Assembly: GCA_028690365.1 (NCBI GenBank)
Contig: JAQVBK010000004.1
Coordinates: 1-38,577 of the forward strand
Length of the DNA: 38,577 bases
Reading direction: 5' to 3'
DNA from: Candidatus Cloacimonadota bacterium
GTDB taxonomy: Bacteria > Cloacimonadota > Cloacimonadia > Cloacimonadales > JAQVBK01
Numbering within the stretch: the stretch's first letter is position 1; the number at the start of each line of letters is the position of its first letter. Positions 1-38,577 of this stretch are shown here, piece by piece. Under the pieces are notes generated by a model that saw only the letters and a list, made by a program, of their open reading frames with translations, searched no databases and was not told the DNA's origin. Both the position numbers and the translations under genes were made by a program.

Positions 1-1001
1 CTTAACAAACCTTTTTCTTTAAGTCTCTTTTCATCTCCATGTTCAATCAAATCTGAATATGAAAAACATTCAGCCCGAATAAATCCTCTGGCTAGATCAG
101 AATGTATCTTCCCTGCAGCTTCAACTGCATTCTGTCCTCTTTTAATAGTCCATGCTCTTACTTCATCCTTACCTACAGTAAAGAAACTAATCAAACCCAT
201 AGTTTCATATACTTTTTTAGTAAGTAACTTGATTGCAGATTCTTCTATTCCCATGTCTTGCATGAAGATAGACTTCTCATCATCCTCAAGACTGTTTAAT
301 TCCATCTCAAATTTACCACATATTTCAATAACTTCACAATTATTAAAATCTATAATAACATCTGATTTCTTGTATCTTATTTCAGAAGAATTCACAATTA
401 CTAAATGTGGTTTCAAAGTTAGAAAATTAAAACCTCTGACAGCTTTAATTTCATCTTCACTTAATTCAATACTTTTAACTTCTTTATTCCTATTTAAACA
501 TTCTATAATTTTATCTATTGCTTTTTCTTCTATTTCTGACTCAGTTGTTTTTATTCCTCTTTTCTTGTTTAATTCTATTTTTTCTTTCCTATTCTCAGCT
601 ATTATCAAATCTGAAAGTATTAAATCCTCTATTATATTCTGGTAATCTTTCTCTAGATTAATATTTTCTTCTATCATATCAGACTCAAAATTTCTTATGA
701 CAATGGCTAAACTATCACAAGTCTTTACTATGCCCATAGTTTCAGGAGAAAAAATATTACCTTTACCTTCAACCTTCTCTATTCCGGCAAAATCCAGAAA
801 TTCTATGTTAGCAAAAATTGTCTTTTTGGGTTCATACATTTCAGACAACTTCTTTATTCTATCATCAATGTGATTTACTACTGCTACATTAGGCTTAACA
901 TTTTTTTCTGAAAAACAATTAGTTTCGATTTCAGATTTTGTCAGAGCGTTAAATATAGTTGTTTTTCCTGAATTTGCTTTTCCAATTATTCCGATATTCA
1001 T
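1..1001 (-). CDS. ychF: YchF-family GTPase/ATPase (C-terminus cut by window edge)
   Basis: The frame opens at an ATG (complement of 999-1001) preceded by AGGAG inside the end of the upstream rluB gene, and it stays open to base 1, giving about 333 residues of a family usually near 363. It begins MNIGIIGKANSGKTT, a P-loop. It continues with a switch-II-like DFAGIEK and then HLVIVNSSE in place of the usual NKxD, as is normal for YchF, which prefers ATP. The TGS/DUF933 C-terminal domain is recognisable at VRAWTIKRGQNAVEAAGKIH. YchF is a ribosome-associated P-loop protein linked to translation and stress. The G1 loop (GKANSGKT) departs from the common GLPNVGKS, so this is a divergent member. It is the last visible gene of an lptE-rluB-ychF operon. 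Confidence 0.88.
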   Translation of the reverse strand, partial: MNIGIIGKANSGKTTIFNALTKSEIETNCFSEKNVKPNVAVVNHIDDRIKKLSEMYEPKKTIFANIEFLDFAGIEKVEGKGNIFSPETMGIVKTCDSLAIVIRNFESDMIEENINLEKDYQNIIEDLILSDLIIAENRKEKIELNKKRGIKTTESEIEEKAIDKIIECLNRNKEVKSIELSEDEIKAVRGFNFLTLKPHLVIVNSSEIRYKKSDVIIDFNNCEVIEICGKFEMELNSLEDDEKSIFMQDMGIEESAIKLLTKKVYETMGLISFFTVGKDEVRAWTIKRGQNAVEAAGKIHSDLARGFIRAECFSYSDLIEHGDEKRLKEKGLL

Positions 1002-1009
1002 TTTGACTC

Positions 1010-1741
1010 CTATTTTCTTTCTAATAATAATGCCAAATCACGGGGAGTGAGAAATCTCCACATTCCTATAGGCAATTTTGACATCTTCAGCTTTCCTATC
1101 TGTAGTCTCTTTAATTCATGTACTGAGCTTCCTATAGTTTCAATCATTCTTCTTATCTGTCTGTTTCTGCCTTCGTATATTGTCATTTTCAAAACAGTTC
1201 TATTGTCCCTTCTTTCTTTCACAAAGACTTTGCATGGAAGTGTAATCTTTCCGTTAATCTCAACACCTTTTCTCAATAAATCAACAGAAGCATCAGAAAT
1301 AATTCCTTTACATACAACTTTATAGGTCTTGGGAATTTTGTTTTTAGGATGAATTATTTGCTGTGCAAAATCTCCATTATCTGTCAAAATAAGCATTCCC
1401 TCTGTTTGACTGTCTAATCTTCCAATAGCCATCATATTTGACCCAAAGTCAGGAATTAATGAAAAAATATTCTTTCTATTGTACTCATCTTTTTTTGTTA
1501 CAATGTAATTCTTTGGTTTGTTTATCATAATATAGATATTCTTACTTTTGACCTCAATGACTTTCCCATCTACTTCAATTGAGTCATTTTTTACATCTAC
1601 TATATATGACAAATCGTTTTGGATTTTTCCGTTTACTTTTACCCTTGATTGCTTAATTAAATCTTCAGCTTGTCTTCTTGAACAAATATTGCATAAAGCA
1701 ATAAATTTGTTTATTCTTATCAAATTTTTTTCATTATTCAT
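1010..1741 (-). CDS. rluB: 23S rRNA pseudouridine synthase, RluB/RsuA family
   Basis: This 243-residue protein has the standard two-domain layout. Residues 8-60 form an S4 RNA-binding domain (INKFIALCNICSRRQAEDLI). The catalytic domain carries GRLDSQTEGMLILT around residues 107-120, with Asp110 as the expected nucleophile. The family isomerises uridine to pseudouridine in rRNA. RluB, RluE, RluF and RsuA cannot be told apart with certainty by eye, but the S4 domain plus this length favours RluB or RsuA. It starts 4 nt after the lptE stop, and its own end carries the ribosome-binding site of ychF, so all three genes are probably translated from one mRNA. Confidence 0.9.
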   Translation of the reverse strand: MNNEKNLIRINKFIALCNICSRRQAEDLIKQSRVKVNGKIQNDLSYIVDVKNDSIEVDGKVIEVKSKNIYIMINKPKNYIVTKKDEYNRKNIFSLIPDFGSNMMAIGRLDSQTEGMLILTDNGDFAQQIIHPKNKIPKTYKVVCKGIISDASVDLLRKGVEINGKITLPCKVFVKERRDNRTVLKMTIYEGRNRQIRRMIETIGSSVHELKRLQIGKLKMSKLPIGMWRFLTPRDLALLLERK

Positions 1742-1745
1742 TTTT

Positions 1746-2243
1746 TTACCATTTTTCTAAAGTGTTTTCCATTATTTTTTTGAAAATATCTTCGAAGATT
1801 TCCTGTCTGGCCTCTTCTTCTGTTTTTATTTTTAAATCATCAGTTGAATTCGGATAGTATTTTTTTCTTATAATTGCGTTTTCCGCTTTCCATAGTGTCT
1901 GACTATTCACATTATCAAAAAAATCAATGTCGTATGCAATTGATACTTCGTATTCATCAACCGCTTCTTCAACGTTAAATGATACAATTTTATTTTCATA
2001 AGCTTTTATAACACCTGTTAAAATACAATCAACTTCAACAGAGGCTATTTTCAGACGAGAATCAATCAAGAATTGTCTGACTAAAGAATCGTTTAATTCT
2101 GATTCTATTTCATAAGTATCACTTTTGTTATCAAATATCTTGACATCAATTGTCCTTAAATGCGGATATGCACTCATATAAACAGAGTAGCTGCATGATA
2201 TAAGCATGCTTACGGTTATTAATATAGCTATTATTTTTTTCAT
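1746..2243 (-). CDS. lptE: LptE-like LPS-assembly lipoprotein
   Basis: This 165-residue protein has a type II signal peptide: residues 1-16 are hydrophobic and end LISC, with Cys17 as the lipidated residue. The mature part follows the LptE pattern of diderms outside Proteobacteria: YPHLRTIDVKIFDN, then SELNDSLVRQFLID, then a strand rich in VDCILTGVIKAYENKI, and LWKAEN near the end. LptE plugs the LptD barrel in the outer membrane and helps deliver lipopolysaccharide. The assignment rests on these motifs and the length, and is weaker than for the neighbouring enzymes. It is the first gene of the lptE-rluB-ychF operon. Its start lies 85 nt from the divergent HTH-EIIA gene. Confidence 0.7.
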   Translation of the reverse strand: MKKIIAILITVSMLISCSYSVYMSAYPHLRTIDVKIFDNKSDTYEIESELNDSLVRQFLIDSRLKIASVEVDCILTGVIKAYENKIVSFNVEEAVDEYEVSIAYDIDFFDNVNSQTLWKAENAIIRKKYYPNSTDDLKIKTEEEARQEIFEDIFKKIMENTLEKW

Positions 2244-2251
2244 GTATTTAC

Positions 2252-2265
2252 GCCAATTTTTTGGC
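2252..2265. promoter_or_regulatory. Short inverted repeat in the divergent lptE/HTH-EIIA promoter region
   Basis: The gap between the divergent starts at 2243 and 2329 contains GCCAA-TTTT-TTGGC, a 5-bp inverted repeat around four T. On the minus strand a TTGACA-like hexamer lies just upstream of it. It could be an operator for the DNA-binding gene beside it, or chance in AT-rich sequence. No convincing -10 box is placed. Confidence 0.25.
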
Positions 2266-2328
2266 TTTTAGTGTCAAGTACAAAGTATTTAACGTAAAAA
2301 AAATATCTATTCACTAAAAGGAGTTGTT

Positions 2329-2985
2329 ATGCCAAGAGAGTTGATTACACTAACGGAAGCTTCTAATTATCTCAAACTGAGTAAGAAGATTGTTACTGAT
2401 ATGATAGATCAGGGTGTATTCAGTCAGTTTCCTAAAGGTAAAACCTTTAGAGTAGACAAAAATGAGATAAATGAATGGCTTTCGAATCTTTCTGAGTCTC
2501 AGAATGAGCAGTTAGCCTTACGAAGAACTGCCTGCCGATTTATGGATTATTTTAGTACAGACTTCATTATGCTTGATTTCAAAGTAGATAACAAATATGA
2601 AGCTATTGGGGAAATGTCTAAACTTGCTAAAGATGTAAAGCTCGTAAGAAATCAAAGATGGCTTTATGAAGTTGTGGTAGCTAGAGAAGAACTCATTTCG
2701 ACTGCTATAGGCAATGGAGTAGCATTACTACACCCGCGCAGACTTCACCCTTCTAAAATTAAAAGTCCTTCTATACTTTTTGGTAGATCAACACACGGTG
2801 TAGATTTTGATTCTCCCGACAATAAACCGGTTAATTTATTTTTCATGCTTCTTCTACATAATGACAAACAACATTTGTTTTCTTTGTCTTATATTAGTAA
2901 ATTTTTATCAAACAGTGATAATCTACAACTACTCTTAGACTCCACTGATAAGAAAGAAATATTTGATAAATTAACAGCTGTATAA
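2329..2985 (+). CDS. HTH (excisionase/MerR-like) - PTS EIIA (PtsN-type) fusion regulator
   Basis: This is a 218-residue protein with two domains. Residues 4-54 (LITLTEASNYLKLSKKIVTD ... FRVDKNEINEWL) are an excisionase-family winged HTH. Residues 75-215 are a fructose/nitrogen-type EIIA domain. The motif TAIGNGVALLHPR places the phosphorylatable histidine at His135, equivalent to the active histidine of PtsN. Such a fusion suggests a DNA-binding protein whose activity depends on the phosphorylation state of a PTS phosphorelay rather than on sugar transport. No EI, HPr or permease gene is in the window. A strong AAAGGAG lies 8 nt before the ATG. It is transcribed divergently from lptE and converges with the DUF116 gene. 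Confidence 0.82.
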   Translation: MPRELITLTEASNYLKLSKKIVTDMIDQGVFSQFPKGKTFRVDKNEINEWLSNLSESQNEQLALRRTACRFMDYFSTDFIMLDFKVDNKYEAIGEMSKLAKDVKLVRNQRWLYEVVVAREELISTAIGNGVALLHPRRLHPSKIKSPSILFGRSTHGVDFDSPDNKPVNLFFMLLLHNDKQHLFSLSYISKFLSNSDNLQLLLDSTDKKEIFDKLTAV

Positions 2986-2990
2986 TTATA

Positions 2991-3758
2991 TCAAGAGACT
3001 TCTGTATTGGAGTCTCTGTTCTTTATAAAATTTTCAATTTTTTCTACAGAAACTCTTGTATTAAAACAAGGTCCTTCCGGTCTATCATTGAGAACTGAAT
3101 ATACCGGTATTGGAAATACATCTCTGACTCCAGAAAGCATATCTCTTTCGCATGCAACCGCAATTATCAATTCAGGTTTGTTTTCTTTGATTATTTTCCT
3201 AGCAATCGTACCACCGCTTGCAATAAATATTTTTAAACTGTACTTTTCCTTAAGTTTGCACAATTTGCAGATATCACACTTACCACAATGTATACAATTA
3301 TCAATATTATATGTTATTCTTATTTTGCAATCACTGTTTTGAAGACAATGAGGTAATAGAATTAATAGATTACATAATTTATTCACTCTATTTGTTTTTT
3401 TTACAATTTCATTGTTTATTATTAAAAATTCCCTAACTATAACTTCTCTTGATACATAGTGGAATAATTCTCGAATTAGAAGATTTACTGGCAGAAATAT
3501 TTTGAATAGTATAAATAAAACCGTCTTGTAGTTTCTAAAAGAACTTTTAGAAAAATTAAATATGAAAAATATCATTGCCCAGATGTAAAACAAATTTATA
3601 ACAATTAACGTTGAGATTGTCAGATTAACAGGAATAGAAGATAATTTAAAGTTATTGCTTAGGAGAAAGAATAGCAATAAAAAAAATAACACAATTTGTG
3701 TTAATATGATGTTTATAAGAAAATGCTTGGCTTCGCTAATTATTTGTTTAATGCCCAT
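2991..3758 (-). CDS. DUF116 membrane protein with cysteine cluster
   Basis: The product is 255 residues from the chosen start. The frame is open further, to an ATG at 3812, but that would overlap fmt by 65 nt; the ATG at 3758 gives an ordinary 11-nt overlap and reads MGIKQIISEAK. Two or three hydrophobic spans (around LTQIVLFFLLLFFLL and LIVINLFYIWAMIFFIF) precede a soluble C-terminal part. That part holds the cluster CxxCGKCDICKLC, then IIAVACERDMLSGV and NDRPEGPCFNTRVS. This is the DUF116 family, of unknown function. The spacing of cysteines suggests a metal or Fe-S site, which is inference. It follows def and fmt, an association I recall from other phyla. Confidence 0.78.
   Translation of the reverse strand: MGIKQIISEAKHFLINIILTQIVLFFLLLFFLLSNNFKLSSIPVNLTISTLIVINLFYIWAMIFFIFNFSKSSFRNYKTVLFILFKIFLPVNLLIRELFHYVSREVIVREFLIINNEIVKKTNRVNKLCNLLILLPHCLQNSDCKIRITYNIDNCIHCGKCDICKLCKLKEKYSLKIFIASGGTIARKIIKENKPELIIAVACERDMLSGVRDVFPIPVYSVLNDRPEGPCFNTRVSVEKIENFIKNRDSNTEVS
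2994..3017. terminator. Hairpin between convergent genes (weak terminator candidate)
   Basis: AGAGACT and AGTCTCT form a perfect 7-bp stem with a 10-nt loop, immediately after the HTH-EIIA stop and inside the last codons of the convergent DUF116 gene. The plus-strand 3' side is T-rich but not a clean T run, so termination is plausible rather than certain. Confidence 0.4.
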
Positions 3759-4698
3759 TACCAAATAGTTCTTCAGATGTAATTCTTGCTCCAATATTGA
3801 ATACATAAGCATTCATTATCTGTTTGCCTTCAGGCTGGAGCCTTTTTATTAATAAATTCTTATCGGCGGTTGCGACAACTATGCCCTTATTTTTTATTAT
3901 CTCAATAATACTTCCCGGTTCTTTATTTTGTTCATCTTCCACTATTTCTACCTCAATTATCTTTATGCGTTTACCTCTAAAAGATGCTGTCATACCTGGA
4001 ATTTCTGCTAAACCTCTTACTTTGTTTCTTATTTCCCGTGCAGGTTTGTTCCAATCTATCAATGTAATTTCTCTTGTTATTTTTTCACTGTAAGTGGCCA
4101 ATTTATCATCTTGTTCATAAAAAAAAGCCTTATTACTTTCCAAAAGCTGAATTGAATTTAGAAGCTCGTTTGCTCCATTTTCAGAAAGTTTAAATGATAG
4201 AGTAGTAAAATTATCATTCTCACTTATTTTCATCTCAGATTGGGTAATTATCGCTCCAGCATCCATTCTGGCATTTATTTTAAATATAGTATTGCCGGTT
4301 ACTACGTCATTATTAAATAATGCGGAGTTTATGGGAGTTGAACCTCTATATAATGGTAGTAAAGATGGATGTAAATTTATACATCCATATTTTGGTAATT
4401 TTCTGATTTTCTTCTTCAATAGTGATCCATAAGCAACGGTTACTATCAAATCAGGATTGTATCTACAGAGTTCTTCGAATATCTCGGTACTGTTTACATC
4501 TTCTGGTTGTAATACGGGAACACCTGCATTTGTAGCTTCAATTTTTACTACCGGTGGAAGTAATTTTCTGTTTCTTCCTTTCTCTTTATCTGGTTGGGTA
4601 ATACATAAAATAGGTTTGTAGCGGGTTTCACAGAGAAGTTTAAAAGAGGGAACTGCGAATTCCGGAGTTCCCATAAAAATAACTTTTTCAATCGCCAT
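3748..4698 (-). CDS. fmt: Methionyl-tRNA formyltransferase
   Basis: Fmt formylates initiator Met-tRNA using 10-formyl-tetrahydrofolate. The chosen start is the ATG at 4698 (MAIEKVIFMGTPEFAVPSF), giving 316 residues. AAAGG lies about 8 nt upstream, and the start sits 4 nt after the def stop; a longer frame from 4725 would overlap def. The catalytic segment reads INLHPSLLPLYRGSTPINSA, with Asn108 and His110. Asp146 lies in MDAGAII. These three residues correspond to the catalytic Asn, His and Asp of the family. The C-terminal tRNA-binding domain includes WNKPAREIRNKVRGL. It is co-transcribed with def, as in many bacteria. Confidence 0.96.
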   Translation of the reverse strand: MAIEKVIFMGTPEFAVPSFKLLCETRYKPILCITQPDKEKGRNRKLLPPVVKIEATNAGVPVLQPEDVNSTEIFEELCRYNPDLIVTVAYGSLLKKKIRKLPKYGCINLHPSLLPLYRGSTPINSALFNNDVVTGNTIFKINARMDAGAIITQSEMKISENDNFTTLSFKLSENGANELLNSIQLLESNKAFFYEQDDKLATYSEKITREITLIDWNKPAREIRNKVRGLAEIPGMTASFRGKRIKIIEVEIVEDEQNKEPGSIIEIIKNKGIVVATADKNLLIKRLQPEGKQIMNAYVFNIGARITSEELFGNGH

Positions 4699-4702
4699 TA
4701 AT

Positions 4703-5272
4703 TTACCTTTTTCTTCTATTATCAATCAAATACTCGTCAACATTGATACCTTCTGAGTCAGTAGTCATTTTAAGTCTCTTAAGGATTGGTGATATTTTTA
4801 TTTTTTTGAATCTATTTAAATGATCAATAAAAAGAACACCATTTAAGTGATCGAATTCGTGTTGAATAACCACTGCAACATAATCAGAGACTTTCATCTC
4901 AAAATCCTGCCATTTCTCATTTTTAGCTTTTACTGTAATATTTTCAAATCTCCTGACGGTCTCAAATATGCCAGGTAAACTTAAACAACCTTCTTCATAG
5001 ATAAATATTCCATCTTTTTGAGTTATCTCAGGATTAATAAAGACAATTGGATTTTTTTTATTCGTCCTTGCAAATTCAGTATCTATCACAAAAATTCTTT
5101 TCAAAACTCCAACCTGAGGAGCTGCAAGCCCTACTCCATCCTTAATATACATGGTTTCTTTCAGGTCAGCGATGAATTCTAATAATTCATCGTTTATTTC
5201 CTCAACATGTTCTGAAATTTTTATAAGAGTTTCATCGCCATATATTCTTACAGGTAAAACATTTGGTTTCAT
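4703..5272 (-). CDS. def: Peptide deformylase
   Basis: The 189-residue enzyme removes the N-formyl group from nascent proteins, complementing the adjacent fmt. All three family motifs are intact: GVGLAAPQVGV (residues 46-56), EGCLSLPG with metal ligand Cys96, and QHEFDHLNG with His138, Glu139 and His142. The C-terminal extension after HLNRFKK is lysine- and arginine-rich and slightly longer than in minimal deformylases. It lies 22 nt downstream of yajC and 4 nt upstream of fmt on the same strand. Confidence 0.97.
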   Translation of the reverse strand: MKPNVLPVRIYGDETLIKISEHVEEINDELLEFIADLKETMYIKDGVGLAAPQVGVLKRIFVIDTEFARTNKKNPIVFINPEITQKDGIFIYEEGCLSLPGIFETVRRFENITVKAKNEKWQDFEMKVSDYVAVVIQHEFDHLNGVLFIDHLNRFKKIKISPILKRLKMTTDSEGINVDEYLIDNRRKR

Positions 5273-5294
5273 TTATATACCTTTGCTGTTCATT

Positions 5295-5663
5295 TTATTG
5301 ATTCTTTTCTGATTCTTCATTTTCTTTTGAATCGACTTTAGAAATCACTGCAGAAATTGCATTACGTTGAAATTCGATTTTTGTATTTGTAGCTTCATCT
5401 ACTCTGATTACTACACTATTTTTATCTTTTTTGATAGTTACAATCTTTCCAATCATTCCACCGCTAGTGATAACCCTGTCCCCTACATTTAATTCATTCA
5501 GCATTTTCTGAACTTCTTTTTGTTTTTTCTGCTGAGGTCTGATCATTAAAAAATAAACAATTGCAAACATAAGAATGAAAGGTAAAAAACCTAACAATCC
5601 ACCACTTTGACTTGGTTGTGCCGAAACTCCTTCAGCTGCTGTGTCCATAAGTAAACTAAACAT
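5295..5663 (-). CDS. yajC: YajC, Sec translocon accessory subunit
   Basis: The 122-residue protein has one N-terminal membrane span (LLGFLPFILMFAIVYFLMI) followed by the family hallmark RPQQKKQKE. Next comes the small cytoplasmic domain with LNVGDRVITSGGMIGKI. The C-terminal tail is acidic and polar. YajC associates with SecDF-YidC in the inner membrane; secD and secF are not adjacent here. AAAGGAG precedes the ATG. Its place in an operon with surA and a parvulin lipoprotein groups export and envelope-biogenesis functions. Confidence 0.93.
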   Translation of the reverse strand: MFSLLMDTAAEGVSAQPSQSGGLLGFLPFILMFAIVYFLMIRPQQKKQKEVQKMLNELNVGDRVITSGGMIGKIVTIKKDKNSVVIRVDEATNTKIEFQRNAISAVISKVDSKENEESEKNQ

Positions 5664-5674
5664 TTTTTCTCCTT

Positions 5675-6148
5675 TTATATTATATTCAATTCTAAAACTA
5701 TTTTTATAATCACAAAAGTAAACATACCAGCAATGACATCATCAACCATAACTCCCCATCCATCTTTTAACTCTTGGCTTTTATTTATTGGAAATGGTTT
5801 AAAGATATCTAACAATCTGAAAATAATAAATGCTGCAATTGCTATAGTTATATTTCTTGGTAGAAAAATAACACTTAAAAAATACCCAAATACCTCGTCT
5901 ATTACGATACATCCGGGATCTTTTCCAAGAATTCTTTCTGCATAACTTGCGACAATACTAAAAAAAACAAATAAAACTATCGAACTTGCTAATATAGCAT
6001 ATATATTTAAATCTGTAAGCATAGGAGATAAAAACCAATATAAAATTAGTGCTATAAGCGTTGCAAATGTTCCTGGCGCTTTTGGAAAAAAGCCGATACC
6101 AAAAAAAGTTGATAATATGACAGAGAATTTGAAATTCTGTTTATTCAT
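5675..6148 (-). CDS. pgpA: Phosphatidylglycerophosphatase A
   Basis: The 157-residue integral membrane enzyme dephosphorylates phosphatidylglycerol phosphate in phospholipid synthesis. Family motifs are present: GIGFFPKAPGTFATL near the N-terminus, VIDEVFGY, FRLLDIFKPFPI and the metal-binding VDDVIAGMF near the C-terminus. Several hydrophobic spans lie between them. Its ATG overlaps the surA stop by 8 nt (ATGAATAA), so translation is probably coupled to surA. Confidence 0.94.
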   Translation of the reverse strand: MNKQNFKFSVILSTFFGIGFFPKAPGTFATLIALILYWFLSPMLTDLNIYAILASSIVLFVFFSIVASYAERILGKDPGCIVIDEVFGYFLSVIFLPRNITIAIAAFIIFRLLDIFKPFPINKSQELKDGWGVMVDDVIAGMFTFVIIKIVLELNII

Positions 6149-7397
6149 ATTCTATTTCCACATAACTTTCCTGCATTATTTCTTTTATCCATGACTGATA
6201 AAGTTCCTGCTCTTTCTGTGCAATAACCATATTTTTGAGATTTTCTTTTATTTCGCTAAAATCATATACTCTTTCTTCTGTTTTTCCAAGATTTGCAAAT
6301 ATATAAAGAATATTACTTTCTCTTACTACATCAGAGTATTCTCCCGCCTTTAATTCAATCAAAACGTCCTTAAAAAACTCTGGATAGTTTTCTTCGGTAA
6401 ATTCTCCCAAGACTCCACCATTAGCAACTGATTCATTATCTTCAGAAAAAATTTCAGCAGTTTTCTGAAAATCTTCTCCATTTTTCAATTTATCTAATAC
6501 TTTTTTCATATCATTCACAGTATTAACAATATCTTCTTCTGATACTTCAACCATTTTGAGGATATGTCTGACTCTGATTTCATTATCGCGCTTTTCTTCC
6601 ATTTTGATTATATGATAACCGAATTCAGTTTCCACAATATCACTTATTTCACCGGGCTGAAGTGCAAATGCAGCATTTTCAAAAGGTTCAACCATAGCAC
6701 CTTTATAAAAGAAACCAAGGTCTCCCCCATTTTCTGCACTTGAACAATCGCTATGCTTCTTTGCAAGATCAGCAAATTTTTCACCAATTTTTATCTGATC
6801 CATTATTGATCTTATTTCTTTTAAGGCTTTATCCCTTGTTTTGCTGCTTGGTTTAATTTCCTTCATTATCATACCAATTTTATTCATTTCAGGTCGCATC
6901 GGAATTTCTTCTTTGTTTTCTTCGTAATACATTTCAATTTCAATATCAGTTACAATAACCTTATTTTTAATCATATTTCTTATTATCTGTTCTCTATATG
7001 CATTTTCAGTAATGATTTGAGAGTAATGATTTTTTAGATCGGGAATAGTCATTCCTGCCTGGCTCAAATCACGTTTAAGAGAGCTTTCATCTGGATAATT
7101 TGATAAAATGTGACTCATTTGTTGTTCAACCATTTCTCTAATTTTATATTCGTCTATTTCATAATTCAATTCTTTTGCCTTTTGGATTAACAACATAGAT
7201 TCTATCATTTTATTTAATATGTCTATATCATTTATTTCATCTCCGTAAGCACCAGTATTCTGAGCATATTTAATCTGTTCTTTCAGCTCACTCTCTAAAA
7301 TTACTTCTCTACCAACTTTAGCAACTATTCTGTCCAGTTGCTGGGAGCCTAATAAACAAAAAAACATCATAGTAATCGCAAAAAAAACGTTCTTCAT
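6141..7397 (-). CDS. surA: SurA-like periplasmic chaperone / peptidyl-prolyl isomerase
   Basis: This 418-residue protein has a signal peptide (about residues 1-20) and a SurA N-domain beginning DRIVAKVGREVILESEL. Two parvulin repeats follow, at about 171-269 and 274-378. Each has the NGGxLG and FGYHII-type blocks, but only the second keeps a canonical start, RVRHIL. The first reads KIGMIMKE and lacks the histidine, so it is probably non-catalytic; in E. coli SurA, too, only the second repeat has clear isomerase activity. SurA escorts unfolded outer membrane proteins to the BAM machine. It follows a second parvulin-like gene by 8 nt. Confidence 0.92.
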   Translation of the reverse strand: MKNVFFAITMMFFCLLGSQQLDRIVAKVGREVILESELKEQIKYAQNTGAYGDEINDIDILNKMIESMLLIQKAKELNYEIDEYKIREMVEQQMSHILSNYPDESSLKRDLSQAGMTIPDLKNHYSQIITENAYREQIIRNMIKNKVIVTDIEIEMYYEENKEEIPMRPEMNKIGMIMKEIKPSSKTRDKALKEIRSIMDQIKIGEKFADLAKKHSDCSSAENGGDLGFFYKGAMVEPFENAAFALQPGEISDIVETEFGYHIIKMEEKRDNEIRVRHILKMVEVSEEDIVNTVNDMKKVLDKLKNGEDFQKTAEIFSEDNESVANGGVLGEFTEENYPEFFKDVLIELKAGEYSDVVRESNILYIFANLGKTEERVYDFSEIKENLKNMVIAQKEQELYQSWIKEIMQESYVEIEYE

Positions 7398-7405
7398 TTG
7401 TTCTC

Positions 7406-8218
7406 CTATATTGATATCAAGAGCTCAGATTTCTTTTTTAGTTTGTTTGTATAATCATTCACTAAGTCTCTTTTCTTCTCTTCAATAAGTTTTTTTCTGA
7501 TCTCATCTCTTACTGAAATGAATTTCATTTCAATAGAAATCTCTCTGTCATCAATATGTCGTATTATTATAAATTTATTATCCTTTTCCAGCGATGTATA
7601 GTAAAATCTTTTTAGTGGTACAAGTTTCTGCCAAATATCTTCACTTACATCATTAACTGATACGAATCCAACATTACCGCCATTTTTTGCATAATTATCT
7701 TCAGAATATTTTTCAGCAATTTCTGAAAATTTGACTTTATTTCCAATTTCTTCTTTGACTTTCTCAAGTTTTTCGAGTGTTGATATCGTAATTTGTTGCA
7801 TATTATATTCTTTTCTTTTTTCCATATATTTTGCTTTGTGAATTTTGAAATAATTAAACAATTCATCTTCTGTAGGTTCTATCTCTTTCATTTTCTGAGC
7901 AATTAAAGCATTAGCTTTGACCTTCTTTTGTGCAGAATCAATTCTCATTTTTATAGCATCAATTTCAGAAAGTCCCAATTTATCGCTTTCCTGTGCAAGA
8001 ACTGTTAATTCAATCCAATTATTCAAATGTGTTTTCTTATTTTCAAATGTCATCTCATTCCATTCTTCATCTGAAAAAAAAGCTTTAAAATCCTGTAAGG
8101 TAAGTTTTTCATTATTGACTTGAGCAACAATTTCTTCTTTTGATTCTTCAGGAATAATTGTTTCTTTACATGCCTGACAAGCAAAGATTAAAAAAACAAT
8201 AATAAGCAGATTTTTCAT
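7406..8218 (-). CDS. Parvulin-like lipoprotein (PrsA/SurA-type foldase)
   Basis: The 270-residue protein has a short hydrophobic signal peptide ending FACQAC. Lipidation is likely at Cys17 (or Cys14). Residues 30-125 resemble a SurA/PrsA chaperone N-domain (VAQVNNEKLTLQDFKAFF). A single parvulin domain lies at about 137-225, with FSEIAEKYSEDNYAKNGGNVGF. The usual first-strand HIL is replaced by YNMQQITI and the C-terminal block is divergent, so catalytic isomerase activity is doubtful. A chaperone role at the membrane fits better. It sits directly upstream of surA in the same operon. Confidence 0.82.
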   Translation of the reverse strand: MKNLLIIVFLIFACQACKETIIPEESKEEIVAQVNNEKLTLQDFKAFFSDEEWNEMTFENKKTHLNNWIELTVLAQESDKLGLSEIDAIKMRIDSAQKKVKANALIAQKMKEIEPTEDELFNYFKIHKAKYMEKRKEYNMQQITISTLEKLEKVKEEIGNKVKFSEIAEKYSEDNYAKNGGNVGFVSVNDVSEDIWQKLVPLKRFYYTSLEKDNKFIIIRHIDDREISIEMKFISVRDEIRKKLIEEKKRDLVNDYTNKLKKKSELLISI

Positions 8219-8225
8219 ATCAACC

Positions 8226-9425
8226 TCACTGTTTTAAATCAGGAATTGTATAGATGATGTCCAATTTAACATTATCTTCTCTGAATTTTATATGATTGAA
8301 ATCAGAATTTTCATAAATTGATCTAATCAAAATACCTTTGTTCTCATATTCTTCTCTAACAAATGCTTGAACCAGTGAAGTTACGTTTATTCTTATAACA
8401 TCAAGTGAATCCAATTTAGAATTACTGGTCATCGACCAATTTGTCAGATAATCATCTTTAGTTAAAACAGGAAAACCATTAAAATCAATATCCGAAGTAA
8501 TAAGTAACGATTCAAAAAACAGGTAGTCATCTTTTTCAAGTAATGCTTCTTCTGAATCTTTTTTCATAACCAATTCAGCTTTATTAATTGTAATTATCTT
8601 AATCATATCACTTTCTAATTGTTGGTTATTGATATCTTTGAAAATTGAATCAGGTACATTAAATTTTACAACAGTTCTTACAGGTGGAATATCTTCCAGA
8701 GCTAAAACCCGAGAATTTTGAAAATCACTTTCAAGAGTAATAAAAGCATCTTTTACTGGAGACTCAGAATAAGTATAAACTGTTGTATCTTCTTCGGTTT
8801 TACGATATTCAAAAGTCAGAATTGGCTTAATGGTTGATGTACGAGAAAACATCTCGAGAATTAAATCTTCACTTTGTGGAATAAAAATCATACCATTATT
8901 TGTTTCTGTTCGCCATTCTTCAATTAATTCAGTACTTAAATCTACAAATAGAGAATCTTCATCGATATAATAATTCACATCATCTAACAAATCAAAATCT
9001 GCTCCCTGATTTGTCCACGCAGAATCCTTTTTTGCCACATCATAAGTAGTCTCATTTTCTGTCCAATCTCTTGTCAATTTACCAATTTCAATTTTGTTTT
9101 CTATTTCACCTTCAAATTCCTTTCTGTTAAGAGTAATTTTTAGTTTTGGTTCAGAAACATAAGAATACAAATCTACTGGGTAAATGTCGTATTTTATGAG
9201 AACTCTTGATTCATTATTTCGGTAATTGCCAAAGTTCAAATAAAGTCCATCGTAATTTTTAAGGGAATCTTTGTAACTATAGAAATCAGTCAATTCTATA
9301 TCTATTTCACTTTTTAAGGGTTGTAAATCTGAATCAGGCATTCCAATTTTGTTATCTTTGCTTGTACAGCTGATTAGAAAAAACAGGATCATAATCCCGA
9401 TTGAAAAATTCTTTAGTATATTCAT
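8226..9425 (-). CDS. Lipoprotein with two DNRLRE/CBM96-like beta domains
   Basis: A 399-residue lipoprotein whose signal peptide ends FFLISC, with Cys20 lipidated. Residues ~45-207 show the DNRLRE-like pattern: an early YLNFGNYRNNESRVLIKYDI, then LTRDWTENETTYDVAK, then ELIEEWRTETNNGMIF and a closing ILTFEYR. Residues ~220-395 repeat the scheme (SRVLALEDIPPVRTVVKFNV ... NVTSLVQAFVREEYENKGILI ... KLDIIYTIPD). I infer a tandem pair of extracellular beta-sandwich modules. The exact role is unknown; surface attachment or matrix binding is possible. It is the first gene of the surA-pgpA-yajC-def-fmt operon, which is an odd place for it. AAGGAAG lies about 10 nt before the ATG. Confidence 0.7.
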   Translation of the reverse strand: MNILKNFSIGIMILFFLISCTSKDNKIGMPDSDLQPLKSEIDIELTDFYSYKDSLKNYDGLYLNFGNYRNNESRVLIKYDIYPVDLYSYVSEPKLKITLNRKEFEGEIENKIEIGKLTRDWTENETTYDVAKKDSAWTNQGADFDLLDDVNYYIDEDSLFVDLSTELIEEWRTETNNGMIFIPQSEDLILEMFSRTSTIKPILTFEYRKTEEDTTVYTYSESPVKDAFITLESDFQNSRVLALEDIPPVRTVVKFNVPDSIFKDINNQQLESDMIKIITINKAELVMKKDSEEALLEKDDYLFFESLLITSDIDFNGFPVLTKDDYLTNWSMTSNSKLDSLDVIRINVTSLVQAFVREEYENKGILIRSIYENSDFNHIKFREDNVKLDIIYTIPDLKQ

Positions 9426-9718
9426 AATTCTTTATCTTCCTTCTTATTAAATATTAAAACCAGTAGTAGTAGTAGGCTTTGTGGATTTGGGTATAAAACC
9501 TGATATTAAACTGTATCTTCTTGAATTTATTACAAATAAAAGATTTTTTTTCTGTTGATAAGGTGTGGATAAGTTGTTTTGTTTTTTGTAGATTATCCAC
9601 AATTGAAAAAACATCATTAAAATTAGTATAGTTAAAAACGTTTATTAACATTGATACATGTGAATAAGTGGGTAAGTCTATAAATGATTTATTTTCAAAG
9701 GATAAGGACTTTAACATA
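9426..9718. other. DnaA-box-rich AT-rich gap downstream of dnaA (oriC candidate, part 1)
   Basis: No credible gene lies here. Exact DnaA boxes (TTATCCACA) occur at 9564-9572 (minus) and 9593-9601 (plus). A TTATTCACA box is at 9659-9667 (minus) and a one-mismatch box TTATTAACA at 9642-9650. The stretch 9601-9650 is very AT-rich and could serve as an unwinding element. The gap also contains the promoter region of the lipoprotein-surA operon and a small (AGT)4 repeat near 9463. The call as part of a replication origin is inference from box density next to dnaA. Confidence 0.6.
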
Positions 9719-11062
9719 CTAGTACTCCGATTTAATTTCTTTTATTAGTTTTTCAATCTGAGCTCTGAAATCATTATCATCTCTAAACAAGGATTCTACA
9801 AGTTTTTTTGCATGCAAAACAGTGGTGTGGTCTTTTCTTTTGTAATATAATGCAATTTCTTTTAGAGATATTTGAGGAATTAAAAGATTTGATAGATACA
9901 TAGCTATTTGTCTGGGGAAAGCGATGTTTTTCTTTCGTGTATCTTCCAGAATCTGACCAGGAGTAAGATTATAGAATGAGCAGGTTTTTTGCATTACTTT
10001 ATCCATTGTAATATCTTTTTCTTTTTCCGAAATCATATCTTTTAAGATATATTTAGCCGTTTCAATTGTGATGTCTTCGGGATTGATTTTATTGTAGGAA
10101 GCAAAAGCCAAAACTCTTATTAACGAACCTTCCAGAGCTCTTACATTGCTGTAAATATTTTCGGCAATGTAATCGAAAATATCCTGTTGTAAGTAAATGT
10201 TTTCTGACTCAGCTTTTTTCTTAAGAATTGCTACTCTTGTTTCAAAGTCCGGACTTTTTAAATCAGCAAGTAAACCCCATTCAAATCTGGTAACAAGTCG
10301 TTGTTCAAGGTCTCTGATTTCTTTTGGTGGTCTGTCGCTGGTGATAACAATTTGTTTACGATTTTCATACAAAGCATTGAAAGTGTGGAAAAACTCTTCC
10401 TGTGTACCTTCTTTTTTGGAGAGAAAATGAACGTCATCAATCATAAGGAGATCAATATTTCTATATTTATTTCTAAAGTTCTGCATGTTGTTTGAACGTA
10501 ATGATTCAATCATTTCATTAGTGAATTCTTCCGTTGTAGTATAATAATAAGTTTTGTTAAAGCCATTGTTTATACAGAAATGAGCAATTGCTTGCATAAG
10601 GTGTGTTTTTCCCATCCCGGATTCACCATAGATAAATAGAGGATTATAGTTTGTCCCGGGTGATTCTGCAACAGCCATTGAAGCAGAGTGTGCAAAATTA
10701 TTACTTTTTCCAACTATGAATTGTTCGAATGTATATTTTGGATTGAGTCTGGATTTAACTTTAAGACTTTCAATTGCATGTTTATTGAGTTTTTTGGGTT
10801 CAACATCTAGATTAATAATTTCGTTAGTAAATTTTACCAGATATTTTTCGTTATATAATTCATAAATTACTTCAGAGATAGTGTCAGTATAATTCTGATT
10901 CAAAAAACTGGCAGCGATTTTTGTTGGTACTCTGACAATTATGTTATTATTGGAACAGTCAATCATTTGGGTGTCTGTAAACCATGTTCTAAAGGACTGT
11001 TCTTTTATGCTTTTTTCCAGGGCTGAGAGAATTCTATTCCAATCAGGTCTTAAGTTATTCAT
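9719..11062 (-). CDS. dnaA: Chromosomal replication initiator DnaA
   Basis: This 447-residue initiator shows all four domains. Domain I is residues 1-80 (WNRILSALEKSIKEQSFRTW). A short linker forms domain II. The AAA+ domain III starts at KYTFEQFIVGKSN (~109), with Walker A GESGMGKT at 146-153, Walker B LLMIDDVHFL and sensor/Arg-finger segment LEQRLVTRFEWGL. The C-terminal domain IV carries the DnaA-box-binding signature DHTTVLHAKK. It is unlinked to dnaN or recF here. Exact DnaA boxes in both flanking gaps suggest autoregulation and origin function. The ATG at 11062 is preceded by AGAGGAATCA. Confidence 0.98.
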   Translation of the reverse strand: MNNLRPDWNRILSALEKSIKEQSFRTWFTDTQMIDCSNNNIIVRVPTKIAASFLNQNYTDTISEVIYELYNEKYLVKFTNEIINLDVEPKKLNKHAIESLKVKSRLNPKYTFEQFIVGKSNNFAHSASMAVAESPGTNYNPLFIYGESGMGKTHLMQAIAHFCINNGFNKTYYYTTTEEFTNEMIESLRSNNMQNFRNKYRNIDLLMIDDVHFLSKKEGTQEEFFHTFNALYENRKQIVITSDRPPKEIRDLEQRLVTRFEWGLLADLKSPDFETRVAILKKKAESENIYLQQDIFDYIAENIYSNVRALEGSLIRVLAFASYNKINPEDITIETAKYILKDMISEKEKDITMDKVMQKTCSFYNLTPGQILEDTRKKNIAFPRQIAMYLSNLLIPQISLKEIALYYKRKDHTTVLHAKKLVESLFRDDNDFRAQIEKLIKEIKSEY

Positions 11063-11384
11063 TGATTCCTCTTAAATTATACACTGTTTTGCTCACAAAT
11101 TAATAATTACGTTATCTTACAGTTACAATTGATTATATAATGATTTTTTTAAATATAGTAATCTACTTATCCACACTTATACATATAGTATATGAAAAAA
11201 AATAAACTAACATTCTCCAAATTTTGAGTAGGCAAATCCTTGTCAAGAGCTTATAATATAGCTTACTCTGTACAAAAGTCTCATGGATAATCTGAAAGTT
11301 AGAGTAAACAGTGAGTTACAAATTTAACCACATAACTTAATAATTACGGTTAAAAACGATAATACACTGAAATAAAACGAATTA
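11063..11384. other. Intergenic region upstream of dnaA with DnaA boxes (dnaA promoter / oriC part 2)
   Basis: This 322-nt AT-rich gap holds no gene. An exact DnaA box TTATCCACA lies at 11167-11175, followed at once by TTATACATA (11177-11185, one mismatch). Another one-mismatch site, TTAACCACA, is at 11324-11332. On the minus strand a TATAAT hexamer at 11132-11137 is a possible dnaA -10 element, but no good -35 pairs with it. No hairpin terminator for the M20 gene was found. Confidence 0.5.
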
Positions 11385-12497
11385 TTAAAAATCTATCAGA
11401 GAATGGAAAGCTCTTATTCCATATTCTATACTTTCCTGAGATGGGAAGAAAGTATTCGAATGTATATTATCGTTTTCTCCTTTATTTACTCCAAGCCAGA
11501 AAAGAACTGAAGGGTATTTATCAGCAAAGAAACCGAAATCTTCTCCAGTCATGGAATATTCTGTTTCAACATATTCAATAGATTTATTTAAGCATTTCTT
11601 TTTAAGCTTATTAACAAGTTTTTTATCATTATTTACACATAAGTAAAACACAGGGAAATTGAGTTCTACTTTAACTTTAAACGATTTTTCAATAGCTGCG
11701 GAGGTTTTCTTCATAATTGAATGAACTCGCTTATGGGTAGATTTATTGACAGTTCTGATTGTACCTTTTAGAATCATTTTATCAGCTACTGCGTTTCTGA
11801 CTGTTCCTCCATTAATCTGACCGGTGTGAATTATCAATGGCTCCACCGGATTGAATGACTTATTCAGATGTGATTCAATCATTTGATAGAAAGCCACTCC
11901 GCCAGCAATGGCATCATTACCATTTTGTGGTAGGGCGGTATGTGCAGATTTACCTGTAATAATCACATCAAATTCTTCAGAGTTTGCAAAAAAAATACCT
12001 GATTTACAAGCAACAGATCCGAGATTGAATTGTCCATTTACATGGAGAGCGTAAGCTTCCGAAATCTTATAATTATTCAATATACCGGTATCGATGATTC
12101 TTTGTGCTCCACCTCTGCCCTCTTCTGCAGGCTGAAATAGGAAGAGTAAATTTGTTTTAGGATTCTCTGAACAAACCTTATCAATCAAACCAACAAGACA
12201 AGTCATGTGAATATCGTGACCGCAGGCATGCATTAAGCCCTGATGAATTGATTTACAAGTTACATCTGTTTTTTCCTCAATTGATAGAGCATCCATGTCA
12301 GCTCTAAACAGTTGATATTTTCCTTTACCGTAAGAGTATTCAACCAGAATTCCGGGAAAGTCAAAAGTGTGAATCTTCAACTGGTTATAGTCTGCTAACA
12401 AATTAAGAATGTAAGCTTGTGTTTTATATTCTTCAAACCCTAGTTCTGGTATGCTATGAAGATGATTTCTTATGTCATATAATTCTTTAAGTTCCAT
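11385..12497 (-). CDS. M20 family amidohydrolase (N-acyl-amino-acid / hippurate hydrolase type)
   Basis: The 370-residue cytosolic metallo-amidohydrolase has the M20D layout: FRADMDALSIEE (residues 64-75), HACGHDIHM with metal ligands Cys92 and His94, and QPAEEGRGG with Glu125/126. His152 lies in ALHVNG, and a late histidine lies in DNIHSNTF. The insert around residues 170-290 is the dimerisation lid domain. Members remove acyl groups from amino acids or auxin- and hippurate-like conjugates; substrate cannot be told from sequence. AGGAG precedes the ATG. A strong terminator hairpin sits only ~11 nt upstream of the start codon, so expression may depend on read-through from the M3 peptidase gene. 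Confidence 0.9.
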   Translation of the reverse strand: MELKELYDIRNHLHSIPELGFEEYKTQAYILNLLADYNQLKIHTFDFPGILVEYSYGKGKYQLFRADMDALSIEEKTDVTCKSIHQGLMHACGHDIHMTCLVGLIDKVCSENPKTNLLFLFQPAEEGRGGAQRIIDTGILNNYKISEAYALHVNGQFNLGSVACKSGIFFANSEEFDVIITGKSAHTALPQNGNDAIAGGVAFYQMIESHLNKSFNPVEPLIIHTGQINGGTVRNAVADKMILKGTIRTVNKSTHKRVHSIMKKTSAAIEKSFKVKVELNFPVFYLCVNNDKKLVNKLKKKCLNKSIEYVETEYSMTGEDFGFFADKYPSVLFWLGVNKGENDNIHSNTFFPSQESIEYGIRAFHSLIDF

Positions 12498-12507
12498 GTT
12501 TTCTCCT

Positions 12508-12538
12508 GAAAAAAGGCTCGTTAGCTGGTAACGAGCCT
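12508..12538 (-). terminator. Rho-independent terminator between M3 and M20 genes
   Basis: On the minus strand a perfect 10-bp stem (AGGCTCGTTA / TAACGAGCCT, loop 5 nt, plus positions 12514-12538) is followed directly by a run of six T. It lies just after the M3 peptidase stop. The T tract abuts the AGGAG ribosome-binding site of the M20 gene, leaving no room for a separate M20 promoter downstream of the hairpin. Confidence 0.88.
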
Positions 12539-12546
12539 AGACAAAA

Positions 12547-14586
12547 TCAGATTAACCCGTCTCTTCTTAACAAAGCATCAGGATCTGGTTTTCTTCCTCT
12601 AAATTTTACATAAAGGTCCATCGGATGTTCACTGTTTCCTTTGGAAAGAAGATTATTTCTGAATGAAGAAGCTGTTTCTTTATTAAAAATTCCGGTTTCT
12701 AGGAACAGAGAAAAAGCATCTGCTTCCAACACTTCAGCCCATTTGTATGAATAATAGCCTGAAGAATAGCCACCGGCAAAAATGTGAGCAAAACTACAGG
12801 AAGTATTTCTTCCTTCTACTTTTGGAAGCAATCTGGTTTTTTCACTTACTTCATCTTCAAAGGCAGCAACATCTTCCACTAATGAAGGATCCTGATTGTG
12901 CCATGCCATATCCAGATATCCCAAAGAAAGTTGTCTGAGGTTAAAATTACCTTTATTAAAGTTTTCAGAAGCTTTAATCTTCTGGATATAATCATCAGGT
13001 AATTTTTCGTTTGTTTCAAAGTGTCTGGCAAACAAATCCAGAGATTCTTTCTCTTTTACCCAATTTTCCATTATTTGTGAAGGTAATTCGACAAAATCCC
13101 AATATACATTAGGACTTGCCAGAGTGCTAAATTTGCAGTCAGAGAGTAATCCATGCAAAGCGTGTCCGAATTCATGGAAAAGAGTTTCGACTTCAGAGAA
13201 TCTCAGTAAAGAAGGAGATTTGTCAGTGGAAGGTGTGAAGTTTGTAACAATTGATATGTGAGGTCTGATAACTTCCCCTTTGAAAAGTCCCTGAGTTCTA
13301 AAAGAAGTCATCCATGCTCCTTCGCGTTTTGTTTCTCTTGGGAAAAGATCAAGATAGAGTAATCCTACATACTTATCATTTTGTTCAGTTACTTTGTATA
13401 CCATTACATCTTTGTGATAAACCGGTACATCATTAATTTCTTCAAAGTGGAGTCCGTATAATTTTTCAGCTACTTTAAAAATACCGGAAACTACGTACTC
13501 CATCTTAAAATAGGGTCTTAATTTTTCTTCATCAAAGCTATATTTTTTTTGTTTAAGCTTTTCAGTATAGTAAGCAGAATCCCAAGGGTAAATTTCGTCC
13601 AGACCATCAAGTTCTTTGGCTAATTGTTTAATTTCGTTCAACTCATTTTTTGCGGCAGGATAAGCGACTTCAAAAATTCTATCAAGGAAGCTCATTACTG
13701 TGTCAGGATTTTCAGCCATTCTCTCTTTTAGAACATATTCTGCATGAGTTTTGAATCCCAGCAGTTGTGCTCTCTGATGTCTCAAAGTTGCAATCTTTTT
13801 AAGTAATTGCTGATTGTCAAAATCATCTCTGAAAGCACGTGAAGAAAATTTCTGATTTATAGTTTTTCTTAATTCTCTGTTTTCTGCATAAGTAAGCACC
13901 GGAATAATAACAGGTATTTGCAGAGTAAACAAATATCCTTCTTTTCCTTTATTCCTTGCACGGAAAGCTGCTGCGTCAATAGCGTTTTCCGGTAAACCCT
14001 TTAATTCGTCTCTATCAGTTATGAGAAGTTCATAGGAATTTGTTGAGTTGAGGAGATTACTGGAAAATTTTGGTCCTAAAGTTGAAAGTTCCATATCAAT
14101 TTTTTTTAGCTTTTCCTTATCATCATCAGAGAGAAGTGCTCCATTTCTGACGAATCCTTTATAAGTGATTTCTAAAAGTCTGGCTTCTTCTTTAGATAGA
14201 TTCAGTTGATCTTTTTTATCAAATACAGCTTTAACTTTTGCAAATAATTCTGTATTCATGTTTATGTAACTGGATAACTCAGAAAGCATAGGGGAGATAG
14301 TTTGCGCCATCTCTTTAAATTCAGGATCTGATTCACTGCTGTACAGGTTGAAGTATGTTTTAGTTACATCAGTCAATTCTTCGTTACTGGAATCCATAGC
14401 AAGAATCACATTATTGAAATCAGGTTCAGCCGGATTGTTCTTGATTGTTTCGATTCGTTCTTTTGTGATTTTTATTCCTCTTTCAATAGCGGGAATATAG
14501 TGTTCTTTTGATATTTTATCAAAAGGAATTGCATCGAAAGGATACTTCTCAGTACTTTCAATGAAGGGATTTTTTGTTTCAGTCAT
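12547..14586 (-). CDS. M3 family zinc oligopeptidase (Dcp/OpdA type)
   Basis: This 679-residue zinc peptidase matches the usual length of oligopeptidase A and dipeptidyl carboxypeptidase. The zinc motif is LFHEFGHALHG, with His471, Glu472 and His475. The third ligand is expected at Glu500 in DFVELPSQIMENW. No signal peptide is present, so it is probably cytoplasmic and degrades short peptides, for example from protein turnover or cleaved signal peptides. The DFVELPSQ segment is intermediate between Dcp and OpdA, so no gene symbol is given. The ribosome-binding site is AAGGAG. A terminator follows, and an amidohydrolase gene lies next, suggesting a role in peptide and amino-acid catabolism. 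Confidence 0.93.
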   Translation of the reverse strand: MTETKNPFIESTEKYPFDAIPFDKISKEHYIPAIERGIKITKERIETIKNNPAEPDFNNVILAMDSSNEELTDVTKTYFNLYSSESDPEFKEMAQTISPMLSELSSYINMNTELFAKVKAVFDKKDQLNLSKEEARLLEITYKGFVRNGALLSDDDKEKLKKIDMELSTLGPKFSSNLLNSTNSYELLITDRDELKGLPENAIDAAAFRARNKGKEGYLFTLQIPVIIPVLTYAENRELRKTINQKFSSRAFRDDFDNQQLLKKIATLRHQRAQLLGFKTHAEYVLKERMAENPDTVMSFLDRIFEVAYPAAKNELNEIKQLAKELDGLDEIYPWDSAYYTEKLKQKKYSFDEEKLRPYFKMEYVVSGIFKVAEKLYGLHFEEINDVPVYHKDVMVYKVTEQNDKYVGLLYLDLFPRETKREGAWMTSFRTQGLFKGEVIRPHISIVTNFTPSTDKSPSLLRFSEVETLFHEFGHALHGLLSDCKFSTLASPNVYWDFVELPSQIMENWVKEKESLDLFARHFETNEKLPDDYIQKIKASENFNKGNFNLRQLSLGYLDMAWHNQDPSLVEDVAAFEDEVSEKTRLLPKVEGRNTSCSFAHIFAGGYSSGYYSYKWAEVLEADAFSLFLETGIFNKETASSFRNNLLSKGNSEHPMDLYVKFRGRKPDPDALLRRDGLI

Positions 14587-14609
14587 TGTAACTCCTTGTA
14601 TTTATTTAA

Positions 14610-14637
14610 ATTAGAATAACTAAATGTTAACTGACAA
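14610..14637 (-). promoter_or_regulatory. Candidate promoter of the M3 peptidase gene
   Basis: On the minus strand TTGTCA (plus 14632-14637) and TCTAAT (plus 14610-14615) are separated by 16 nt. The predicted start would leave a short leader before the ATG at 14586. Each hexamer has one mismatch to the sigma-70 consensus. It is a by-eye match in an AT-rich gap. Confidence 0.35.
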
Positions 14638-14701
14638 CTTTTTTTACAGGAAATAGTGTCAAATACTTTTTATGTGTTTATCTACAAATACCATTTATAA
14701 T

Positions 14702-17700
14702 CTATTGAAAACCATAACTTTCCAGTCTTTTTTTAGCTTCTTTACCCCAGTCGCTTCCGGGACCAAATTTACTCAGAGTTTTGTTAAAGATTTGTTTTGC
14801 CTGTTCATATCTTCCCAATAGGTAATAAGATTCACCGGCTTGAATTTCAGCAGAAGCAGCCCATTGAGTTACGTCAGGATTATTATAACCAACTTTGAGA
14901 TAGGCAGAAACTGCTCGTTCATAGTCCTCTTTACCAAAATAAGAATCTCCAATCCAATATTGCGTTTCTGCCTGAAGTTCAGATTCCTGTATTAGTGGTA
15001 AAGCTCTGTTAAACATTTCAATTGCTTTGTCATATTTCTTATCTCTGAAATAACAGAATCCAATATTGAAAAGTGTTTCACCTTCCATATCCTGATCACC
15101 CCAACGTTCCAGAATTATTTCATAAGCACTTATTGCCCGTGACCATTCATGAATTGTTTTACATACTAATGCGTAGTTTTTGGCAGCAAGAACTGCTATT
15201 TTACCGGTTTTATCCTTTTCTATAACCTCGTAATAGTAACTAAGGGCATCCTGATATTTCTCATCTGAGTAGCTTATTGTTCCTAACTTCAAATTTGCAT
15301 TATCGCGAATAAAACTATCTTCACTATTAGCTGCGATTTTAAAATCGGCAATTGCTTTATCATTTTTTTTAACCTGCAGATAAACAACGCCTCTCCAATA
15401 GTATGCTTGTGATAGAATAATCAGATTGGTTTCTTTTTTTATCAGTTTACTTAATATTGACTCTGCTTTATTTGCGTCTGATGCTCTGTAATAAATTGCT
15501 TCGTTAAGCCTTATTTCATCAACGACAGGCAGATTTTTTTCCAGAATATCTCTGTGTTCCTTGTAGAGAGCTTCAGCTCTGGGACGATTTGACAAACGAT
15601 AATTTGAAACTATTATCCTCTTCAGCAAATTTACTATATCGATACTATGCGTGTTGTTGTTGATTTCCGGCAGAAGTTTTTCTGCAGTTGATAAACAAGA
15701 TTTGAAGTCTTCGTTTCTGTAATATATCTCAGATAAGCTTTCCTGGGATTTTTTTATCAATCTTTGGTTTTTGTTATCTAAAATTATCTGTTTATAAGTA
15801 TATTCAGCGATTGACCAATTGTTTGTCTGTCTATATAATTCAGCAAGATCAAATAGAGTTTCGTCAGATTTATTTTCAATAAGAGTGAGAGCATTGATTG
15901 CTTTTTCTAATTCATCCTGGGCTATATAGTCTTCTGCCAGACGTTGGTAGAATTCCGATGTTCTTTTATTAGCAGGTAGTTTAAGAGAATAATCAATAGC
16001 TTTTTCTATTTGACCGGTGTTTCGGTAAAAAGTCGATATCTGTTCTACTGCATAAGTCAATTCCTTAAAATCCATGAAATTATTAATAAGAAAAGCAAGT
16101 TTATCAACAGCTTCAGTTTCAAAACCGGTTTTAAGTAAACAGACAGCGAATTGGTAATAAATTGCTGGTTGCCTTATCGTGATAAGGTTTTCAGCTTTTC
16201 GGTAATAATTTAGAGCAACTTCGTATTGATTTTGATTGTAGTAGTAATCAGCTATTTTTAACTGAGCATTTGAAAAGTTTCTGGTTTTTATTTGTGAATC
16301 TTTGAGTTTCTTCAGATAGTTTATGCTTTCGGAAAGATCTTTTTCTTCGTAGAATTCCGATAAAATCAAAATAAAATTGTTATATGATGGCGATTCAGGA
16401 TAGCTATTAATGTGTTGTTTAATTTGTTCAATAAGACTATCAGAGTATGGCTTTTCCGAATTAAGCAGAGACAATCTGATTTCAAGTTCATTGAGTTTAT
16501 CTTGTGAAACATTCATGTAGTTGATTCTATTTTTCAATTTACCGAATTCATCCAGTGTGATGTTAAGCTTTGGAGTATTACCTTCTTTCTTATATTTTTC
16601 AGCTGACTTTAAGAGAATAGAAGCTTTTTTATAAGCAACATCAGCAGATTTCAGATCATCAAGTAAAACAGAAGAGTTTTCAAAATCTTTCAGATCTGAA
16701 GCCAGAATTTCAGCTAATCTGATTTTCAAAGTGGAGTCATCTTTGTAGTTAACATAACTATTCAAAGCGGTTAAAAGATTAGTGAAAGCACTTTTGTAAT
16801 CGGTAATTTTATAATTACGTAAATATTCAATTTTGTTTTTTATTTCATTAATGAATTCGGTATCGGTTTCATTTTCGGGATTAATTTGAGTTAAAGCATC
16901 TACAGCCTCATTGTATCTTTCAGTTAATTCATAACAAAGAGAGATTTTATAAAGAGCCTGGTTATGGTATTTTTCATCAGAGTAATTAGTAATAATCTGT
17001 TCGTAGTATTTCAAGGCAGAGTCATAGAATCTAAACACATTGAAATAAATATCACCTGTTTTCATTAGAAAATTTTCGTTATTGTTAAAATCGCTGAAAT
17101 TATTAATCAAATCCTGATATTGAGTGATTGCTTTTCTGTGCTGACCGGAAGATTCAGCTAATTCAGCTTCAAGAGATTTAACTCTGAATATGAGATCTCT
17201 GGAAGAATCTGTTGCGGAAATTTCTGAAATAATTTTAGCGGAATCTCCGTGATTACCTTCTTTGGCAAGAGCATTGGCATGGTAATAAAGTTTTTCATTT
17301 TTCAGGGGGCTATTTTTAAAAACCAGCTCATGTTTGTTACAAAGTTCAATAACTTCCTTGAAACTATTGAGTTTGCTTTTAATCTTTATTGCGTCAATCA
17401 GGTATCTGTCTAGTTGAGCAGAATTATTGAATTTATTGATCAGGAGGTTAAATTCGGAATCAGCTTCTGAATAGGCAGCAGAATTAAGATAAACAACTGC
17501 AAGTTGATGTCTGATAATCTCTTCATGTCTACGTGGTGGTTTTTTTTGTAGTGATTCAGTCAAAAAATCGGTAATGTTAGTTGAATTGTTTTGATTCTTC
17601 ATAAAATCTGTTTTAATGATTACTGCTTCCCACCGTGCTTCTGTATCGGGGTAATCGGAAATTAAACTGTCTATTGTGGAGTCAGCTTTCTCAAAAATAT

Positions 17701-18247
17701 TGCTCTTAAAATATGCCTGAGCTTGAATCAGCAAAATTTGAGAAGCAGTTTCCTTCTGGGGATAATTCTCAAGAAGCTTTTCACTTTCCAGAATACAATT
17801 GTGAAAGTCTTCTTTTTTATAAAGACAAAGAGGAATATATTTTGCGGATGAATTTGCAGAGTCTGTGGTTGGATAAGTTTTGATGAGAAGCTGAAAATTT
17901 ATCAGAGCATCAGAGAATTTGCTTTGTTGATACTGACTTATTGCAAGATTATTAAGGCTTTTTTCACCAAATAGGCTATTTGGATAGCCGTTCAAATGTC
18001 TTCTGAAAACGCTTTCGGCTTCCGAGTATTTTTCTTGTAAAAGATATATGGTTCCTATGTTGTAGAGCGATTCATCAGCTTCCGGAGAAGTTCTTGCTTC
18101 TGTAATAACTTCTTCGAATATTCTGACTGCCTCATCGTAGAGTTTATCCTGATACATTTTTTTTGCAAAGACAAAATTTTCATGATACCCGGCTAAACAG
18201 TTTAAGAAGATAAATACCGATATTATCAACGTGTATAAGATTTTCAT
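14702..18247 (-). CDS. Exported 1181-residue tetratricopeptide-repeat protein
   Basis: The protein starts with a signal peptide (hydrophobic residues 3-19, ending NCLAG). Cys17 could be lipidated, but Asn at -1 is atypical, so simple secretion to the periplasm is equally likely. The rest is almost entirely TPR units, for example YDEAVRIFEEVI, YSEAESVFRRHL, YEVALNYYRKAE, YERAVSAYLKVG and YEQAKQIFNKTL, including pairs resembling YbgF/CpoB and BamD. It is probably a periplasmic scaffold for envelope protein complexes; its partner is unknown. The ATG is preceded by AGGGG. A gap of 46 nt separates it from the tautomerase gene upstream on the same strand. Confidence 0.85.
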   Translation of the reverse strand: MKILYTLIISVFIFLNCLAGYHENFVFAKKMYQDKLYDEAVRIFEEVITEARTSPEADESLYNIGTIYLLQEKYSEAESVFRRHLNGYPNSLFGEKSLNNLAISQYQQSKFSDALINFQLLIKTYPTTDSANSSAKYIPLCLYKKEDFHNCILESEKLLENYPQKETASQILLIQAQAYFKSNIFEKADSTIDSLISDYPDTEARWEAVIIKTDFMKNQNNSTNITDFLTESLQKKPPRRHEEIIRHQLAVVYLNSAAYSEADSEFNLLINKFNNSAQLDRYLIDAIKIKSKLNSFKEVIELCNKHELVFKNSPLKNEKLYYHANALAKEGNHGDSAKIISEISATDSSRDLIFRVKSLEAELAESSGQHRKAITQYQDLINNFSDFNNNENFLMKTGDIYFNVFRFYDSALKYYEQIITNYSDEKYHNQALYKISLCYELTERYNEAVDALTQINPENETDTEFINEIKNKIEYLRNYKITDYKSAFTNLLTALNSYVNYKDDSTLKIRLAEILASDLKDFENSSVLLDDLKSADVAYKKASILLKSAEKYKKEGNTPKLNITLDEFGKLKNRINYMNVSQDKLNELEIRLSLLNSEKPYSDSLIEQIKQHINSYPESPSYNNFILILSEFYEEKDLSESINYLKKLKDSQIKTRNFSNAQLKIADYYYNQNQYEVALNYYRKAENLITIRQPAIYYQFAVCLLKTGFETEAVDKLAFLINNFMDFKELTYAVEQISTFYRNTGQIEKAIDYSLKLPANKRTSEFYQRLAEDYIAQDELEKAINALTLIENKSDETLFDLAELYRQTNNWSIAEYTYKQIILDNKNQRLIKKSQESLSEIYYRNEDFKSCLSTAEKLLPEINNNTHSIDIVNLLKRIIVSNYRLSNRPRAEALYKEHRDILEKNLPVVDEIRLNEAIYYRASDANKAESILSKLIKKETNLIILSQAYYWRGVVYLQVKKNDKAIADFKIAANSEDSFIRDNANLKLGTISYSDEKYQDALSYYYEVIEKDKTGKIAVLAAKNYALVCKTIHEWSRAISAYEIILERWGDQDMEGETLFNIGFCYFRDKKYDKAIEMFNRALPLIQESELQAETQYWIGDSYFGKEDYERAVSAYLKVGYNNPDVTQWAASAEIQAGESYYLLGRYEQAKQIFNKTLSKFGPGSDWGKEAKKRLESYGFQ

Positions 18248-18293
18248 ATATTCCCCTAATTAATAAATTTCCCCATAGGGATAGTTGTAGTGT

Positions 18294-18473
18294 TTACCCT
18301 AGACTTTTACCGCCTACTCCAAAGTTTTCATGTGAAATCTCATTGATTTTAACGTAGACATATTGAGAAGGTTTGTTAGTTACTTCTGTAACTACATCCG
18401 TCAATTTGCGAATAAGTTCATCTTTCTGATTTTTGCTGAGATTTCCTGCGTTATCTACTGTTATTATTGGCAT
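18294..18473 (-). CDS. 4-oxalocrotonate tautomerase-like protein (59 aa)
   Basis: This short gene encodes a protein beginning MPIITVDNAGNLSKNQKDE and ending ENFGVGGKSLG. After removal of Met, Pro1 would be the catalytic base, as in the 4-OT family. The length of about 60 residues and the final NFGVGG block are typical. The family catalyses keto-enol tautomerisation on small acids, but many homologues have unknown substrates. A perfect AGGAGG lies 7 nt before the ATG, which makes it a real gene. It precedes the TPR gene and is divergent from the DUF1622 gene. Confidence 0.88.
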   Translation of the reverse strand: MPIITVDNAGNLSKNQKDELIRKLTDVVTEVTNKPSQYVYVKINEISHENFGVGGKSLG

Positions 18474-18615
18474 AATGCCCTCCTGTTCAAATTTCTTTTC
18501 GAAATGATTCTACATAAAGATAAGTAATGGCAAAAGAATATAGATAATTTCTCAGTCAAATGATTTTTATTTGTGAAATAATTGAGTAAAATATCTTCAT
18601 TTACTGGAGGTGATG

Positions 18616-18954
18616 ATGGCTGGATTTATGAAAAGCTTTATTATGATTGTGACTTATTTTTCTCAGATTATTGGTATTCTGGTTATTGTATTCGGAATGT
18701 CAAAAGGATTCATTACTTTTTGCAAGGATATATTTGCTGAGAAAAACACATTTGATGCATTTAAAAGAAGTAGAATGGAATTGGGTCACGCTTTTTCTCT
18801 GGGGCTTGGTTTTCTGATTGGTGCCAGTATAACAAGATCGACACTTGCACCAAATTGGGATGATATTGGAAAGCTGGCAGCAATAATTATGATTAGAACA
18901 ATATTGAATTTCTTCTTACTCAGGGATATAATTGCCATAAACAAAGCGAGTTAA
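18616..18954 (+). CDS. DUF1622 membrane protein
   Basis: The 112-residue protein begins MAGFMKSF from the ATG at 18616. GGAGG at 18606-18610 lies 5 nt before it, so the in-frame GTG at 18610 and ATG at 18613 are less likely starts. Three hydrophobic segments are visible: IMIVTYFSQIIGILVIVFGM, AFSLGLGFLIGASI, and AAIIMIRTILNFFLL. The RMELGHAFSLGLGFLIGASI and LAAIIMIRT blocks are the DUF1622 signature. The function is unknown. It is a lone plus-strand gene between the divergent tautomerase gene and the convergent hybrid-kinase gene. Confidence 0.85.
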   Translation: MAGFMKSFIMIVTYFSQIIGILVIVFGMSKGFITFCKDIFAEKNTFDAFKRSRMELGHAFSLGLGFLIGASITRSTLAPNWDDIGKLAAIIMIRTILNFFLLRDIIAINKAS

Positions 18955-18967
18955 TTCATCGGATATC

Positions 18968-19024
18968 AGAAACGAGAAATAAAAATCTCTCTTCCTTATT
19001 AAGTAGATATCTAAGGTCGTTTCT
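18968..19024. repeat. Long-loop inverted repeat between convergent genes
   Basis: AGAAACGA (18968-18975) and TCGTTTCT (19017-19024) are perfect inverted copies separated by 41 nt, each beside a GATATC. They lie between the convergent ends of the DUF1622 gene and the hybrid kinase. This could be a weak bidirectional terminator. The loop is long, so confidence is low. Confidence 0.3.
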
Positions 19025-19042
19025 TTTATTGAGATAAAGTTA

Positions 19043-19336
19043 TTATCGTTTTTTCTTTAATACTTTATTGATAGATTTCTTCAACTGATTGATATTAACC
19101 GGTTTGATTACGGTTTCTTCTATGTTGTTTAAGGAAAAAGATCTTGTATCAATATCAAATCCACTCATCAGTATTATTGGAATTGCAATCTCTTCATTTG
19201 ATAGCTTCTCGGCAATCTGTAAACCACTCATTTGTGGCATAGTCAAGTCGGTAATTATTAAGTCGATGTCATTTTTCTCCGAAATCAGATAATCGAGTGC
19301 TGTTGATGGATTACTGAAAGTAGTAATTTTGAAACC
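19043..19336 (-). pseudogene. Frameshifted C-terminal receiver domain of the hybrid kinase
   Basis: This frame continues the second receiver of the hybrid kinase after a 1-nt loss near 19335. Read in this frame the residues are [19 protein letters not shown], then IDLIITDLTMPQMSG with the phospho-acceptor Asp, then IILMSGFD and ETVIKPVN with the conserved Lys. All receiver landmarks are intact, so either the deletion is recent or it is a sequence error. An ATG at 19246 could restart only a fragment lacking the acidic pocket. Confidence 0.8.
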
Positions 19337-21096
19337 ACATGGTTTAGAAAACTATGCAGTACTTTGGTAATCTGTTCTTCATCATCAATAATCACCAAAG
19401 ACTCGTTACCTTTACAGTCAATTATTGGCTCTTCTTTAATTTCTAACTCATTACTTTCAAATTCCGGTAAGAAAATGACAAAAGTAGTACCTTTATTGAT
19501 TTCACTTCTGACTAATATGTCGCCATGGTTTTTTGTCACAATTCCATAAACTACTGACAAACCAAGACCTGTACCTCCCGAATCATGTTTGGTTGTGAAA
19601 AAAGGATCAAATATTCTGGATTTGATTTCGAGGGGGATTCCTGCTCCATTATCAGAAACTGCGATGACTATAAAATTACCTGGTTTCAATTTAAGACCAT
19701 GTTCATCGATGTAATTTTTATCCACAACTTCTCTGTTCAATTTAATAAATATCTTTCCTTTGTTATCAGAAATTGCCTGTCCGGCATTTGTAATTATGTT
19801 GAGTATTATTTGATGAATCTGTACAGGGTCAGCCATAACAAAACCTTCAGTGGAAATTTCTGAATCAATTATTATTGAAGCAGGCAGAGACGCTCTCATA
19901 AATTTAATTATCTCTCTCAAAATTGGTTTAATTGACATTGGCAAAGCTTTCATTTCTGCCTGTCTGCTAAATTTTAGAATTTGTTGAACTAATTCTTTTG
20001 CCCGATTTCCGGCTTGAAGAATTTCCATGAAACTGTTCTTTATTTCTTTTTGGTCATCCAAACTCATCAAACCAATTTGAGAAAATCCGATAATTCCGGT
20101 TAGAATGTTATTAAAATCATGAGCTATACCACCAGCCAGAATACCAATTGTCTCTAGCTTTTGTGATTCTTCCATCTTTTTCATCATCTCAATTTCTTTC
20201 TGTCTTTGTTCGGCTATTTTTATTTCATTCAACTTTTTTGATGTTATATTCTGAAGAATTCCCATCACGTAATTAGGTTTACCATAGTCATCAAATTGAG
20301 TTTGTAAACGGCTGTGAACATATTTTATTGTTCCGTCTTTCAGTTTTAGGCGGTGTTCCAATTCATTAAGGTTTGCTTTTCGAAGACTATTACGGAAGCA
20401 CTGGTTTACTCTCTTTCTATCATCAGGATGGATTTGTTTTAGGAAACTGCGGTAACACGCCTGACAACTACCGGGTCTGAATCCGAAAATACGGTAGATC
20501 TGATCTGACCACAATGTAGTTCCGGTTATAATATTGTAATCCCAATGTCCGATATCTGCAATCTCTTCAGCTTCTTTCAGTTTCTGCTCAGATTGTTGAT
20601 AAGCGTTTCTCTCAAGTCTTAATTTTTCGACAGTTTCTTCAAGTTTTCTGCTCACACTGCCATCATACAATTTCAGAATTTCTTCAGTATCGTGTATATC
20701 ATTGATGTCTTTATTTTCATCAACTTTAATTTTTTCTATGTTTTCCTGGATTATTTTTAATAGTATTTCGGGTTTTTCCGGTTTAACAATAAATCTGTCT
20801 GCACCCAACCTCAGGGCAAGTTTTTCATCTTCTGCTTCTACAAAAGTAGCCGAGTAGAAAAGAAAAGGAATTTGACGCAGATTTTCAGAATGTTTAATTT
20901 CTCTGCATAGACGGTATCCATTCATCACCGGCATCATTATGTCAGATATTATAAGATCAGGTACATTATGTTCCAAGATATCGAGGGCTTGTTTTCCATT
21001 ATTTGCAGTGAGTACTTCATAACCTTGAGATTTTAGTAAAACAGCCATATATACTCTACTATTGTCATTGTCTTCTACTACAAGTATTTTTCTCAT
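19285..21096 (-). CDS. Hybrid histidine kinase: receiver-PAS-HisKA-HATPase (C-terminal receiver frameshifted)
   Basis: The 603-residue frame begins with a receiver (residues 1-120, Asp52 in [12 protein letters not shown], Lys105). A linker helix follows, then a PAS domain at ~173-289 ([20 protein letters not shown]). The HisKA motif is [14 protein letters not shown] with His326. The HATPase domain carries NAGQAI, DNGAGIP and [12 protein letters not shown]. It then enters a second receiver ([20 protein letters not shown]) and leaves frame near 19336, ending in an unrelated tail. The protein is cytoplasmic; its input is likely phosphotransfer to the N-terminal receiver plus PAS sensing. It lies downstream of the CheY-like gene and the periplasmic-sensor kinase, suggesting one phosphorelay. 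AGAGGTG precedes the ATG. Confidence 0.88.
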
Positions 21097-21157
21097 AAAT
21101 GCACCTCTTCAAGATTTAGGTTCGGGATTAAAAAGTTATCTTTATGGATAAAATCTG

Positions 21158-21529
21158 TCACTTAATAAAAAACGGCTCTATCTGAGAGATGAAAATATCG
21201 GGATCAATGGGTTTCTCTATATAGCCATCACATCCGGAAGATATGGCTTTTTCTTTATCACCAGGCATAGCGTAAGAAGTTACTGCAATAATTGGAATTT
21301 TTTCTGTGACAGGATTATTTTTTAGTCGGCTTGCCACTTCATATCCATCCATAACCGGTAGTTGTATATCGAGAAGAATAAGGTCAGGATAATCTTTTTC
21401 TGCCTTTTTTAAACCACTGTTTCCATTGTCTGCTTGTAACACGCAAAAGCCCTCTTTCTCCAACAGAAAAGTTAACAGATAGGTGTTCTGTGGATTATCT
21501 TCAATAACTAAAATTTTCTTATTCTGCAT
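21158..21529 (-). CDS. Stand-alone response regulator receiver (CheY/DivK-like)
   Basis: The 123-residue single-domain receiver has the acidic pair Glu10/Asp11, phospho-acceptor Asp54 (LILLDIQLPVMDG), Thr84 (IAVTSYAM) and Lys106 (YIEKPID). There is no output domain, so it probably acts as a phosphotransfer intermediate or by protein contact. Its start overlaps the end of the upstream sensor kinase by 11 nt, implying coupled translation. The hybrid kinase follows 61 nt downstream. Confidence 0.93.
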   Translation of the reverse strand: MQNKKILVIEDNPQNTYLLTFLLEKEGFCVLQADNGNSGLKKAEKDYPDLILLDIQLPVMDGYEVASRLKNNPVTEKIPIIAVTSYAMPGDKEKAISSGCDGYIEKPIDPDIFISQIEPFFIK

Positions 21530-24350
21530 CTTTCCTCTTTGTTTTTTCCTGGTTTAGTGGAATAGTGAAAGTAAAAGTACTTCCTGTACCTAATTTGCTT
21601 TCTACGCCAATCGTGCCGTGAAGCAGTTCGATGATTTTTCTACTTATCGACAGTCCTAATCCACTGCCTTCATACTCTCTGTTAGTTCCGGTTTTTAGCT
21701 GAGTGAATGGCTGAAACAATTTGGAAACATCTTCTGCCTTTATTCCGATTCCGCAATCAGAAACTGATGTTACAACATTTTCATTTGTCAGTTTTGCCGA
21801 TATTTTGACAACTCCTTTTTCAGAAAACTTAATGGCATTATTTATTAAGTTTATAATTACTTGCAATATTCTTCTTTCATCACACTGAATCATTTCCAAT
21901 TGCTCATCTATTTCGAAATCAAGTTTGATATTTTTTGCATCAGCTAAAGGATGAAGAGCGTTTACAGCCTGTAGAATTACATTTCGATAATTAACTTCGG
22001 TAATGGTTAAAACCAATTCACCTGCTTCAATTTTTGACATGTCAAGGACATCATTTATTAACGCTAGAAGATGCTGTGAGCTTCCTTTTACCATTTTCAA
22101 TTGTTTCTTTTGCTCGAAATTCAAAGGACCAGCCATTTCATTCAATAAAATACTATTAAAGCCAATTATTGAGTTCAGTGGAGTTCTTAACTCATGAGAC
22201 ATACTGGCCAAAAACGCACTTTTGGCATTGTTGGCTTTGATTGCAGAATCCTTGGCGGAATTAAGTTCTTCGTTTTTCTTTTCCAGATCAGACTGAGTTT
22301 CTATTAATTTATGTTCTGTCTGTTTTCTTATTCGTATTTCCCTGAAAAGCAATCTGTTCCAATATAAAATAACGGCAAGAATGAAAAGTGAGATAATTAC
22401 AATAGTAAAAATCAGAGAATAATCTGGTTCCAACTCATACCTGATTGAGATCCAGCGTTGATTTATGTTATCTCTTTCTTCTTCTCTGATGTCATCCAGA
22501 ATTTTCTGCAAAATGCTTTTAAGATGAGGGAGGTCATCTCTGACACCGAAAGAAATGTTGATGTCTATAGGAATTTTCCCGACAATTTTGTAATTCAGAA
22601 GTCTGTTTTTCTGCAGATAGTAGCTGGTAGAAAAGGCATCATTTACCAGAATGTCTGCTTTTCCGCTTTTCAAAAAAGTGAAAGCCTCTTCATTATTTTC
22701 AGCAATTATCAGTTTCATATCTTTGAAAACATCCTGAAAACCATGTTGCAGATATAGGTTTTGGATGAGGACAATTTTTTTGTTACGAATATCCTTCAGA
22801 CGGTTAATGTATGGTGTTTTTTCGTCTGCGAAGAAATAAACGGGAATTGTAAGATGAGGTTCAAGCAGGCTTGCTGTAAACGGATTTTCAGGAAGGTTAG
22901 GTACTGCAGTTATGAGATCTGCTTCTCCTGCTTTAAGTTTATTGGTCATTGTGTCTAATAGATCAGTGTTGATAACTGAGAAATCACAGCCGGTATATTT
23001 TTTGAAAATTTTCAGATACTCGAGAGTTATTCCCTGCAGATTATTGTTTTCATCAACATATTCGATGGGAGTCCAGTTTGAGTGGCTCAATACAGAGATC
23101 AACGGATGCTCAGAAATCCATTTTAACTCGTCTTCAGTAAAATTGAGAGTATTAGCACGAAAGGGTGATTCCCCGGTAATCCATTTTTGTTTTATTTTTT
23201 GGTGTTCTTCTTCGGTAATAGATTGAAGAGTTTTAGATATAATATCTTTGAGAATACCCCAGTCTTTTCTTATTCCGAAAGAGAAACCTTTAGTTTCTAT
23301 ATTAGCTTCAGCTGATATTTTAAGGTTTGATAGTCCTTCATTTCTAATTTTGTAGATGCTAGTGGCATAATCTCCTATCATAAGATCTGCTTGTCCGTAA
23401 GCAACAGCTTTCAGACCCTCCAGGATATCTTTAACCAAATATTTATTCATTTTTGGGTATTTTGACAGTATCAGTTCAGTTGAAGCATATCCTTCCACAA
23501 TTGCAGTTTTTAGATCAACAATTTCTTCCAGTGAATTGATTGCGGGAGAATCATCTTTGGTAATTATTACAAAAGGATATGTTTGATACGGAGGAGTAAA
23601 TATTAAATATTCAAGACGTTCAGGAGTTTCCGTTATTATCGGGCAAATATCCAATTCCTTGCGTTTAAATTTTTCAACAACCTCAGACCAGGTTGAATTT
23701 TTCTCGATTTCAAATCTTAAACCAGTTTTCTTACTTATTATCTTAAGATAATCAGAGGCTAATCCAGAATATTGATTAAACTTATCCAAAAACTCAAATG
23801 GAGGAAAATCTCTGTCAATACCAACCCTTATGAGAGAATTATTCTCAATCCATTCTTTTTCTTCAATGGTCAGGTTGGGCAACTGAGATATCTTTCTTTG
23901 AATAGTTTTGAATTCTTCCGATAAAAAATACAAAATAACTTCACTTAACCTGTTGTTTTGCTTCATTATACGAATGTTTTCATCAATACGATTTATCAAA
24001 GAGTTGGAATTTCCTGCAGATTTATTAAAGGCGAATTTCAAATCAATTGGATTAAAAACAAGAGGAGTTGCGTTTAGCTTGTATTTATCTTCATTTTGTT
24101 TTCCGAAGAGTCGATTGACAACTCCGGCATCAGCAACCCCTTTTCTGACTAAATCAAACACTTCTGCGTAACTATTTGTTTCTATGTAATCTGCATAAAT
24201 GTCAAAGCTTTTAGCAATTTCTTTAATTCCGCCGCTTCCATCTGTGTGGATGCTGCCTTTCATTACAGCAATTTTTCTATTATTCAGATCGAAAACAGAA
24301 GTAATCTCCTGATTGCGGGAATAGACAATTCCCCAATTGATAAATACCAC
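21519..24350 (-). CDS. Multi-binding-domain sensor histidine kinase (5' end frameshifted)
   Basis: This is a BvgS/EvgS-like sensor. The 943-residue frame holds the rest of a first SBP_bac_3 domain (to ~150), a second (~165-392, RVGIDRDFPPFEFLDKF) and a third (~403-635, SHSNWTPIEYVDENNNLQGI). One membrane span (~645-665), a coiled coil, HisKA (ASMSHELRTPLNSIIGF, His719) and a HATPase domain (INNAIKFSEKG, GSGLGLSISRK) follow. The periplasmic binding domains probably sense amino acids or similar small solutes. The apparent GTG start at 24350 is an artefact: the real N-terminus lies in another frame at 24437-24658. The order is sensor, receiver, hybrid kinase. Confidence 0.9.
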   Translation of the reverse strand: MVFINWGIVYSRNQEITSVFDLNNRKIAVMKGSIHTDGSGGIKEIAKSFDIYADYIETNSYAEVFDLVRKGVADAGVVNRLFGKQNEDKYKLNATPLVFNPIDLKFAFNKSAGNSNSLINRIDENIRIMKQNNRLSEVILYFLSEEFKTIQRKISQLPNLTIEEKEWIENNSLIRVGIDRDFPPFEFLDKFNQYSGLASDYLKIISKKTGLRFEIEKNSTWSEVVEKFKRKELDICPIITETPERLEYLIFTPPYQTYPFVIITKDDSPAINSLEEIVDLKTAIVEGYASTELILSKYPKMNKYLVKDILEGLKAVAYGQADLMIGDYATSIYKIRNEGLSNLKISAEANIETKGFSFGIRKDWGILKDIISKTLQSITEEEHQKIKQKWITGESPFRANTLNFTEDELKWISEHPLISVLSHSNWTPIEYVDENNNLQGITLEYLKIFKKYTGCDFSVINTDLLDTMTNKLKAGEADLITAVPNLPENPFTASLLEPHLTIPVYFFADEKTPYINRLKDIRNKKIVLIQNLYLQHGFQDVFKDMKLIIAENNEEAFTFLKSGKADILVNDAFSTSYYLQKNRLLNYKIVGKIPIDINISFGVRDDLPHLKSILQKILDDIREEERDNINQRWISIRYELEPDYSLIFTIVIISLFILAVILYWNRLLFREIRIRKQTEHKLIETQSDLEKKNEELNSAKDSAIKANNAKSAFLASMSHELRTPLNSIIGFNSILLNEMAGPLNFEQKKQLKMVKGSSQHLLALINDVLDMSKIEAGELVLTITEVNYRNVILQAVNALHPLADAKNIKLDFEIDEQLEMIQCDERRILQVIINLINNAIKFSEKGVVKISAKLTNENVVTSVSDCGIGIKAEDVSKLFQPFTQLKTGTNREYEGSGLGLSISRKIIELLHGTIGVESKLGTGSTFTFTIPLNQEKTKRKDAE

Positions 24351-24436
24351 CTCATTGGAAAATTTGAATATTTCAGCTCGTTCATTTGAGTAGGCTACAT
24401 CAGGTAAAATGTCAATAGTACCCTTTTCCAGTTCAT

Positions 24437-24658
24437 CTAGTAATGAAGACCAATCGCTTTTGTAGTATTCCAGTTTTCCTTCTCCGCTATTTCAGAAAGG
24501 ATTGCCGGGAAAAAACCGCTGATTTCACCATAATCGTTAGTAAATAACTTGGGAGGATTTTCATAGAATCCGACCTTGATTCTCTTTTCCTCTGCGAATA
24601 TCAGGCTAAAAATAAGAAATAAACCTAGACCCCAAATAATCTTCATTCTAACTTTCAT
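24437..24658 (-). pseudogene. N-terminal fragment (signal peptide and start of first binding domain) of the sensor kinase
   Basis: The 73-residue frame starts MKVRMKIIWGLGLFLIFSL, a signal peptide, then KRIKVGFYENPPKLFTNDYG, the usual start of an SBP_bac_3 domain, and EISGFFPAILSEIAEKENW. It then runs into a stop. The next frame continues the domain at KLEYYKSDWSSLLDELEKGT and IDILPDVAYSNERAEIF. Adding 7 nt (a second AAACTGG) at about 24470 rejoins both frames as ENWKLEYY, so a deletion between direct repeats is the simplest explanation. Confidence 0.85.
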
Positions 24659-24846
24659 GATTCCTCACAAGTTATAAAGGAAAGGTTAATGACAAACAGA
24701 CATCTCTTAAACAAAATACCACTCGCTTTTTGTCAAGAATGATAATTCCTTCAAGCCCAGCTTGTTGTTGATACTGAAAAAGAAAAAAACATTGATAAAG
24801 AGATAGTTTTTTTTTTGCTGACATCCAAGGTTTGATAGGAGGTCAG
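24659..24846. promoter_or_regulatory. Divergent promoter region between the sensor-kinase and CPBP gene clusters
   Basis: This 188-nt gap separates two divergent signalling operons. It contains a run of ten T at 24807-24816, about 30 nt before the CPBP start, and the GGAGGT ribosome-binding site at 24838-24843. I see no clear sigma-70 pair and no sigma-54 -24/-12 element. Confidence 0.35.
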
Positions 24847-27800
24847 ATGTTTCGAGAGTCTGTTTTTTGGATATCATTTTCAATCATAGTATTGATTTCA
24901 GCTTTTTTATCAGTAAAATATTTCCCTATTGTGATGTCATTTATTAACGTTGATATACCTTTGGATAGAAATGAGGTTATTGCTCTTGCTGATGGATTGG
25001 CAGATAAATTTGAATGGGAAACAGACGACTACAGAAGAACAATTTTCTTTTCAACAGATCATGACGTTCAATTCTATATTGAATTGGAAGGTGGGGGGAA
25101 AGCTGAGTTTAACCGTTTGATTAAAGAGAAACACTATTACCCTTTTCAATGGAAAGTAAGATTTTACAAAGAATTTGAAACAGCAGAAACAGACGTATAT
25201 TTTACTCCAATTGGAATTCCTTTCGGATTTCAGGAGAAGTTTCCTGAAACATATTTTTTGCCATCACTATCACCTGATTCTGCCAGAATAATTGCGGAGA
25301 CAGGTTCCACAGAAAATTGGAATATTGATCTGAAGAAATTCGAATTAATTGAAGAGAAAAAAAATCAGGTTGCCTCAGGTAGAATTGACCATACCTTTAT
25401 TTATAAGAAGAATGATTTTTCTTATGGAGAAGCTGAATACAGAATTTCCCTGACTGTGAGCGGTAATCGTTTTTCGGGATTATTACAGAATTTAAAATTG
25501 CCGGAAGCATTCTATCGCAGATATAAAGAAATGCGTTCGGCTAATGAAACTATAGCTACTACAGCAACTATTTCTATTGCTGTATTTTATGGAATGTTAG
25601 GCATTGTGGTTGGTCTGTTTTTTCTCTTAAAAACACATTCGTTGCTCTGGAAGCAAGGATTAATTTGGGGAGGGATAATTTCTCTATTGTCTTTTATCTC
25701 CGGATTTAATTATTTTCCATTAAGTTGGATGTGGTATGATACGGCAATTTCACAAAACAGTTTTGTTATTCATCAAATCATTCAGCAATTCATAAATTCT
25801 CTGTTAGATTTTCTACTGATTTCTACAACTTTTATGGTGGCTGAGGGTCTTACCCGAAAAGCATTTCCCAATCATGTCCAATTGTGGAAAACCTGGGATA
25901 AAGATACCGGGAGTTCATTGCGGATTCTAGGGAATACAATTGGAGGCTATTTTACCGCCGTAATTGATATTTTGTTTATTTTGATTTTTTATCTTATAAC
26001 CGAGAGATATTTAAAATGGTGGAATCCAGCTTCTCTGTCTACAAATCCAAATTCAATTGCTACAGCATTTCCCTGGTTCTCCGCTATAGCGGATTCTTTA
26101 CATGCCGGTTTTTGGGAGGAGTGCTTATTCCGTGCAATTCCGATTGCAGGGGCAATTGTTTTAGGAGAAAAATACAACCGGCGAACTCTCTTTTTTGTTT
26201 CTGCTCTAATTTTGCAGGCATTGATATTTGGAGCCGGTCACGCTAATTATGCTGCTCAGCCTGCATATGCCAGGGTAATTGAACTTATTTTGCCTTCACT
26301 TTATTTTGCCTATCTCTACATCAGGTTTGGGTTGCTGACTGCCATCATTACCCATTTTGCGGTGGATGCAATTCTCATGTCTATGCCTCTCTGGGTTACA
26401 AATTACGAGGGAATCTGGATTCAACGGATGCTATTTTTACTACTCTTCCTGTTGCCTGTTTTGATAGTAATTTTGCTAAGATTGAAAGCGAAAAAGTGGA
26501 ATGAAGTTCCTGAAGAATCATTAAACAAAAACTGGCTTCCTAAAATCAGAATGACCTTTAACAAAAATATTTCAATAGAACATAAAATAAGATTCAAACA
26601 GCATCGCTTAAAATATCTGATTGTGTCAGGAATTGCCGGTTTCCTGGTGTTATTATTTCTGGGGAAATTTACTATAATCACAGATCCAGTCACTGTTGAT
26701 AAAAAGGATATTGAAACATTTGCTCACGAATATCTTAAGGAACAGGGCATTAAGCTTTCATCTGATTGGAATAAAAACATCAGTTTCGAAATAACAGCCG
26801 GTCAGGCAGATAAATACATCTGGAGAGAGTGGGGCAGAGACGTTTACAGGAAGTTAGTCGGTAGTTACCTTACCCCGACAAAATGGCAAGTACGCTTTAC
26901 AAATCCCAAAGCTACAGTGGAAGAAAGAGCAGAGGAATACAACTTTTTTTTCCGAAATGATGGAAAGTTAACCGGTTTCAAGCACAATCTTCCTGAAGAG
27001 CTAGAGGGCGTTTTTTTGGAACAGAAAGAAGCTGAAAAACTTTGTCATGATTTTGTCGAGACTTGGTTTAACATAACTTTATCAGAATACAAAGAATTGT
27101 CAATTGAAGCAGTTATGCGACCAGCACGACGGGACTGGATATTTGTATATGCAGATACTTTATCTGAGCTTACTTTTGATAATCAACTTCAGGTGAAAAT
27201 TTGTATTGCTGGTGACAAAGTGATTTCATATGAAAAATTTATCAAGACACCGGAATTATGGCAAAGAGAATACACTAATACATCGAAATCAGCTAACATT
27301 ATAAAATCACTTATGTCGGTGATTTTTATGCTCATTTTTTTTGCTTTGTTAATTGCGGGAGTAATTCTTGGTCATACACAAAAAATCTCAGGCGAAAATT
27401 TCTTAACTATTTTTGCAATTCTAGTTATCTTGCAGAGTTTTGTGTTCTTGATTAGTTTTGAAACATCTACCGCTGATTTTTCTACTTCTGAGCCTTATAA
27501 TAGTCAACTCTTCCGCTTAATAATTGCATCTGTATTAAAAATAATTTTTAGTTCATTAGTAATTGGTCTGATTCATGCATTCAACAAAAATTACTTTTCC
27601 ACAAACAAGGGACTCAGTGGAATCCAAAGAAAACAGAATATTTCCGTCGCGATTTTTTCTGCTCTTTTTATTGCTGGATGTATTTCACTGTTTAAATTTT
27701 TAAAACCAGAAATGCTGCCTGCATTGGGGGGGGTCAATGGAATAGATTCTTCTGCACCAATTCTTTTCATCATAGCAGATTCTTTGGTATTATTCCTGAC

Positions 27801-28209
27801 TATCAGTGCTGTTATCCAGTTGTTTTTCATTTCTCTTGAACTGATATCGGGCTATTTTGCAGGAGGACGTGTTTTGCGATATTTGCTCACAGGGATATTA
27901 AGTATAACCTTTTTTGCAAATTTTCTGGAGATAATGGATTTCACAGGGATTTTCTTCTGGTTGATTTCTGCATTTATAAGTATTCTGATTTTTACTTTGT
28001 ATTTTGAGAAGGTGTTGAGATATTTCCTGCCTCAGATTAGTTTAGTAATTGCAATAGTGATATCAGTAGAATTAATTATAAAAATATTTCAGAAATCATA
28101 CAATGCATTTTTACCGGCAGCAGTTGTATCTATTCTGTTAATTGTGGCATCGGGATTCTTTCTGTCAGAAAAATACATAAAGAACAATTACAATGAGGAG
28201 GAATCATAG
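24847..28209 (+). CDS. Giant CPBP-family intramembrane protease with duplicated extracytoplasmic domain
   Basis: The 1120-residue protein starts at the ATG 24847, 3 nt after GGAGGT; an upstream TTG in frame is not needed. A first membrane span is followed by ectodomain A (~35-230) and a multi-span block carrying the CPBP (glutamic protease) motifs: FWEECLFR with Glu424, Glu425 and Arg429; FGAGHANY with His465; and THFAVDA with His503 and Asp507. Another span leads to ectodomain B (~610-805), clearly homologous to A, and a second multi-span block with no protease motif. CPBP enzymes include CAAX prenyl proteases and bacterial relatives of mostly unknown substrate. It is the first gene of an operon with a histidine kinase and an NtrC-type regulator. 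Confidence 0.85.
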   Translation: MFRESVFWISFSIIVLISAFLSVKYFPIVMSFINVDIPLDRNEVIALADGLADKFEWETDDYRRTIFFSTDHDVQFYIELEGGGKAEFNRLIKEKHYYPFQWKVRFYKEFETAETDVYFTPIGIPFGFQEKFPETYFLPSLSPDSARIIAETGSTENWNIDLKKFELIEEKKNQVASGRIDHTFIYKKNDFSYGEAEYRISLTVSGNRFSGLLQNLKLPEAFYRRYKEMRSANETIATTATISIAVFYGMLGIVVGLFFLLKTHSLLWKQGLIWGGIISLLSFISGFNYFPLSWMWYDTAISQNSFVIHQIIQQFINSLLDFLLISTTFMVAEGLTRKAFPNHVQLWKTWDKDTGSSLRILGNTIGGYFTAVIDILFILIFYLITERYLKWWNPASLSTNPNSIATAFPWFSAIADSLHAGFWEECLFRAIPIAGAIVLGEKYNRRTLFFVSALILQALIFGAGHANYAAQPAYARVIELILPSLYFAYLYIRFGLLTAIITHFAVDAILMSMPLWVTNYEGIWIQRMLFLLLFLLPVLIVILLRLKAKKWNEVPEESLNKNWLPKIRMTFNKNISIEHKIRFKQHRLKYLIVSGIAGFLVLLFLGKFTIITDPVTVDKKDIETFAHEYLKEQGIKLSSDWNKNISFEITAGQADKYIWREWGRDVYRKLVGSYLTPTKWQVRFTNPKATVEERAEEYNFFFRNDGKLTGFKHNLPEELEGVFLEQKEAEKLCHDFVETWFNITLSEYKELSIEAVMRPARRDWIFVYADTLSELTFDNQLQVKICIAGDKVISYEKFIKTPELWQREYTNTSKSANIIKSLMSVIFMLIFFALLIAGVILGHTQKISGENFLTIFAILVILQSFVFLISFETSTADFSTSEPYNSQLFRLIIASVLKIIFSSLVIGLIHAFNKNYFSTNKGLSGIQRKQNISVAIFSALFIAGCISLFKFLKPEMLPALGGVNGIDSSAPILFIIADSLVLFLTISAVIQLFFISLELISGYFAGGRVLRYLLTGILSITFFANFLEIMDFTGIFFWLISAFISILIFTLYFEKVLRYFLPQISLVIAIVISVELIIKIFQKSYNAFLPAAVVSILLIVASGFFLSEKYIKNNYNEEES

Positions 28210-28376
28210 AAGAGAATTATAAGTTAAATAGGGAGTTATTAAAACTTGCTCAGAGGAATTTAAGTCGATTTGATTTCTTAAGAGAAATCTCTGTACTGAT
28301 TTCTGATGAACTCAAGTCTGAAGCTGTAGAACTGAGATTAAGTGAAAGGGATTTTGATTATATTTGGGAGTACAAT
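28206..28376 (+). other. Coding-like 5' extension of the GAF histidine kinase lacking a canonical start codon
   Basis: The kinase frame stays open upstream of the ATG at 28377 back to a TGA at 28194. The 57 extra codons read like kinase sequence: LLKLAQRNLSRFDFLREISV, then DELKSEAVELRLSERDF, which would complete the first GAF-like domain. A strong GAGGAGG (28195-28201) lies 4 nt before an ATA at 28206, exactly where an ATG would be expected, overlapping the CPBP stop. No ATG, GTG or TTG occurs in frame in this stretch. Confidence 0.65.
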
Positions 28377-29927
28377 ATGACAAATGATAACTCCAGATTG
28401 AAACAGACATCTTTCTCAGTTATAGAAGGAACAAAATACCCCTATCGTTTAAACGGAGATAGCAAAGAATTGATAATCAGAGAAATGTTTCAGGAAAGAT
28501 TCAATCCTGAACTGAAATACAAATATTATAATCGGGCAGTAATAATTACAGACTCAGAGAGTTTATTTCACTTAAAAACCAATCAGGGGAAAATAATAAT
28601 TAGTAATTTAAGTGAATCAATAATGTACAAATCTGCAGTAATAATGAGTCTGATAATTAATGAGAAAGACTATGGTATATTGATTTGTTATTCAAATAGC
28701 AAACAGCAATTTTCAGTTGTTGAAAAAGATTTTTTTGAAGATCTTGCCGAGACCTTCAGCACTTCTATTGCTTTTAGACGAGCTCAATATGCTCTCAGAG
28801 AACGTATAAAAGAACTAACTTGTATTCAAAGCATCAACCAGCTGATTCAAAACCAGGCACTGACTTTAACTGAATTGATGGATGAATTACCCAAGCTTAT
28901 TCCATCTGCATTTCAATTTCCTGAACTTATCCAGAGTTCAATTGTTATATGTGATCAATGTGTTGAAACAGAACAGTTTCTTGAAACCAGTGAACAATTG
29001 GTTGCTCCGATCAATTGTTCAGGAAGAATTACGGGGAAAATAACAATCGGATATTTATCTAAGGAAAAAGAATCTGATCCCATTTTCTTTATTCCCGAAG
29101 AAAGAGATGTTTTGGAGATGATAGTCCAGAAAATAGGTCTCATAGTGGACAGGATTCTCTTTAAAGAAGAAAAAGAAAAACTTGAAAGACAGCTTCGGCA
29201 TGCAGATAGATTGGCAACTATTGGAACTCTTTCAGCGGGAGTAGCTCATGAGCTGAATGAACCTTTGGCAAACATCCTTGGTTTTGCTCAGTTAAGTCAG
29301 AAATATCTGATGAAACTTTTGAGTGAGAATCAGGAAAATGATGAAATCAAGATAAAACTATCTGACTTGAATCAGTTCAATGATGATACAGGAAGAATAA
29401 TCAAATCATCGCTTTATGCCAGAGATATAGTAAAAAAACTACTGATATTTTCACATCAGATGCCGACGAAAAAGAAAATGGTTAATCCCAATGTGGCAAT
29501 AGAAGATGCACTCTTTTTTCTTGAATCCAGATGTGCTAAGTTGAATATCAGAATAAAAAAGAAATTTGCCTATAATCTACCAGAAATTTATGTGGATCCT
29601 TCACAGATTAATCAGGTAATAATTAATCTTGTGGTTAATTCAATTCATGCTATGCCTGATGGGGGAGAGGTAATTATCAGTACTTATGTAGATAAAAATA
29701 AGGTGATTATTGAAGTAAAGGATAATGGAACCGGAATGACTGAAGAAATAAAGAAACAGATTTTTCTTCCTTTTTTTACAACTAAAGATATTGGTGAAGG
29801 TACAGGTTTGGGATTAGCTGTTGTACATGGGATTGTAAAAGCTCACAATGCAGAAATAAAAGTAAAAAGTGAACCGGAGAAAGGAACTGTTTTCTATGTA
29901 AAATTTCCGTTCCGGATAAGCAGATAA
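28377..29927 (+). CDS. GAF-type histidine kinase (NtrB-like), partner of the sigma-54 activator
   Basis: From ATG 28377 the protein is 516 residues. Residues 1-135 look like the rest of a GAF-like domain. A second GAF-like domain (~140-262, starting RERIKELTCIQSINQL) follows, then a coiled linker. The HisKA motif is SAGVAHELNEPLANILG with His291. HATPase boxes are NLVVNSIHAM, DNGTGMTEE and GTGLGLAVVHG. No membrane span is seen, so sensing is cytosolic. GGGAG lies 6 nt before this ATG and allows initiation here, but coding potential extends 57 codons upstream to an ATA. The kinase precedes the NtrC-type regulator by 19 nt, a classic kinase-regulator pair. Confidence 0.9.
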   Translation: MTNDNSRLKQTSFSVIEGTKYPYRLNGDSKELIIREMFQERFNPELKYKYYNRAVIITDSESLFHLKTNQGKIIISNLSESIMYKSAVIMSLIINEKDYGILICYSNSKQQFSVVEKDFFEDLAETFSTSIAFRRAQYALRERIKELTCIQSINQLIQNQALTLTELMDELPKLIPSAFQFPELIQSSIVICDQCVETEQFLETSEQLVAPINCSGRITGKITIGYLSKEKESDPIFFIPEERDVLEMIVQKIGLIVDRILFKEEKEKLERQLRHADRLATIGTLSAGVAHELNEPLANILGFAQLSQKYLMKLLSENQENDEIKIKLSDLNQFNDDTGRIIKSSLYARDIVKKLLIFSHQMPTKKKMVNPNVAIEDALFFLESRCAKLNIRIKKKFAYNLPEIYVDPSQINQVIINLVVNSIHAMPDGGEVIISTYVDKNKVIIEVKDNGTGMTEEIKKQIFLPFFTTKDIGEGTGLGLAVVHGIVKAHNAEIKVKSEPEKGTVFYVKFPFRISR

Positions 29928-29946
29928 ATCAAAACAGAAGGAAAAA

Positions 29947-31269
29947 ATGAGCAGAACAGAAAAAATATTATGTGTGGATGATTCTACTGATACACTGGAA
30001 CTTTTGCGAAGAAATCTGGAGTTGAACGGATTTACGGTGTTTACTGTATCAAGTGTTGAGGAAGCGATGAGACTGCTGGAAAATACTGAAGTTGATATTG
30101 TAATTACAGATATGAAAATGCCCAAGATCAGCGGTATTGAATTGGTAAAGTATGTTAGTGAGAATTACAGAAACACAGGGATAATGATGATAACCGGTTT
30201 TGCAACTATAGAGGGAGCTGTTTCGGCCATGAAGACGGGAGCGGATGAATACTTAGCAAAACCTTTTACAGATGAAGAATTACAGACAGCTCTGGACAAA
30301 ATTTTGCAGAAAGTGAGAGATAGAAAGATGATTGCCGGTAATTCAGAGAAAAGCGGATTTCACGGAATAATCGGTAAATCACATGAAATGCAGAAGGTCT
30401 TTTCTATTGTAAAAAAAGCTGCAATCTCCAACGCAAATGTTTTAATTACAGGTGAGAGCGGAACCGGAAAGGAGTTGGTGGCAAGAGCAATTCATTATCA
30501 AAGTCTGAGAAGCAAGTCGCCATTTATTCCGGTAAACTGTGCAGCTATTCCTGAGGAACTTCTGGAGAGCGAACTATTCGGCTATGTTAAAGGAGCGTTT
30601 ACCGGTGCCGATTCTACACGTGCCGGTTTTTTCCAAACTGCAGATGGAGGAACCATTTTTCTTGATGAAGTAAGTGAAATGAGTCATGCTATGCAGGCAA
30701 AATTGCTCAGAGTTATTCAAGAACGTGAGATAATGATGGTTGGTTCCAGAAAACCCATTTCGGTTGATATTCGGGTTGTGTGTGCAACAAATAAAGATTT
30801 GCATAGTCTGGTATCGAAAAAATTATTTCGAGAAGATTTGTTCTATCGTTTAAATGTCATAAATATTGATTTACCACCGTTAAGAAAACGTGAGGATGAT
30901 ATCATTGAACTTCTAACGTTCTTTCTGCATAAGTTCTCTCGTGAAATCGGCAGGGATGACTTAATAATTAGTGAATCCGCCCTCAATATTCTCAAAAGTT
31001 ATCACTGGCCGGGGAATGTAAGAGAGTTGGAAAATCTTATGCAGAGGCTCACAGTAATGGCAGAAGATTCTTCAGTTGAAATTGCCGATCTTCCGACATA
31101 TATGAGATCATCGTTTTATCGTCCTAACGGACTGGATAGAAAATTGGAAGAAGTAGAAATGGAATATATCAACAGTGTGTTGTCTTCTGTGAATGGAAAT
31201 AAGAGCAAAGCAGCTCAGATTTTAGGAATTGACCGGAAAACATTAAGAACAAAACTGAAAGAAGTATAA
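29947..31269 (+). CDS. NtrC-family sigma-54-dependent response regulator
   Basis: The 440-residue regulator has three domains. The receiver (1-120) carries Asp55 in IVITDMKMP and Lys105. The AAA+ sigma-54 activation domain (~138-370) has Walker A GESGTGKE at 169-176, the sigma-54-contacting GAFTGA loop at 216-221, the segment GGTIFLDEVSEM and the arginine-rich LFREDLFYRLNVI. A Fis-type HTH closes the protein (NKSKAAQILGIDRKTLR). It should activate sigma-54 promoters when phosphorylated by the upstream kinase. I found no clear sigma-54 promoter in the window, so its targets are unknown. AGAAGGAAAAA precedes the ATG. Confidence 0.95.
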   Translation: MSRTEKILCVDDSTDTLELLRRNLELNGFTVFTVSSVEEAMRLLENTEVDIVITDMKMPKISGIELVKYVSENYRNTGIMMITGFATIEGAVSAMKTGADEYLAKPFTDEELQTALDKILQKVRDRKMIAGNSEKSGFHGIIGKSHEMQKVFSIVKKAAISNANVLITGESGTGKELVARAIHYQSLRSKSPFIPVNCAAIPEELLESELFGYVKGAFTGADSTRAGFFQTADGGTIFLDEVSEMSHAMQAKLLRVIQEREIMMVGSRKPISVDIRVVCATNKDLHSLVSKKLFREDLFYRLNVINIDLPPLRKREDDIIELLTFFLHKFSREIGRDDLIISESALNILKSYHWPGNVRELENLMQRLTVMAEDSSVEIADLPTYMRSSFYRPNGLDRKLEEVEMEYINSVLSSVNGNKSKAAQILGIDRKTLRTKLKEV

Positions 31270-31291
31270 AAAAAAGCCCCGTTTCCGGGGC
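31267..31291 (-). terminator. Rho-independent terminator of the beta-barrel gene (possibly bidirectional)
   Basis: GCCCCG-TTTC-CGGGGC (31276-31291) is a perfect GC-rich 6-bp stem. On the minus strand it is followed by eight T (plus 31268-31275), an ideal terminator for the minus-strand beta-barrel gene ending at 31298. It abuts the stop of the NtrC-type gene and may also slow plus-strand transcription, although the T tract is poor in that direction. Confidence 0.88.
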
Positions 31292-31297
31292 GATAAT

Positions 31298-33085
31298 CTA
31301 TTTCTTTATCGTGAATGACAATCCTACATAATAGTCACTGCTATTTTCGTTGATGTATCCACCTAGATCAATACTTACATTTTCAGAATGTTTGTAACCA
31401 ATTCCACCGGTATAGACTTTGTTGGTTCTGATGTTCTCACTTTTGCTTTTGTGTGACAATAGATAATTCTCATTATCATGGTTTTCTTCGATGTCTCCGT
31501 TTCCGTAATAAGTAATATCTGAGAAAGGCAAGTTTTCAACATATTTGTATGCTGTTTCACTATAATATTTTTGATAAGTGAATATTGTGCCGATTCTAAA
31601 AATGAAGTTTCTGATACCAAATCCATCACTCTGCGTCATATCACTGGTAGGTATTCTGAATTCCAAAGCAACCGGAGCACGAAAATCAGTAGTCTTACTG
31701 ATAAATTCCTGATCAGCCGTAGTTTTTTGGGATCTGTGTACCATGTATTCGTCTCCACTGTCAAATTCTTCTCCATACTGTAACAGCTCATTACGGGTTC
31801 TGGTGTATATATAATCAGTGGTTCTGTTTTTTCTGGTAAAAGTGTAATATCCGGCAAATCCAAAATCTGCGAATTCATTCAATGGCAGATTGATTTTTCC
31901 GTACAAATCAAAGTGAACACCTGTAAAGTCTCCATCGTTTTTTTCGGATATTCTTGAACTCTTCATATATTCAGAATCATTTGAGTCATTGAAGATGTCA
32001 TTAATCATGTGTACAGAGTAAAGGCTGTCAGTTCGGGTGTTATCATAAACACCACCAATAAGTCCAAAGCCTATTCCGGTACTCCAGAAACCGTCATTAA
32101 TACGATTATTGCCTTTCTGGAAGATTCTCTTGGCGTGCATCATTAAGAATAAATCATTTTCAGAAATTTCAGTAACGTAACTATAGTATTCCTTAACATT
32201 GCCGGTTTCTTCTAGAGTGTCTCTCACGATTACATCTACATACTCTCCTACATATTTGTCATCTCTGTCAGTTTTTGAATTTAGGTATCTGTTGAAACCA
32301 CCATCCAAACGAATTTCATATTCATTATTGAGCAATTCGTATGGTTTCATGGCTGAAAGCAATATTTTAAAATTATTACTCTCATGGGTAAGATTGAAAT
32401 CTCCTCTTTCATGAATTCTGCGATAATAATTGCTTTCACCCGCATTATATAATTCTATCCAGTATTCTTTACTGTTACCATAAAGTCCTTCAAGAAATCC
32501 ATCTGAATCATTGTCTCCATACATATTTGCTGAATCATCAGATACATATTTTTCTTTAGAGAAGTGCAGTTTGGCACCAAAAGTGTATTCATTCCAAACG
32601 TAATTGTTGTTGAATATAAATTCTCCATTGCAATTATCATCAACGTAGTCAATTTCTTTTGTATAGCTAACTCTTCTGATATCAAAGATACCATCATTGT
32701 TATTATCAATATAATCTGTTTGATAGTCTTCTGATTCTGGAGTATTGCTTGTTTTAAGAGCTCTTGTTCTATAGAGTAATGCGTGTTTGAGATTTTCCAC
32801 AAATGGGTTTTCAAAAGCAATGCCAAAGGGGAATTCTTCCAATAACTGCTGTTTGGAAATCATGTTAAATTCATCATAGGTTTTATAATATTGAAAATTA
32901 AAATCAGACAAACTAGTGAAAAAATAGATACCGGGCATAAACCTTAGTTCAATCGGGTCGTAGACTTTTTCCCATTCACCTTCAAAAATTGTTCCTGTTG
33001 CAGCGCTGCGCATGGAAGCAGGTTCGGTAGCGAATATGTTTAGAAGTAATAATGCCATGATTATTGTTAAAGTATATTTTCTCAT
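31298..33085 (-). CDS. Predicted outer-membrane beta-barrel protein with Ca-loop-like motifs
   Basis: The 595-residue protein has a signal peptide (about residues 1-20). The rest is rich in aromatic residues and alternating polar/hydrophobic strands and ends YVGLSFTIKK, resembling a terminal barrel strand. Three loops match DxDxDGxxD/E: DNNNDGIFD (127-135), DDNCNGEF (149-156) and DNDSDGFLE (191-199), as in EF-hand or dockerin calcium sites. The function is unknown. It may be a surface or transport barrel working with the lipoprotein encoded 9 nt upstream. AAGGAGG lies just before the ATG. Confidence 0.65.
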   Translation of the reverse strand: MRKYTLTIIMALLLLNIFATEPASMRSAATGTIFEGEWEKVYDPIELRFMPGIYFFTSLSDFNFQYYKTYDEFNMISKQQLLEEFPFGIAFENPFVENLKHALLYRTRALKTSNTPESEDYQTDYIDNNNDGIFDIRRVSYTKEIDYVDDNCNGEFIFNNNYVWNEYTFGAKLHFSKEKYVSDDSANMYGDNDSDGFLEGLYGNSKEYWIELYNAGESNYYRRIHERGDFNLTHESNNFKILLSAMKPYELLNNEYEIRLDGGFNRYLNSKTDRDDKYVGEYVDVIVRDTLEETGNVKEYYSYVTEISENDLFLMMHAKRIFQKGNNRINDGFWSTGIGFGLIGGVYDNTRTDSLYSVHMINDIFNDSNDSEYMKSSRISEKNDGDFTGVHFDLYGKINLPLNEFADFGFAGYYTFTRKNRTTDYIYTRTRNELLQYGEEFDSGDEYMVHRSQKTTADQEFISKTTDFRAPVALEFRIPTSDMTQSDGFGIRNFIFRIGTIFTYQKYYSETAYKYVENLPFSDITYYGNGDIEENHDNENYLLSHKSKSENIRTNKVYTGGIGYKHSENVSIDLGGYINENSSDYYVGLSFTIKK

Positions 33086-33094
33086 TGATCCTCC

Positions 33095-34381
33095 TTATCT
33101 GGATACTGTAAAATTGAAATTACCAAAAGAACCGTAGTCGTTATTATCCCAGCTTACAAGAACATCATTCTGTTGATTTATGACTATTCCCTCAATGCCG
33201 CCATCACCGTAGCTGTCATAACATCTTACAGAATATGAACCTGGCTCCAGCATCAAAACTTCTGTCTGTATTTGCCCTGACGAACTGAATGTCTTATCGT
33301 AAGCAAAGATATTCTGACCGGTTTGTTCATTTCTGACATTCCAGCTTGCTTCACTGGGATAGCTATCACAATGAACCGTTATAGTGATTTGAAGATTTGT
33401 AATTTCACTCACTATTACAGAAGCAATTTCTGAATAATCGCTGTATTCTCCGCTGTATGAATTGAAAGCTCTTATTCTGTAGTAGAGTGTATCTCCCAAA
33501 GCATAGGCAAGAGTATCTTCATCAGTATAAGTTGTTGTATTCATCTCAACCTGGGCAATCTGAACAAAGTAGCGCAGATTTTTAGCTCGTTCGATAAAGA
33601 AAGCTGTTTCCAGAGTGGAATTGTCTGTCCAACTTAGGTCGATTTTCATATCTGAATTACAAACTGCCGACAAGTTGACAGGAGTATTCAGGACAAAATC
33701 AGCCGAGCTAAAGGAAGAGCTGAAAATAGTGTTGAGTTCCGGCATATCTGTGTTTACATATTTCAATCCATATCTGTAGTACATATTATCTTCAAGGTTG
33801 CTCCACTGATAAGTGATTGTATTAGCTGCCAGAGTAAGTGTGTCGATTGTACTAAAAGAATAACTATTAACGGATTCTTCTCTGATAAGCAAGATGCTTT
33901 TCTCCAGATCTGCTCTGTCTGTCCAGGTAAGTGCAACCAGGTTAGTGTCGAGACCGTTAATAGTCAACTCAGAAGGTTCCTGCCAATTTGCTGTTTTTAC
34001 TGTCATTATATCTGTTTCAGACATCAGATTTTTGCGGAAAGTGACCAGTTTGTATTCATAAATTGTGTCCATCTGAAGGAGTGTATCACGGCAAGCATTT
34101 ACCTGAGGATCATCCCAGGTCCCAATGAGATCATCGTTACGATAAAGTTTGTAAACATGGAAATCTTTTTCGGTCGAAATTGTCCATTCCAAATTAACCA
34201 TATCAGTGCCAATCTTTCCGGAATCATATCCGACCTGACAACTGCCCTGAGCTAAATAAAACTCACTTTTGAAGATTGCTTTAGAAGTTACCTGATCAAA
34301 ATCTTGTTGATTGATATCCATAGGACTATCACAACTGATAATGAACAAGGCAAACAAGCAAAGCAGTAATAAGTTTTTCAT
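33095..34381 (-). CDS. Fibronectin type III lipoprotein with C-terminal DSYGDG module
   Basis: The 428-residue lipoprotein has a signal peptide ending FIISC, with Cys17 lipidated. Three Fn3-like domains follow, at about 45-130, 135-235 and 240-325 (VNLEWTISTEKDFHVYKLYR; LVALTWTDRADLEKSILLI; IDLSWTDNSTLETAFFIERA). The C-terminal ~100 residues match a module seen in secreted proteins of marine Bacteroidota, with CDSYPSEASWNV and later SYSVRCYDSYGDGG. That module usually sits on exported, often surface, proteins. A binding or adhesin role is plausible but not shown. It is co-transcribed with the beta-barrel gene. The ribosome-binding site is GGGAGGT. Confidence 0.78.
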   Translation of the reverse strand: MKNLLLLCLFALFIISCDSPMDINQQDFDQVTSKAIFKSEFYLAQGSCQVGYDSGKIGTDMVNLEWTISTEKDFHVYKLYRNDDLIGTWDDPQVNACRDTLLQMDTIYEYKLVTFRKNLMSETDIMTVKTANWQEPSELTINGLDTNLVALTWTDRADLEKSILLIREESVNSYSFSTIDTLTLAANTITYQWSNLEDNMYYRYGLKYVNTDMPELNTIFSSSFSSADFVLNTPVNLSAVCNSDMKIDLSWTDNSTLETAFFIERAKNLRYFVQIAQVEMNTTTYTDEDTLAYALGDTLYYRIRAFNSYSGEYSDYSEIASVIVSEITNLQITITVHCDSYPSEASWNVRNEQTGQNIFAYDKTFSSSGQIQTEVLMLEPGSYSVRCYDSYGDGGIEGIVINQQNDVLVSWDNNDYGSFGNFNFTVSR

Positions 34382-34514
34382 TCAAACCTCCCTAATTTTT
34401 GGGTTAACTTTTCCAACAAATCTATTCTGTCAATTAAAAAAAAATCTGAAGACTGTCTGGATGAGGCTTTAGAAATCACTATGGTTTTAGTCTGAATATT
34501 TTACGATCAAAAAA

Positions 34515-35651
34515 TTACAATAAATCAGCAGTTTTTCCTACGAAAAAATTTCCATTGGGAATTACTGCGGCTTTGAAGGCATTTCCATGTTTCTGTTTTA
34601 GATAGACAAGGCATTCGTCCCATTCCTTCTGCCATGAGAAATGCAAGGATTCGATGTAATTCTTTTCCAATTCTGTAATAAAGATTACTTCAGCTTTCTT
34701 TAGAATCTGTGCGGTTGCAACAGCTCGGTGTCCACCAACTGTGATTTCTTCGGGCGGCATAGTAAGTAAACTGTTAATATCTGAAGTTTCTCCGAGATAT
34801 TTTTCCATAGATTCTGATCCGATACCTTCCTTACAGGCTGAAAAAACGACAATAGTTCCTTCTTTCTTTACAAGATTAACCACATTATTTAAGCACTTCT
34901 GGGAATGATAAATGGTTTTGTCTTTTGGTTCTCCGCCGGGAGAAGTTATCACTACATCGAAATGTTTGTTGATGTTTACGGATTTATGATCAATTAGATA
35001 TTTTACGCCCACCTTGAATGATTGAATTGGATGTCCTGCAAAGATTGCTTCAATTTTCTTGTCTTCATTCATTACAAAACTAATATTAAATCCTGACTTC
35101 ACTTTGCTGAAAGCTTCTTCCATTTCCAGATTTATCGGATTGTCGGTAAGGTTGAGAAGCTTTACTCTCTCATCTTGAACAAGTGAGTGATTTTGTCTGA
35201 TTGTCTCATATCCACAGACTCCCGGTAGAATGGCTTTCCTTCCGGCTGAAAAACCGGCGAGATAGTGAGTATTGATAATTCCGGTAGTGATTACAAAATC
35301 TGCCTCATAGACCAGTTTATTCAACAGCAGAGTATTACCGGTTGATAATTTCCCCAAGTTTACCAAATTATCAGCATAACAATTATGATTAGTTATTTCA
35401 ATACTGCTGTTTCCCAAACCATAGAATTGATTTATTTGGCTCTCTGACATGGGAGGATGTGTTCCGGTGGCAATAACAATCTTGAGATTTTCCGCTGTTT
35501 GTCCTGATTCTATCAGATAATTTACCAGCAATGTTAAAGTAGATTTATAGGGATTGGCGCGAGTGTTATCACTTACAATAATTACAGTTTTCATTTCTTT
35601 TCTTTTCGAAAAAAAAGATTTTAATGATTCAGAAGAGACAGGATTCTCCAA
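34515..35651 (-). CDS. larA: LarA-family (lactate racemase-like, DUF2088) protein, main fragment
   Basis: The visible frame (378 residues) starts only at a TTG, within a fragment of a longer gene. Numbered from the true ATG at 35780, the nickel-pincer-nucleotide residues are all present: His108 (ATGTHPP), His172 (INTHYLAG), Lys182 (SAGRKAILPG) and His198 (QNHSLVQ). They align with the catalytic set His108, His174, Lys184 and His200 of Lactobacillus plantarum LarA. The family racemises 2-hydroxyacids and related substrates, so lactate is not assured. An in-frame TAA at codon 12 interrupts the gene. It lies downstream of the amino-acid-oxidase-type pair, past a terminator. Confidence 0.82.
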   Translation of the reverse strand: MENPVSSESLKSFFSKRKEMKTVIIVSDNTRANPYKSTLTLLVNYLIESGQTAENLKIVIATGTHPPMSESQINQFYGLGNSSIEITNHNCYADNLVNLGKLSTGNTLLLNKLVYEADFVITTGIINTHYLAGFSAGRKAILPGVCGYETIRQNHSLVQDERVKLLNLTDNPINLEMEEAFSKVKSGFNISFVMNEDKKIEAIFAGHPIQSFKVGVKYLIDHKSVNINKHFDVVITSPGGEPKDKTIYHSQKCLNNVVNLVKKEGTIVVFSACKEGIGSESMEKYLGETSDINSLLTMPPEEITVGGHRAVATAQILKKAEVIFITELEKNYIESLHFSWQKEWDECLVYLKQKHGNAFKAAVIPNGNFFVGKTADLL

Positions 35652-35780
35652 CGCATCAATAAAACTAGCTTCAATATCAGTTAAAGCATTATTATCGAGA
35701 GTGTTATGAAGAAATTCTACATTTACATCAGGGATGTCTATTACTTAACTGTCATTTCCATAGGGGAGAGAAGTTTTCAT
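35652..35780 (-). pseudogene. larA: N-terminus of larA with in-frame stop at codon 12
   Basis: From the ATG at 35778-35780 the frame reads MKTSLPYGNDS, then TAA (plus 35745-35747), then VIDIPDVNVEFLHNTL and IEASFIDALENPVSSESL in the same frame, joining the main larA fragment. The LPYG start and the IDIPD segment are the normal beginning of LarA, and the rebuilt length (about 421) equals that of known LarA. Only one base separates TAA from TTA (Leu). No ribosome-binding site is evident. No ATG, GTG or TTG lies between the stop and the TTG at 35651. Confidence 0.82.
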
Positions 35781-35801
35781 AAAATCTGATTAACTGAGGC
35801 T

Positions 35802-35830
35802 AAAAAACAAAAGCTGCAGAAGCAGCCTTT
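35802..35830 (-). terminator. Rho-independent terminator after the FAD oxidase gene
   Basis: On the minus strand a 9-bp stem with one G-U pair (AAAGGCTGC / GCAGCTTTT, loop TTCT) is followed by G and six T (plus 35802-35807). It lies 24 nt after the FAD oxidase stop and 22 nt before the original larA ATG, so larA is separated from the operon above it. Confidence 0.85.
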
Positions 35831-35853
35831 GTTGTAATTTGCCTGTAAAATCA

Positions 35854-37008
35854 TTATTTGAATTTTTCCATTCCGGAAAAATCTCTGTAGAAGTCGAAAC
35901 TTTTTAAAACTTCAACATCTTCATCAGTTATTTCATCGGTAACCAATCGTTGTACCAACTCACCGAGTCCTGGTCCAAGCATAAATCCCTGACCGCACAT
36001 GCCAATATTGTTGATGTAATTGTCATATTCCTTAACTTTACCGACTATGGGGAAACCGTCCGGAGTCATGGGGTATCTGCCTCTCCAGGTGCGTCTCACT
36101 TTTAGTAAGCCCAGTCGCGGATAAAGATCAACCATTCTCTTGGCAACCTGAGGTAAGAAAACTGAAGTTGACTCCAAGGAATTGTGTAGAATTGGCGGAT
36201 TTGGGGTAATACAGAAGATCACCTGTCCTTCCGCATTCTGATAGAAATAGTAATTTTTGGAATCAGGTTGGGGACGCATATCTACAACCATGGGACCGAA
36301 GAATCTTTTTACAGGCTCAGTGATTCCACCTTCATGATAATCAGGTTCAACGGGCAGATTCAAATTAAGCATCTTCCCGATTTTTGCGGCAAAGCTTCCG
36401 GCGCAGTTTATCAGGTATCCGCAGCTGTACCTGCCCTTATCGGTGACAATTTCTATAATTTTATTATTACTTGTCTTAATCTCTGTAACTGTTTCACCAA
36501 ACTTGTATTCTGCACCTGCTTTTTTACTCTGAAAGTAAAAGGCGTTGATCGACAGCAGGGGAGAAGCGCTTCCATCTTCGGGAGAATAAGTTGATCCCCT
36601 GAGATTGTTTTTGTTTATACCTGGAACCAATTCTGCATAATCTTCTGGTGAAAGCCAGTCAATATTCAGACCGAAGGAGTGCTGAATTTTCAGAAGTTCT
36701 TTGAGCATCTGTTCGTCATGTTCGTTGTAGGCAGGATAGCTGTAGCCGTTGCTCAACCAGTTAATATCATCTCCGTATTTCTCTTTCCAGGTAGAGAAAA
36801 TTTCTATACTGCGTTGAGAAATTCTGATTTTTCCTTTATCCGAGTGAGTAGCTCTGATTCCGCCAATAGCTTTCTTGTTTTCACCTTGACCGGGAGAAGG
36901 AAGTGAATCAATTACTAAGACACTGAGCTTTTTGTTTGCCAGTGAAAGAGCTGACGGAACGCCGACAGAGCCGGCACCGATAATTATTACATCGTAATTA
37001 TTGGACAT
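35854..37008 (-). CDS. FAD-dependent amino-acid oxidase-type dehydrogenase (DAO family, catalytic subunit)
   Basis: The 384-residue protein starts at the ATG 37008 (MSNNYDVIIIGAG), 4 nt after AGGGAGGC. An upstream ATG at 37029 lies inside the previous gene. The N-terminal Rossmann motif GAGSVGVPSALSLA binds FAD. The glycine-oxidase/sarcosine-oxidase-like fold includes YLINCAGSFAAKIG and the C-terminal TPDGFPIVGKV ... GMCGQGFMLGPGLGELV. It overlaps the Fe-S oxidoreductase gene by 11 nt. Pairs of this kind (HcnB-HcnC, opine oxidase, archaeal proline dehydrogenase) oxidise secondary or alpha amino acids. The substrate is unknown; proline, hydroxyproline, sarcosine or glycine are candidates. Confidence 0.88.
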   Translation of the reverse strand: MSNNYDVIIIGAGSVGVPSALSLANKKLSVLVIDSLPSPGQGENKKAIGGIRATHSDKGKIRISQRSIEIFSTWKEKYGDDINWLSNGYSYPAYNEHDEQMLKELLKIQHSFGLNIDWLSPEDYAELVPGINKNNLRGSTYSPEDGSASPLLSINAFYFQSKKAGAEYKFGETVTEIKTSNNKIIEIVTDKGRYSCGYLINCAGSFAAKIGKMLNLNLPVEPDYHEGGITEPVKRFFGPMVVDMRPQPDSKNYYFYQNAEGQVIFCITPNPPILHNSLESTSVFLPQVAKRMVDLYPRLGLLKVRRTWRGRYPMTPDGFPIVGKVKEYDNYINNIGMCGQGFMLGPGLGELVQRLVTDEITDEDVEVLKSFDFYRDFSGMEKFK

Positions 37009-38577
37009 TATTGCCTCCCTTTTTTCCATCAGAAAATTTTACCAGAGGGATTTCTACGAAAATTGGACGGCGGGTGTTTTCTTTGATATTTTCATAGGGG
37101 ATTCCCTCTTCCCTGAAAATCTGCCTGGTAAGATTATCACAGGTTTTTGAACCGCAAGGACCCATACCCATTCTGGTGATAGCTTTGATTTGATTGATAT
37201 CAGTAACTCCTTTTTGGATAAGTGTACGAATCTCGCCGGCAGTTACTCTTTCACAAAGGCAAACCATGGTGTTGTCATCGGTTTTTTCCGGTATGATTGT
37301 TTCTTTTTCCGGAAGGGTTATTTCCACCGGCTGAATACGGAATCCGGCGATCTTATGTGCCAGTTCGGCAGGAGATTTTATCTTAATCAATTGCATTTTA
37401 TTCTTCTTGTTGTCGGAAATTGAATCTATTTGTAACTCAGCAAGAGGGTTACCGGTAATGTCTACAACCTGTAAACTGTCTCCGATACTGAGTTTGTGAT
37501 TCATTATTTCATATGGCATTGTTACAGTGGGGTTATCTTCATCTTTGCGATAATCTACCAGAGTTATTGCCAATCCCGGACAAATGGCAACGCATTGTCC
37601 ACAACCGATACAGTTTCCGTCAAATCTGGGGAATCCCAATATTGGGTCTCCATCCATCCTGATTGCCTTGGTTGGACAGGATGTAGAACAGGGATTGCAG
37701 GGAATTTCCTGAAGACAATGTATTACCGGCATTACTCCCTTTTCTTTTCTAACCTTCTGATAATCAATGAATTTGCCAGGATGTTTCTTTAGTATTTCAG
37801 CTTTCTGATACCAACTATCGGGAATTTTTGCTACTCCTGGTTTAAGTTCGGAAGCGATTTTTAGTCCGACAATTTTACCATTAAACATTGCAGAAGAAGC
37901 TTCGGCAATTTCTCCTGCATCTCCGGCAGAGAATACTTTAACTCCGGCTTTTTCTGCCTCATCCGTGAACTCATTTACGGATTCAAGACCCACTGCAATG
38001 AGTAATGTGTCGCATTTGAAGGTTTTCTCTGTGCCTTTAATGGGTTTGAATTTATTGTCAATAGCGGAAATGGTGATTGATTCTACAGATTCTTCACCAT
38101 TAGCGGAAAGCACAGTATGGGAAGTGTAGATAGGAACTCCCAGTCTCTGGAGTTTGTCAGCATGTACTTTGTAACCGCCGACTTTAGGCATAGCTTCCAC
38201 TAGTCCTACAACTTCGATTCCTGCCTGCAAAGCGTGATAACCGGCTATTAAACCAACATTTCCACCACCCACTATAAAAAGCCTGTTTGTGGGTCTGACC
38301 AAATCACGATTTACCAGAGTCTGAAATGCACCGGCTCCGTAAATACCTGCCAGAGTATTGCCCTGGAATTTAAGAAATTTCTCTCTGGCACCGGCTGCAT
38401 TCAAGATAATTTCAGGTATTATGAGTTTGTAGACTCCGTCTTTAACAACTCCTACTTTTTTATCAAAGAAAACATAGAGAGCAGTGCTGTTTGACCAGAG
38501 TTTAACCGATTCATGGTTTTCTATTTTTTGCGAGAGCGTTACCCCGATATCATTTCCTCTGGTTCCGGCAAAGGAAT
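36998..38577 (-). CDS. NAD(P)/FAD oxidoreductase with 2x[4Fe-4S] and BFD-like [2Fe-2S] domain (N-terminus beyond window)
   Basis: The frame is open from the right edge (about 525 residues visible); the internal TTG at 38404 is not the start, because GTRGNDIGVTLSQKIE and IIPEIILNAAGAREKFLKF precede or span it. A second nucleotide fold follows (RLFIVGGGNVGLIAGYHAL), then the FAD segment VFSAGDAGEIAEASSAM. A two-cluster ferredoxin insert follows (CNPCSTSCPTKAI and CIGCGQCVAICPG), and a C-terminal BFD-like [2Fe-2S] domain with CLCERVTAGEI and GMGPCGSKTC. It resembles the electron-transfer subunit of HcnB/SoxA-type amino-acid dehydrogenases, passing electrons from the DAO-family partner to NAD(P) or ferredoxin. 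Confidence 0.88.
   Translation of the reverse strand, partial: SFAGTRGNDIGVTLSQKIENHESVKLWSNSTALYVFFDKKVGVVKDGVYKLIIPEIILNAAGAREKFLKFQGNTLAGIYGAGAFQTLVNRDLVRPTNRLFIVGGGNVGLIAGYHALQAGIEVVGLVEAMPKVGGYKVHADKLQRLGVPIYTSHTVLSANGEESVESITISAIDNKFKPIKGTEKTFKCDTLLIAVGLESVNEFTDEAEKAGVKVFSAGDAGEIAEASSAMFNGKIVGLKIASELKPGVAKIPDSWYQKAEILKKHPGKFIDYQKVRKEKGVMPVIHCLQEIPCNPCSTSCPTKAIRMDGDPILGFPRFDGNCIGCGQCVAICPGLAITLVDYRKDEDNPTVTMPYEIMNHKLSIGDSLQVVDITGNPLAELQIDSISDNKKNKMQLIKIKSPAELAHKIAGFRIQPVEITLPEKETIIPEKTDDNTMVCLCERVTAGEIRTLIQKGVTDINQIKAITRMGMGPCGSKTCDNLTRQIFREEGIPYENIKENTRRPIFVEIPLVKFSDGKKGGNNVQ

Follow-up and report, generated by a model that had tools for sequence, protein, structure and literature searches.

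A tandem CPBP-type membrane protein with one degenerate half, found in Cloacimonadota and several other bacterial lineages

Gene and domain organization

Within the window, i.e. the whole 38,577-nucleotide stretch of Candidatus Cloacimonadota contig JAQVBK010000004.1 that was analyzed, a plus-strand open reading frame at positions 24847-28209 encodes a tandem CPBP-type protein of 1120 amino acids. It begins with the ATG at 24847 and ends with the stop codon at 28207-28209. This is a real gene, present as a single copy in the genome, and its start is backed by homologues, as the N-terminal MFRESVFW aligns with their own MFRK..FW starts. Directly 5' of the ATG lies a GGAGG. The protein matched no Pfam family and a single NCBIfam entry, the latter far under that entry's cut-off. 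A sequence search of PDB chains gave nothing relevant, and a search of viral contigs gave no match.

Taken together, the AlphaFold model, the profile comparisons and the alignment of homologues divide the chain into two units, all on the plus strand. The first consists of a model-predicted transmembrane (TM) helix (residues 5-29, positions 24859-24933), ectodomain A (residues 36-219, 24952-25503), which appears YcdB/YcdC (DUF4901)-like as judged by profile comparison, the Pfam matches of relatives and the model, and membrane block 1 (residues 220-548, 25504-26490), a set of nine helices found to be CPBP/Rce1-like from its motifs, the Pfam matches of relatives and the model. The catalytic motifs of this block are intact, and were located by alignment as EECLFR, an EExxxR motif (residues 424-429, 26116-26133), F461xxxH465 (26227-26241) and H503xxxD507 (26353-26367). 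A linker that is probably cytoplasmic, as indicated by the model and its composition (residues 549-584, 26491-26598), leads to the second unit, with another model-predicted TM helix (residues 585-605, 26599-26661), ectodomain B (residues 612-802, 26680-27252), homologous to A by profile comparison, and membrane block 2 (residues 803-1112, 27253-28182), which profile comparison and aligned columns identify as a copy of block 1 that has degenerated and lost the catalytic residues. The linker is basic, with 9 K/R against 4 D/E, and this charge bias suggests that each unit begins and ends in the cytoplasm, with its ectodomain in the periplasm. An N-in/C-in topology also fits the C-terminal phosphatase of the SpoIIE fusions described below. 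We thus infer an inner-membrane protein with twenty helices and two periplasmic ectodomains.

The repeated domain of YcdB/YcdC (PF16244, DUF4901) was matched above cut-off in ectodomain B of two relatives (residues 633-786 in L005, and in L064 with 696-785 as the best stretch) and weakly in ectodomain A of a third (L011). Other members had matches under the cut-off, and the 1120-residue protein had none. While these matches in A or B of several members make up the likeness to YcdB/YcdC, the ectodomains of the family differ in being of distinct A and B types and in sharing a W.VR ... (K/L)PE ... PE.(F/W).R pattern. An internal repeat within a single ectodomain was unsupported (A1 vs A2 3.9%, B1 vs B2 6.1%).

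Duplication of the unit

The original prediction took this to be a giant protein of the CPBP type in which an ectodomain-plus-bundle unit occurs twice, with ectodomain B alignable to A and the active-site motifs kept in the first bundle, and proposed structure prediction and self-alignment of the halves as the way to check it. All of this was borne out. The N-terminal half of the protein alone matched its C-terminal half with 22% identity over 232 residues (blastp, E 8e-7). With 15 homologues included, ectodomain A (residues 25-240) matched ectodomain B (605-820) at 99.8% probability and E 1.2e-27 over 196 columns, and with 45 homologues at 100% and E 1.6e-38 (hhalign), while the comparison of whole halves with the same 45 reached E 4e-51 across 495 columns. 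The two membrane blocks, for which the match was weak (42.5%) with just 15 sequences, aligned with 45 homologues over 289 columns (98.4% probability, E 7e-15, score 108). Reversed sequences scored 22-26 and 40 block-shuffled ones at most 32.3, which excludes a chance likeness of hydrophobic composition. Landmarks common to both halves include N288/N869, P291/P872, Y297/F878, T299/T880 and P409/P971.

In the AlphaFold model of the full chain (pLDDT 84.5, pTM 0.79), the order of elements is the same in both halves, namely a TM helix, an alpha/beta ectodomain and nine TM helices. Since the sequence repeat covers both parts and the element order matches, the duplicated unit is the whole of TM helix, ectodomain of ~180 residues and nine-TM bundle, and not the ectodomain only. 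Foldseek searches at E<=1e-3 found no match for the whole chain in PDB and viral libraries, nor for the C-terminal block in PDB, where no CPBP structure was met. Short, weak matches to the BLIP-like entries 3e2k and 4hbr give a mere hint for the ectodomain.

A tree built from 132 units places every one of the 56 C-terminal units in a single clade (0.981), which points to a duplication that took place once, in an ancestor, and to a dead half kept for a long time since. N-terminal and single units make up a second clade (0.94) and the phosphatase units a third (0.979), implying that the phosphatase and single-unit forms belong on the N-terminal side of the old duplication.

One intact and one degenerate bundle

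The CPBP/Rce1 family is defined by the motifs EExxxR, F/WxxxH and HxxxD/N (PMC6588880). All residues concerned are kept in block 1: E424, E425, R429, H465 and H503 were present in 45 out of 45 full-length homologues, and position 507 is D in 43 and N in two of these. Out of 54 N-terminal units, 53 read EERHHD or EERHHN. Four relatives (L011, L014, L064 and L113) also have a match to PF02517 (Rce1-like) in block 1 that exceeds the curated cut-off, and the block is well conserved, with a mean pairwise identity of 0.44 and 60 invariant columns. Half 1 is, judging from this conservation, most likely a working glutamic intramembrane protease. In one tandem member (L094, positions 95-3211, minus strand), the catalytic residues are gone from both halves, the N-terminal unit reading TMANAG.

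EECLFR, F461xxxH465 and H503xxxD507 are confined to block 1. Block 2 has no catalytic residues, neither in the 1120-residue protein nor in the corresponding alignment columns across the family (S/I, T/A, L/M etc.), and it drifts fast, with a mean pairwise identity of 0.21 and three invariant columns. The PF02517 profile gave zero matches to the C-terminal units scanned. With neither a PDB nor a PF02517 match, the CPBP nature of block 2 rests on its homology to block 1, and this homology together with the lost motifs makes it most likely a pseudoprotease copy rather than a second protease.

Distribution and architectures of the family

Full-length homologues of about 1,100-1,190 residues were found in records whose titles name Cloacimonadota, Neomarinimicrobiota, Caldithrix, KSB1, Oligoflexia/Bdellovibrio and one Janthinobacterium MAG, while Eisenbacteria contributed a partial one. 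By phylum, as named after these titles, genomes with any match numbered 18 out of 125 in Cloacimonadota, 70 of 199 in Marinimicrobia, 41 of 82 in KSB1/Calditrichota (many with the phosphatase form only), 6 of 192 for Bdellovibrio, 11 of 47 in Eisenbacteria and 1 of 8 in the phylum of locus L012. The class to which the Janthinobacterium MAG belongs had a match in two of 185 genomes, one of these being short and weak. The family is common in several uncultured phyla. We found no paper in the open-access literature linking CPBP proteins with SpoIIE, with PepSY/YcdB or with this architecture, so this conserved tandem, half-dead CPBP family is, as originally suggested, apparently undescribed.

Three architectures were found, namely the tandem form with an active followed by a dead unit (two subfamilies), a single unit joined to SpoIIE, and a single active unit. 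The latter is represented by one protein of 582 residues (L113, positions 1456-3201, minus strand), which retains the complete catalytic set and has no second half encoded after it; the next gene is a putative M16-type peptidase gene. A 600-residue candidate for a second such protein (L169) was discounted, as it runs to the end of the available stretch.

Fusions of ectodomain, bundle and SpoIIE/PP2C domain occurred as 21 distinct proteins of 802-878 residues in the KSB1/Calditrichota phylum (loci L059-L063, L116-L118, L127-L131, L134-L142 and L145). The first Glu is absent from 20 out of the 21; the exception, L138, keeps EER and has lost the histidines. None of the 21 retains H465, and a His at position 503 is found in L063 only. 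One fusion, L137, is the only one to exceed the PF02517 cut-off, indicating that the bundle of these phosphatases is CPBP-like. Active-site-dead units in this position suggest a signaling role for the ectodomain-bundle unit.

These fusions also bear on the possibility that the tandem proteins have a CPBP fold with a non-proteolytic job, e.g. as a chaperone or lipoprotein-modifying partner, in the manner of LnsB or APH-1, or in regulating a kinase, as SpdC does. Bacteria have several CPBP proteins of this kind (PMC7387801; PMC5854430), and the loss of the catalytic set in half 2, in the SpoIIE fusions and throughout the tandem protein of L094 agrees with it. We nevertheless consider it improbable for the family, as the catalytic set of half 1 is complete in 53 out of 54 units, whereas LnsB and SpdC are without key ones.

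Genomic neighborhood

Immediately downstream of the tandem gene are a GAF/HisKA histidine kinase gene (28203-29927, plus strand; its 5' end is probably 28203 or 28206) and the NtrC-type response regulator gene paired with it (29947-31269, plus strand). Read backward, the frame of the kinase stays open as far as 28197, so that it overlaps the stop codon of the protease gene (GGAGGAATCATAG). The first ~30 residues of the kinase, an N-terminal extension, are conserved, and homologous kinases start near ATC 28203 or ATA 28206. Across 28197-28377, where the homologues begin, the kinase has no standard start codon, which suggests either the use of an ATC or ATA start or a base change or assembly error there. 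The kinase probably begins at a non-ATG codon that follows a GGAGGA and falls within the stop region of the protease gene.

The overlap makes an operon of protease and kinase likely at this locus, and to this extent the original prediction of an operon with a two-component system probably holds. It does not extend further, as no kinase or regulator like this pair was found in any other family locus examined (blastp E<=1e-8), although some of these loci carry 1.5 kb of flank or less. The neighbors of the family vary by lineage and are mostly unrelated, and none is conserved among the family loci in a way that names a substrate. The proposed homologue search thus recovered the expected full-length proteins, but without conserved kinase and regulator neighbors. 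Among the 125 genomes of the phylum, the kinase was present in 35 and the protease in 18, and both occurred together in seven (5.0 expected, Fisher p 0.27). The protease was missing from 28 of the 35 kinase genomes, and in the other six genomes with both, the two are on different contigs. The regulator adjoins the kinase in 14 out of 14 loci examined, and the pair is conserved in about a quarter of the sampled Cloacimonadota, independently of the protease. The probable protease-kinase operon is a local event, with the kinase and regulator standing outside the conserved family.

A two-component link as a conserved module was consequently rejected by both the neighbor comparison and the co-occurrence counts, and with it the suggestion of an envelope-sensing or regulated-proteolysis module comprising kinase and regulator. 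That the GAF-kinase/NtrC-type pair next door should have the protease as its sensor or switch, with regulated proteolysis feeding the two-component system, would fit the overlapping frames, the conserved N-terminal extension of the kinase, and the example of SpdC, a CPBP protein able to control a kinase (PMC5854430). We regard this as very improbable, as the pair is absent from the other family loci and mostly occurs in genomes without the protease, with no significant co-occurrence; moreover, it leaves the family itself unexplained.

Other genes surround the locus. Upstream, a divergent kinase gene with repeated extracellular solute-binding (SBP_bac_3) domains (21519-24350, minus strand) is followed by genes for a stand-alone receiver (21158-21529) and a receiver-PAS-kinase (19285-21096). 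Downstream, 31298-34381 on the minus strand encodes two secreted-looking proteins of 595 and 428 residues, the second lipoprotein-like, with no Pfam match above cut-off.

Proposed function

We propose, with moderate confidence, that the tandem protein is an inner-membrane glutamic intramembrane protease of the CPBP superfamily, fused to a pseudoprotease half and carrying ectodomains for substrate selection or sensing. Its twenty helices trace back to the tandem duplication of a unit in which a single TM helix precedes a YcdB/PepSY-like, presumably periplasmic domain and a CPBP bundle of nine helices. Half 1 would cleave a membrane-embedded or lipid-anchored substrate, the dead half would be a partner within the same chain that presents substrate or regulates, the role proposed for APH-1 alongside presenilin, and the ectodomains would choose the substrate or gate proteolysis in response to a signal from the envelope. 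The best support for such presenting or gating, and for sensing, comes from the phosphatase fusions, where the dead unit occupies the place of a sensor-transducer. More tentatively, a hitherto unrecognized envelope-sensing unit of YcdB/PepSY-like domain and CPBP bundle may have met three fates, as an active protease, as a dead partner half in the same chain, and as an inactive transducer that drives a PP2C phosphatase in the cytoplasm, in which case the dead half of the tandem protein would sense or present and thereby switch the active half.

The main rival holds that the protein is a processing or sorting protease without regulation, which would act like a myxosortase or remove signals or lipoprotein tags, with the ectodomains as substrate-binding arms and the dead half structural. 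MrtX, a CPBP enzyme, has been experimentally shown to be a sorting protease (PMC11980579), the 60 invariant columns of block 1 fit a constant substrate, and the varied, mostly unrelated neighbors include no conserved regulator. On the other hand, a sorting tag or paired substrate gene was not met in a non-systematic look, MrtX is described without large ectodomains, and the ectodomain-bundle unit is reused in the phosphatases. We therefore find this rival rather unlikely.

The proposed protease with its pseudoprotease half shares with CPBP/type II CAAX proteases (PF02517; Rce1, MrtX, MroQ) the placement of EExxxR, F/WxxxH and HxxxD/N in successive TM helices, as seen in block 1. Those enzymes are, however, one short bundle, as compared with ~1,100 residues, large ectodomains and a second, dead copy here. 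Dead CPBP bundles can do useful work, as in APH-1 and LnsB (PMC7387801). Block 2 resembles APH-1 of gamma-secretase by analogy only, as a non-catalytic CPBP fold beside a protease; APH-1 is a separate subunit partnering an unrelated aspartyl protease, whereas the dead copy here is a duplicate within one chain. Another parallel is SpdC (LyrA) of Staphylococcus aureus, which is CPBP-like, is without key catalytic residues and inhibits the WalK kinase (PMC5854430; PMC7387801). Like the dead units fused to phosphatases, it is an inactive CPBP-like protein controlling a signaling enzyme, but it is a single bundle with no large ectodomain and targets a separate kinase.

As for the phosphatases themselves, the proteins of 802-878 residues have a full C-terminal SpoIIE domain, like SpoIIE/RsbU-type PP2C phosphatases (PF07228) with membrane input, and differ from these in that the input half is the family ectodomain with an inactivated CPBP-type bundle. 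They suggest that a CPBP bundle can pass a transmembrane signal after losing catalysis. The control of an active protease by a pseudoprotease sister has been studied in gamma-secretase and rhomboids, and a chain that joins an active copy of an intramembrane protease to a dead one would offer a natural model of it within a single polypeptide. Lastly, a second SpoIIE-like gene, encoding about 690 residues, adjoins the fusion gene in L061 and L063, with GAF domains in the former.
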